In this document: positions 1 to 64,000 of the stretch, piece by piece
How the letters are laid out: each line of letters starts with the position of its first letter
How positions within the stretch are numbered: position 1 is the first letter of the stretch
Notes under the pieces: model-generated
The model's input: only the letters and a program-made list of their open reading frames with translations
Databases searched by the model: none
Told to the model about the DNA's origin: nothing
Translations under genes and position numbers: made by a program
Assembly: GCF_037975245.1 (NCBI RefSeq)
Contig: NC_092577.1
Span: 35,146,898-35,210,897, forward strand
DNA: 64,000 nt
Origin: Apostichopus japonicus
Lineage: Eukaryota; Echinodermata; Holothuroidea; Aspidochirotida; Stichopodidae
Direction: 5' to 3'

Positions 1-337
1 TGTATACAGGAATCCTTATGTAGTAGGACTGGACGTTGTACGTACAAATGTTGTTCTCACAAAAATTGCGCAAGTTCCGGGCAGTTCTGTTTAAATGGCT
101 TGGAGGGGATGGGGTGGGGGGGAGAGGGGTGTGGGATGGAAGAAGGAGGGTAAGAAAGAGAATAAGAGGGTGAGAATAACAAAAAGGGTAAAACATCTAT
201 CAGAAAGATTACTTGCCTTGTCGAGAAACAAAATATACAGTATGGTGTATACAGGAATCCTCATGTAGTAGGACTGGACGTTGTACGTACAAATGTTGTT
301 CTCACAAAAATTGTGCAAGTTCTGGGCATTTCTGTTT
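1..337. repeat. direct duplication in AIG1-like intron
   Basis: Bases 1-92 recur almost unchanged at 246-337 (offset 245; both start TGTATACAGGAATCC). The copies differ at only a few positions. The first copy may continue left of the window, so this may be part of a longer tandem array. The stretch between the copies is G-rich on the + strand. Confidence 0.85.
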
Positions 338-386
338 TACATATTAATCCATTCATTGTTTCTCTGTGTTTTTCCTTTCTCAACAG

Positions 387-3300
387 TTGGTCGTTATAAC
401 CTTTTGGGCGATTTATGGTATGAACAGGGAGCTCATCTTTCCGGCGGCACTTGACGAATTCTTTCCAGCCTGGTTAAATCATGCTTTGGTAAGTCATGCA
501 GTATTTCTATGAGGGAATCTAAAGGCACCAGTTCAAGAAATGTCTAATGTTTAGATCATGTAACTTCAAGAATCTTGTTGATGCTATCGACCAGCCTCTC
601 ACCCGATTCTATCAAGATATGAAATTATTGACATTTTGTGAATTTTATCGGGGAACGTACAAAGCCCAACTATTGATATCAGTGAAGAACAAGACTTCAA
701 AAATGCTTTTGTAATTCTTTGGGCACTTTGCCGTATGCAGGCTTGCTAAGAATCTTATCAGGGTTAATTTTGAACTGTACCAGACAAAGAGACAATTGAC
801 AGCCAGTTGAGTTCCTTTTTGGTGGATCTTTTTCCACCTTAGCCTTAGGGAAGTACCGCCTTGCTTCACTCCATACCCTGTATCTTCCTTAACCTGGGCT
901 GCACTCACCCCCTGAGGGTGCAAGGCAGGGCTCCATGGGTGCAGATTTATAGACATAAACAACAAATTTATGCACAAAACAATAATAGACAGCAGGTGAA
1001 GTTTTTGCAAAATTATGTTTCCATCGGTTAGGGATGTGCAAGTAGTAGAAAAGATAAAAAAAATCCTGCCCTACAAACACCCAGGGCAAGAGCTTTCAAT
1101 ATTTGTCAATGTTTTTGCTATTTGGACAATCTCAGAATATCCTTCATAATTTTCTAAAATAGATAAACAATGTCTCTTTGTTGTTCCTTAAGTGATTGTT
1201 CCCTTATGTTTTCTCTTTCATTTCACAGCATACCTTTGTTCTCCCGTTGCTTCTTATCGATATGTTGCTGGTGAAACATAAATATCCTTCTCGGATAAGT
1301 GGAATCCTCGGTGCTGTAGGCTTTGCTCTTTGTTATCTAGTATGGTAAGTGTATATGTCTGTCAAAGGGATATCCTGCTGGCTGTAGTCCATCGTTTTTA
1401 CCAAATTTGTTGGAAAATTTCCCTTTTTTCTGTATATATACATAATCTCATAGTAATTTGGATGGAGAAGTTACAAATTTGCAATTGTTTGTGAGTGTAT
1501 ATGGCAACAAATGTGAATTATGTCAGAATGGCAATTGAGCTGAAAGTATTGTCTTTTTTATTTTTTATTTATCCAGACCAGAGGAAAAAAGTATTTTTAC
1601 ACACAAAAAGTTGCATTGTGACAAAATTCTAAGTACAAAGACCATGGACAGCTAAGCAATCATTCCAAATGTATCACATTACAAGGGTGAATCAACAAGA
1701 ACATTTATTGGAAAGTAAAGCTTTTTTAAACAAAAAACCCTGCCTTGATGACATCACAGACCAATAGATCACTAGAGGAACAGAGGGTGTGGCTATAGAG
1801 ATAGTTGGTCTTGATGTAAGGGGGTAGAGAGTGGACCAAGTGGTTTGGTTGTTGTGCCCAGGCTCAATCAGGAGTGACTTTTCTTTAAAAGCATCTAGTT
1901 GTCTTCTTCAAATGAACTTTACGTCTTGAGAAATTAATAATTCTGTATGATTTTAAAAATTTGTCTACGATGTACTTTAGTATCATAGTCTTATTCACAT
2001 ATTAAACAACAGGTCATTAATGTGTAAGCATGCAGGCATGTTTGTCATTCATTATTTCGAGTGAAACTTGACTAGTCGAGCTAATGTATTTTAGTATTGC
2101 ATAAATGCTTTATACTCATAGATGGCCGCTTCAGTCAACTTTAGGAAGCCCATCAGAATTATTCTAAAAGTAAAAAAAAATAAAATAAAAATTGGTAAAA
2201 CCTTCAAGCATTGACAATATCATTTGGAGGGTGCAGATACATCCCAACAAGACATAAGTTATCTGACATTTCTTGATTCCTTCACAGAGTGTTCCCTTCT
2301 CTAATTTCTGTCTGTTTTTTCCATTTCTTCAGGATTCTATACCTGGGCTTTGCTAAAGACATCTGGGTCTACCCCTTCTTAAAAGTCCTAGAAGGCCCCT
2401 ACTTTATTCTCTTTTTTGCCGTTATGACTGTGGTGCTCATCATCTTCTACATCATTGGGGAGAAACTCAGCAGTGTTCTAGGAGGTAAGCTCAAATGAAG
2501 GAAAATTATCACCAGTAAACACACATGGACAGTCTTACTACCAAATACACATGTACATTCTCACCTTCAAATAAACATGAACAGTCTCACAATCAAATAC
2601 ACAACAATAGTCTCACGATCAAAATCACATGGACACATTTCACTGTCCTGTATGTTAGACTAAGTAGTCCAGTCACTTTCATTGATGAACCTTAGTTGTC
2701 TAGACGGTCGTAAGTGTTATAGAAATACAGTCTGGTCTAATAGCAGTGTTTTGAGCCATTACCAGTGATACTAGTGACTACAGCCGTTGAGTCACTAGCT
2801 ATACACCAACTATTTGAAGTAGCTTCACTGTTGAAATTGTGCGTTCTGTTGTAACTCATGATCACTGTTTCTTGCATCGTAGAGTAGTCAACCAGTGTTT
2901 TTATGGTGAATGCTGATTGATACCACCAGCAAGAAAAATAAAAGAGAAAAAAAAATACCAGGAATTTGTAATTTAACACGTTAATAACCCTTACAAATTG
3001 AACAATCCATGAAAGTATTGTGAGAGCTAAGATGGAAGCAATGTTCTTGAATGTGTGGAAGATTTTTAATAATTAAATTAACTTATCAATGGTAACGTTG
3101 GTTAGTAGTACACTTTTGTCTGCTGGTTGTGTCTGCAGTGGAATGTTTTACATATCATGCTAAATACAGTGCATAAAACTCTAAATACATTATAGTTCTG
3201 TGGCATTCTCGTCATTTAATAACAGGTGTTGATTTTCGGTGGAGGAAGTCGTGATACCACATGTCCATTGGTAGATTAAAGTATTAAGTTAAAAGTGGAA

Positions 3301-3873
3301 CCAATGGTACAGAAACATAAAATCAAAGGGTGTGATGGTTCAAATGGACAACATTGGTGAAATGCCCTCCATTGAAATAAATGAAAATTGAAATTTCATG
3401 TATCCCAGGCCCTACTTATGCTGTCTCTGATATTATAACCACACCTTGATTATAGCTAATTTATACTTTGTGATTGTAAAAAATCTACAATCGACATTTT
3501 GGGCACTTATTTGTCGGTTCTTAGACCCGCAATCGGAGTTAAAAGCAAGGCACAAAAGTACCTCAATAGCAGTTTTATGTAAAGTGAATCACTTGGTATT
3601 CGCAGAGATTGAGTGTCACAATTGATTATTTTATAAACTTATTACACAAAGACTAACCATTTGTTGAGTACAATGCAACTGAATGTATGGTGTAAGCCTC
3701 TGTACCTTTTGGTGATCTAGTTTGGAATTTAAGACGGTATATTATGGTTTGATATACTCGTTTGCAGAATCTTGCAAAAACTGAAAAGATAAACACTCCT
3801 TAACATAAATTTATTTCTATCTTCATCTATTTCAGGTTCTGAGAAGAAAGTTAGCACAGCGAAATTTGACTAG
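387..3873 (+). CDS. AIG1/ADTRP-like: AIG1/ADTRP-family membrane hydrolase, 3' part only
   Basis: Four exons are visible: 387-488, 1229-1344, 2333-2484 and 3836-3873 (TAG stop at 3871-3873). All have GT-AG borders and compatible phases, and together encode 135 residues. The family (FAR-17a/AIG1-like) consists of multipass membrane Thr hydrolases of about 230-240 aa that split fatty-acid esters of hydroxy fatty acids. Roughly the first 100 residues, including the expected catalytic Thr, lie left of the window. The visible part keeps the family landmarks: RELIFP, then WLNHALHTFVLP, which holds the conserved His, then KYPSR, WVYP and a last hydrophobic helix ending in GEKL. The short tail GSEKKVSTAKFD is hydrophilic. 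AIG1 and ADTRP cannot be separated from this fragment. The family call is secure; the function is taken from the mammalian proteins. Confidence 0.9.
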
Positions 3874-4484
3874 ATGTATTTTGTACTGGAACCGAAGTTG
3901 GATAATTTTTATCCAAAAATGAACCACCGTTTTTAGTGAAGGCATCCTGAGCCATACAGCCTTCTCATATGCAGTACCATTTCCATATCTTACACTAATA
4001 TTGCTGTCATGTGGACTGTTAATTATGCCTGTGTTAATTGGTCATTAAATGTAGTCATAATTTTTCCATTCAATTCACTTGGCGATTTCTTAATTGTAGT
4101 CTTCAGTTCAACAGAACCTATGTTTTGTTTTTTCTTTACTTCCCACTCCTGCACCTTCCTCCTTCCCCTCCTCCCCCTCTTAGCACCAAGTGTTTTATGA
4201 ATATGACTGGAATTGGCCAAATTAAACATTCCGTCCTAGTTAGTTTTTGTCACAAAACACTGTTGGGCAGATTGTGATAATGGTTCCCATCACTCCTTGC
4301 CTCCTCCCAACTCTTTGGGACAAAACACCTCCCCCAACCCACCTGTGGTAAAACTACATGAATGCTCAATGAGTCAACTTACAGTCTCATGCACCTGTGG
4401 TATCTGTAAAAAGGAATTTTAAAGTTTAATATTCCTTTTAATACTTCAATCCTGCTCAGAAAGTCTTTTAGCTCTAGTAAAGTA

Positions 4485-4651
4485 CTGTGTGGTATGGAAA
4501 CGTTATCCTGTGTGGTATGGAAACGTTATCCTGTGTGTTATGGAAATGTTATCCTGTGTGGTATGGAAACATTATCCTGTGTGGTACGGAAACATTATCC
4601 TGTGTGGTATGCTAACGTTATCCTGTGTGAAAACGTTATCCTGTGTGGTAT
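4485..4651. repeat. 23-bp minisatellite
   Basis: About eight tandem units of roughly 23 bp, built on CTGTGTGGTATGGAAACGTT. Units differ by point changes, and one unit near the right end is shortened. A reading frame through it (METLSCVV repeats) is a by-product of the tandem structure, not a gene. Confidence 0.9.
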
Positions 4652-6596
4652 GGAAATGTTAAGATGCCATCAAACTGTCAAGACCAAAATATTGATAAAA
4701 TTGATCATTTAATAAATCTTGTGAAATTATTATCTTGCTGCAAAATGATGAATTGTAGCAAAATAACCTTAACATTTTGATGGTGCCTTAATGTTTCTGT
4801 AGTGTGGTGAAAGCCAGAAGCATGAATAATTATTACTATTCTGGGTAATTTTCTCTTCTTTGTATTACAATATCTTATATAAAAAAGAATCCCTTTTTCC
4901 TTTGCAGTAAAAGTAGAAGTGAAATGACCAATGACAGATTCAAATCATGTTCTTGTGTATTTCCTCTATTGAAGGACAACAATTTGAACTTTTAAATTTA
5001 GCAATTTGTTTTTTCCCTAAATACTATTTTTCTCAGTTTCATTTTTTGTTTTAAGCTCTGAATAGTGAGAGTGCAAAGAGCGTGTGTTGTTGAGTATTGG
5101 ATCACAGTCAGGCTACTAGTTAGCTCGTCCAAGGGCAAGTTTGTATGCATATGTATATGTATGCACTTGTGTGTATATGTCTATGGACATTTCCTGTTTA
5201 CATCCATTAAAGGGGTGGTCAGCTCATACTCCCAGCAGGCCCGGTGAGAAGAATTGGTCGGCGGTTATACAGCTATGGATTGGGGAGACATGGAAAGATA
5301 AATGAATTCTAATTTTCATGCTATACTTAAGGAACTTTTGAAGACTTCCAGGTAATATAAATGCCCCTAGGGCCCAATCTGGCCCCTGGATGTAAATATT
5401 TTGCAAAATAAATATGGTTTTACTATCAGTTGTTGTTCAAGGGAGGAACAAAAATATTAGAGATTTGTTAGTTTCTCTTTGGTGATATTATGATCAGGGA
5501 TTATTTTAGTCAACTCACGGCCCATTTACACTCAACGTTTTTCTTCTTTCTTTCTGGGTAGGGAAGAATTTCAGGGGTGGCAGGTGTAAAGGTCTGTGCT
5601 GAACACCTAGAGATTGAATTATTAAACCTTTGTTCTTTAATATTTGAAGTATGTAGATTAATGATTAGAAAAATTCAATAAATATAATCAATACTGTCAT
5701 GATAACAATTCTATTTTGTACCTTTAATGCCTTTCATAATGAATAATTTTGCAGGATTGAGGAAAAGTTCATGCGACATGCAAATATAAAATTATTAAAA
5801 AAGAATATATTTGACTCTTTCTTGTTTTTCGGCAAGTTTTCCTGTTGAGTTACTTGCAGAGATTAAAAAGTGTAGTTTTTATTTTCTATTTACTTTGTTT
5901 CCAAAATCATGTTATTTTCCTGATGAAGTGATAGGAATTAGCAGACCTCTCTAATTTGCTTCATCTTTATGGCTCCAAAAACTAGCAAGCTAAAAATTGC
6001 TAAACGTGTTAAGAGCTACTTTCCCCGATGCTCTTGAACCAAAGAGTCAGACTTGCTCGCATGATTTCCTATGAGTTGGCACGTTTGCTGAAGATGTGGC
6101 ACTTTTCATTAAACACTCTCCCTGTGAGAGGGGGGTGGGGTCTAGTTTTGTACAATTATGGGTACTTAGAGGCAACACATTGCTACATGAAAATATCTGT
6201 AGTCCCTTGGGAGCTAACGTCTGACTATGGCGACATGTTAATAAATAAATCCCTGAAAATTAAGGTTAATTACTAGCAAAATTACAAATCTCAGGGAATA
6301 AATATATACATCATAATATTCTTGTAAATAATGTTTGCATGTTAGTCATGAAATACAAATCACTACAAGGTGGAGGGTAAAATAGACTTTCCTAATGGTA
6401 TACTAAAATAAGAGTGCAAATTCCCCAACTGATGTAGGTAGGGGTATGAGGTAAATCAAGGACTTTATAAAGGAGGGGTTAGTTCCGGGGTCATTACGCG
6501 GGGGGGGGGGGGGAACATCCGTAGCAGTGGTCAAATTCTTCCTTGGCTGAAAGTAATTATTGTCATTGTCCCAACTGAGCCATTCCCCCTGACTAA

Positions 6597-6624
6597 TGAT
6601 GGGAAGTGGCCCCACTTCCCATCA
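6597..6624. repeat. perfect 28-bp palindrome
   Basis: TGATGGGAAGTGG is followed by CC and then its exact reverse complement, giving a 13-bp stem with a 2-base spacer. It lies between two poly-G runs. No function is known. Confidence 0.85.
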
Positions 6625-7020
6625 CTTTCCCGGGGGGGGGCAAAGAGGAGGGGTTGACCCCTTGCCTCCCAATTCAAATGGCCACTCAGAAATGTTCACA
6701 AAAAGCACAAGCTATTGATCATCATAAGGAAAGAAAAAATCAAACAAACAAGAGAACAGATTGAAATGCTTCATTTTTGCTGTAACTTTTAAAGCATTGT
6801 TCCTTGTTAGTATACATTTGAACCCCAGCAATTTGAGATCCCTTATGTAAGGCTCTATGTGGTGTTGTAGTCTCATGAAATGCTCCTTTAAAAAAGATCA
6901 ACTTTTCAAAGCACACGCTGTCGGTGAATATAAAACATTGTTGCCATGTTTAATGGCTCATGTCAGTTTCATAGCTTTGAAAGGCCCTCATGTAAGGCAC
7001 TATGTGATGCTATGGTCTCA

Positions 7021-7208
7021 TTAAAGGGTGTGAAGACTCACACAAAAAGAAACGTCTAATGCCGGTAATTTGACCTAGTTTCGAATGAGGTGTAACAGAA
7101 GTGTAAGACACCACCATTGATCCCAGAAAATACACAGCTTGCTACCATCAATAATTAACTTTATCAGATGGCCGCACGCGGTTAGGGACAAGTCTTCAAT
7201 GCCTTTAA
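7021..7208 (-). mobile_element. TTAA-flanked MITE, copy A (internally deleted)
   Basis: Starts TTAA AGGGTGTGAAGACTC and ends AATGCCTTTAA, the inverted ends of the 371-bp element found at 17672-18042 and 62887-63258. This copy is in the opposite orientation and only 188 bp long, having lost the middle of the element. TTAA at both edges and the short inverted repeats fit a piggyBac-type non-autonomous element. It abuts a LINE tail. Confidence 0.8.
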
Positions 7209-7390
7209 ACAAATGGATACGCATTCATGAATAAGAACGTCTCGAGTTCTTTCTGGAAAGTTGACACATGTGGGATTGTTTTCAGATGTAAGGGGAGACT
7301 GTTCCAGAGCTGTGGAGCTGATCTAGCAAAGCAACGTTCCCCATAGGTGAAAGCTATGGTCTCGTTACATGCTTCTTTAATGAATATCAA
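7205..7390 (-). mobile_element. LINE reverse transcriptase C-terminal remnant
   Basis: The minus strand encodes ERCFARSAPQLWNSLP followed by HVSTFQKELETFLF. This is the typical C-terminal end of CR1/L2-like LINE reverse transcriptases (F..SAP.LWNSLP, then ..F...L...LF). Only this tail is present. Its 3' end meets MITE copy A. It lies downstream of the Pinocchio-like gene on the same strand. Confidence 0.75.
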
Positions 7391-7473
7391 CCATTCAAGA
7401 ACTCCATCTTAATGAATTCTCAAGACCACTGTTCTATCGCTTCTTTCTTCAGTGTTCAACAATAAAAGCAAGT

Positions 7474-7479
7474 TTTATT
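7474..7479 (-). terminator. poly(A) signal of the Pinocchio-like gene
   Basis: The minus strand reads AATAAA 25 bases after the stop codon at 7504, within GAATAAAAC. This is a good position for a cleavage/polyadenylation signal and implies a very short 3' UTR. Confidence 0.6.
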
Positions 7480-7503
7480 CGGATCTCCATCAAGGAACTT
7501 ATA

Positions 7504-9987
7504 TCATCTCTTCCCTAAGTCACCAAATGCTTCAATCAAAGTATCTTCCTTATTATCAACAAAATTCTGGAGAATAAAGTGGGTCTGTTCACTCTCTGGT
7601 AGATTGCATTTTCCATTCCAATATCCTTCCTTCATTCTGTGACTCTGCAGGAAAGAAAGAGATTCTATATGACAAGAACAAAATAATAATTTAAGAACCC
7701 AAGATGTCACTGGAAAATTTGTCTTGTCACATGGATAGGATGTTATTTCCCTTAAATATTGCATTTATATCTGTGATACCTCAACAAGCAACTTAAGGTC
7801 CCCCCAGATGACCCAACCGAGTTCTGAGATAGGAGGGGCAAGGCACAGACCAATCTTCAGTCTTGTTGAAATTGTTGCCTGTCTAACCAATGCACCCACA
7901 TGTAAATATAATAATAAAAATGATAATAAAATAATGAAAATGATTGCTGTGAAAATTACTGGAGGGAACACGGCACCCCTACCCATCTCCTCCAACAACC
8001 CCTCCTCTCCCACTCCACTACACCATTGCCTGGTAATATTACCAGCAATATGTACATTTCTGACGAAGTGCTTCATAGTATGCATTCAGAATGTTTTGGG
8101 GTTTTGTATATTTTTTTGAGACCTGAAAATGCTAACAGCTGTTAATGAAAGTAGAGCCAAGTATACTGACCATATCTACATCCCGGTACCATGTTGAACC
8201 ACAATGTCCATTACAAATAGCGCATGATCTGATCATTGAAAAACCACCACATTCACGACATTGACTTGACCACTGGCCGTTAAACCAAGAGCTGCCACAT
8301 CTAGAGATTATAAATGGAGAAACAGAAACATTAACGGTACTTCTTTGATAATCCATTAGTCTAGAAGGGTGCACTAGTAATAAACAATAATAATAAAAAT
8401 AATACTTATATAGCGCGTTCATCAGCAACGCTGCTCGAAGCGCAATACAGGAATTGAAACAATTAATATACAGGAAACATTCAAAAACAAATAGTAGAAA
8501 AGTATCGCCTCAAAGGTTTACACCATAAAACCTATAATAGGATAGAAAAATACATTAAAGCTATGGTGATACAAAAATACTGTACAGTTCAAACATCAAA
8601 GGCAATTCTAAAATAATATATTTTCAGCGATGTTTTAAAACTGGCAAGGCTTGCGCAGGTACATACTGAATTCGGCAAGGCATTCCATAGCTTGGGCGCA
8701 CATACTGAAAATGCCTTGTCCCCAGTGTTTGTCTTTGTTCTCCTTTCTTGAAGCAAAAGTAACCCCGAAACCTGTTCACTATCCCTCGTCTTCCAAGCAA
8801 TGAATATATACAAATGATATATGCAAGTGAATATTCAAAATGAGAGGACTAGACATAAGTTGGTTTTCACTTGGGATCAGCATACACTGATCTCATGCAA
8901 AAAAATTAAAGTATTACAATTTTGAAATATTTAATATTTCAGCAGAAAAAGCTAACAAACTGGGAGTTTCAGTCCAGCTCCAACCATCTCCCTGGAAAGT
9001 AAAACTTACGATGAACATCTTTGGTGCCATTCTTTATATTCTTTGCTTTTCTGAAGGTCTGATACGGCCGATTTTGTATAGACTCTCTTCTGTGTTTCAA
9101 ATGCCTCTTGTGATATTTGTTCAGCAAATTGTCCTAGTAATGGAATGAACAAAATGTGAAAATGTAGTGTACAATATTCTTATGTGGTATGAAGTTTCAA
9201 GTAAAGATAACAGATGAAAAGCTAAATCAAAGTAACATACGAACTTAGGTTCTGAAATGGCTGAAACATTATGAAACATAAGGTAAGAAGAATAATTGAG
9301 CCAAACCCAAGTTGTGGCACAAGAAATATAATGAAAAACTTAACTCTGGAAGAAATCTAGTGACAACTAGGATACTAAAATTAGTCTACACATCAAGAAT
9401 GATTTAGATAATTCCACAGATGGAATAAAACAAATGTTTCTTGATATTCCTTAGAGTTAAATAAATGCAATGCTCAATTAGAAGAGTTGTCTCCTCGAAG
9501 AGCATCGTGGTCAAAATAGCTATTAAAGGCAATTGACTTGCGACCTAAAGAATGCAGGTTTGTGTCCTGGCCACATCATTTACCTAGTTGTGTCCATGGG
9601 CAAGGCACTTAGATCTCCATTGCCTCTCTTTACCCAGGTGTATTAATGGGATCTACGAGGTAACTTGTAAATAAAGTTGGGTGCGTTGGTTTGTGGCTGC
9701 AACCTATTGGGAGTCCTCCAAGGGACCAATCATGTGGCGCAATCTATTGCCCCGCAGTTGTTTGAATTGTGCGCATTTGGGTGTGGCAGGTTACCAATAA
9801 CCAGGGATTAATAACTGTTGCAAAAGTCGTGTGAGAAAGCCTTGCCATGATACAAGACTGTAAACCTTGAAACTTCAACTGTTAAATTTATGTTACAACA
9901 GTTATAATTTAAATACCACAAATTTTCATCAAGATTCTTACTTGGTATCGTGTTAAAATCCTCTTCTTCTGAATTGCCTTCAAACAT
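7504..9987 (-). CDS. pino-like: Pinocchio-like Cys-rich protein
   Basis: Coding exons on the minus strand are 9987-9942, 9133-9010, 8300-8171 and 7644-7504. All have GT/AG borders and phases match, giving 146 aa. The acidic start MFEGNSEEEDF leads into a charged helix-like stretch (about 17-52), then a Cys-rich core: RCSSCGSSW (55-62), QCRECGGFSMIRSC (70-83), AICNGHCGSTW (84-94) and NGKC (110-113). Four Cys pairs suggest metal binding. The pattern CGxSW...CxECGG...RxCxxCxGxCGxxWxRD matches my recollection of the Pinocchio family of insects and other invertebrates. That family assignment is from memory and should be confirmed by search. Its molecular role is unclear. Two non-coding 5' exons appear to lie upstream (10391-10331, and one ending at 10725). 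The introns hold a LINE tail and a SINE. Confidence 0.75.
8380..8813 (-). mobile_element. CR1-like LINE 3' end
   Basis: The minus strand encodes TGDKAFSVCAPKLWNALP and SLASFKTSLKIYYF, the C-terminal end of a LINE reverse transcriptase. A 3' UTR follows, ending GCGCTATATAAG and a run of TTATTATTATT. The same 3' signature is at 44240-44292 and 49639-49690. This copy lies in an intron of the Pinocchio-like gene. Confidence 0.8.
9495..9815 (+). mobile_element. tRNA-derived SINE
   Basis: The head (about 9503-9580) is tRNA-like: an A-box-like stretch around GTGGTCAAAATAGC, then TTGACTTGCGACCTAAAG and a B-box-like GGTTTGTGTCCTGG. The body continues with GGGCAAGGCACTTAGATC and CCCAGGTGTATTAATGGG, typical of invertebrate tRNA SINEs. 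It sits in an intron of the Pinocchio-like gene. End points are approximate. Confidence 0.6.
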
Positions 9988-10330
9988 CTTGCCTGGGAGC
10001 TGGAACAAATTCCTAAAATAAAATATGAAAGGAAATACTTAATTAATCATCTCAAAGAAAAAAATCAGTTCTTAAGAATCAGACACAAGTCACAAAAATA
10101 AGGTCATATTGTACAAATTCCTATACATTAAATATGCCTTCAAGTTGGCATGACAACCTAAAGATTTCAAATGGCTATACTGATCAACAAAAAACTGAAA
10201 TAAAAAGAAACTGTGTCTGAGAAGACAGTACACATGTTCTTGTGAAACTGATTGGAGTTGATCATGATAGGTAAAAATGTACTGCATAACAACATAATTG
10301 ACGTAAAGACCACATTCTCAGCCCACTCAC

Positions 10331-12160
10331 CTTATATTTTGAAAGTGACCGTGACAACGTTATGTCTATAGCTAGCACTATAGTTACAATCCTGAAATTA
10401 GACAGGGCATAGTCGTATTTTGCCAAAATATGACAGAGATGCGAATTTTGATGTCATAAATCGAAAGTAAAGAACGTCCTCGAGGTAGAAATAAAACTTT
10501 CAAGGCCTAAGTTCATTTTTAAAGTGAAACTCTTGCACCATAGACAAACTATTAGTATTGCTATAGTTCTAGTAGCATTCACAATAATCTGAAGAAAATT
10601 ACGCAAACACTTCCGGGTTTACTTCGTGGTGATAACATGGATATTTCTCGATATAAATTGCTTTTATACGTACATGCATTTAAGGAAATACAAAATCTAA
10701 GCAATGGGTAGGCTAGTTCCTTACCTCTTCCTGATACCAGTCAATAAAAACACATTTATCACGCCGTGGTGTAAATTTTACTTTGTCTCTGTTTTGTTGA
10801 TGTAAACATTGGTCATCGTACGCGTACTGGACACGCCCACAATTGCGAAATCATAAGCTGGTTAAATCAGTCAGAAAACGTTGGAAATGACCTTACTGAA
10901 TGAGTCAGTTAGTGGAAGGTCGTATTCACGTTGTGTACAAATAAACCATACCGGCAATGCGTGTTCTGTATACAGCAAAAGCTTGGTGCAACCTGGGACT
11001 TGAATCAATCTTTAAAATCTATCTACTTTCAATTCAACAACACATGTACCCGTTGGTTTCCTTCTAGTTTTGTAGAACAAGTTTCGTAATTTATCGATTG
11101 GATTTAAAACGGTATTGAATCCTCCATTTGTTTCAATTTGACCATTTGGTACTCGTCCGAGTTCTGTCGACGTTACTACTAATAATACTGGCCTAGTATA
11201 TAAACACACGTTGTTACAGGTTACTTGCATCATCCATGCCTTTCCTTGTCAATACTGTAGTATCATAATAACAACTGTGTAGGCCTAACAATTTTGAAGC
11301 AAAGCATATCGATGACCTTGTAATATTTTTTTGGCACGATGTAAGTCTCAATTTCCACAGTTGGAACAAGTAGAATGTAGGGCCACTTGAGAAATGTATT
11401 CTAGGTTAGCATCTGGATGGAAGGATGCCCAGTTCGCACATACAAAAACAGTGTAGTAACTAGTAATGATATATACAGGATACTAGAAAAAAATATAAAA
11501 TGTTTATCAAAGCTAGTAACCCTAAAGAAAAAGGAAGAAAATAACAGAACAAAGTAAGAGTTGACTCATTCCCCTAGCCACTTGGAAGTTGGAGCATGAT
11601 ATAGGCCTAATGTTGGGTAGTTTGCAACTAAAATTCTTGGACTTGGCCTAGATTACTCAATTCTGCATCATAGCATCCACACAGACATTTTCAAGATATT
11701 AGTCTTGGACTTTGGGATAGGAGTTTCTTTTATATGTACACATGAATGAAAAATTACAAATCACAATGTTCAGTCATTCTCAAATAAAATTATTGGACTT
11801 CGATTGACCCACTTTGTTGTTTTGATTTGTGAGTGTAACTTTGTGGTTTGCTGTTCATTTTATAAGCATTCAGGCCATATCCTTCCCATGTATGGCCACA
11901 CAAATATACTTGAAATTATTCAGGGCTTAAATTTCTGCTGAATTGTAACTCCCTAAGTTAGGAAAACTTGAAACACAAGTTGATGTTTCTTGCAAATTTT
12001 TGTCAGTGAGGAGTGATTTTGTTTTGGAGTTGAAAACCTTGGCTTGTGTTTCATCCCATAACAGTTTTGTCTCTACATACTTGTTGGCAGGTGTTTGACT
12101 GTTTATTTTCTCCTCTGGTCCCTCCCCCTCTACATTCTTAAATTAGCTCATTAGGTATTC
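10331..12160. promoter_or_regulatory. divergent promoter interval, Pinocchio-like / EIF2B4
   Basis: Two non-coding exons of the minus-strand gene are supported by splice sites. One is 10391-10331 (acceptor TTTCAG, donor GTGAGT). Another ends at 10725 (donor GTAAGG). ACTTCCGG at 10609-10616 is an ETS-type site, and ATTGG at 10808-10812 is an inverted CCAAT box. On the plus side a long pyrimidine tract (about 12100-12140) and ATTAG just before the EIF2B4 start suggest a 5' UTR intron acceptor. The two genes diverge across about 1.3 kb. Transcription starts are not determinable here. Confidence 0.4.
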
Positions 12161-15100
12161 ATGTCTGAAGCTGGAAAGACATTCACACCAGGGGCAGGAG
12201 GCAAGGGCAAGAATAAAGATGTCGCATCTCCAGAACAACCCAGTCAGAAGAAGAAGCTGTCCAAAGCAGAGAAGAGAAAGCTGAGGATGGAGAAACAGAA
12301 GGAGCAAAAACCTGATGCTAATCAGCCTGATGCCCCATCAGTTAAGCAGCCTGAGAAGAAGAGTGATGTACCTCAAAAGTCAAAAGCAGAATTGAAAGCA
12401 GAGAGAAGAGCAAAGCAGGTCGGTTGATTTATTTTGTGTCATGTACGGGTGGATTTGACCTCTGACATAAACATACTGTACATTTATGGTCGCATATTCC
12501 ATATACTTTCCTCCATTAACTTACAGCTGTACACACTTAATCGCTAAACCAATGTGGTCTATAAAGCCTCAGAGAAGTTTTCATTTTGTCGATGTTACCT
12601 TTCATTCCATATCTGACATGAAGGACATACCATGACCCTTAGACTGTCAGCTAGGATAGCATAAAATACATTCCTTTAACACTCATGGTTGCTGAATCTG
12701 ACTTATTGAGCCTGTTAACTAAAGCCTAACGATGATATTGTGCATTTTAGTGTCAACATTTACATTTTATCTTTGTAATATGAAAAACGCACCACCAAAG
12801 AGAAAGTGAAAGATATTTAGATCCAAGTGGGACTATGACATAAAAGATTTATAAACCTTTCTGCTACCAGATATGACATTAAATTTAGAATACCTTCCAA
12901 GCGGAGAAAGACTTGTCTTAACTGTTTGTGGAGTTGTTCTTCACACAGATCTCTGTCATAAAAGCTAAAGATGACACTTTGGGTTTGCTTTCCCCTTTAA
13001 AATTGAACAAGACAGAGGAGTCCTGTTGGTGTTTTGGAAACATTTATTTGTTCAATAATTTACCCTGAGTTTTCTTTGCACATTTCATCACTGTGTCTTT
13101 CTTATTCCTCAGGAGGCAGAAAGGGCTGCTAAGCTGGCACAGAAAGGTGAAACGTCTTCTACAAATCAAGGGTCAACTGGAGGTCAGACTAAGCCTCGGT
13201 CAGAGAGTATGTATTAATTGAAATGTGCTTTTCTTTTGTTAGGTGCTTTAATCATGTTGTGTATTTCCCTCTATAAGAGCAGTATGTACAGTATATTAGA
13301 TTGCTGAAGATGTACTAGAGTTTGCTTTCTTATCCATAGAGTATATTTGTATGTGATGAAGAATTGATTTGCTTTCTCATGCGTATAGTATATTTGTATG
13401 TGATGTGATGAGGCTATGTACTTTATTACAGTCATCAAGAAGGAGAGACCAAGGGTGAGTGATGATATCAAAGTAGACGACCCAAGCGTTCTGAAGAGGA
13501 GAGCAAAGAAGCTAGAAAAACAGCAGGTTAGTACTAATTATGTCTCAAGATTGATTGTTTGTTCTTGTCAATAAGTTGTCATCTTCTTGGTGAATACTAA
13601 TTTTTTCTTTGACAACCTTTTAAATTTTTCGTCAGATTTGTTCGTAAAAAGCGTGACCAAAATAGATGTGTAGTTAAATATCAATGAGGAGTTAAGGTGG
13701 AGTGCAGAAGAAGGTTTGCTCCACAAGATATCAGTGCTTCACAAACAGGATATAGAAATTCGATAGTCATTGAGGTCAAGAGGTCAAAGTCTGAAAAAAT
13801 TGCATGAAACATGATAAACTGTAACAGTAGAACTGGAATGAACTTCATATGTGGTATGTACAGTAGATCCTCCAATAGTGAATTCAAGAAACTTCTGTTG
13901 CCTTGGATGTGATGGGTCATTTGAGGTCAAAACATTAAAAGAAATGGAAAAAAAAAAGTTAAAAAAGTTTGTAAACAGACAAACTTCTTAAGTAAAGGGT
14001 GAAGGAACTTGCTGTTTTAGGTCTGCATTAGTGCAAGAACCTTGCTAATCACTTGAAGTCAATAGTGTTGTCAAATAAAATATGGCATGGATCACTAAAA
14101 GCTCATTGGCTTTCACATCTTACTCAAGGTTAGGATAGGAATCACTGCTAAAAACTTTCCCAATTTCAACCTATTAGGTCAAGTTAGATCGTTTATTTCT
14201 ATTGTTGCCAAACCCTCCATCCGTCCACTCCATCTATCTGTCCTCTCATCTCTACCCTCACCCACCATGTCACCCCCCCCCCTCCTCCGAACTAAAGACC
14301 AGCACTGCAGAACGAAAACACATGAAAAATGAACCATGAAAACCTTTCATTTTCTTAAAAAACTCTCGTGTAGGTACCACAAAGGATTGACAGTGAAAAG
14401 AAAGTCAATTTATTCAACCATCTGGATCAGTTTGAAAGAAGTATATCTCTGACGAAGGAACTAAGTTTCTCCAGCGGAGGAATACACCCTGCCATTGTGA
14501 TGCTAGGTCTGCAGTACGCCGAGGGATATATCTGTGGAGCCAACTCAAGGTAGGTTCCAGGCATTTTGCTGATTTGAGGGTGTCCGGAGACCTCCCGTCG
14601 GTTTGTAGAATATATGTCAAATTTCAAGAACATTAATCCCTCAGTTCAACTAATGGTTTCAGTTGTTCCAGATTCTGACCTGAACCCTCCCTGTCTCACA
14701 GGAGTCTGAAATCCTGCAGCCTTGTTCTTTTATTTTGAAGAACAGAGCTGTTTTCAATTTTATTCTTGGCTCTGAATATCATTCTGTGGTATGTTTGAGA
14801 ACTGCAATGTATGTAAAGCTCTTCATTTACAAGAATTGGTTTGCTTAATGTCCGGATTTCCCCGAACATATCATCTTCTTCCCACCTTATGTGAGCATCC
14901 TGGTGAATTTTAGAGAATCTTAAAACATCTAAGAACAGCCTTACTGAGCCTAGCCTACTTAAATTGTACTTTGTATATATAACTTTGTAGAGTTTTTAAC
15001 TGTGTTTACTACATCTGGTAGAAAGTGGCAGCAGGGTCATGAGAGCAACAAGTCACAAGTTTTAATTTTGTGTTTTATTTTGCATTCTCCTCTAACTGTA

Positions 15101-18100
15101 GATGTATAGCAATGCTGCACGCATTTAAGAGAGTTATAGAAGACTACACCACACCACACCATAAAGAACTATCCAGGGATTTGGACAACAGAATGAAACC
15201 AAATATAAGGTATACTATGGAACTGAATCAGCACTTTTAATGAAAAATGTTTCATTTCAGTTTTCACCGGGTTGTAGTCGTTACAGAAAACTACTGCACA
15301 TCGATTGGCAAACGGCCAAATTTACTGGTATTTTGTCAATAACTGACCCGATATATCAAAGCCTGAGTGTTACACAACATCCTATCTTTCTATCAAGATT
15401 TCATGTTGTCTTTATAATACATTCATGTTTGACCTACATTTCAGTATTATTGTTCTTTTGCATTGTTCTTTTGGGGGGGGGGGTAGGGGAGGAGGAGGGG
15501 GGTATGAGTTTGCTGAATGTTAGACCAAGTTTAATATGCTGTCACTGGGTCTTCATTTACATACATAACAAAAGTCACTATAATACCTTCTTCGTTACAG
15601 TTTCTTGAACCAGTGTCGACCCAAGAGTGTTAGCATGGGGAATGCTATAAAGTACGTCAAAATGCAGATAAGCAACATACCACAAGACAAGTCAGATACT
15701 GAGGTATGATTCTCCATATTTTTCATTCTTTCACACAGCAGCCCCCCCCCCCCCTCCCCACTCTTCAATCAATTGCAAAACCAAATTTGCTCTCCATCAA
15801 AGGATTTGGTGAATATGAGATGCCCACCACCACCTCAAATTCCTATTTCAGTGCAAAGAAATTTCTCCTATCATTTATTTCCTCTGAAGAAAGCAATTAT
15901 CCTTTTGTGAAAAACATAAGTAAAGATGAAGAGAGAGGCATTATTGGAACAATCAAGATTAACTAGTTACTTTATAGGCAAAAAGTCCAGGCATAAATTA
16001 AGATCTTACCTTCCTTGTTGAAAATTTCTCCTGGTTTGAGAATTTCTTCTGGTTGAGTAATTCTCCAGCTTTCTTGTCTGATCTAAGTTTCTAATTCTCT
16101 GTGATTTTTACAATGATGACATAGGTATTAGGTCTGACCCTTTGAGTTAGTTAGCAAGTTTAGTTTATAGTAAGATTAAAGATTTACATGTACCTAAATG
16201 CCTTCAAAGCATCTTGCCCTTTACTCTCATTATTAAGTTGATCTTTAAGCTTGAAGTCTCCTTGAAGCAGTTGCAATAGCTAAAATACAAAATAACACAT
16301 TATTTAGTCATCTTTTCGTCGATCTGTAAGTGTCTTTCATCTTCATGTAGCATTTGTAAAGATTAACAGTAGGAACTGGAATATTAATGTTCAAATAATG
16401 TTCCCCATCTTTACAGGCTAAATCATTACTTTGTGAAAGTATTGATTCTTATATCAAGAAGAAGATTTACCTGGCTGATGATGCAATATCTAATATTTTG
16501 ATTGGGAACAAGAAAATCAAGGACAAAGATGTCATTATGATATATGGATGGTAAGTTTGTGTCTGTGCCTCTGGCATCTAGGCATAGCCTGGACAGATAG
16601 GGTCCGGTGAGGGGCATGGGTGGGCCGGGCCCTCTTTTGAAATTACATATTTGGGGCAATGATAATTAGATGGAAGGGAGAGATGGATGAGAGAGGATAA
16701 GAGGATGGGAAGTGGACGGGAGGAACAACAGGCTGTTAATCCGGTATGTGTAATTTTCCTGTGATAATATCCAAGACGGATGGGGTCCGGTGAGGGGGAT
16801 GGGTGGCCCCGGGCCCTCTATTGAAATTTCTTATTGTAGCCACTGAAAATTAGCTACAAAAATATTTTGTTTCAAAATTAGGAAAAATTTAGCAAGCCTC
16901 ATTCACAGGCCTTCATTACCTTTTCCAGATAGTATCTTATGAACCCCTATTTAGATAGAAATTTTGTTATTTTAACTGATACTTGTCCTGTCGAAGCCTA
17001 CTCCTCCAAGAAACCCCAGATCTGCTCCTTATATCAACTCAACAAACAAGTAGACTTAGTACTTTAAAGGTGATCAGAGTTGTTCCCAAATATGATAGGA
17101 AATCAGGCAATAGCTACTGAATTGGGTTGTTTCCTACTTGAGGTCAAAGGTCATGATCCACATGTGTTAGAATGTGAAAACTTGTTACTCTAGGAGGGTA
17201 ACTCTTCACTTCTCAGATTTGACAAGTTACGTCACGGAAGGCATATATTTGCCTGGTTCATTTTCTCACTTATTAAAGTTCTAATGGACTTTCTCTCTTT
17301 CTCCAGTTCCTCTTTAATCGTCCGAATTTTATGCGACGCTCACGAGAAGGAAGAGATTAAATTCCGAGTGATAGTCGTGGACAGCAGGCCGAAGCAGGAA
17401 GGGAAAGAGGCTGCGAAGAGACTAATCAGATGCGGGGTCAAATGTTCATACGTTCTTATAAATTCAGTCTTCTATATGATGCCCGAGGTGATTATTACAT
17501 CACAATGTTCATACGTTCTTATTAATTCAGTCTTCTATATGATGCCCGAGGTGATTACAATGTTAACGGATGTGTCAAATTTATAATCCAACCTCCCAGC
17601 TTTGAAATAAGCTAACCATATATTTTATATTTAAAATCTCTTCATGTCTAGAATAGTACAGCACATTTTGTTTAAGGCATTGAAGACTCGCCTCAAACCG
17701 CGTGCGGCCATCTGAAAAAGTTAACTTGCTGTTGCTTGTAAGTGACATTTTGTTCGTGTCGCTACAAAATGCAGACAGTAATGAAACGGGATATCTTGTT
17801 ATCTTTAGCTGGACCTGAGATGTCCATCGCTGTATCGTTTATACACTGTGCTGTGGGTATTGACCATAGCTGTACAGTATGTAATGACTGTACACTAGTG
17901 TCTAATTACCGACGGTAGCAAGCTTTGTGTGTATTTTCTGGGATCGATGGTGGTGTCTAACACTTCCATTACACCTCATTCGAAACTAGGTCAAATTACC
18001 GGCATTAGACGTTCTTTTTGCGCGAGTCTTCACACCCTTTAAGAAAGGTGGAAATTGCAAGAGTTGAGTAGGAAACCAATCTGGCAATCCTTTTCCTCTC

Positions 18101-19570
18101 CATTTTGTGGAGCCCTTTGATGTTTGTTCCATTACATGAATAAGGTTGTTAATGTCAATATTTTGTTATTTCTTCCGCAGGTCACAAAAGTTCTTCTAGG
18201 AGCCCATGCACTGTTAGCTAATGGATATATCATGTCAAGGGTCGGTTCTTCTCTCATCGCCATGGTAGCCAAGTCACAAAATGTGCCTGTTCTTGTTTGT
18301 TGTGAGACGTACAAATTTAGTGAAAGAGCACAGACTGACAGTTTTGTCACCAATGAATTAGGTAAGTCTGACAATAGACCAAACTTGTTCCCCTCCCCAC
18401 CCTCTATATCCCCACCCTCTTTATCCCCACCCTCTTTATCCCCACCCTCTTTATCCCCACCCTCTTTATCCCCACCCTCTTTATCCCCACCCTCTTTATC
18501 CCTACACCTCTTTACTAGTTATGTCTCCCTCCTTCCTTCTCCCTCTGTACCCATCTTTTGTACACCATGCTCCTTACTTTTCACTTTTTTCCCCCCTTCC
18601 TTTTTAATCCTCACACATCCTGTCCATCCACAACACCCACTTAGTTCTGTTTGGCTTCCTAATCCCTACCTTCATTCCTCCTTTCATTCTTCATACTCGT
18701 CAGCAGTCTATCTTCATAGCCCTCATCTCCTAATCTGTTTCATCGCCTTGGTTCAGTCTATTTCATTTGTTCATTGGTCCAATTTAGTTGTCTGTCCAGC
18801 TGTCTAGGTTTAATGTGTCCTTCATTTTGTTGTCGTTTTCCTTAGTAACAATATGTCAAGCCCTCTTGACTTCATACATTGCTATACAAAATTATCAGAT
18901 TAGTCTCTAAATATGCTAGAAAAGTCTAGAAATGGTCAGCTCAAAATTCAATAAGCATTTTTGGTTTCCCTAGAAGGAAAACTATGAAGTCCCTCAAACC
19001 GACCTTACACAATTGTGAGGGGGACCGCGGATTGCATATTCGGCAATGACTATAACACGGATCGCAAATCGGTAATTACTATTTCGGTTAGATGTGTCCA
19101 ACATGGGAGCATACAGAAACATACTCAAAGTCGAAGCCAAAGTGAATTAATCAGGTCACACATACAGAGTCTATGCATGCTAAGTTCTTCAATACCGCCC
19201 TCTTTACCTAAGCTTTGATTACCTCCCTGAGACATTTAGTAGTCTAATGAAACACTTCTCAATGTATAGATATATTTTGGAGGGGTCAGCTCAAAAAAGA
19301 TTCTCTAGAAACCTTCAAGCATGTTAAGGAGCAATCCTGATGACCATTGATCTTTTAAAATTCTTCTCAGGGGACCCTGATGACCTGGTTCATAGCAACA
19401 GTTCTGTGGACTACCTGCGTAACTGGAGGTCCATTAAGAACCTTACCGTTCTCAACCTGGTCTACGACGTGTTCCCCCCAGAGCTGGTATCCATGGTGGT
19501 CACCGAACTTGGGATGATCCCATGCACTTCCGTACCGGTGGTCCTAAGGGTTAGGAACGTTGAGGGATGA
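12161..19570 (+). CDS. EIF2B4: Translation initiation factor eIF2B subunit delta
   Basis: Ten coding exons: 12161-12418, 13113-13206, 13432-13526, 14374-14549, 15102-15209, 15601-15703, 16417-16550, 17307-17487, 18181-18361 and 19371-19570. All junctions keep phase and give 509 aa, close to the human 523. eIF2B exchanges GDP for GTP on eIF2 in the cytosol and is the target of the integrated stress response; delta belongs to the regulatory alpha/beta/delta set. The Lys-rich N-terminus includes [18 protein letters not shown]. The C-terminal Rossmann-like domain shows [45 protein letters not shown] and [16 protein letters not shown]. An in-frame TAG lies 7-9 bases before the ATG, so this is the first Met. 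Oddities are a 63-bp tandem copy at the exon 8 donor and a 65-bp copy of the coding tail after the stop. Intron 8 holds MITE copy B. Confidence 0.96.
16590..16835. repeat. intron repeat with internal duplication
   Basis: In EIF2B4 intron 7, GGGTCCGGTGAGGGGCATGG (about 16600) and a near copy at about 16785 both run into GGGCCCTCTTTTGAAATT-type sequence. Between them lies a G-rich block ending ATCCGGTATGTGTAATTTTC, which recurs in AK2 intron 1 at about 24835-24895. Confidence 0.6.
17441..17557 (+). repeat. 63-bp tandem duplication across the EIF2B4 exon 8 donor
   Basis: The block AATGTTCATACGTTCTTAT... to GAGGTGATTA occurs at 17441 and again at 17504, with one mismatch in the compared part. 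Each copy carries the end of exon 8 plus the donor GAG|GTGATT (exon ends 17487 or 17550). The offset is 63 bp, exactly 21 codons, and the frame stays open. Confidence 0.9.
17672..18042 (+). mobile_element. TTAA-flanked MITE, copy B (full length)
   Basis: 371 bp, bounded by TTAA at 17672-17675 and 18039-18042. The ends GGCATTGAAGACTCGC and GCGAGTCTTCACACCC are imperfect inverted repeats. The interior has no coding potential. It lies in EIF2B4 intron 8 and is highly similar to copy C at 62887-63258. TTAA target sites fit a piggyBac-related source. Confidence 0.85.
18395..18513. repeat. 15-bp minisatellite in EIF2B4 intron 9
   Basis: About eight units of CCCCACCCTCTTTAT, starting about 34 bases after the exon 9 donor. 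The unit length is a multiple of three, so a frame reading PPSLS repeats stays open through it. That frame is intronic. Confidence 0.9.
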
Positions 19571-19637
19571 GGCTTGGGATGATCCCATGCGCGTCCGTAC
19601 CGGTGGTCCTCAGGGTGAGGAACGTTGAAGGATGAGA
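19508..19637 (+). repeat. 65-bp tandem duplication of the EIF2B4 coding tail
   Basis: CTTGGGATGATCCCATGC at 19508 recurs at 19573. The first copy encodes the last residues ([20 protein letters not shown]) and the TGA. The second, with a handful of substitutions, lies in the 3' UTR right after the stop and is not translated in the reconstructed transcript. Confidence 0.9.
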
Positions 19638-21612
19638 CTTGCAGCAAGTTCAAAGCACACCAAGGGTTTCTCTCCGACTTGAGCAGCAAAATAATTTTTG
19701 AATTTGCTAACTTTTGGCCAGTATTTGAGATTGGTGACTTATTAAAGAATCAATTTCCGAAAGCTCATTCGAGAAGACTTTTTATCTCGGAGGCGTCGCA
19801 CCAAATTCCCCCACTCCATAATCGTAGAGACGAGAAGGTGACAGTTTTGATGACAGACCTTTTGCGAACCTTTGAAAATTCAATTTTTACTGGTGCATTG
19901 TCGATGCCTTAAAGTAGTAACACATGTTAAATGATTTGTTGGATATCTTATCTATTCTTTAACCATTTGAGTGTGGTGATAACTTTGCCTTCAGTTATGA
20001 AGCTGAATCTTGATATTGTCACAAATTATTAAAGAAATACTGAATTCAGGGCTTCCCAATAGGTGGCTTACAGGCCAGAATCTGGCCAGGAAAGATTCAA
20101 TCTGGCTTGTGAAAGAGAAATTGGCCCACGATCGTGCTTTTATTAAGATATGAGTGTCGATAATGCTTTAGGTTTGAGCATTGTACCGGCCGAGCCTGCA
20201 CATTGTTCAATCTACAGTAGGTATTGCGAGATTTTGCTCCAATCACTTTTTTTCTCTCAGGTCCTCATTGAAATTAATTGAGAACTTTTGGATGTAATGA
20301 AGAGGAATTTTATGTAGTGTATATCACAAATTGGTGATTCAGTCTTCAATAAATGTATTTATACAAATGGAAAATTGAGTTTATATCATCAATTTGCTCA
20401 CAGATTATTAATTTCAGGTACATATGGAGAACTGCAGTGATGTTGTTTATTTAAAAAACTGCCTTCCATGCCATTGAGAACTTAGATCAACCCTCTATAG
20501 TTCTTCAAAAACAAAAATCTTTCAACAACAAAAGGAACGCTTCACCCAACATATTTTACTAAAAAAAAGAATCACGCGATTAGATACATAAAGAATATAT
20601 CTCTGTGTATTTTTCTTCCTTGTTTGACTGCACTCTTATCGTAAAAAAAAGAGACAAAATGTTTAGACTGTAGACTTTGATGAAACCCGGTTGCGACTGA
20701 TGATCACTAATGGATGGCTAACAAATAAATGCCAGGCAAATTAGTAGAACAGTTTCTCTTCCATTACTCATTAGTGCCACCATTACCACTGAATACTTTC
20801 TTCTACATGATTCAAATTTGATGGAAGGTCGCAATTAAAATTAAACATTTTCACAAATCAATTTACCCATGGAACCACCATATTGTTGAAATATACCTTC
20901 AGCCAACCATGGCCGATTTCCATTTTAAAATCAGAGTGTTAAATCTGATTTATGTTGCAAATTTATCTAAATGATATTTATTGCAAAGGCCAACTTCATA
21001 ATGAACCAAATTATTTGTAGTTCAACTTTGATACATTACTGCATACAGTGGTGTTAAAGTATCATGTAAGTAAGCAGGCATGTGCTCACGTCAAGCGGCT
21101 GCCCCCAGCCCCACCCCGGCAGTAACAGTATTTTAAACAGTATTTTAAACATTTCTGCCTGGCACATTTTCTTGTGTTTAATTTAACAAATTTATCAAAA
21201 TGTGGGTGAATACTTGGCACAGAAGTTTGCGCCAGAATAGGAAAAAGACCATTTGCCATCTTAGCATACTTCATTTGGGAGGGGGTACCCCCTCCACCAG
21301 GACATGGATCACACTACTGCTCAAATCCGCCTGGCACTCACATATTCCTCAGCACATCCCTGGTTAAGTCATTACCATTTAATTTGTTTCCTGAGGTTTC
21401 AAAGTTAATATATGTAAACAACTTTTTTCAGGAGAAGAAATCTTCCAGCTTCTGTAAGAACCAGACATTAACTAAATTTAATTAAGAAAAGATAAACTAT
21501 AGTTTTGATGCAAAGGTACAGTTCATCAGGTTTCTGTAAAACCTACCCAACCGGTCAATTTTGACATTACCCACACATACACAAACACAATACCATAACA
21601 TATCTCTATTTT
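19638..21612. other. EIF2B4 3' region and tail-to-tail gap to AK2
   Basis: No coding exon was recognised. AATAAA at about 20349 is a candidate EIF2B4 poly(A) signal. CAGGGCTTCCCAATAGG at about 20047, followed by TGGCC-rich sequence, resembles the start of some hAT-derived repeats, but no matching right end was found. The gap ends at the converging AK2 3' end. Confidence 0.5.
20349..20354 (+). terminator. candidate EIF2B4 poly(A) signal
   Basis: AATAAA in TTCAATAAATGT, about 780 bases after the EIF2B4 stop codon. It is the first clear canonical hexamer I noticed downstream on this strand. Use is unproven. Confidence 0.35.
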
Positions 21613-21618
21613 TTTATT
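21613..21618 (-). terminator. AK2 poly(A) signal
   Basis: The minus strand reads AATAAA 53 bases after the AK2 stop at 21671, in a suitable A-rich context. Confidence 0.55.
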
Positions 21619-21670
21619 TAGTTTTGTTGCTATTATTTGCTAAAGGTGTATCTATTTCTTTTAGCCTTCA

Positions 21671-24600
21671 TTACACAAACATGACTTTATCCTTCTTAGC
21701 CTGTGCAAATACTGCTAAGATACTGGAATATACACTGCCTGGTTCTCTTGCTGCGTCTATCTTAGCATGAAGACCCTGTTTCTTGTAGTAGTCTACTAGG
21801 GGTACCGTCTGTGTGTGGTACGCCGTCAGCCGTTTCTTCAGCGTCTCTTCGTTGTCGTCTGATCTCTTGATCAGTGGTTCCCCGGTTACCTAGACAACGT
21901 CGGAAAAGTGAAAGTGTTATTATGAGGTTAAATCGTCGATCTCAAGTTAAAAACGATGACATTAGGATGTATATTTGTGGATTTGAACCATTTCAGACAG
22001 ACTCGATTGCAAAAGTCCCTTTCTTCTTTGCATCTGGTACGAGGAATTATGGCACATGTACAAAGACTCTACTTTTACCGGTGGTACTTCAACAACTCGG
22101 CAGTGAATGTCCGACCATTGCGCATCAAAATATTATTTTTCAATATTCATAGTAAACTTCCCACAATAACAAGTAATGGACTGGTTGGCAACAATGCATT
22201 GCAACATTAAAATTCAGGGTTTATTCGAAGTGAAAGTGTACTTCCACAAAGTTCAAAAGGATACATTTCCTTAGCATACTGCATATATGTATCACAAGCA
22301 ACAATGTTTCCTATAGAAGTTTTGAGAAAAGATGTGAGTAATTGGGTGAGATCATCTTATCACTTTTGAATTTTCATAGGGTTTAATAGATACTCCAGAT
22401 ATGACATGAATATTCATGATAATTACTCACATCATCCTTCATGTGTTCCTTTGGCGGACTGAACTCTTCGTGGTACGACCTTCCGCTTGGTTTGTGGATC
22501 AGCCTCCCTGTGATCCTCTTTATAAGGAGTGAATCGTCGATGCCAAACTCAACCACCGCATCCAACTTTGCATTTCTCTGCTTCAGCAGGCCATCCAGCT
22601 GTGAAACAACAAAACAAAAGATGAAGAGGAGAAAAAAGAACCACTTTAAATACTGATTACCATGGAAACGAGAGTCAACTATCATTAAATGCTTGGGGCT
22701 TGACGGATTGGAATTTGTTTACCGGTTGGAAAAATCAAAAATATTCTGTATTAGTTTTCATCATTGTAGAGCTGATACAGATATGTTCACATTTTCTATA
22801 GCCAGATTGAAGGCTCCAGGTTTGTCTCATATACAGTAGGGTTCTACATGACTCATGTGTACACAAGCTGCTATGTATACTTCTTTCTACTCGTGCTTGT
22901 ATAGCAATTTACCCCATTCCCTGCAAGGCTTCAGAGTGAACAGAGGCGGAAACCTTATAATCATTATATCTCAACAAGCTGCAGGCTGCCACACCCTAAT
23001 ACTGGAACATGTGTAGCTTCCCTCTAATGAGCAGAAGAACCATATTGTTTATGGTGGAGGTCAAAGGTCAATGTGCTCTTTAGGCGATAAATGATTATTC
23101 CCTTTTCAAGTGAAAAATTGCAAATTTTCAAATATCAATAATGGTCAGTAGAGATGAAGAAAGCAATCCCTCACACTCAATGTCTTTTGGAAGGGACATG
23201 TTGCAATCTCTTGTAAACAAGTTTTTTTTAATTTGCTTGCCTCCAACGATATTGCAAAATACACATGCTGTAAGTTACTCTATATTTCTGTACTATGCAA
23301 AGGCATATAGTACAATACAGCTTTATCCCTCCACCTACGCTGGAATGTAATTGCTCACAACTATACATCAAGTAATTTTGAGGTTTATGAAATTTCCTTC
23401 ACATGAAATGATCCAATGTAAATCAAAGTATATACAACGTCTTTTCACTGGTGTAGTAAGTTGGCCATTTTGCTGTTATGCAATACCTACCTTTACACCT
23501 TTTATTTATAATACCATACACCTGGTATGACATAGATATTGGGATATATATGGTACTGCCTATATCTAGTAATGGCAGTATAGTCTGTGTATTGACAATG
23601 ATTACATATTACATATTGCTGTAGCTTCTGTGATGGACTGACAATACACAGAATCATAGCCACTGTGTGAACTGTAAACAGTGTACAGGAATTCGTAAGT
23701 GAAGGTGTGCTGCTGTAAACCTACCCAAAGGCCAAGTAATCATCACCAACTTGGAACCAAATGAAACCTTAGAAGTGAAAACACTTCCTGTCAAACAAGA
23801 ATCTTCTGATTTCAGGAAGTTTCTATATGATAATTCTATTTCCAGAAGACACAAACAAAACCAGGACAACTGGCTTAATATGACAGAGATCTTTGTGAAA
23901 GACAACTCCCCTAAACAGCTAAGGATAAATATTGATCCATTGGGGAGATATCCTTGTTGAAATGGTTTAAGGTCATTTTCCGGAGGTTGTCATTTTTAAA
24001 TCTATGATGACATGTCAATAGTTCCACATAGTGGAATATTTTTCTTTCTCTTTGTTTTTTTTGCTTTTCATATTTTCAAAGTAGAATGTTTTGAACTGAA
24101 ACCAATGCTATCATTAGGTCATGATACAAGGTTCAATATTTTAGATTCAACATTTAAATTGAGGAATATAAACAAGGTTCCCCCTCTAAGATGATTACTA
24201 TCTCTCTGCAATTTTCTGGAGATTTTTGTGGTAGATGAGGGGGTTAAAGTGAAAGGCATAGAATGTGAAGTACCTACAGACTGCATAATTCAGATTACCA
24301 ACCCGCAACCCCCCCCCTTCCCCCTTCCGTGCAGCCATTTTACAGAATAAAGAACATCCAATGGGCGTTTTACCAAGAATTGTACAGTTTGCTTGTTAGT
24401 TTTACCTTCTCTGCTTGGACAACTGTCCTTGGAAACCCATCAAGAAGAAATCCATTTTTGCATTCTGGGGAGTCCAGTTTATTGTCAATCATCTGTACGA
24501 CCAGCTCGTCGCTGACCAACTGACCGGCATCCATCACCTTCTTCACTTTCTTGCCTAGCTCTGATCCAGATGACACTACTGCCCTCAACATGTCCCCCGT

Positions 24601-27600
24601 TGCTAGGTGACAGACACAAAACTTCTCCACCAGTTTAGGTGCCTGTGAAGAGTCAATAGAGAGACCTGATTATAAAAATCAAACTTGAATCAGAACATTA
24701 ACCTTGTTTTTTGCTCCTTGCTTTGACTAATAATACAGATTCAGTTCAGCACCCTGTGCACTCTCTTTGAAAGTTACAATAACTTGCTTCCATTTCATCT
24801 TTCATGGGAGGTGGATGGGAAAGGGAAAGAGGGTGGGAAGTAGACAGGAGGCATTACAGGCAGTTGATCTGGTATGTGTAATTTCCTATGATAAATTTGG
24901 TATTAATTACAGTACAGAGTACTCTAAATGTTGTGTGTCGCAAAAACAATTTATATATATATATACTGTATATGCTACCAGGATTTTAAAAATGTTTGCA
25001 TTCTCTCAGAAAACCTTGCCTCCCTACAGTCTTTCATGAAAACATGCACTTTAAAATACCTCAACAAGTACGCACAATACTTAGTTGTACAGTAATGACA
25101 CCTGACAAAGCATTGGCTTGGGCGCAACGGAAGCCTATAGTGATAGGTCTATATTGTGCACGGAAAAATAATAATCAAATAATGAAAGCTGTAACTAGTA
25201 CTGGGGACAGTTACATTAGAAGTACTGTACTTTGCATTTAAACAATACACTTTTTGTTCATTGAGCATTGCAGTATGGGCGGCCTTTTGGGCAAAAAATA
25301 CAACGATGAAACAAGAGACAAACAGACAAGAACAAAGATGAAAAGGAACAATGATAAGAATGTAGATAAACGACATTTACTGCGCGAACTAAATGAAAGA
25401 TCGCCCCCACGATTGAAATTTTCCCATAGATCAAAACGAAAGTTGGGACAGAATCAAAAGGAATAGCGGGCAAAAACAAACGGCCGTCAAAACAGACGGC
25501 GATATTCTAAGCATGCCTCTTTTTCTTAGAAATACCCTCAGCATACGGCAATGGCGCAGCTCGAACCGGATCTTGCTGCATAGAAATTTTGTGTCTTAGC
25601 GTTATAATTATCAGGTCGATATGTACTTGGTCACGGTGACAAGGCCTGTCTATGATAACCATTATGACAGTGTCCCTCGTCTGCCTCTGCCCTGGCTAAA
25701 ACATTCCCTTGTGGGCACAATGACAACACGACAATAGTCCAAACAGTTCACTGACCTTGTAAAGCACTGTGCAGCATGGTAGGACAGAAGTGTCGTGCAT
25801 ACAAGATGTCGTAACTACATTTCGTAATATAACACAGTCAAGGAAAACCAAAACAGCGGAATCTGTCCCTTTTAGTTCATAGGCATTTGTTCGTTTCGCA
25901 TGAGAGCGTTTGTAATAGATTTCATGCGAATGTCCTTTTGCTTACAACATCTTCATTTTTATGGTGGCGATTGATCTTTTTGTTCTGAAATGTGGATCAA
26001 TTTTGACTTCCCTGTGCTCCTTGTTTATCCTTCAGTGGCATGTGTTTGATATGTTTCGCTAAATGATTGGTTTTTGTTTCTCTTTTTAACTGTGCCTTTC
26101 ACAATTTTTAGTATTACATATGTTTGTTTCATTTTGCCTATTTCTTCTTTTCCAATTTTCTTTCTTGTTTATTTGTTTCATCGTTGTATTTTTTGCCAAA
26201 TGGCTGCCCATACTGTAGATGCAAGAATGTTTGCAGACAATGGTTATAGGTACTATTAGCCAATCAAATCTCAGGAAATTTGGAAATGCACCATTGACTA
26301 CTGTAGTTTCAGAATGAAAATCTTTGTAACAGGAGTCTTGTTAGCTCTGTACTTGGCAGTTTTTCAAACAAATTCAATCATCTATACAAAGGATTGGAAG
26401 AAATTTCAGTTCTTTTGACAAGTTGTGGTGTTTTGAAAAGAAAGAAAGATACTTAAAAAAAGTGTTTGTTATGCTTTGCATGGACCTAGATGTGAGAGTG
26501 TGTACTACAAAAAGTTTGCGTCCCCTGGACGCAAGCAATTTGAAGGTTTGGCAAACCCTGGCTAAAAGATTGCGTCCCAGACGCAGAATCCTGCGTTTGT
26601 AACAATGCTGTATATATCTTTATATATATATAAATATATCAATATATATCTATATATATAAATATATCGATATATATATATATATACCATTTTATGGCAC
26701 CAATGATCCTAAACCTAAAAAACTTGCAATGACAATTGTAATCAGTAGATATACATATAATTCCATGTACTGTGTATTGACCATAAACTAAACTAACCAA
26801 AGTATATATACAGAATAGATCTGATGGTCCTCATCACCTCCCCCCTCTCCCCCACCCCTTCTTTCCACACCCTATTTTGTCAGATACTGTACATGATGAT
26901 GCTGGATGCCTGCTAACAAACTCCCACCCAAGAACAAAATGACTAACCCCTTGACTTTCCTTCCTAGATGATATATTTTCATCCATGTTTATTTGAATTC
27001 AAGATCACACTTTAATATTCTTTACCTGCATTCCTTTACCAGCCCCTGGTGGTCCTAAAAGAATAGCATTTATACCAATTCCAACCTCATCTTCATTGAC
27101 TTCCTCAACTGGACCACTTCCTTCTAGCTCAGCGGCCATTTTCTGTTTTTTTTCCTTCCAAAATTGTCAAAATTATTTTGAAATTGAAATAATAATCAAG
27201 ATCCCACTGTAGTAACGCAAAGACTAGTCTGCTGTGTGTACTTCTTTGGTTATTAATTTCCTTGCCTTTCCTTCAAAATTGCAATTTCAACTTTTTAAGA
27301 CTAGAGAAGGTTTAGCTTCAACGATCTATAGCCGTAACAGTCGGGAAATAGACAGTGAGGTGAGACAAACGTTGTCCAAATAATGGTTTCGAAAAGTCTG
27401 TGAACAGATAATATCTAGCACGACAAGGACAATTTCACTGCAGCCCAAAATTAATTACTCCAGATTTGTGTGACAGTCTGTACGAACAAGGAAACACTAC
27501 TGTCCGTCTGTTATAAACCTGTATAGTACCACAGCACCATAAGCAACTTCAGATCAATAATCCAAACAGTGCAATGTTGATTAAATCTTCCTCGGTACTT

Positions 27601-30600
27601 TTAACGACCAAAATCCCACGATATCACGACAGGCCTCAAGGTTAAATTGAACACTCTCTCGCTCATGAAACCTTTCGTCCGATGATTCCAATTAATGATG
27701 CTATAAACGTTAACACTACTGTAGAAGCACTTAGGTACTTTGAAATTAGTAGTACTGAAAAATCCAACACACATCTAGATCCACAGTAGGAGTATGTTGA
27801 CAAGTCTGGCTTGCAATATTTGCTATTTTTTTTATGACACTCCCTTAGTTATCTACAGGCCTGCATTTTTAAGAACATGACGTCAATTTGCTATATGGTA
27901 GGAACTGTTAATACCGTCTGCAATATCAATCAATGATATGTGCATGTGGTAATATTAAACAGATTCTTTACAGTTAGTAATAATGTTACGTTGCTAGCTG
28001 GTTATGAAATACAACGCATTTTACAACACACTAGTCCAAGCACAGCTAGAGTAGTATAAAAATGTCCCAGGACAGTGGATGCTATATCCTGGTGTATACA
28101 CTACTTTTCCTGCAATCGAAAAATGTTAACCTTCCCTCGGAAATTTCCTGGTACTGAATGTATCAAACAGGAAATGTATAGTGTGGTCTGCATAGAGCTA
28201 GTACAGCCCTATACTGCAGATATCTGTGAAAATAAATATGCTGATCCGATCTATGGAGATCCTTGCCTTACTAACACTTGAGCGTTTTTGAGTGTCTTCG
28301 GATTCACGGTAGAATCTGGTATGTACTGTGTACTGAAGGGTAATAAATGACAAGCATAACAGCTGGTCCCTGGTATTCAATACGAGTACAGTGTACTGTA
28401 TATACTGTATATTACAGTGCTTCAGATGTGCGTCAGTTGTTCACTATGGAATCCCAGGGCAAGTAAAATTGTTTTGTTGTATGTGACATGTACACTAACT
28501 ATATATGGGTATGCTTAAGTACTGATTCCCAGATCCCAGGGTACTAACAATAATGGTAGTACTGTATAGTTGTAGCACGGTGTACTACTATGCATGGCTA
28601 ACTAGTACAAGTCTAAATTGATTGGTCACACGTACCTACCAGGGCAGTTTTACCTCCAAGAGATTGGAATGATGAAAACTGATTGCAATTAAGAGTGATG
28701 TGGATGTTTTAAATATTTATGGAGCATAACGGGGGGGGGGGAAGGGGGAGGGGTTGCCTGAGGATGAGTAATGGGTATCACAAGCTTTAATAAATTAAGA
28801 GACAGATGAGATGACGATTGATGTGTGGGATGGGTAAATTAAATACAAACAGGGGACTGATTGTGAATTGATCTGATTCAGCATGTGTTTGAGGGGGTTT
28901 GTAGTACTATTGAAGTGCTAATGACCCTGCAATTTAGTGTGGCCCTTCTTTGGTTTATATGCATAGGAAATGTAATTATGTTGTAACTTTTGTAGAACAT
29001 ACAGTATCTTTGTTTAAGAAGATGGAGAAAGAAAGGGGGTGGGGTGGGGGGGGGTATGGAGAGTGTCAGGGAGAGAGAGAAGCCGGAAGGGGAGTGGAAG
29101 GGATACTTGTATACTGTTGTTAATGTGCACAGTATGGGTTGTAATTACTACAACTGCATACCTTTAGGGAGGGGAAAGGGGAGGGGAGTGATGGGAGAAT
29201 ATAATATATTGTTACTGCTAATGTGTATTGTATTCATGTATTGCAAATTACAACTACTGTAGGGTACTAGGGTTGAAGTATTTATCTTTGATTACACCGA
29301 CACTATTACTGTATATTAATATGGCAGAGACGGGGACCATGTTGATGCAGGATCGGGGAGGTGGAATTAGAGGAATGGGATGAGGTTGGTTAGGTAGGTA
29401 GGACTGATATAACAATACCTCACTTAATTTAACTGTCCAAACGTACCTGTCTCCCCCATACTGTACATGAGCACTCCTATTGTACCCACTGTACTGTGCC
29501 AAGGTAAAAACCTGTTGTAACATTTACCACTCCCCGACCCCAGCAAGGCCATTGCCCACATTCTCTTTCTTGAATATAATTCAGAACCCCTATAACCCCC
29601 TCCCCCCCTACCAACATGTACACTGCAAGGAGTTTAAATCAGTCTGTTCCTTCTACAACCCCACACAGTCAAATTAACTACACCTGTACTGTACTATACA
29701 TACAGTATGTATATAATACATACTGCAATATATATACAGTATAATAGTGTACATACATACAAAAACTGCTCAAGGAGAACCACATGATGAAACGCACATA
29801 GTTTTCTGACACAGTGAACACTCAGTTTGAATGCAGCATTCCAGTATGTCTTCAATACAGGACCTTCAGAAACTGATGTGTTTGCATAATCTTTGAAAAT
29901 ACTTGTGAATTTGTGAAACAAGGCTTAAAATACAGTGATGCTAACCTTTGTGTACAGTATAAGCCTTTTCCCTTGAGGGAACATTACTAATTCTACATGT
30001 GGGAGTTCATGGAAAAACCAGTGCTTAGTAACAAGCATACTGCAAAAGTAGTGGAAAGACATGTGAGGTAGTTTCAAAGTATCTAACAACCATTTTCAAA
30101 GAAGTTTTGTGCTAATTATCTAAAAGTACTAATAATGCAAGGCTAGAATTTTTCCATTTTAGTAATCAATTTTCTAAATGAAAAAACAAAGCTATGGGGC
30201 AGGGATACAGTAATTTAGGCTACTACAACAAAACTAATTTTTTGTCTAAGGTAAGTTACCAGACCTTGGAAACTGCAGGGGTAAGGGAGAAGATGTCACC
30301 CAATGTCGCCCCTTTTCAGCGATGGAGGCTGGGTGGGATGGGGGATGGGGAGGGGTTAGGAATACAACAATGAATAACTTTTATACAGGGTGAATACATG
30401 AGTATAATGTTACAGTGAATGGGAAGACAAATACTGGAAGGAAAAAACATAAGAAATGCTTTTAACAACTAGAACTCAATACTGGTTTTTAAACACTCAA
30501 CTGTCCAAATGTTATAAACACTACTGTGCATGTCTGCAATGTGTACAACACATTATGTGCAGACAATGCAGTTGGGTTTTGGTTCACTAGGTGAGGGGTA

Positions 30601-33600
30601 AAATTGAACATTTATAATTTTTAATAAATTCATAGGTAAAATATTTCTCATGACCTTTGTTTTTATCTTCTTCTCTTATTTCTCCTCCAAGGGTACAGTA
30701 TATCACTGAACTGTATAGCATTAGCTTGTTCCATACCCTTTGTGGGACCTTTTATCTGATTGGCAAACTATCTTGTTTGCTTAGATAAAATGGCAGATAT
30801 ACAGGATAGTGTGTAGGATGACTGTGTGAAAGGTGACACAGTCATGTCAGTACAGAATACAGTATGTAATTTACTATCTGCATAATGTTCAAATCAGTAT
30901 TAAATCTAATTTGCTTGGTTTGTTATGCAAACAAATTCATAATGTACAATTTAAAAGCTCTTCACTACGGTAGATCCATCCCATATATAGATTCTGTGGT
31001 CTTTCTACAGTGTCTCTGCAAGCACAATGGATGTGTTGTACATTAAGGAATACGAAAATATTTTAGGGTCCAAAATTTTGTAAAGTGCTTTTTGAGGTTG
31101 ATGAATATTCTTTCACGTAACATATTACGACTAATTTTATCTTTACATGACCTAGTGATACAAGATACTGTATGTTAACATTTTACCTCGAAAATATAGA
31201 AAGGAAAACAAACAGAAAGTTACATATATATATTTTGTATCTTTTGTGGCACTATGACATCACAGATTCACAGAATTCACAAAATGACAACTCACAAACA
31301 TGAATTCTTAAAACTAGGATAGAGCTCTCCCAAATTAAACTCTAGGAGATAGAGCTCTCCCAAATGGAAAAAATTTTCTTAGCTGTTTGAGTGAGTTGTA
31401 CATCACACTACAAGCTAAAATGGTGGTTGGGTTTGTACTACTTTGTAATAGCTCACCATATAAAGCCTGTGGTATAGTAAGTACACTGCATGTACTACTG
31501 TAAAGCCTGCCAGGGTTTACCTTTACAAAGTAGTTATATGTAGCATACACAGTTGAACATTTCATTCATGAACAATAACGTACATGATACGCAACTAGCT
31601 GCATGTCATACACAATTTTTTTGTAGTTTCTGGCAGCGATATTACTTAATTTCAAATTTTACGAACTTATGAAACTTTGTACTGACATGATAATGGAAAT
31701 GACTGTAGGTAATTTTTAATCATTGATTAAAAATTAGCTAAATATTAACTGAAAGATACCAAGTGCAGGGTTGATTTTATGCTATTTTTGGTCACTACAA
31801 AATGCAAACCTTGCCCACACTGTGCTTATTTATAAATGGTACTGTATGGCGTCTTCACCTTAACTTTGTTAAATTATCACATGTTGAAGGCATGACTTTG
31901 ATATCATATTGCAATGTTCTGATAGGAAGGAGGCATGGAGGTTGTGAAACAGGGAATTAAGATGGTGGAAACACTCCAACATGATGGAAAATTTATGATT
32001 GTAGCTTAGATCACAGATTGCAGAGTGCCTCATGTGGTGTGCAGAATTAAGGTTGTTGCTACGTACAGTACATGCATTAAAGAACAGAATACAGATACAG
32101 AATGCATTAAAATCTGTTAACTGTCACTGGCATTTAGCCAGTACAACTTTAGCACAAATTTCGAGGCAGGTCTGTGTACATCCACACTACAGTATTGTGA
32201 CTCAGATACACAGTACTGTTTATCATACGGCTGTTAGGAGAGAGGAGAGGGGAATTGGAAGGAAATAAGGAAAAAAATCCTTTTTCTTCATCACCATGGC
32301 AAAATCCTTGTTGTCCCACTTATTTTACACTGAATGCAACTTTTAACATTGTTCAACGTCCACTGGGATACATGTGTTTGTTTGTGTCAGTATTCTCAAC
32401 AAAAATTTGAAGTAGAAAATTTGTAAAGTGAACTATATATAATAAGCAACATGAGCATTGATGGCTGTTAGCCTTTGGGGTTTTGCTACCAAAACTCCAA
32501 CTGTCCTCTCCACCCCACTCATACAAATTAAGTAAAATTATTGGTTTGTTACAACATTGTGGATATACAATAAACCGGATCTGAGAAGTAATAAAGTTAC
32601 ACAAACTTTCCAACAGCCACTTCAAAAACAAGAAACATTTACTGTGAAACATGCTTCAAAGTCAATACATTTGAAAACTTTGAAAAGGTCATCAAAAATT
32701 CCTTTGCATTCAAAATTTTAATAGTGCTCACATGAAGATTCAATCCTCCAAAATGGCTTAGAGGTTGTTTCGGCAAGGTTATAAGGGTGGTAATTCGAAA
32801 ACGATATGAACAGTTGGTAAAGATAGAATTTTAACTGTTTACAAATGTCTAAATTGTAGCATATTGGGACCAGTATCACTGTACTTGGCATTATGACATA
32901 AAAATGTAGTTGCATACATTTGCCTGGCTTTCTGAGGAATATAACATTAAAAGACATGTCATGCATAAATATCCTTAAGATTCTTCCAAGAAGTAAAGTG
33001 TTATCCCCCTAAGCTTCAGGATATGTATTCCAAATGAATATAGATTAGGTTACCCTAAAAAACAACAACAAAAACATTGAAAACTTTGTACAACCCTAAG
33101 TTAGGCATTAGAACTGTTAGTGTTACTATGCTACTAGATCTAGGGGCCTAGAACTTGTAGTACTAGTACTATAGCCTAAGCCTAGGTCAAAATGGTTTCA
33201 GCTATTCTCCGCACACGGTACTTTCCGCTGAAAAATTTCAACAAATTGTAACTGCTGGATGAACAGTGGGGTAATAACAGTTGCTTTTCGCATGTCTGTT
33301 TGGTCGATAACCATGATGTAAAATTTCAAAGAATATGTTCCCCAGCAGTCAATATTCTTGAATATAGGTAGGGCCTAGGCTAGGTCTTGGCAGAATTCCC
33401 AGGCCACAGTAATATTACTTTATTAGACCTCATGAGGCATACGCCAAGGTTAGTCTACATGACAATTTCTGCAACACAGACTTGCCACTGAGGATTCAAT
33501 GATAAAAGTTCACAACTGTCATTTGAACCTTGGCAATTTGTCAAACTTACCTGGGTGCCTTTTCCTGCTCCTGGTGGTCCAAGTAGGATAGCATTTACAC

Positions 33601-33649
33601 CATCGCTATCGTCAGCTGTAGCAAGTTTAGGAGCTGCCACAGGTGCCAT
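21671..33649 (-). CDS. AK2: Adenylate kinase 2 (distal first exon isoform)
   Basis: Minus-strand exons are 33649-33551, 24642-24406, 22598-22431 and 21889-21671, all phase 0. They encode 240 aa against 239 in human AK2. The enzyme converts ATP plus AMP to two ADP; AK2 is the form of the mitochondrial intermembrane space in animals. Motifs in order: P-loop [10 protein letters not shown] (24-33), [13 protein letters not shown] with the AMP-binding side, [33 protein letters not shown] and [22 protein letters not shown] forming the LID, and [13 protein letters not shown]. The C-terminus ends DKVMFV. A separate first exon at 27139-27026 gives a second isoform. Intron 1 is about 8.9 kb and holds a long-TIR element. 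The PRPP synthetase gene starts about 1.5 kb away on the other strand. Confidence 0.96.
24795..24895. repeat. dispersed G-rich repeat shared with EIF2B4 intron 7
   Basis: GGTGGGAAGTAGACAGGAGG, then ATCTGGTATGTGTAATTTCC, matches 16700-16765 closely. Only two copies were seen in the window, both intronic. The family is not identified. Confidence 0.55.
25271..26215. mobile_element. long-TIR non-autonomous element in AK2
   Basis: The left end CAGTATGGGCGGCCTTTTGG continues GCAAAAAATACAACGATGAA. The right end is its near-perfect inverse, ending GCCCATACTG. The strong inverted match is about 45 bp and fades over the next 30 or so. Total length is about 945 bp with no protein-coding signal. No clean target duplication is visible. 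It sits in the intron between exon 2 and the proximal first exon of AK2. Confidence 0.65.
26516..26600. repeat. small cluster of GCGTCC inverted repeats
   Basis: TTGCGTCC and GGACGCAA form an 8-bp stem at 26516-26534. GCGTCCCAGACGC follows at 26572-26584, then CTGCGT. The stretch stands out from AT-rich surroundings and runs up to an AT repeat. Confidence 0.5.
26610..26687. repeat. AT-rich microsatellite
   Basis: TATATATA-type simple sequence with interspersed CTT, CAA and CGA. Simple repeat only. Confidence 0.85.
27026..27139 (-). CDS. AK2: AK2 alternative (proximal) first exon
   Basis: Encodes 38 aa: [20 protein letters not shown], then [18 protein letters not shown], ending at a GTAAAG donor in phase 0. 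It can join the same exon 2 (24642) as the distal exon, giving a 245-aa isoform. The last 17 codons parallel the distal exon: seven codons differ silently and only two change the residue (V to I, T to M). This is the mark of an old duplicate kept as protein. The sequence before its ATG is purine-rich with no pyrimidine tract, so it looks like a true first exon with its own promoter. The ATG context is good (A at -3, G at +4). The last-but-one residue of the P-loop motif is Met where the family has Thr. Confidence 0.85.
27140..33550 (-). other. AK2 intron between the two alternative first exons
   Basis: No further exon was recognised. The interval is AT-rich, with many TACTGTA/TACAGTA words, poly-G runs near 28730 and 29050, and a short direct repeat (GATAGAGCTCTCCCAAAT at about 31318 and 31349). 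The part just right of 27139 should contain the promoter of the proximal isoform, but no clear element stands out. Confidence 0.55.
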
Positions 33650-35109
33650 TTTTATAGTATTTTTCAGATGCAGTCGTTATACCTTACCACGACAATACTG
33701 GTGATTTATTCACACAATAAGAGAATGATGACTTCGCACAACTGATTGAAAGAAGGAATATAAATGGAGACAATATACCTGTTTGCTTGGCAATATACAG
33801 GTCGAATCGTGTGTAAAATACCACACTAAGAATTGCTGCAGTAACGTAGTGTAACTGATTTGTATGACTGTTTACACAGTACAGACACCGCTTGTCCACG
33901 TGGTGTATATGCGTTTAGTGTAGAAGCGAATACGGGTCCGAAAGAGTTACATTAACAACTTTATAAAAGATAGAACTTTGAAGCTGCCGTTGGAATTTCA
34001 ACATTGCTAACTCATTAAACATGAAATTAGATACGGAAAATTGATTACTTAGACCTACTTAGCCAAACGATGAATTCTCATTCCTATTTCATTTACCATA
34101 TAAGCTTCCTTACTTTAGTGTCTGTGATTGCCAAAGTACGATGAACTTTATAGAGGTGACGGTAAAATATTGACCTGGAATTGATGCAAAGGACTGGTGG
34201 TAAACATTATTCAGCCCAGCCAGCACCCGTCCTGAGGATTATTAACAAAAACTTGGCTGTAACATAACCATCATTTCAGTTTCGCGAAGTACCCAAGAAT
34301 CTTCTAATAAAGGTAGTAGTAACCAGAATTTTAGTTTGACTAAGTTAGACCTAACGTTAGGATCTAGTATATGGTATACTTACGATGTTCAGATCAGCTA
34401 GTCTACGTTATCGCGTAATCAGTTCCAATGATATATCTGTACTTGAAAATGGATTCTCAATATTTTACTAACATCGACCAAAGCTCACTAGGGCCCGAGA
34501 AGCTAACAAATACTTGTAACAGACCTATTATTATTATTTAGGACTTCCGTGACTTGGGCTTAGGCTATGCCCAAATTACTTCTAAGTTCTATACACTAGT
34601 TATATTAGTTAGGGCTTAGACAGTTAAAGTTAGACAATGCAAATACCTTTTCATAAGCATGATTTGTAATTGTAAATATGATATCGTATAATTTAAAATG
34701 ATTTTAAAATTTATCATAGCAATTATTTCAATTAGGTGCCTTTGCCATCCAATTGCCAATGTATCAGAATTTTAGGTAACTGCTAATTCTGTGGTAAATT
34801 CTTAATAATGTCGTAGTTGGTTTTAACTTATAATTGAATTAATCTCTTTCTGCCTTTAATTTTTCTGAATATCCTAAAAGGTTGGAATTATATTTGGCTA
34901 ATTTTTTTTACACATCTACATCCTTCATAGATCTTTAAAAACTTTCTTGAATTCTCATTAGGATATAAGAACAAGTAAAACAAGATGGTATAATAATATT
35001 ACAAGTTTAAGTCCCTGTGTCTGGCTATCCTGGTCAATACTTACTCATAAGTAACTCCAGATGGCTTATGTTTCTGATTCAATAAAGGGACCTAATATAG
35101 GTGTCAGTC
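33650..35109. promoter_or_regulatory. divergent promoter interval, AK2 / PRPP synthetase
   Basis: Head-to-head gap of about 1.46 kb between the two start codons. A palindromic E-box CCACGTGG lies at 33896-33903, about 250 bases upstream of the AK2 distal ATG. On the plus side an ATG at 35061 would open a short upstream frame overlapping the PRPP synthetase start, if it is in the mRNA. No CpG island is obvious. Transcription starts are unknown. Confidence 0.4.
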
Positions 35110-38100
35110 ATGGAGGAACCTAATAAACACCCGGCCCTGCTATTTTGTCACCCATCAATGGAAGACTTAGCTAAAGCTATTGCTAAGAGATGTTCTCACA
35201 CACCTTCATCAGAGACTTCAGATTTGTCAGCCAGCTGGGGAAAGTCTCACCTAGGCAGTGGAGACCTGACCTTTCTTCAAGTAAGGAAACCGTTTTAACT
35301 TTAAAGCACCTGTTTGCAGTTTCCTTTTAGCCTTTCGTTGGCATTTAAATTCATTACTTTTAATCAAAATAATGAGCTGCGTAATTTGTTACATGTTCCT
35401 TGTAGGTGTCCTAATCCCCAGGTACTTAAAAGCTTTTGCTGGTGACCCCATTTTTCACCTTCATCATGTTGACAACCCACCAGTGGGGGATGTTGAAGGC
35501 TGTGGCAGGGGGGGGTGTACAGGGAGGAGATATACCCCACTCCTTTGATAAATTTGTTATGTGATTATGGGTGCCTAGATGCACAACGGTGTTATATTTT
35601 GCATCCTTTGGAGTAATTTATGTTCAAGAATTTTCTTAATTTTTTTTATATCATCGTCTCCCTTCCCCCTCCCCCCCCCTCTCCCACATACCTGTCAACT
35701 CAAACAGGAAATAAAATGGTTCTGGCTTGACCAAACTTAATCTCTGAACATTCATAAACTATTTGTTACATCAACTGTGACTATTAACTAGCACATGGAC
35801 ACATTTAAACAAAGAAAACAATCTTTGCATGAATCCATTGTTTCATTTATTTTGTAGCGTCGTATCAGTCACCAGCGCCTCATGTGTCACCAGCCTGTCA
35901 AATTCTCCAAAACAATACAGTGGGAGAAATTCAAGGACGGATGGCCAAACCTCTTCATAGAAGATGTACACGAGATAGCTGGAAGAGATGGTAGATACTC
36001 TCCTCTAAAATACCTGGAGTCCTCTAAACATATTCTAAAAATGTTCAAATGTGCAACTTGTGAAGGTGAAGGCATGGTGTTGCAGTTAGAGTGTCTGCAC
36101 TCCCATTAGGGTCCTGGTTCAAAAGCAGGTCTGAAACCAAGTTCTCTTTACCTTTTCAAAATTGCTTCCATACATGTTGTTGAGTGGTGCAGTCTTCTGC
36201 AAATTTGCTACTGGTTTCTCAGTTGAGATGTTCCATAGGGTTTGGTTCTGTTCTTTATATGGTCTAGCAATAACTTAATGCCCAATGAATGCACTGCAGT
36301 GATGATCAATAGGGTACCCATGAGGTATCCTCTAACCCTCCCAACCATCTGATGGGGATGTTAATTGTCTTTCCAGGGAGCAGGAATGGTTATGAAAAGT
36401 ACATGCCTGCTTCATAATTCTCTGAACACTCATTGAAAAGAGGAAGGATTCTTGATACAGACCTGTGTTCGTCATCAATCAGCAGATATTATCGTTGCAA
36501 TTGAGCTTCTGATCGTTTGACTAATAGCTTAACGAAACTAATATCACTGCTAGAATGTTGAAGACGTTATTGTTAGAGACTATTTTTATGTTTTCACAAT
36601 CTTCAAGCAGTTGACTGTAAGAAGATTGTCTATCATCTATTATCAAGAGTTATGTAAATGTAATTAATTTTATTCTATACAACTAAAACTGAACCTTGAT
36701 TCAACTAGGTGCTTTTAGATGGCAACAACTATTTTGAAACCGTTTCTGTTTGAAGGGGGAAAAAATGTAAATAACATTTGTATGGTCTTCAAACTGTACT
36801 AGAAATATGATTTTGTTTTTAAGCTTAAATCCCAGATTCATCCAATCACAATTAGTTTCAAGCTTTGAAAGTATTACAACTACATTGTGAAGAGCATTCA
36901 ATTATTAAACTGAATTGGCATGATCCAGTTTTATTGTTTTCATTTGTAGATGTAAGTTAGAATAATCTCTCGTTCCAGGAATGTTCAATTTATTTCACAA
37001 TCTCTTCTCTTTTGTTTTAATGATAGTCATTTTTCTGGGTAACTTCCAGTCGACTGATATCATCTTTGAGCAGCTGTCCATCTTGTACAGTATTCCAAGG
37101 TACTTTGTTATATTAAAATTGAATCAAACAAAAGACTTGATTGTGATTCATTAAGAGCAAATATTTTACTTAACTTTGATAAAAACAAATATATGTTGTT
37201 TGATGTTCAAATTCCATAACAATGAGGTTCAGTTAGATTGGCTAGAGAAGTTTCATTTAAAGAAAAATAATTAAAGAGTCAAAAGTTTTCTTTGTAAATT
37301 CTAGTTTGGTTCTTAGATTTACTTAATAATAACATGAAAGAATACGTTTGTGTCACAAAATGTTGAGGATTGAATCAAATTTTTTAAGCACTTGCCCATT
37401 AAGCTCTCGGATGGTGTCTTAGTTTGATCAAATGCAATCTCTTCTGAAGAAATAATATTCAGCAGGTTTTGGTAAATTGCTGATGAAATACAAGCAGCTT
37501 AATTAAAATTAGATATGGTATTTAAAGTTCAAGTTGTGCTTGTTTCTTTCTTGTTTCCTTTTTAGAAGTGGTAACCTGCTCTCCCGAGAGTTTAAGCAAT
37601 TGCTATATCATCAGTGCAACAAAGTTCAATCTATAGTCATCTTTCTAGCATATTTTTATGATGTTGAATTGCTCTAAAAAGTTTTTATTTTATTTTATTT
37701 CTTCAGGTATTTGGCTCGGTCTTTCAAGTTTATTCTGCCCTTCTTTCCAACAGGAACGATGGAAAGAATAGACACTGAAGGAAAAGTTGCCACTGCAAAG
37801 GTAAAAGCCACATCTTATAAATTCATGGTTTGATGCTACTTCACTAATCACTTTTCCCTTATCTGCCTCTGTTTCAAAGATGCACTCTAATTACCCTAGT
37901 CTACACAAGGGTGTGATTTTTACTCCCCCTACCCTCCCCCATGTCTTGCTTCAGAGTCACCATCAATTTCCTCTTGCTCCAGAATCTACCATTCTGAAGA
38001 TTTACAAATATGTTTCTGGGGGTTATCTGATTCCATGATGTTGTCTAATTGACAGGGAGAAAAAAAAGAAGGAATTTCAAGGAATATTAAACAGACTAAA

Positions 38101-40029
38101 TTAAATGTACAACAGAGTAGTGAATGAGATTGTTCTATAAATCATGGGGGCTAAACAGAGTAGATAAAATACCAGGAAAGGAAAAACAAATGAAAACAAT
38201 AAAATTACTTTGATGACTTCTTTTTTATCATATTTTTTCCTTGACAGACTCTGGCCATGTTGCTGTCTGCTATTCCATCTACAGCCAGAGGACCATCGCA
38301 GATCGTGATTTTTGATATTCATGAACTCCAGGAGAGGTTTTACTTCTCGGATCATGTGATTCCAAGGTATGTTTCCTACTCCCCCCTCCCAATCCTACAC
38401 ACTTATTCCTATTTACCTGAAAAATAAAACTTTTGCATCTGAAAATGTTTTAATATTGCTCTATTGTTTCATTGATGTTTTCATCAATTAATTTCATCCA
38501 TGAATCAATCAATAATCAATCAATTAATCAATTAATGCTTCAACTGTTCAATATACTGTCTCCATAAAATCTCATCCTGGGTAGAGCAAACATAGCGTGG
38601 ACTTGATGCTCCAACCAGAATAAAACAAAAAACAGAGGAAAAGGACTTGTTCATGCTCCAAAAAACAGACCCCCCCCCCCAAACAAAAAATGGGGAAAGG
38701 AGGGGGGGTAAATTGGGCAAAGGATTTGGTTAGTCTCTAAAACAAAGTAGTTTTGGGTTATCTTTCACAGGTTGGAGAGTGCATTACCTCTCTTAGTCAG
38801 AGAAATGATAAGTCTACCAGAAGATATGCAACCACACTTGACAGTGGCTTTCCCAGACGAGGGCGCTTTCAAGAGATTTCACAGCATCTTTGAAGGGTTT
38901 CGAACGGTCATCTGCACTAAAGTCAGAGAGGGCGACAAACGGATTGTAAACGTAAAAGAAGGTATTCACCTATGATAGTGCTCTGTAGTTTTTTGTTTGT
39001 TTTTTATCTTCACGCTTTGAGCCTAGCAGCAGTTGCTACTTAGCCAAGTAAAGTATTTGGTTTTTATTTGTTTTGCATTTGTCCAGACATGAGGCTTTTA
39101 AACAGGTAGGAAACTGATCCCAAAAGTTAGGTCAACGGGGAATGCGTCAGAAAAGTAGATTATAAGACCCCTAAAGGGTGAACATTCATGGTAAACAAGT
39201 TTATATTTTTATTCCAATTTGCTAGGTGATCCAAAAGACAAGCATGTGGTGATCGTTGACGATCTCGTCCAGACTGGTGGCACTCTTAAAGAATGCTGTA
39301 AGGTGAGATTATTACTGATGAAGATTTCGCCAATTTTAAGTCGGGTTGGCTTCAGTCTGGAAAACTGAACATGTTACGTCTTGCCCCATGGGTTGTTGAC
39401 GGAGTGCAACGGTTCACGGCAACAAATTGTCCAGCCTTGACGAATGTAACCAATCATGGGAGAGTAATTTTGCATGTGACCTAAACGAGCACCAGTCATT
39501 AGTAGAAAGCCATCGTTTTGTGTGCTTATCAGTCGTTCCCTGCGCAAGGATCAGTTGCACAACTATGAGGTCTTAGCAATTATCAAAAGCTAGGTTACAA
39601 TGATGGAGTTGAGTTAGACTGCGGTAAGTCGGGCAATGTTCAGATAGCTTTAGATTTCATTTACCTGTTTGGACTGAAACTTGAAGTAACTCTTTTCTTA
39701 TGTTTGCTACCGATATTGTCTAAAAATATCCTTTCTATTTCATTAAATACGTTTCCACTTTTTCATCCCAAATTTTCTTTCAACAGGCCCTCCTCTCCCA
39801 AGGAGCGAGGTCCGTGAGTGCCTACGTCACCCACGCGGTATTTCCCCAAGAATCTTGGAAGAGTTTCACGACCGCTTTCAAGGAACCGTCTGATCCAGAT
39901 TTCAGATATTTTTGGATAACCGATTCAATTCCTCATGCCAAGGATATTTGTAACCATCCTCCTTTCAAATTAATTTCCCTCTGCGATATGATTTCTGAGG
40001 CTTTACTTGGGTATGACCTCTTACAGTAG
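35110..40029 (+). CDS. PRS4-like: Plant-type (class II) PRPP synthetase-like protein
   Basis: Eight exons: 35110-35280, 35858-35990, 37027-37099, 37707-37800, 38248-38366, 38771-38961, 39226-39302 and 39787-40029. All phases match and give 366 aa. PRPP synthetase makes PRPP and AMP from ribose 5-phosphate and ATP, feeding nucleotide synthesis. The sequence follows plant PRS3/PRS4 rather than the human PRPS1/2 type: WEKFKDGWPNLFI, FLGNFQSTDIIFEQLS, LPFFPTGTMERIDTEG, VIFDIHELQERFYF, AFPDEGAFKRFH, VICTKVREGDKRIV, and the PRPP loop VIVDDLVQTGGTL. It then continues AYVTHAVFP and YFWITDSIPH. Plant class II enzymes are reported to be phosphate-independent; activity here is inferred. A TAG 10-12 bases upstream in frame fixes the start. 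Whether an upstream exon adds a targeting peptide cannot be told. Confidence 0.9.
36070..36370 (+). repeat. possible tRNA-like SINE
   Basis: In PRPP synthetase intron 2, TTGCAGTTAGAGTGTCTGC followed by GGTCCTGGTTCAAAAGC resembles degraded A and B boxes of a tRNA-derived element. The 3' border is undefined. The evidence is weak. Confidence 0.3.
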
Positions 40030-42201
40030 TGATATGAGTCCACGTGTCGTTAAATACCAACAATCTAACAAATTAATATATAATTCGGTTTATATAATTC
40101 CTTGAAGAAATGAAAACTTCAATTGATTTTCTCACCGTTTTTGAAAAATATAAATCAGTTTAGAGTATATAGACACTGAAATTGACAATTGTTACTTCTT
40201 CAGTTAAAATTAGCAAAATGCACTCTGTTGTTGAAAAATTAAAATCAACCTTAGACTCTTGCTTTAATCTATCAATCAATTCTCTAAATTGTTACTGTTG
40301 ACAAAACATTGGATGCAATTCTATTAAATCATTCTTTTGATCCCAATCTTTAGTTTTGAAGTAGGAAATCTGAAAGTTCTAAGTGTTCTCATAGCAACCA
40401 ATCTTTGAAGAATTCGTCAAAATTGTTTGTTGCATGAAAGTGTCACCTTTCTTACATTTATTCACATCCAACATAAAATATGCAAATTAAAATAATTACG
40501 GAAAGTGTTTTTCTAAATTGTTCAAACTACTATTGACCTGCCATTAGAACACTTGAAAGTAGCAATAAGTTATGATTTGTTCTACGAAGCTTTTCAATGA
40601 AGTTTATCTTTCTTTTATCATTTTTGTTAGTCATTTCCAGATGTAAACTTTCCACCAAAAATCTTGCCCAGTTTGTGAAAATATTATCAATTTTAAGAAC
40701 CTAAATGTAGACTAGTAATATGAGTACTCTTTAAGAGGCTGTAGTTAGTTAGGCCTGTCTAAGATACCTGAGATAATCTTAAATAGTGCTTAACAAGTTT
40801 AATTATCTCTTTTTTTATTTCCATCTTTTTTGGAGCAATGAAGGAAGAATTTGATCCAAGCATTCTTGTTGAAATTGGCATTTCATACCTACATGTTGTT
40901 TTCCAAGTTATTTTGATACCTAAAGTAGATACATTATACCGAAAGATGCATGTTGATGATGAAAAACTTAATTGACTGTAGCTTTAAAGCAAGAAAAAAA
41001 CCAATGAATCACCAACCAGTTTGGCATGTTTTCATCAAATGGTTTATTCAAAGATAACATAACAGGTAAACAATTGTTTTAAATTTCAAAACGATATTGC
41101 TGCAAAATTCCATTTTCTGAGGCTTTTTAGGTTGTATAAATTGAAAGCTGTTGGTCAGCTGGGGTTATGATGCTGAAGATATTAAATCAGTTTGGGAAAT
41201 TGTAGAATTTTGTTTGACCCTATGATGTCAATTTACCAAATTTCAGATGGAAACAAAAAGAAATGTTTTTTTATAAAATATTTATCACATATTCAAATTC
41301 ACTGTTGTCATTTTTTTTGTAGCCAAAACCTTTTTCTTTAAAACAAGCAGCATCTAACTTTTATTTCATTTTCCTATATTGGCTTATTCTGCAAAATATG
41401 TCAAAACTATCTCGAATATTTTCTCGAAAAATCTTCAAAGAGTTCTATCAAAACAAGGACTAAAATTTTTTAAGTGTTTTCAATCGTCAAAAAATGGAAT
41501 GATTTTTGGAATCATCTTAAAAGGATGCAATATTTCATTTTTAGTGCAACGTATAAACATATTCAGCTGTATCAGCTTTAGATATTTGTATTTTTTTTTT
41601 ATGTTCAGTGTACTTACTTTTTTTCACTTTCTCAATTTTCACCCTTCATTTAATTCAAATTTCTCTGAATGCAATACAAATGAACTAGTATATTATCAGT
41701 ACAGGGTAGATTATCAAAGTTTTGATATCAAGTTGAATATAAATATCTTTGCAATAGGTTTTTGTTTCTGCATACTGAAACTTTATAGGCCACTCGATTA
41801 CATTTTAGTTGACATGTTCTGCTACAACGATCCTCAACATTTTCATCATGTAGTGAATTACCCCAAAATTCACATTTTTCAGTAGTTTAAATTGTCTCTG
41901 TCTTGAATCATTTTAACTTTTAATTCAATTGATTCAGATTAATTAAGATTTATTCATAATTTTAGACATTTTCAACATTCCAATCTTGTTTTTCATTGCC
42001 TTTTGCTCACAGGCAGAATTTAAGTGAGTCCATACTGGTAGTGGTATTCTTGCATAGTTATCTGTACTCATGCCCATTCTGGTACTCATCCTCATGGGTT
42101 TTTACTCACACTGGTACCCTGGCATATCTTGTACAGATAATAGTGCACATTAAGTACCAGTACTCTCGGGTAGAGACTTTTACTGAAGCTGTTAGTCATA
42201 T

Positions 42202-42247
42202 CATGGAGGTAAAAACAGAGTGTTTTTACCTCCAGTTTACCTCCATG
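42202..42247. repeat. nested competing inverted repeats
   Basis: GGAGGTAAAAAC at 42205-42216 pairs exactly with GTTTTTACCTCC at 42222-42233. CATGGAGGTAAA can instead pair with TTTACCTCCATG at 42236-42247. The two stems share the left arm. Confidence 0.75.
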
Positions 42248-42717
42248 GTCATATCAAGCTAAATTGTACTTGTACTCATGTTACTCTGTAGGTTTGTTGA
42301 TACTTCACTAAAGATTTAATAGTGTAAAAACAGTATTCTTTTTTATTAGTATATTCTTTTTCATCAGTATTTCTGAGAGTTATGTGTATTATCTGATTAA
42401 ATATGTGGTATGTAAGTCAATGAAAGTTATCAGAATTATAGTTACATTTTTATTTTGTTTTCAATTATGTAATTATTGATTCCAGTGCTAAATAATTGGT
42501 GTACCATTGAATACTGTTGTGTTGCTAGAAATATACTTTCAGATAAATAACTTTACTTTAATGTCTGTTTGCTTGATTTCTTCCTTGTTCTTGGCTGCTG
42601 CCACTGCTTTTCTCTTCCCATCTTTTGCTGGGGGGGGGGAGGTGGTTAGGTTAGGGGGGGTGGAATGTTGGTTGGTATGTGTGTACAGCTAGGATGCTAG
42701 GGGGGGTGGAGGATATG

Positions 42718-42723
<6 letters not shown>

Positions 42724-42771
<48 letters not shown>
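42724..42771. repeat. (TA)n microsatellite
   Basis: An almost pure run of about 24 TA units. Confidence 0.95.
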
Positions 42772-43235
42772 CCTGCATCATCCTTTGTTGACACTGCTAA
42801 ATAACATTATTTAAACCCGAAAACTATTATTATTCTCTCATAGATAGTAGGTTCTTTCTTGCTATTGAAACTGCATTACGATGTTCCCAACTTTGTAAAC
42901 AACTTTACCATTATCCTAAGTTGTAAGGCTGTTGTATTAATCGCATACAGCTTAGTATTCTTATTCTCTAAATCTATCTTATAGTAGCGTCTTTTATGTT
43001 GCTGAATTTGTAACATTGTTTAAACTCGCAACTGCCTTTTGCGTGCTTTGGCATCAGCAAATAAGTTAATAACATGATCAAAGACAAGTTAATGTTGTCT
43101 GCTTCATCGCGCTCAATACTAAGGAGTGCCAGAGCAGATAGTCTCGCTCGACGTCGTGGTATATGTTTCCACCTTTCGAAATCTTGGAACTGTATACTGA
43201 AATACCCGAAACTTCCGTGACATGTAGTCATTACA

Positions 43236-43599
43236 CAGTGGCGTAGGAAGGTACTTTTGAGTGGGGGGGCTGAAGATTGACTGCCGGCCTGGGGGAGGGG
43301 TCTAAGGGGAGGGGGTTCCCCCTCCCCTTTGGATTTTTTTTGCATTTCCAGGTGGCCTAAGATGCAATTTGGTGCAATATAGCACACTTCAACACCCACT
43401 CCATTTTGTAAACTTAATTTTGTATTTTCACCTGGCCTTAGATGCAATTTGGTGCTCCAAATGAGATTTTTTTTCTCATTTGGAAATGAAAAAGGGGTTT
43501 TCTGACTTGCGAAGCGGGGGGGCGGAATGATACTTCCGCCCCTCCACATTTTTCACTGGGGGGGCTGGCGCCCCCAGCCCCCCGGTTCCTACGCCCTTG
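43236..43599. mobile_element. non-autonomous hAT-like element
   Basis: 364 bp with ends CAGTGGCGTAGGAAGG and CCGGTTCCTACGCCCTTG, which are imperfect inverted repeats. It is flanked on both sides by the perfect 8-bp repeat TCATTACA (43228-43235 and 43600-43607). An 8-bp duplication and CAG..CTG-like ends are hAT traits. The inside is G/C-run rich and non-coding; the long minus-strand frame across it is a by-product. Confidence 0.8.
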
Positions 43600-43854
43600 T
43601 CATTACAGAACAGGATAAAAAAGGAGAAAACGGTCGAAATGGATTGAAAGGAAATCACAATCTATAAATTTACAAATAAAAACAACTACATTCAGATTCT
43701 TATTAGGAAAATATTCATGCCTGACGACATACATCATTTTCGTCATGTTTTTCTAAAAAGTGCTTATATTTTTTTACTCTCATTCTCCCATTTCAGCGAC
43801 CCAAACCCGGCGTCCTGGGCACGTTCCCCCTCCCCCTGACCCCCCACCTCTAGC

Positions 43855-44292
43855 CACGGCACTGCTGCAGCTCCACTGGATTCCTTGCCATCTCCGCATA
43901 CCATTTCGCATCCTCACACATTTATACGAATGCCTTCATTAATTGTCACCAGTTTACTTGCAGGAAATAATCCATATCCACAAGCCTTCTCGCATCCTTC
44001 GGTCATCCTCTGAAACTTCTGCTCTCACAACTCGTAGATCAAACAAGCGAGTCTGAGAGGAAGCTTTTAGCCATGTCGCACCGTCGTTGTGGAACAAGTT
44101 ATACCATCAGAAATACGAAGCCTTATCTCTATCAGCACTTTCAAATCAACGTTAAAGTCGTTTGATTTCAAACAAACCTATGGTTAAGTGTATTCAATTG
44201 TATATTTGTATTTGCTTTTTAAAGCGCATTGAACTCTGGGATTTTGCGCTATATAAGCACCGGTGTAATAATAATAATAATAATAATAATAA
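43855..44292 (+). mobile_element. CR1-like LINE 3' end, broken
   Basis: The plus strand reads LLQLHWIPCHLRIPFRIL, then after stops YLQEIIHIHKPSR, and EEAFSHVAPSLWNKL. This is the C-terminal part of a LINE reverse transcriptase with at least two stop codons. The 3' UTR ends GCGCTATATAAGCACCGG and a (TAA)n tail at 44266-44292. It is upstream of EXT1. Confidence 0.85.
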
Positions 44293-45450
44293 CAATATCC
44301 GTCAACTGAAAGTAATCATCAAATTCCGAATTAGGAAACGTTCCGAAATCCATAAAAGCCGCATGGCGCCATCGAAATTAACTACAGTTGATAATAAATG
44401 CCATAATGTTGTCTTTCAGTTCCGCAAGTTGCTGTTAGGTTTTTCTCGCCAACCGGGAGCTAAGAAAGCAACACTTTGCGAACAAACTTCTTTTAATGAT
44501 TATTATGCATTTCATTATATACCATTTGCTATTACAAAATGTCATGGGTGTCTTTTAGAATATTTATGAACTTCACAACGTATTTATGAACACTGATGTG
44601 TAATGTACGTCTAAGTTTGTCATGCAGCTCATTCATTCATTGTAAAGATTTATTGGCATATCCTCAGTTAAAAGGAAAGAAGACTTTATTAAATATGAAA
44701 CTATGAAAAATACATCTAGTGTAACAGTTTTATGAAGCTCATATTTGGAATATACCTTACGCCAAACGAGTACCAGCTTCGATCTATGCTTGATCGAAGG
44801 GTCAAATTATACATACGTATTTCGACCGTGTCTTACCAGAACATGTGTTTAGTGTGAACATATCTGTAGAAATTGGATCGTCACTTCCGGTGTACAAAGA
44901 ATTGAAAGGACACACTTCTTTCTCATGAACTTTTCAGAGATCTTAACTTTGAAATGAACCTAACTTACAAAATAGTGCAGTCCAATATTTGACCTAGAAA
45001 TTCGGAATCGATCCATGAATAAGACGATCGGAACAGTTTGCTATATGTTTGGCAATCAAAGAAGAATGTTCAACCAGATATTAGTAAACCGCTTGAAATA
45101 TACATCACATTATAAGAATGGTTGTAGTTTGATGGCTTGTTCCACTTTTAATTAGGGATAACTTTCCAAAGAACGAAGGATGTTCCCCCTCCATGTCGTC
45201 TGTTCGGTAGCCACACGCTACCGATGTATACCATCAGTCGCATATCCTCTACATTTGCAATACGTACTACGTGTACTCATCATTTGTAGTAAGTGTAGTC
45301 ATTATATTATGTGTGTGCACAGTGAAAATGGCGACCACCAGTGTAAGGTCGACCGTCGATTTCTTATGATCTTTTTGGATTAATTTGGAATTAATCATCT
45401 AATCGTGCTAGTTACTATGGATCTATGTCATTAATGTGTTTGAGAGAATC
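44293..45450 (+). promoter_or_regulatory. EXT1 upstream region
   Basis: Immediate 5' flank and probable 5' UTR of EXT1. CACTTCCGG at 44882-44890 is an ETS-type site about 560 bases before the start codon. No other element was clear, and the transcription start is not identifiable. Confidence 0.35.
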
Positions 45451-46355
45451 ATGCAAGCCAAAAAGCGATATGTTTTGGTGACGTTTGGAGGAGTTTTATT
45501 GTTTTTGCTGTATTATGGGGGATTACACATGCTGCATACAGTTGGACCAAAAAACCACAACAATGTACGTTCGTTGTTAGAAGTGAGCCTACCATTAACG
45601 TTAGATATTACTGGGGAAGAATTATCCACTAAATCATTGAAACAAATGAAGTCAGAGAGAGATAGTATTTATAATAACCGAAAGTGCCGCATGGAAACAT
45701 GTTTTGATTTTAACAGATGTAGAAAAGGTTTTAAAGTTTATATTTATCCGTCTTCACAGACGGATCCCATCAGTGCAAGCTACAGCAAAATTTTGACATC
45801 AATAAGAGAGAGCAAATATTACACAACAGATCCTGATGAAGCCTGCCTGTTTGTACCTTCTGTAGATACCATAGACAGAGACAAGCTTAGTACAAAATAT
45901 GTTCATAATGTAAAAGAAAAAATAGAAAGTCTCCCATATTGGAATATTCACGGTAGAAATCATTTAATATTCAATTTGTATTCAGGGTCCTGGCCTGATT
46001 ATTCAGAAGAATTAGGATTCAATGTTAATCAAGCCATTTTAATCAAAGCAAGCTTTCCAGTAGAAAATTTCCGCAAGGATTTTGACATTTCTTTACCTTT
46101 ATTTGGAAAGACACATCCACAGAAAGGTGGTTCCAAGGGAGATCTTCAAGCAAATAATTTTCCAGTGCAAAGGAAATATTTGCTAGCCTTTAAAGGGAAG
46201 AGATACCTTTCAGGTATAGGATCTGATTCTAGGAATGCATTGTATCATATACACAATGGAAACGATATCATTCTATTGACAACTTGTAAACATGGCAAAG
46301 ACTGGCAGAAACACAAAGATGCCAGATGCGATAAAGACAATGCAGAATACGACAG
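45451..46355 (+). CDS. EXT1: Exostosin-1, first coding exon
   Basis: A single exon encodes 301 codons plus two bases and ends at donor CGACAG|GTAAGT. EXT1, with EXT2, polymerises heparan sulfate in the Golgi by adding alternating GlcUA and GlcNAc. The start MQAKKRY matches the vertebrate N-terminus, so the ATG at 45451 is preferred to the upstream GTG frame. A signal anchor (about residues 8-27, VLVTFGGVLLFLLYYGG) fits a type II Golgi protein. Conserved blocks follow: KCRMETCFDFNRC, FKVYIYP, ACLFVPSVDT, NHLIFNLYSGSWPDY, KYLLAFKGKRYLSGIGSD, RNALYHIHNG and TTCKHGKDWQKHKDARC. The rest of the gene (full length about 740-750 aa in vertebrates) lies beyond the window. A large first exon followed by a very long intron is also the vertebrate layout. 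Confidence 0.96.
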
Positions 46356-48839
46356 GTAAGTGGTGACTGTGATTACCCGTAGGTCGTGATCTTTGACACT
46401 GAATTTAACCCAATTTTATTTTTTCACTTTTAAAATTTTACAGATAATTAATGGCATAGGTTAAGTGTCACAAAGATTGGTAGGAGTATAACATATTATG
46501 TAGTTTATACCTCTAATTTAAAACACAAAGCAAACACTTCTTGAAATTGCCATTTGGTTGAAGGTAGGAAATCATCCAAAAGTAGCCGCAGATGTTCTGT
46601 TCATTGCCCGGCCATTACGTTTATGGCTGCAGGCCGTTCCAGGTTAATGCAAGGTTTATTTGTGACAACCATCATTAACCTGTAAAGATTGCCAAATGGA
46701 TTAACAAAATTGATTTGCAACGGCTTATTGCCTACTTACAACATTATGTTATTTGGCATTGGCCTATCATTTCTTGGATGACTAAATTGTCATTCAGACT
46801 GGGTGAGAATGTTTTATAGTTTGCACCTCTAAATGCTCAGATGTGGTACTCTCTGGCTTTCTCTGTTGAGAACGACGATCTCAGTTGAATTCTCATTTTG
46901 GTGGGTATCGGGAGAGAACTTGAAGAACTGTAGTGAACGGTATAGTATTTACTAATAAACTTAATATACTGAATAAAATCATCTGATTGAAAAACTCTTC
47001 TTCAGCAATTGGTGGTCATATATTCGGTCATTGTCACCGGGCCCACCCACTGACCGGGCCCATGTAGTTTGCACTGACATCACATCAAGTTAAGTTGCAT
47101 ATTTTCACTGGTTCAAAGATTCAGTGTGTGATGCCTCTGCCCCTTGCCCCCAAGGGCGTATTGAGATGGGGTGGGGGTCGAGGGGCAGAGACGACCACCG
47201 CCACTTTATGGAAATGAGAACAAATAAAAATAACCAGATCTGAATCACACAAAATGCCTGACATTTAGGTATATAGGGTACTGTACAATGAGGCATGTGT
47301 AATGAGCTCAGTTCAACAGAAACTGAATCATATCTGGTGTACCAACTGTAAGGAATGGGTGCTCAATTAAATTTTGAGTTGACAAAATACACACGTACTG
47401 TACCACCAATTGAACTGACAAGCAGTATACTGTACTGTAGATAGCTGGCTGATCTGATCCATTGTGAATGTGTGATAGAATGCAAAGTAGAGAAAATATA
47501 GGCATTCTAAACATGTAGCATTAAATGGGGAGGGGTGGGGAATGGGGTTTGAGGGAGCGATTGAGAAATAAATATTTGGTGGAATTGTAGGGTCAGTTGT
47601 AGAAAATAGGAACTTGACCCACCACCCCAGACAGCCTGAAATCATGCACACATTACTAATGTTTTTAACTTTTAGTTTTTATTATTGAGAAAATATATTA
47701 CTGATTATTAATTAGTGAAACTTATTGATATGCATAACACTTGTTTGAGGCAATAAATGAACTTAGGCCTATCTAAGAGAGTGTCATTCCATAGGTCGAC
47801 TCTATAGGCTTACACAGGTCTCTGTAGTTCATAGGTTGTAGGTGCAGACCTACTTTTCAAAGCCCCCCTCCCCATTTTGTGATCCCAAATCCACCAGACC
47901 TCTGTGATAATGGTCAGTTGAACTCAACAGTTGTGTACGGCACTTTGACCAATACAAAATTTAGACACCCAGAATCCCAGATGATGAAATTATCTAGTGG
48001 GCGGCTTGGGCCAGAGAAATCTCTTTCATTAAACAAAAGGGAGGCAATTGGCAAGAGAAATGATATGCGTTTTGCGACCACTTCTGGTATGAACTACTGA
48101 ATGACCTTGGCAGAGTTGTCAATTTATAGAACCTTTGGCAAAACTTTCCAAATAGTCGTAATCAATGTACTGTAATTATGTTCATTTTAGAATTAGAACA
48201 ATATCCTGTTTCCAATTAGGTAGCGTGAGATACTGATGTGAACTTTTGTGTAAATTTGAGTAACATCCTGCACTTCAGGTGGGCTGTCAGTTAATTGTAA
48301 ACCTCTGTCCACTGGAAAGCACCCCTTGCTGCCTTGCAACAGTCACACGGATATTCAGAGTTCAAAAAGGAAGGGACGACTGCTCCTTTCTCCTCAACTC
48401 TTGGGGCACTTTAAAACTAATTTCTGTGTTCAAATTGTCGCATATTGCGATGGCTGCTGAGGGAATCACTCTCTGGGCCCCTACAGAGGCTGTGCCTTCT
48501 GTTCACTTGCTTTGCCCCTCCCCCATTACAGCAATTGCTGGATCTGTTTTCCCCAGAGGCCCAGATCCTTCTGAGCCCCTTCCCTCTGGATAAAAGTTTG
48601 TTTTTAGTTGACTTTGCCAAAACCTGTTTAAGATGGAGCTCTTAAAAACAAGACTATGGAATCTATGTGCTGGTTAGAAAGTATAGCATAAATTTACTTT
48701 TTTTCTGGTACAACCTGTGAACCCTCTGACTCTTTCCTAGACCCTTCCCTTATCCACTCTCCTCCCCTCACCCACCCTTTGTCGCTTACCCACTCTCCTG
48801 CCCTCACCTGCCTTACAGCAATCATGTAAAGTACTACAG

Positions 48840-48935
48840 TGTGATAACAAAATCCCATAAAAATATGTATTGTGACAATCAAATCTCATAAAAATATTAA
48901 CTGTGTGATGAACGAATCCCATAACAATGTGAATA
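48840..48935. repeat. three-copy tandem repeat, about 32 bp
   Basis: TGTGATAACAAAATCCCATA at 48840 recurs with changes at 48871 and 48904. A two-copy repeat (ACCCACTCTCCTGCCCTCAC type) lies just upstream at about 48752-48812. Confidence 0.7.
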
Positions 48936-49638
48936 GGTATCTGGACAATGTCAATGTAAGTTTAATATCAAATAATCAAGAAAAATTTAACACAATGGAA
49001 ACTGTCTGAACTCTGAAAAGCCTTTTGCATGTCAGTAGTACAGAACAGGAATTTAAGTGCCTGGATTGACATTATCGACATTATCTTTTAGAATGGAATG
49101 AAATCATTAGTCACTTGATTATTAAGTTTCATTTCATGACAAAATCAGCTAATTCTGTCTTTGACTTGAACAAATTCTAATCTTCGTGTAAGCTGAGCTT
49201 CTAGATGACATCATTTGGTGTAGTGTGGTGGGACTGCTGACTGTGAAGAAACCACAAAACTTTCACATCATGACAATCTATTCCATTATCCAACTGATAT
49301 AACTCTTGTTTTGATTGAATGATTACCACAGTTTAAACATCCTTCCTGTCAGTGTCTAGTCTTTTTTTGCTCATAGTACCAATACTACTGTATGGCTGTG
49401 CATTTATGTGTTTGTCTGTCTGTCTATCTCTGTGTCTGTTTTCTGTCCAACTGTGTATATATATATATGTTGGTCCATCTATGTGTCTGTTTGTCCATAT
49501 GTGTCTGTTTTTCAGCATTGTACAGTACAGTACTACTACCATATCTACTGTACCTTATGCCCTTCCATAAAGAGGTGTTCTATTCACCAACATTACCTTT
49601 CCCTAGAGCTGTTTCAACTGTAAGTTAGCATATTTATA

Positions 49639-49860
49639 ATAATAATAATAATACTAGTTAAAATACTGTGGATTTATATAGCACCAAATCAGAGACAAGC
49701 AGTACTGTAGCTGCTCTAGGCGCTTAACAAAACAAGTCAACCGCAAATCAAATGAACAAGTAACGAAGTGAGTCTTTAATGTAGAAAGCTTAGTTACAAA
49801 ATCTGATATGGTCTGGTAGCTGGTTCCACAGATAAAGAGCAGAGTATGCAAAACATCACA
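49639..49860 (-). mobile_element. degenerate CR1-like LINE tail
   Basis: The minus strand shows LYLWNQLPDHIRF-like remnants in shifting frames. The 3' sequence follows as AAGCGCCTAGAGCAGC, GGTGCTATATAAATCC and a TTATTATTATT tail. The order (LWN.LP remnant, GCGC, TATATAA, TTA repeat) matches the other LINE tails here, but the copy is older. Confidence 0.6.
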
Positions 49861-52414
49861 TCAGTATCCATTTTTAAAAAAAAATGTGTTTGGGAAGAGA
49901 AAGTTCTGCCTTGGCAGAGGAAGGAAGACAACTGGTAGGATAATTGGGAGAGAGTAGTTGAGAGATATATTCAGACTGTTCCACATGATGAGCATGGAAA
50001 GTGACTAGGAGTATTTTAAATTTAATTCGGTCGCTAACAGGAAGCTATTGAAGTTCCTTTAAGAGTGGACTTGCATGGCAACCTCTCCTCTTCCTTTTCA
50101 CAATGTGTGCCTCAGAGTTTTGAATTTTCTGAAGTTTCTGTAGAATGTAGGAAGTCGACATGACTAAAATTGAAAATATTTAAGTAAGTGCTGACAAAGC
50201 ATTTGTCTCCAACAGGATTGAAAAGATTTGTAAATATGGGGCAAGAACCGTACGATATTCTTTAAAAGATTTGCCAGCACCCTTTCATGTTACATTTTTG
50301 TGATACAGTAATGGCTTGTTAATATTGGCATATATTGATCGAGGCAGCCTGCTTCGTCCTTCTCGCCGTATGTTGCTTGTCTTGTTGTACTGTGCAAATA
50401 GGTAAGTCCTGTAGTCTCTTTAACAATGTACTATATCCAGTAGGATTTGAAAATTATTGTGTTTATTAGACTAAATGCCTTGGCCTTTGGCAATAAAGCA
50501 CAGCAGGTTGGTAATACTATGGCCCTCCCCCCACAGGAAATGTGCCACCAGATAGTCTGTATTGTGTGGTTGCACAGTAAATGTCAATGCATAGACAGTG
50601 ACTTACTGTCAGTATAGCATTCAGTACTGACACAGTTCACAACAGTGCAAAGTCAAGGAGTGTTTAGCCACATACAGTAGTAGCAACTAATAGGATAGTT
50701 TTGTCCTTTCATCGGGGGAAGGCACTGTTCTGATGCGTACATCACGCATGGATTGGTTTTGGTCCTTCACTCTCCCACTAACTTAACAAGCCATGTGTGA
50801 AACATTTTGTGACAGTGCCTGTTTAGCAAGCGGTTGCAAATAGGTTGCATAGTTGCATTGCATCTGTACAATAAGTTTACACAATAGTGAAATTCCTGTT
50901 GACTGTACTAGCAATGGCCACAGTGGACAGTTGCAGTGAGTGGACATGTGTGACCAGTGACCACTGTAGTGTACATACTGTAACCACACAAATGTAATTA
51001 TGGGCATTCTTGGACATTAACTGTGTAGAGTGTGTTTATATCTAGATCTATTACACTAGGGCAGTTGACTGTGTGGTGATGACATACTGTACGTAGTGTT
51101 ATTCATATCACAAATTAGGGGCCTATCAACCTTAAAAGTATCACTGTAGGAAGGATTCTAATATGCAGGGTGTTAAAAGAATGACTTTCTGAAGAATGTA
51201 GAGCGGCTAAATCTATATACTGTACCGTGTTAAATATTAGTGTGCATAGTGTCAGTAGAACAAGCATTCTATCAATTCCAGGTTGCTATAAATCAATACA
51301 TTGGGAATTGATAAATAATTTTGAACGGTATCATTTATGTGAGTCTTGATTTCCCATATATTCCACTTTTTTAATATTATAAACATAATTTGTTATTCTT
51401 TATCATCAAAGCGATATCAGAAAAGATCAAATTACTGTAGGCTAAAGTTTGCAAATGAATAAATGAAAGAGTGTAAGACATGACGTAAATCTGCTGGATA
51501 TAAAAAATTCCTTCTTTCTTTACTTGAATGACTGATAATCTGGTAATAACTACAGGAGAAAAATGGTTGTATCCACAAAAATATCTTAAAGCTAAGGAGA
51601 GTTATTTAAGATTTGAACATCTCTCCTCCCTTTTCTGTCCCCAGTCTTCTGAATGCACTTTCCCATGTTGAACATGTATACATGCAAAATACTAGACTTG
51701 TTATCATTTCATCTCTGCTCCCCACCCCCCCCCCCCTTACCTCATAACATCTGGGCCTGTGCCCACATTCTCAGGACCATCTAACCTACCATCCATGTCG
51801 TAAACTTACATGGACACTACTTGAAAAAAATCTTTCTGGGAAAATCTACCCTAATTTTTACATTGCAGTGAATTCCTTGCATCAAGCAAGCAACATGCAC
51901 TTAGAAATGATCACAAACATGATAGACAATGGTGTGAATACCAGAAAAGTTACAATTGAATACCACCAATAAACAGTGCAGCTGTAGGGAACAATACAGT
52001 AAATGCTGGATGTACCATACAGTGTTTTGTAGAGAGAGAGGAAAAAAATTAGCTTTGGGATGTCTGTCAGCCATATCTTTTCATGTCCCAGTATAATGCT
52101 TCTGTTGAAAGCCTTTCACTATTTTGTTTGGACAGCTATAGTCAGAAGATAACCTGAAAGAGAAGCTTTAAGTCTTTTTGTCAGAGGTTCTAGTCTTAAA
52201 TTGCAAGACTAACCATACCATGATCCTATTACAATCAAGCTTATCAGTTATATCTTTAAAGCATTCAATTTTACAAGAACAAAGAATCAATGAATTTATG
52301 TTGGAATTTTGTTGCAGTAGCTTGTGCATGCATATACTGTACACTATGCTCAGTATGTATATACTTGTACTGAGGTTTGTCTCAGACTTAAATCATGATG
52401 ATTACAGGAGAGTG

Positions 52415-52760
52415 GGAGACACACATCCAATACTCATTATTGGTCTATTTGGTAGAGATAACTGTCATGAACAACCCCCCCCCCCTCCTCTTGCATACAC
52501 CTCATCCCAACCAGGAGACACACATGATCCAACAATCATTATAGGTCTATGTGATAGAGATAACTATCATGAACCCCCCCCCCTCCCCTCCTGGCAGGCT
52601 ACTGCATCATACCCTATCCCAGTCAGGTTTTAGGAGACACACCCAATAATCATTATTGGTCTATAATTTGATAGAGATAACTGCCACCCCCCCTTGCATC
52701 ACACCTCATCCCAACCAGGAGACACACACCTAATAATCATTATTGGTCTATATTCTGTCG
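52415..52760. repeat. C-run tandem repeat, about 85-119 bp units
   Basis: GGAGACACAC starts at about 52415, 52514, 52633 and 52718. Each is followed by CATTATTGGTCTAT-like sequence, and the first three by AGAGATAACTG, a poly-C run and TGCATCA.. CCTCATCCCAACCAG. Unit spacing varies mostly with the poly-C tracts. A related single copy lies at about 60895-60960. Confidence 0.8.
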
Positions 52761-54894
52761 AATGAAGAACTTCGCCAAACAGCTAAGATTCAAAAGAACA
52801 TTTTGAAGAAATTTGCAGATTTAATGTTCCCTGACATTGTATCAACAAATTCTTGATGAATATGGCATCATTCAGCTACTTGTGCCTCAATTTTTTTTTT
52901 TTTTTTAAGTGATTTTATTTCAATGTTTATGTTCGTAATGGAGATGAATTTTGCAAATTACTGAAACTGAATTTATTGAACCTCTGAACATGCCCAGATA
53001 TTGATTGCATTGGTTTAGCGAAAGAGAATGTAAACTGTTTCAGATCCTAGTGACAACATGACATCGAAGAGTTTACAAAATGGCAGTAGATCACAGACAT
53101 GACTTTTAAACTCATTTATGATGTTCCCAGAAGGAAAAAGATTATTGGTGTTTGGGCAGGGAGAGAGGAAGGGGGGGCAGGAGTTGTTCATCAGAAAGAT
53201 CTCTTCCATATGAGAGCTACAGTATGATGTTTGGGCCTATGTTATGTCCTCTTTCTAAAGTTGGGGGCTTAAGCAGTTTTATAGCTTAAATATTCCTCAT
53301 ACCTGTCATACTGTATATTCACTCCCATTTACCTTGCTCTTACAATGTTTTTATCGACATTCAGTGTCAAATCATCATGTGTGAAATTTTTAAAAGCTCA
53401 TTTCCAATTGGTTACTTTATACTGTTACGACAGTAGGAGAGTGCAATGCTACTAAAGATCCACAACATTATGCGCTGAATCCGCTGATGTCAAACATTGT
53501 AAATCTTATAAATATAAAGTTTTCTCCCATTGGGTTTAAAATGCCTCTCAGTGAATCATTGTCACTTGGAATAGTAAGTTATGACTTTAAATTTCCCATG
53601 TCATTGCCACTTCAAAATAATTGTTTAGCATTTGAAATCCTGTTCAGCCTCCTCGGGGATTCCAAGCCCTGATCTCTGCGCTTCCATTCGAGAAGACATG
53701 GTTTGTGTGAAGGCTTTGAATTATGATAAAAATAAAGCTTTGCATTACATAATTCCCTCTTCCATTTAATGTTAAATGTCTCTTACATATTAATGGGAAA
53801 ATACAAACTGAACAGTTCACTGTACATATTAATAAGGAGGTTCTAAGTGTTGTCTACAGTATTGATTTTTACACTGTAGCACTGCTGTAGAATAATTTGG
53901 ATTCATAAAAGCTCAATGTTAAAGCACTTTCATGCTGCCAGGCTGCCAGCATCAGATATTTGAAACATACATTACTGGACTGGAGTGTCTTTTCTCAGCA
54001 TTGGTTGCACAACTGTATGAACTCGACTTCATTTCATGAATTTGAGACGAGCCGAAAATCAATAAGATAGTACACTCATCGGAAATGAAGGCCCTTTCTT
54101 TGCATGTTGCTCATAAGATGTGTGTGAGTACAGTATGAAAAAGAATGCATCTAGTTTGTGGAGCTCCTATAGAGTAATATTAATGATGGTTAATAGAAAA
54201 CAAAAGAACAACTAGTCATTAATGGTGAAGCTCCTTTCTAGCAACGAGAGCAATAAGAGGAAACAAATTGTGTTGGGGACTGGTAGTGGAAGTGGCCAGT
54301 GGAAGTTTTGATTGTGTATACGCTGAAGGGTAATTCAAATTTCATACTCAAAGCGAAATGTGTACAAATGATTGCAGGTTGGAGCTGGTAGTGGAGTTGG
54401 GATTGGGGTGGGGAGGGGGCTGAGGTTGGGGTCAGGGAGGGTGCACAAATCTATTATGGAATTCAATGGTATGGAATGCGAGAAGGGTCACAATGATGAT
54501 AATTACACAATGATGTCAAAAGTTACCAACGTTGAAAGAGAATACAAAGTACACGTAAGCAAGATGGAGTTATATTTTAATATAAGGTGACATTGATGTT
54601 CAAAGTGCAGTTTGTACCGTTTCCTGTTTGGTTTTATCAGTTTATCACATCATACAGGATGTTTACCATTGATATCAAAAGAACCGTACATGTATTAACA
54701 TCACATTGTGTGCTCAATTTCGTTTTATTGTTGCCTTAATTATATGTTTTTCAAAAATAAACATTTTTATTATCTCAACTTTGGAACAATGAAGAGGTGA
54801 CAAGTCAGCTGTAATGACTGTAAAACTGTAAGCTCCAGAGAGATGAGGTCTTCTTTCAGTTTCTTTCTACCTTTACTATACATCTTCACTTACA

Positions 54895-57800
54895 TGTCTC
54901 CTCACAACCCCTGCACACTCACTGTACCTGGTCTAGAGTGACCTGGTGACCTTGTCACTGACCTCCCCCCACAGTGATGCATCACCTCCTGTCAACCTAC
55001 ACCATACTGTTCTTTCATTCTATCACACTAATTGTCTAGCTATTCTAAATACTGTAGCTTTCAGAGAGTTGTATCAAAGCAGACAAACATTTTCAGAACC
55101 CTGGCCGATTCCTTGCCAACAGTTGACAGTATTTACTATTGCAATTTACAACTACTGTACTGTACAGTTGAGAAGAGTGACGAGACCCGTGTACTGTAAA
55201 GGAGCTACAAAAATATACAATAATCATCTGCAAACCAAACCCATCCATGAGGCTCAAAACACATTACAAAGGAACCCCAGTGTTTCAATTATAAATATGT
55301 TTTTACCTGAACATAGAATAAAGAGCGACAAAAACATGAAATGCACCAAGACATGAGTTCAGAATAATCGGTTAAGAGAACTGTAATACACTGGAATGTA
55401 TAAGTTGCGCAGTGTCTTACCTGTCCTTATTTTCAGTACATCACAAATGTCAGATGGGGCTGTGGGGGGGGGTTGGGCGAGGGGCAGGGGTTGGGTGGTG
55501 CGAGTCGGGGGAGTGCACCAGGGACGCACAAGTAAATGGGGAGGGATACATGACCCTCCATGTCCTCCCTGGCAATGCCACTGCTGGTATTAAGCAACAG
55601 GATTCCTAGACTGAAGCTTTGCAATTCAGATCTATTCAGTGTTATTTTCTTTTTCATGATTACATTCATATTGTGACTGTACTGTGTAAGTTCGGTCATA
55701 TGAAGTGGAAGTGGTGAAGTGAAGTCCTGGAACATCTAAAATGGTTAACAGATGTGGAAAAGAGTTTAATAAGGCTATTTAGAGATGCAAAAAACCAACT
55801 TTGGCCTCTTTAGACGTACTGTGACTGTTGGCGTTCAGGAAAACATGAATTTATTACAGGTGTTTGTCTGTTAGAGAGGTCAGTCCAATGAACAAGATAT
55901 CACACAGGTACTGTACTGTACTGTGTAATGACTGACAATGAAGTACAGATGGTGGTAACATTTGAAGTCACCTGCGGCTGTATTCCCGTCTCCCACTGTA
56001 TACAGTTCTATAGTCCCTGAACTGTTCCCTTAATATCTCCTGTTTATAAATGGCCTTTGGGTCAGACAGGGATTTAGCGGGAAAGGAAACGTAGGGAGTT
56101 CAATTTGGTGTCTGATTGAAGGGTCCAAAGTTGAGGTTTCTGAGTGGATAAAGTAGCCTGGTGGAAATCCCCCCAAATTTGTTGTTTTATTGAGAATGCT
56201 TGGATGTAAAGTCATGACACGTTCTCATTTTTTTGCAGACAGATTAATCACCCTCCATTTCCCTTCAGTGTATTGTCTTGTGAAGGTTATTTTTTCTTTC
56301 CTTTCTGACAACTAGGTACTTTGAAATTGAAGGCACTTTGTATATTGGGCAATGTTGAAAATTTTTCAGACACCAAAGAAAGAAAGAAATACAAGAAGGA
56401 AAAGCAAAATAAATAAAGTTACAAAAAAAAACAAAACATGAACAGCGGTATCACTTGCACAGGAAAAATGACAAAATTTGCTTTTTCCCCCCATGATTCC
56501 ACCCAACCAGTTACCGTAGTTAATTGAATTTACTTCACTCCTCTCTTACTGTACCTGTCTCCTACAACACTAAGGCATATTTCCTAGTCTACCTAGACAT
56601 CACTGGTATAATTTTAGCACTGCGCCCAGGTGACCTCTCCCACAGGTCACCGCGCACTCTCTCTCCCTTCCGAATTTACCATTCCGAAGGAAAACGCATG
56701 TTTTTCGGACTCCGTTTTCACTTACGCCAAACTGACGTTTTCTTGCTGGAATTCTGTTGCTTGTGACCGATTCCACCCAACCAGTTACCGTATGTACGAG
56801 TTAATTGATTCTATTGCAGATCTGTACTGTAGTAAGCAATGGGGTACATGCACAGTGTAGTGGCTGTTACACCTAGTTGAATCTCGCATGATACAACAAC
56901 AATTGTGATGAAAAATGTTAAACCTCTCTCCTCGAGCCCCCCACTCCAACTTTCAGTTAAATCATTCCCTTCCCATCCAGACAGTATCGTAAATAATTTA
57001 GATCCACACTTGCTCATAGATGGATGAAGAAACACCTCCTAATCACTTAGAGATATGAAAGTATTCCCGCTGCTCGAGACGGCAATAAATTTACCTGTCA
57101 TTTATAGCTTTGACTACAGGAAAATAACAGCCGTTAATCACCCCGAGCAGCAGTGGTGACAGAGAGAGGATGAAGTCCTCCCTGTAAAATAGCTTTGGAA
57201 ACTCAAGATTCTGATGATATTAAAATCACTATTCAATGACATTACAAATTACAGTAGGACGACACTCTATACATGCATACAAAATCCTGAAGAATTGACC
57301 TCGCTCCTCACTTACCTGTCTCCCCACAACCTTAGCACCCTCGTTCTACCATGCCTAGAATGAACTGGTAACCTTTAAACAGTGCGCCCTCTTTGACCGT
57401 CCACTTCTGGCCTAAGCCCCTCCTCATTCTACCACCCAAAATCACAAGTTCGTAGGGAAATAACCATTGCTGACCACTGTACGTTAAAGTTATGCAATCT
57501 ACCTCTCTTAAGCATTTGAATTCTGTTTGAAGTGAACGAAACCTCTGTTTATATTAATTTCGTTTGGACTCACTATAATAAAATTTTGGTGAACCTTGTT
57601 TAATACCCAAAGTCAAATCTGGAAAATGCTATGAATACAGAATAAGTATCACTCCTCTCTCGCTGGTCTCATATAGAGATGGCACTCTTCCTACAGTAGC
57701 TCACGATGATGAGGGACCTGAGGTCTGATATAGAGATCTACAGTACATGCACTCCTAAATAACTCCTTTCTACCTACAGTACTGTAGCTCACAGATGATA

Positions 57801-60800
57801 AGGGATGCCTGAGGGTCAAGATCTGAAGAGGTCAAGGTCAATTAAATAGTGATATATATACAGTATTTTTCTTAAACAAAGTCTTGCATTTATTTCAACC
57901 ATTATAACTGAAAGAGGATAGTATTCATAGTCATTATTGTATTCAACAGAACAGTCAAATTTAAACTTCATTTTCAATGTAGTTATTATTTATTCTATAA
58001 AGATTATTATTTTCTGACCTCGGAATTTGGAAGGATACAGTACAGTATGTATCAGGCTCTTCAGCACAGTTTATATAATACTGTAGGTAATTAAGGACAA
58101 CACTGTGAACACAGAACAAATGTCTTGATGGTTATTGCAATACGTGGGTTCGATAAGAAAGGATGTCACAATTCTAGGAACTTTAACTGGTAGAATGAGA
58201 AGTATTGCCATGCCCAGAAGTGACCAGTCATAGGTCATAGGTCATACATGTGTTTAAATAAGTTTAATCCAGGCGAGGTAGAGTGAAAGTGCTGAGATTT
58301 TGAGGGAACAGGTAAGCTCTCTCGCTGATCGCAAACATCCAGTCTCGATAACTTTTGGGATTTAAAATGCTGTTATATCCATTGCACATGTTGCACAGTA
58401 AAATGTTACTGTAGGCATGTCATATACAGTGCATGGAGTGTGACTAATTATTTATTTAAGTAGCTTGCCAGGAAACTGGTTGAAAGTCTGTCCGCTGCCT
58501 ATACCGAAGATTGGTACGATCTTAACGAATCGTGAATGAACCAAAAATACCGTAGGTCTCTGTATCGGCAGGGCATAACAGTTTAAGTGCTATGCTAACT
58601 TAGTACACAGTGTTTGCTACTACTGTAGGTACAGTAGCAGTCTTGAATTAAATTGAAACCTGTGTTTAATTAGGAAACGTTTTCACAGTAGATGGTGAAA
58701 TTATGCCAAATTTACATTATTTTGTTAAAAGTTATGTGAATTTGACAGAAAAGTAAGGGATACTATACTTCACATACAGTAGCAGTTTCTTGCCAACTGT
58801 TGGAAGGAATTCAGTCTGACTAAAATCAATTTTCCTTCCCAAATTATGGAACAGACTACTTACAGTACCTAAATGCATAATTTTATATTGTCTGAGCAGT
58901 TTTTGTCTAATTTATGATTCTAGTTTTTCTTTAGACTAATGGCCTCTTTGAAAATTTAAATGCATGTTTCCTTGCTCTAAGGAGCCCTTTCAATCAAGGA
59001 AATACATGTTCACTTTTCCCCCTCAAACTTGTGTTTATCCCTTGAGCTTTAAACACATTAAAGGTTTAGTAGGTCGTCAAGCACTGCCATTGTGTGTCTC
59101 CCTGAGCCTTTCAGCACTTGTGGTTGATTGCAAAGCTAATGATATTCGTACTTGTATTTTCTCATTAACAAGAAACATTTTCGACGATGTTCCTTATTTG
59201 GTAACTTGAGGTCTCTGTGGCCTCCTGAGGTACTTACAGTTACCATCCTGTCAGACTTTTGAGAAATGGTTCCATTTTTTGTGGATCTTGTTTATAATAT
59301 TAGCTACTGAATCACTAAGTTGACATCTCTGTGTAAGGGCAACTGAAAATGAATTTCTTTCTTTCGATTGCGACAGCTTTTCTCCATTAAACCCACCTGT
59401 TCAGAGTGCATTTAGAATAAGAAACATTGAATCTGCTTCAGAAGTATGTTTTCCGAAATTCTTCAGCAAAGACGTATTGAGACTTTAAGTAAAATCTAAA
59501 CTGTTGTTGAAATGAGGTAGGCAGGATTGGGGGGGGGGAAATGGGGGGTGATCAACTTAACCATGGGGTAAGTGAAGACTACCAAAGAGACAGGAGAAGA
59601 TGACCTTTCTTGAACTGAGCTGGTTGATTGTTATATGTTGTTTTTCTCTGACATTCTTCCTCTCTCTGTTCCACCTACACAGCAGTTGGGCCTGAATAGA
59701 GAAGGTATGTGACCTTTGAACTATGGAAGACTTGGTATAAATTTGAGCAAGTTTCCATGTTTTAAGATGTCAGTTTTCATTTTGAAAATCAAACTATCAG
59801 GAATCAGGTGACAGAAAAAGTTGAGGAGAAAAGCTGTTTGAAGAATGGGAAAGAAACATACATGCCTGGATTTACCTTTAGGGATATGGGGGCATGAGTT
59901 ACTATTAAACTGGCTCTTTGTGCATTCAGTGACATTAATAACAAGTCCTGTGAATTCAATGTTTCCATCAAGTCAGCAATTTTAAGATGCATTGCCATGG
60001 AAACTGCCACTTCATAATAATAGTGCTTTCTATTGCAAAGATATGAAGGAGTCGTTTTGTCCTCACTTTTTCAAATCCTGCCAAGTTTTCTCTAAATCTG
60101 ATATAATTTGTCAAAACTTCAAGATTGCTGAGTAATCATTTATACCCAAATGGACAGGGGATTGATTTTGAGGAACATGAATTTCCTCTAAGTTTGCTCT
60201 ACCTGTCTCCTCACAACATTAGCACTTTTCCTCTACCGTAGTTTTTTTTTTTTTTTTCTTTTATTCTTCTACCATACTTTTCTTCTTACTAGTAAGATTC
60301 TAGTCCTGTATGGTATACCAGGTTTATCGTTTGATTAAAAGACAAAAATGTGTTCATGCACTTTTCCACAATGTTTATCAGCTTCTTGGGAAGTTTATAT
60401 ACAAAAAAAATGTTATTTCCTTGCTTGCAAAATAAAACTTGCAGCCTTCAATCGTGCTAACTATCCAAGTTGAACTTTTCAGTGTCAGCGTATTGTTACC
60501 AATTCCATACATCCTGATTGTGTTGTATGGCAACAGTCGTTATTAAAGTTTATGGTTTGCCCATAAAATTCTGACAAACGGGGCTTGACACCTGGACTGA
60601 CATTATAAGTCTGAAATTGACACCACTGATATGGGTTTTGCAAGATTCATAACAATGTCAACTTGAATGTTCATGTTTCTATGCCTTTATATTACTTCCT
60701 CATCTGAAGGACACAGCAATGCGCCTTCCTTACCCCTGAGGCTACTATTTGTTCTGGTTCTTTTGCAAATCCTGTTCAGAACAGAGGAATTTACTTCACT

Positions 60801-61640
60801 CATCTCTTACTATATCTGTCTCTATTCTACTTTTGCAATTAATCTATCTACCTAGCCTCTGTTCAGAACAGAGGAGTTGCCAGGATTGAAGGAACCCTAA
60901 CCAGCATAATAAGTCTATGTGATAAAGATAAACTGTCATGAACAGCTTTCCCAAAACAGCTGAGAAAAATCTTATGCCGTATTGCAGAATTTACTTCGCT
61001 CCTGGCTTACGTGTCTCCTCACAACCTTAGCACCACATTCTACTATGCCTATAATGTCCTGGTAACCCTTTAACACTGTGCACCCTTTATGACCGGCTCC
61101 TCGGTCATCGCCCTTCCTTCTCATTCTACCATTTTAAGTGCCTACATGTGTTTTTCGATCAGAATATTTCCGTCTTATTTTGTCCTTTCGTAGCAGAAGT
61201 TTATGGAGTTTTTACTTCCATTAGATTCAAGATATCTTAGACATTTTAATGTTTAAATGTGCCTGAACACATAAGGCTAAAGACTTGAGCAAGTCTATAT
61301 ATGACAAAATTGGTCAATCTACATAGACTGTAATTGTTAATGGTATTTGTTAATAATTATTACTATGTACAAATATATGGCATTTACTTCAGTCCTGTCC
61401 CACCAGCCTCCAAAAATTTGTTCTCTGATCTACCTAGGCCTTCACAACTGGTAACATTCTGCACTTTGCCCTCAGTGGCCCAACATGGATCTCTGGCCTC
61501 TTCCTTCCAAATATAACAATTAACTTCACTCCTCTCTTACCTGTCTCCCACTCCACATCTGCACTTTCCCATGTACCTAACTACACATTGGAACATTGTA
61601 GCACTGCGCCCTCGCTCCCTGGGCAACACCCACTTTTCCT
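54895..61640. repeat. cluster of diverged copies of an unnamed repeat
   Basis: Copies or parts begin near 54895, 56528, 57298, 60195, 60788, 60990, 61383 and 61521. The shared order is TTTACTTCACTCCTCTCTTA, CCTGTCTCCTCACAACCTTA, GCAC with CTACC, CTGGTAACC.TTTAACACTG, then TGCGCCCTC and a CCTTCC/CATTCTACCA end. Full units are about 120-160 bp. Copies share order but differ in many bases and small gaps. All visible copies have the same orientation. Confidence 0.7.
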
Positions 61641-62149
61641 TCTGGATCTATCCCCAATAGGACTGGGAAGGGTAAGTATTGTCACTCATAAATCCTCAAA
61701 CCAGTAAGTTTTGGGGATTCCTTAGCATACAGCATGTTTCTCTGGTTCCAAAGTTCATTTCCCCAATTAAGCAATTCACAGCGCGTACTCCCTCACCTCA
61801 TATAACCTATGCATTACCGTATTAACCTCGCTCTAGCATCTGGCAATTTGTCTGTATGTAAGTGTGGCCATCTCCCTTCCGTAATTGCCAGCTGTTACGC
61901 AAGTATCGCTCTCTTATTGCTCTCACTAAATCCTAAGATTTCAATTACTTCGTCTAAAGTTTATCGTTGTTTTTGTAATTCTTTTTCATCTATTCAACGT
62001 CCTGCACGTTTGAACTGCTTTTTGTCTTTGAAACGTTTTTTCTTTCGTGATTTTCGAACGTTTTTTTGGTTTACCTCGTGAACGTGGTTCACGTAGCGTG
62101 GCTAGGCCCGCACCTTAGTGTAGCGTTCCCCTAGCGTTTATTTACTTCC

Positions 62150-62355
62150 ACGTACAGCAGTCGTGTACGTGGGCTTACTTGCAGTTAAGTAACTGCTTTG
62201 TTTAGTTCTTCATACTGTTTTCGTACAGCAGTCGTGTACGTTTTCCCTTGGCAGTAAAGTAACTGTTTTTGATTTAGTTTTCACAGCTTCAGGTCTCGGA
62301 GATTTCTCGAAAAAAAAAAAAAAAATTTTTCGGAGATTTCTCGGAAAAAAAAAAA
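62150..62355 (+). repeat. direct repeats with internal palindromes before a retroelement ORF
   Basis: CGTACAGCAGTCGTGTACG, itself an inverted repeat, occurs at about 62151 and again at 62222. Each is followed by GCAGTTAAGTAACTGC-like sequence, also palindromic in the first copy. Then TCGGAGATTTCTCG plus poly-A occurs twice (about 62297 and 62331) just before the ATG at 62367. Confidence 0.75.
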
Positions 62356-62366
62356 AAAAAAAAAGG

Positions 62367-62858
62367 ATGGAAAACTGCCGTTCTTGTAAGCAGTTCCGTC
62401 CGTTCAAAGCATGGGATAAGCATGATTTATGCCCAAAGTGTCGCCCATGCGGGAGTAAGCAGACCTGCTCCATTTGCCAGGACTGGACCCAGGAGCGCTG
62501 GGATTTGATCGGTACCTGGCTGGCGGATAAAGCCGCAGAAAAAAGAAAGAAGGCGGCTTCCTCAAAGCAGGGGAAAAAGAAGCCGCCGGCGAAGGAACCC
62601 CAGGCGGCCATAAGAGATGGCATAAGCCCTAAACATGGGGGAACGGAGGGCGCCATACGAGATGGCTCAAACCCTCCTCAGGAACGGGTATCCATACGAG
62701 ATGGAGCTAATTCCCGTGCGGCGTCAGCTCAGCCACGGCCGCGACCCCAGGAGGGTCCGTCCACTTCAGGCCACGTGGAGTCCAGAAGCCCCCGAAGACA
62801 AGCGGTGGCGGACTTATTTACTTCAAAGTATTTTGTATTGGCCAAGGTATTGAATTAA
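62367..62858 (+). CDS. Cys-rich gag-like ORF of a DIRS/Ngaro-type retroelement
   Basis: 163 codons from ATG to TAA. The N-terminus holds a Cys/His array: CRSCKQFRPF, KHDLCPKCRPC, KQTCSICQDWTQ. A charged KKAASSKQGKKKPP stretch and three IRDG repeats (at about 83, 96 and 109) follow. The C-x2-C...D-H-x2-C-x2-CR...C-x2-C layout recalls the first ORF of DIRS/Ngaro-like tyrosine-recombinase retroelements of marine invertebrates. That link is from memory and not proven. GC content is clearly higher than the surroundings. It sits inside EXT1 intron 1, after a set of direct repeats. No reverse transcriptase or recombinase follows, so the element is truncated at its 3' side, 28 bases before MITE copy C. 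Confidence 0.5.
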   Translation: MENCRSCKQFRPFKAWDKHDLCPKCRPCGSKQTCSICQDWTQERWDLIGTWLADKAAEKRKKAASSKQGKKKPPAKEPQAAIRDGISPKHGGTEGAIRDGSNPPQERVSIRDGANSRAASAQPRPRPQEGPSTSGHVESRSPRRQAVADLFTSKYFVLAKVLN

Positions 62859-62886
62859 AAAAAAATTGGGGGGGTTGTTTGTCTCT

Positions 62887-63258
62887 TTAAAGGCATTGAA
62901 GACTCGCCCCAAACCTCGTGCAGCCATCTGAAAAAGTTAACTTTCTGTTGCTTACAAGTGACGTTTTGTTCGTGTCGCTACAAAATGCACACAGTAATGA
63001 AATATGATACCTTAATTGTTATCTTTAGCTGGACCTGAGATGTCCATCGCTGTATCGTTTGTATACTGTGCTGTGGGTATTGACCGCAGCTGTATGTACT
63101 GACTGTACACTAGTGTCTAATTACCGACAGTAGCAAGCTGTGTGTGTATTTTCTGGAATCGATGGTGGTGTTTAACACTTCTGTTACACTTCATTCGAAA
63201 CAAGGTCAAATTACCGGCATTAGACGTTTCCTTTTGCGCGAGTCTTCACACCCTTTAA
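62887..63258 (+). mobile_element. TTAA-flanked MITE, copy C (full length)
   Basis: Starts TTAAAGGCATTGAAGACTCG and ends GCGAGTCTTCACACCCTTTAA, about 372 bp. It aligns over its whole length with copy B (17672-18042), with scattered substitutions. Non-coding. It lies just after the truncated retroelement ORF. Confidence 0.85.
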
Positions 63259-63628
63259 TAAAAACTTTTTTTACATTGTCTGCAATCATAATATCCATTG
63301 ACGGACCAAGAATCCATAGGCCCCTCACTCTTTTGATTCATTGAGGATTCCACTTTCTTTTCTTCTTTTACTCCTTTTACTTTTCAGTCCACACTTAAAG
63401 TATCTCAGTTTTCATATGTGTTTTTATTGATTTCTTTGTTCTTGATATTTGAAAAACTGAAATAAGTGTCAATTTAGGTATAGGTTTTGAAATGAGAGTG
63501 ATAACAAAAACATGTAGCAAGAAAAGAAAAACAATAAATTTGAAGAAAAAAGATAAAAAGATGAGAGAAAACTTAAAACTTGGTAGAAAGGTTTGGACCT
63601 TTTTGCATATAAGAGAAAAAGACTGACA

Positions 63629-63649
63629 CCCACACACACACACACACAT
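63629..63649. repeat. (CA)n microsatellite
   Basis: About ten CA units. Confidence 0.9.
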
Positions 63650-64000
63650 ACAGATATATTTACTTTACATTCAGGCCAACAAATCATGCGGAAGGGTCAT
63701 AAGACTGTAAAGTAAATACATAGTACCAACTGAAAGACCTTTGGTTTCCTCGAATTGTCGAAGACCGGATTTGTACACCGAATGGCACCATTTGAGAGAA
63801 CACAAAAGGGGCATTTAGGGATAACAGAGATGGTTCTGAATGTCGTAAGAACCATTCCATTAACAAATTGGAGTTCTTTTCATTTTAAATTCTTTGAGCA
63901 TATATGTACACTCAGTCTCAAAGTTCTTCTTTAAGGGTGTGTAAATTGTAAATGTGTACTTGGGTGGAATGGTAATCAATATAATGGGTATGTTGCAATT

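What the first reader, a model, noticed from the sequence alone, without database searches (positions are those of the whole stretch)
27026..33649. AK2 has two alternative first exons that each encode the P-loop
Exons 33649-33551 and 27139-27026 both start with an ATG, both end in phase 0 after an [14 protein letters not shown] block, and both can splice to 24642. They differ silently at seven of the last 17 codons but change only two residues, so both appear to be maintained as protein. The N-terminal heads differ completely (Ala/Pro-rich versus acidic). In AK2 the N-terminus bears on localisation, so the pair could yield differently placed enzymes from one locus. I know of no described AK2 with a duplicated P-loop exon.
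Basis: partly seen in the sequence, partly recalled or inferred. Interest (0 to 1): 0.78.

Follow-up and report, generated by a model that had tools for sequence, protein, structure and literature searches.

The report
Adenylate kinase with two first exons
A sea cucumber gene for a mitochondrial energy enzyme seems to have two interchangeable first exons, each carrying its own copy of the ATP-binding loop but with different front ends, so one gene could make two versions of the enzyme that differ in stability and in how they respond to ATP.

Summary
The minus strand holds a complete AK2 gene: E2 24642-24406, E3 22598-22431, E4 21889-21671. Two ATG-bearing exons, E1a 33649-33551 and E1b 27139-27026, each encode the P-loop and end in phase 0 at a donor. 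Their last 17 codons differ silently at 7 and in residue at 2, fewer residue changes than neutral drift gives. Two signs independent of coding suggest E1b is a true first exon: a 400-nt ATG-free leader, and CpG enrichment just upstream with CpG loss just downstream, as at E1a.

E1b changes the P-loop threonine (GKGT to GKGM; AK1 Thr23); published Thr23 mutants stay active but respond differently to ATP. E1b also lacks the M-A-P start at which DPP8/9 cut human AK2, marking it for cytosolic destruction; E1a has it. The import cysteines and AIFM1-binding tail lie in shared exons, so the pair more likely tunes cytosolic stability and ATP response than targeting.

Neither transcripts nor related echinoderm genomes could be examined. 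Species: very probably Apostichopus japonicus.

The parts
33551..33649 (-). E1a, distal first coding exon of AK2; canonical M-A-P start and [11 protein letters not shown]-loop; donor CAG|GTAAGT
27026..27139 (-). E1b, proximal alternative first coding exon; acidic head, M-A-A start, P-loop [10 protein letters not shown] (Thr to Met); donor CAG|GTAAAG
24406..24642 (-). E2, shared exon (79 codons, phase 0), with the three import-type cysteines
22431..22598 (-). E3, shared exon (56 codons), contains the start of the lid domain
21671..21889 (-). E4, shared last coding exon with stop; C-terminal KVMFV tail aligning with the end of human AK2
27140..27539 (-). inferred 5' leader and promoter-side region of E1b: no ATG in 400 nt, CpG o/e 0.69 against 0.12 in the 400 nt downstream of E1b
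33650..33951 (-). inferred 5' leader of E1a: no ATG in 302 nt; CpG o/e 1.10 in the 400 nt upstream of the ATG

Best explanation
This is an AK2 gene with two alternative first exons, each behind its own promoter. The proximal one is an old duplicate of the coding first exon and has been kept. Transcripts from the distal promoter give the standard AK2; transcripts from the proximal promoter give a second full-length AK2 with the same catalytic body, import cysteines and AIFM1-binding tail but a different head and a T-to-M change at the end of the P-loop. Shown: both exons are intact, phase-compatible and under protein-level constraint, and both have first-exon features. Inferred from published human work: the distal form (MAP start) can be cut by DPP8/9 in the cytosol, while the proximal form (MAA start) should largely escape and so could build up in the cytosol as well as in the intermembrane space. 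Inferred from published AK1 work: the T-to-M change leaves an active enzyme with an altered response to ATP. Sub-step confidences: E1b is a used alternative first exon 0.8; the DPP8/9 stability switch 0.3; active but ATP-shifted enzyme 0.5.
For: Gene model and phases. Both spliced products score as full adenylate kinases: Pfam ADK 210.7 and 206.6 bits plus ADK_lid, TIGR01351 above cut-off. The nearest solved structures of the E1a form are AK2, best E about 1e-107 (E1b form not searched). Constraint: 7 silent codons against 2 residue changes, neutral probability 1e-4 to 5e-4; dS 0.94, dN 0.10. In a neutral simulation that assumes 0.1 indel per substitution, start, 38-codon frame and donor all survive 0.25 substitutions per site in 0.5% of 4000 runs and 0.5 per site in 0 of 4000. 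At the V/I site E1b carries the Ile that human AK2 also has (alignment), so E1b is not simply a decayed E1a. First-exon signs: of 1313 minus-strand ATG-to-ATG gaps, 3 are at least 300 nt, and two of these three lead into exactly 33649 and 27139. The 400 nt before the E1b ATG have 0 ATG, 5.75 expected from 2000 dinucleotide shuffles, P 0.0005. CpG o/e in the 400 nt upstream of E1b (0.69) exceeds all 106 intron-1 windows tested (maximum 0.57) and falls to 0.12 downstream; upstream of E1a it is 1.10. The E1b donor scores 7.85 bits, against 12.73 (E1a), 5.89 (E2) and 7.94 (E3) (weights recalled). The AG nearest to the E1b ATG has 25% pyrimidine in the 20 nt before it, against 75-80% at the three real acceptors. 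No second AK2 gene among 12 genome matches. Published basis: DPP8/9 cut of M-A-P, the first three residues being highly conserved in 163 species by that paper's account (PMC7527813 passages); AK1 Thr23 mutants keep function with altered ATP response (PMC3537612 passages).
Against: No transcript, protein or related genome was available, so use of E1b is inferred. The constraint test rests on 17 codons picked because they look alike. Thr is otherwise fixed in what I sampled: E. coli adk and 80 of 80 bacterial loci (the best 80 of 582, chosen for similarity, by a scan whose P-loop pattern admitted T or M only) and the two other P-loops read in this genome. T-to-M could therefore be the first sign of decay. 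The opposite strand over the E1b leader is also ATG-poor (1 against 5.40 expected, P 0.0125; plus-strand gap of 398 nt ending at 27383), so part of the ATG lack may be local composition; the third long minus-strand gap (ending 39957) leads into a 10-codon ORF only. CpG upstream of E1b is only at the 84th percentile of the whole window, and a CpG-rich patch at 25400-26000 has no AK2 exon. Only 80 nt before E1b were checked for acceptors; the two other AGs there have 50% and 64% pyrimidine, so an untranslated upstream exon is not excluded. E1a would expose Val after DPP8/9 cutting, and in human AK2 the S4V variant is cut yet stable (PMC7527813, PMC12152192 passages), so the stability contrast may be small. 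Cutting after Ala in E1b is not excluded. DPP8/9 orthology here was not shown: one DPPIV_N exon match, E 4.1e-6; MIA40 and IAPs were not searched for.
Confidence: 0.72

Rival explanations
1. E1b is a relic: an old alternative first exon (or the head of a lost AK2 copy) that evolved under constraint for a long time but is no longer used; the T-to-M change is the start of its decay.
For: T in 80 of 80 bacterial loci sampled (scan pattern admitted T or M), while E1b has M. ATG can arise from ACG by one C-to-T step at a CpG (inference). No transcript evidence.
Against: ATG, 38-codon frame, donor and phase are all intact; a neutral exon loses these quickly (simulation). ATG-free leader and CpG step remain. 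No sign of a second AK2 gene.
Confidence: 0.15
2. E1b is used, but its product acts mainly as a regulator rather than a kinase: it keeps the AIFM1-binding tail and import cysteines while the Met in the P-loop lowers catalysis.
For: Tail and cysteines are shared; AK2A binds AIFM1 by its last residues (PMC7617965 passages); an AIF_C domain gene exists in this genome (three exon matches on C14).
Against: Published AK1 Thr23 mutants are not dead (PMC3537612 passages; the substituted residue was not in the passages seen); the Lys and glycines of the loop are intact.
Confidence: 0.08
3. E1b is an internal cassette exon spliced after E1a, giving a protein with two P-loops.
For: The frame would stay open (AAA ATG GCC...) if the AG three bases before the ATG were an acceptor (sequence).
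Against: That AG has 25% pyrimidine in the preceding 20 nt, against 75-80% at E2, E3 and E4; I know of no AK2 with a doubled P-loop (recalled).
Confidence: 0.02
4. The two exons reflect an assembly or contamination artefact.
For: None found.
Against: Different heads, flanks and introns and a 22% base difference inside the shared block; matches at one place on a contig of more than 35 Mb.
Confidence: 0.02

Closest known systems
Human AK2 (AK2A/AK2B isoforms)
   Same: Same enzyme and body; three import cysteines, MAP start (E1a) and AK2A-type tail conserved (PMC7617965 and PMC12152192 passages)
   Different: Human AK2A and AK2B differ at the C-terminal end (PMC7617965 passages); here the difference is at the N-terminal end by first-exon choice and includes the P-loop
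DPP8/9-controlled dual localisation of AK2
   Same: Same N-terminal three residues as the control element in the E1a form (PMC7527813 abstract and passages)
   Different: In human cells the choice is post-translational from one N-terminus; here it would be written into the gene as two N-termini
UGT1A-type loci with several alternative first exons joined to common exons (recalled, not searched)
   Same: Duplicated coding first exons spliced to one shared set
   Different: UGT1A first exons encode substrate-binding halves; here a nucleotide-binding loop is duplicated
DUT-type nuclear and mitochondrial isoforms from alternative first exons (recalled, not searched)
   Same: A nucleotide-metabolism enzyme placed differently by first-exon choice
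   Different: There one first exon adds a cleavable mitochondrial signal; neither AK2 head has an Arg or net positive charge

Membership tests
AK2 (long-form adenylate kinase) | Full ADK domain plus lid | tested here: met
   Pfam ADK and ADK_lid over cut-off for both spliced products; TIGR01351 over cut-off for both
AK2 (long-form adenylate kinase) | Closest solved relative is AK2 rather than another adenylate kinase | tested here: met
   E1a form: the four best of 97 PDB sequences (60 shown) are AK2 chains. E1b form not searched.
AK2 (long-form adenylate kinase) | P-loop GxPGxGKGT | tested here: inconclusive
   E1a: met. E1b: Lys and glycines present, Thr replaced by Met
AK2 (long-form adenylate kinase) | Three import cysteines and MIA40-dependent import | tested here: inconclusive
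   Cysteines present in both forms; import not testable here
DPP8/9-regulated AK2 | M-A-P N-terminus | tested here: inconclusive
   E1a met (MAPV), E1b not met (MAAE)
Alternative first exon pair | Two exons with their own start codons and leaders, in the same phase to a shared exon | tested here: met
Alternative first exon pair | Transcripts from both | not testable with these tools
   No RNA data available

The most novel reading that the evidence does not exclude
The sea cucumber writes AK2's dual placement into its genome. One promoter makes the standard, DPP8/9-cuttable AK2 that survives only once inside the mitochondrion; the other makes a DPP8/9-resistant AK2 that also persists in the cytosol, with a Thr-to-Met P-loop that shifts its ATP response. 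It would be an ancient, selected exon duplication that splits one essential enzyme into two energy-sensing versions.
Probability: 0.27. Interest if true: 0.75.

Novelty: new variant of a known kind. Interest (0 to 1): 0.52.

Why it matters
AK2 is an essential enzyme (PMC7617965 summary) and, as far as I recall, has one N-terminus per gene. A selected second first exon that swaps both the degradation-controlling N-terminus and a P-loop residue would be a natural experiment on two open points: what the conserved MAP start of AK2 is for, and what the conserved P-loop threonine contributes, given the published puzzle that Thr23 contacts the alpha-phosphate yet adds little to the energetics of catalysis (PMC3537612 passages).

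Tried and rejected
Rejected: transposon or repeat origin of E1b (901 bp matches only itself; the search skips very common words); a second AK2 gene elsewhere as source (of 12 matches, 4 are this gene's exons and 8 are 29-53% identical relatives; E1b itself is not among the 12, so a lone short exon could be missed there, but the E1b peptide search found only E1b and E1a); cassette-exon reading; a third P-loop exon in the window; a presequence-like head (no Arg, net charge -2 and -7).

Led nowhere: the first genome-contig scan, with the E1a form, found no relative. The bacterial promoter scan of the E1b leader was at chance, 3 found against 3.1 expected (not meant for animals). Paper searches: AK2 with alternative first exon, 0; AK2 isoforms with N-terminal, Drosophila and cytosolic, 3 listed, none opened for this; sea cucumber with adenylate kinase 2, 2 off-topic by their listings; alternative first exons with exon duplication and P-loop, 0; assembly size in Mb, 1 off-topic, before one search found the A. 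japonicus paper. The Thr15 search led to PMC12548092, whose passages did not bear on Thr15. The Holothuria glaberrima genome preprint has no occurrence of adenylate kinase, AK2 or alternative first exon in its main text. Human AK2 exon boundaries were not checked.

Weak points of tests: the 400-nt leader length was set by the observed gap; the gap distribution avoids that, and at a fixed 300 nt 6 of 2633 window ATGs qualify, E1a and E1b among them. Donor weights are recalled approximations. In one search, 12 loci of the own genome were scanned for G.PG[SAC]GKG; besides E1a only two paralogues (L005, L011) fit, both with T; the other loci did not show that motif.

Full report
What is there. The minus strand of the window carries one complete AK2 gene. 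Coding exons are E1a 33649-33551, E1b 27139-27026, E2 24642-24406, E3 22598-22431 and E4 21889-21671; every junction is phase 0. E1a+E2+E3+E4 gives 240 residues and E1b+E2+E3+E4 gives 245. Both products match Pfam ADK and ADK_lid and NCBIfam TIGR01351 over cut-off. The E1a form matches human AK2 in the PDB at E about 1e-107; the four best of 97 matching sequences are AK2. The finding's statements about coordinates, phases, 7 silent and 2 replacement codon differences and dissimilar heads all hold.

Which genome. G000 has 671,581,487 bases in 35 contigs. Contig C35 is a 16,099-base mitochondrial genome whose genes read under the echinoderm code in the order cox1, nad4L, cox2, atp6, cox3, nad3, nad4, nad5, nad6 on the other strand, cob, tRNA-Phe ... 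tRNA-Leu, nad1, nad2; apart from cox1 and the tRNAs, gene names are from my own reading of the ORFs. The published Apostichopus japonicus assembly is 671.60 Mb in 34 scaffolds (PMC10344927, abstract and passages); 34 plus one mitochondrial contig is 35. The paper's scaffold total, 671,643,915, exceeds the G000 total by 62,428 bases.

Is E1b kept as protein. Of 11 differing bases in the 51-nt block, 8 are at third positions. Random placement of 11 changes gives at most 2 residue changes in 0.011-0.047% of draws. NG86 gives dS 0.94 and dN 0.10, with pN >= pS in 0.04% of 5000 bootstraps; the lower 95% bound of dS is 0.34 and the upper is undefined (saturated). In a neutral simulation with an assumed 0.1 indel per substitution, start, frame and donor all survive in 0.5% of 4000 runs at 0.25 substitutions per site and in 0 of 4000 at 0.5. 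Caveats: 17 codons, chosen because alike. At one of the two residue differences (V in E1a, I in E1b) human AK2 has I (alignment), so E1b holds the human-like residue there while E1a holds it at the Thr.

Is E1b a first exon. Among 1313 ATG-to-ATG gaps on the minus strand only 3 are 300 nt or more, and two of these end at exactly 33649 and 27139; the third, at 39957, starts only a 10-codon ORF. On both strands 2 of 2646 gaps reach the 401 nt of E1b. In the 400 nt before E1b, ATG occurs 0 times against 5.75 in dinucleotide shuffles (P 0.0005); before E1a, 0 in 302 nt against 5.67 (P 0.0005). Against this: the reverse strand over the E1b leader is also poor in ATG (1 against 5.40, P 0.0125), which is not so at E1a (6 against 7.28, P 0.357). 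CpG o/e is 0.69 in the 400 nt upstream of E1b, above all 106 windows tried in intron 1 (maximum 0.57), and 0.12 downstream; upstream of E1a it is 1.10. But in the whole window E1b upstream is only at the 84th percentile, and 25400-26000 is CpG-rich without an AK2 exon. The donor is comparable with those of E2 and E3 and weaker than that of E1a. Within 80 nt before E1b the three AGs have 25%, 50% and 64% pyrimidine in front, against 75-80% at the real acceptors; acceptors further upstream were not tested. The E1b region matched only itself in the genome, and no other AK2 gene was found.

What the two forms would do. In the passages I read, AK2 lacks an N-terminal targeting signal and is imported by MIA40 using its cysteines (PMC7527813; PMC12152192); AIFM1 binding uses the last residues of AK2A (PMC7617965). 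All these parts are in the shared exons here. The N-terminus instead sets cytosolic stability: after Met removal DPP8/9 cut the dipeptide AP, and the exposed end leads to degradation; blocking the cut lets AK2 build up in the cytosol; the first three residues are highly conserved in 163 species. E1a begins MAPV and so keeps the site; E1b begins MAAE and lacks the proline. This predicts a cytosol-tolerant second form. Against it, the residue E1a would expose is Val, and in human AK2 the S4V change is cut yet stable; and cutting after Ala cannot be excluded. The mouse protein, too, exposes a different residue from the human one, so the downstream degron varies.

The P-loop change. E1b reads GKGM where E1a reads GKGT. 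The Thr aligns with E. coli Thr15 and, two residues after the loop Lys, corresponds to AK1 Thr23 (PMC3537612 names Lys21 and Thr23). It is T in 80 of 80 bacterial loci (the best 80 of 582, scan pattern T or M there) and in the two paralogue P-loops that were read in this genome. The Pfam ADK score falls by 4.1 bits. Published AK1 Thr23 mutants are not inactive but respond differently to ATP (passages; I did not see which residue was put in). I therefore expect an active enzyme with shifted ATP dependence, with the caution that Met is bulky. Met can come from Thr ACG by one C-to-T step at a CpG, so polymorphism in this one animal cannot be excluded (inference).

Verdict. A real, well-formed duplicated first exon in AK2, very likely functional (0.8). 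How the two forms differ is less sure: the stability switch 0.3, ATP response 0.5. I found no description in four paper searches of an open-licence library; this does not show absence from the wider literature or from public annotation. It is a new variant of a known kind, alternative coding first exons.

Noticed in passing
45412-46359 (+): Long ORF (315 codons, stop to stop) resembling an exostosin-type glycosyltransferase exon (likeness recalled, not searched).
   Followed up: no
62193-62858 (+): ORF with a MENCRSCKQFRPFK start at 62367, behind the longest of the six ATG-free stretches of 300 nt or more (511 nt) and CpG o/e 1.59 in the 400 nt upstream; gene or retroelement not decided.
   Followed up: no
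25400-26000: CpG-rich patch in the intron between E1b and E2 with no AK2 exon; might be a regulatory element or an old insert.
   Followed up: no
L015 and G000:C29:14745-31219: Another contig holds COX1 in several pieces, as expected of a nuclear mitochondrial insert or a mis-assembled mitochondrial piece.
   Followed up: no
18132-18518 (-): ORF with a GDKEGG tandem repeat.
   Followed up: no
27140-27382: Both strands over the E1b leader are short of ATG, more than dinucleotide content predicts.
   Followed up: partly
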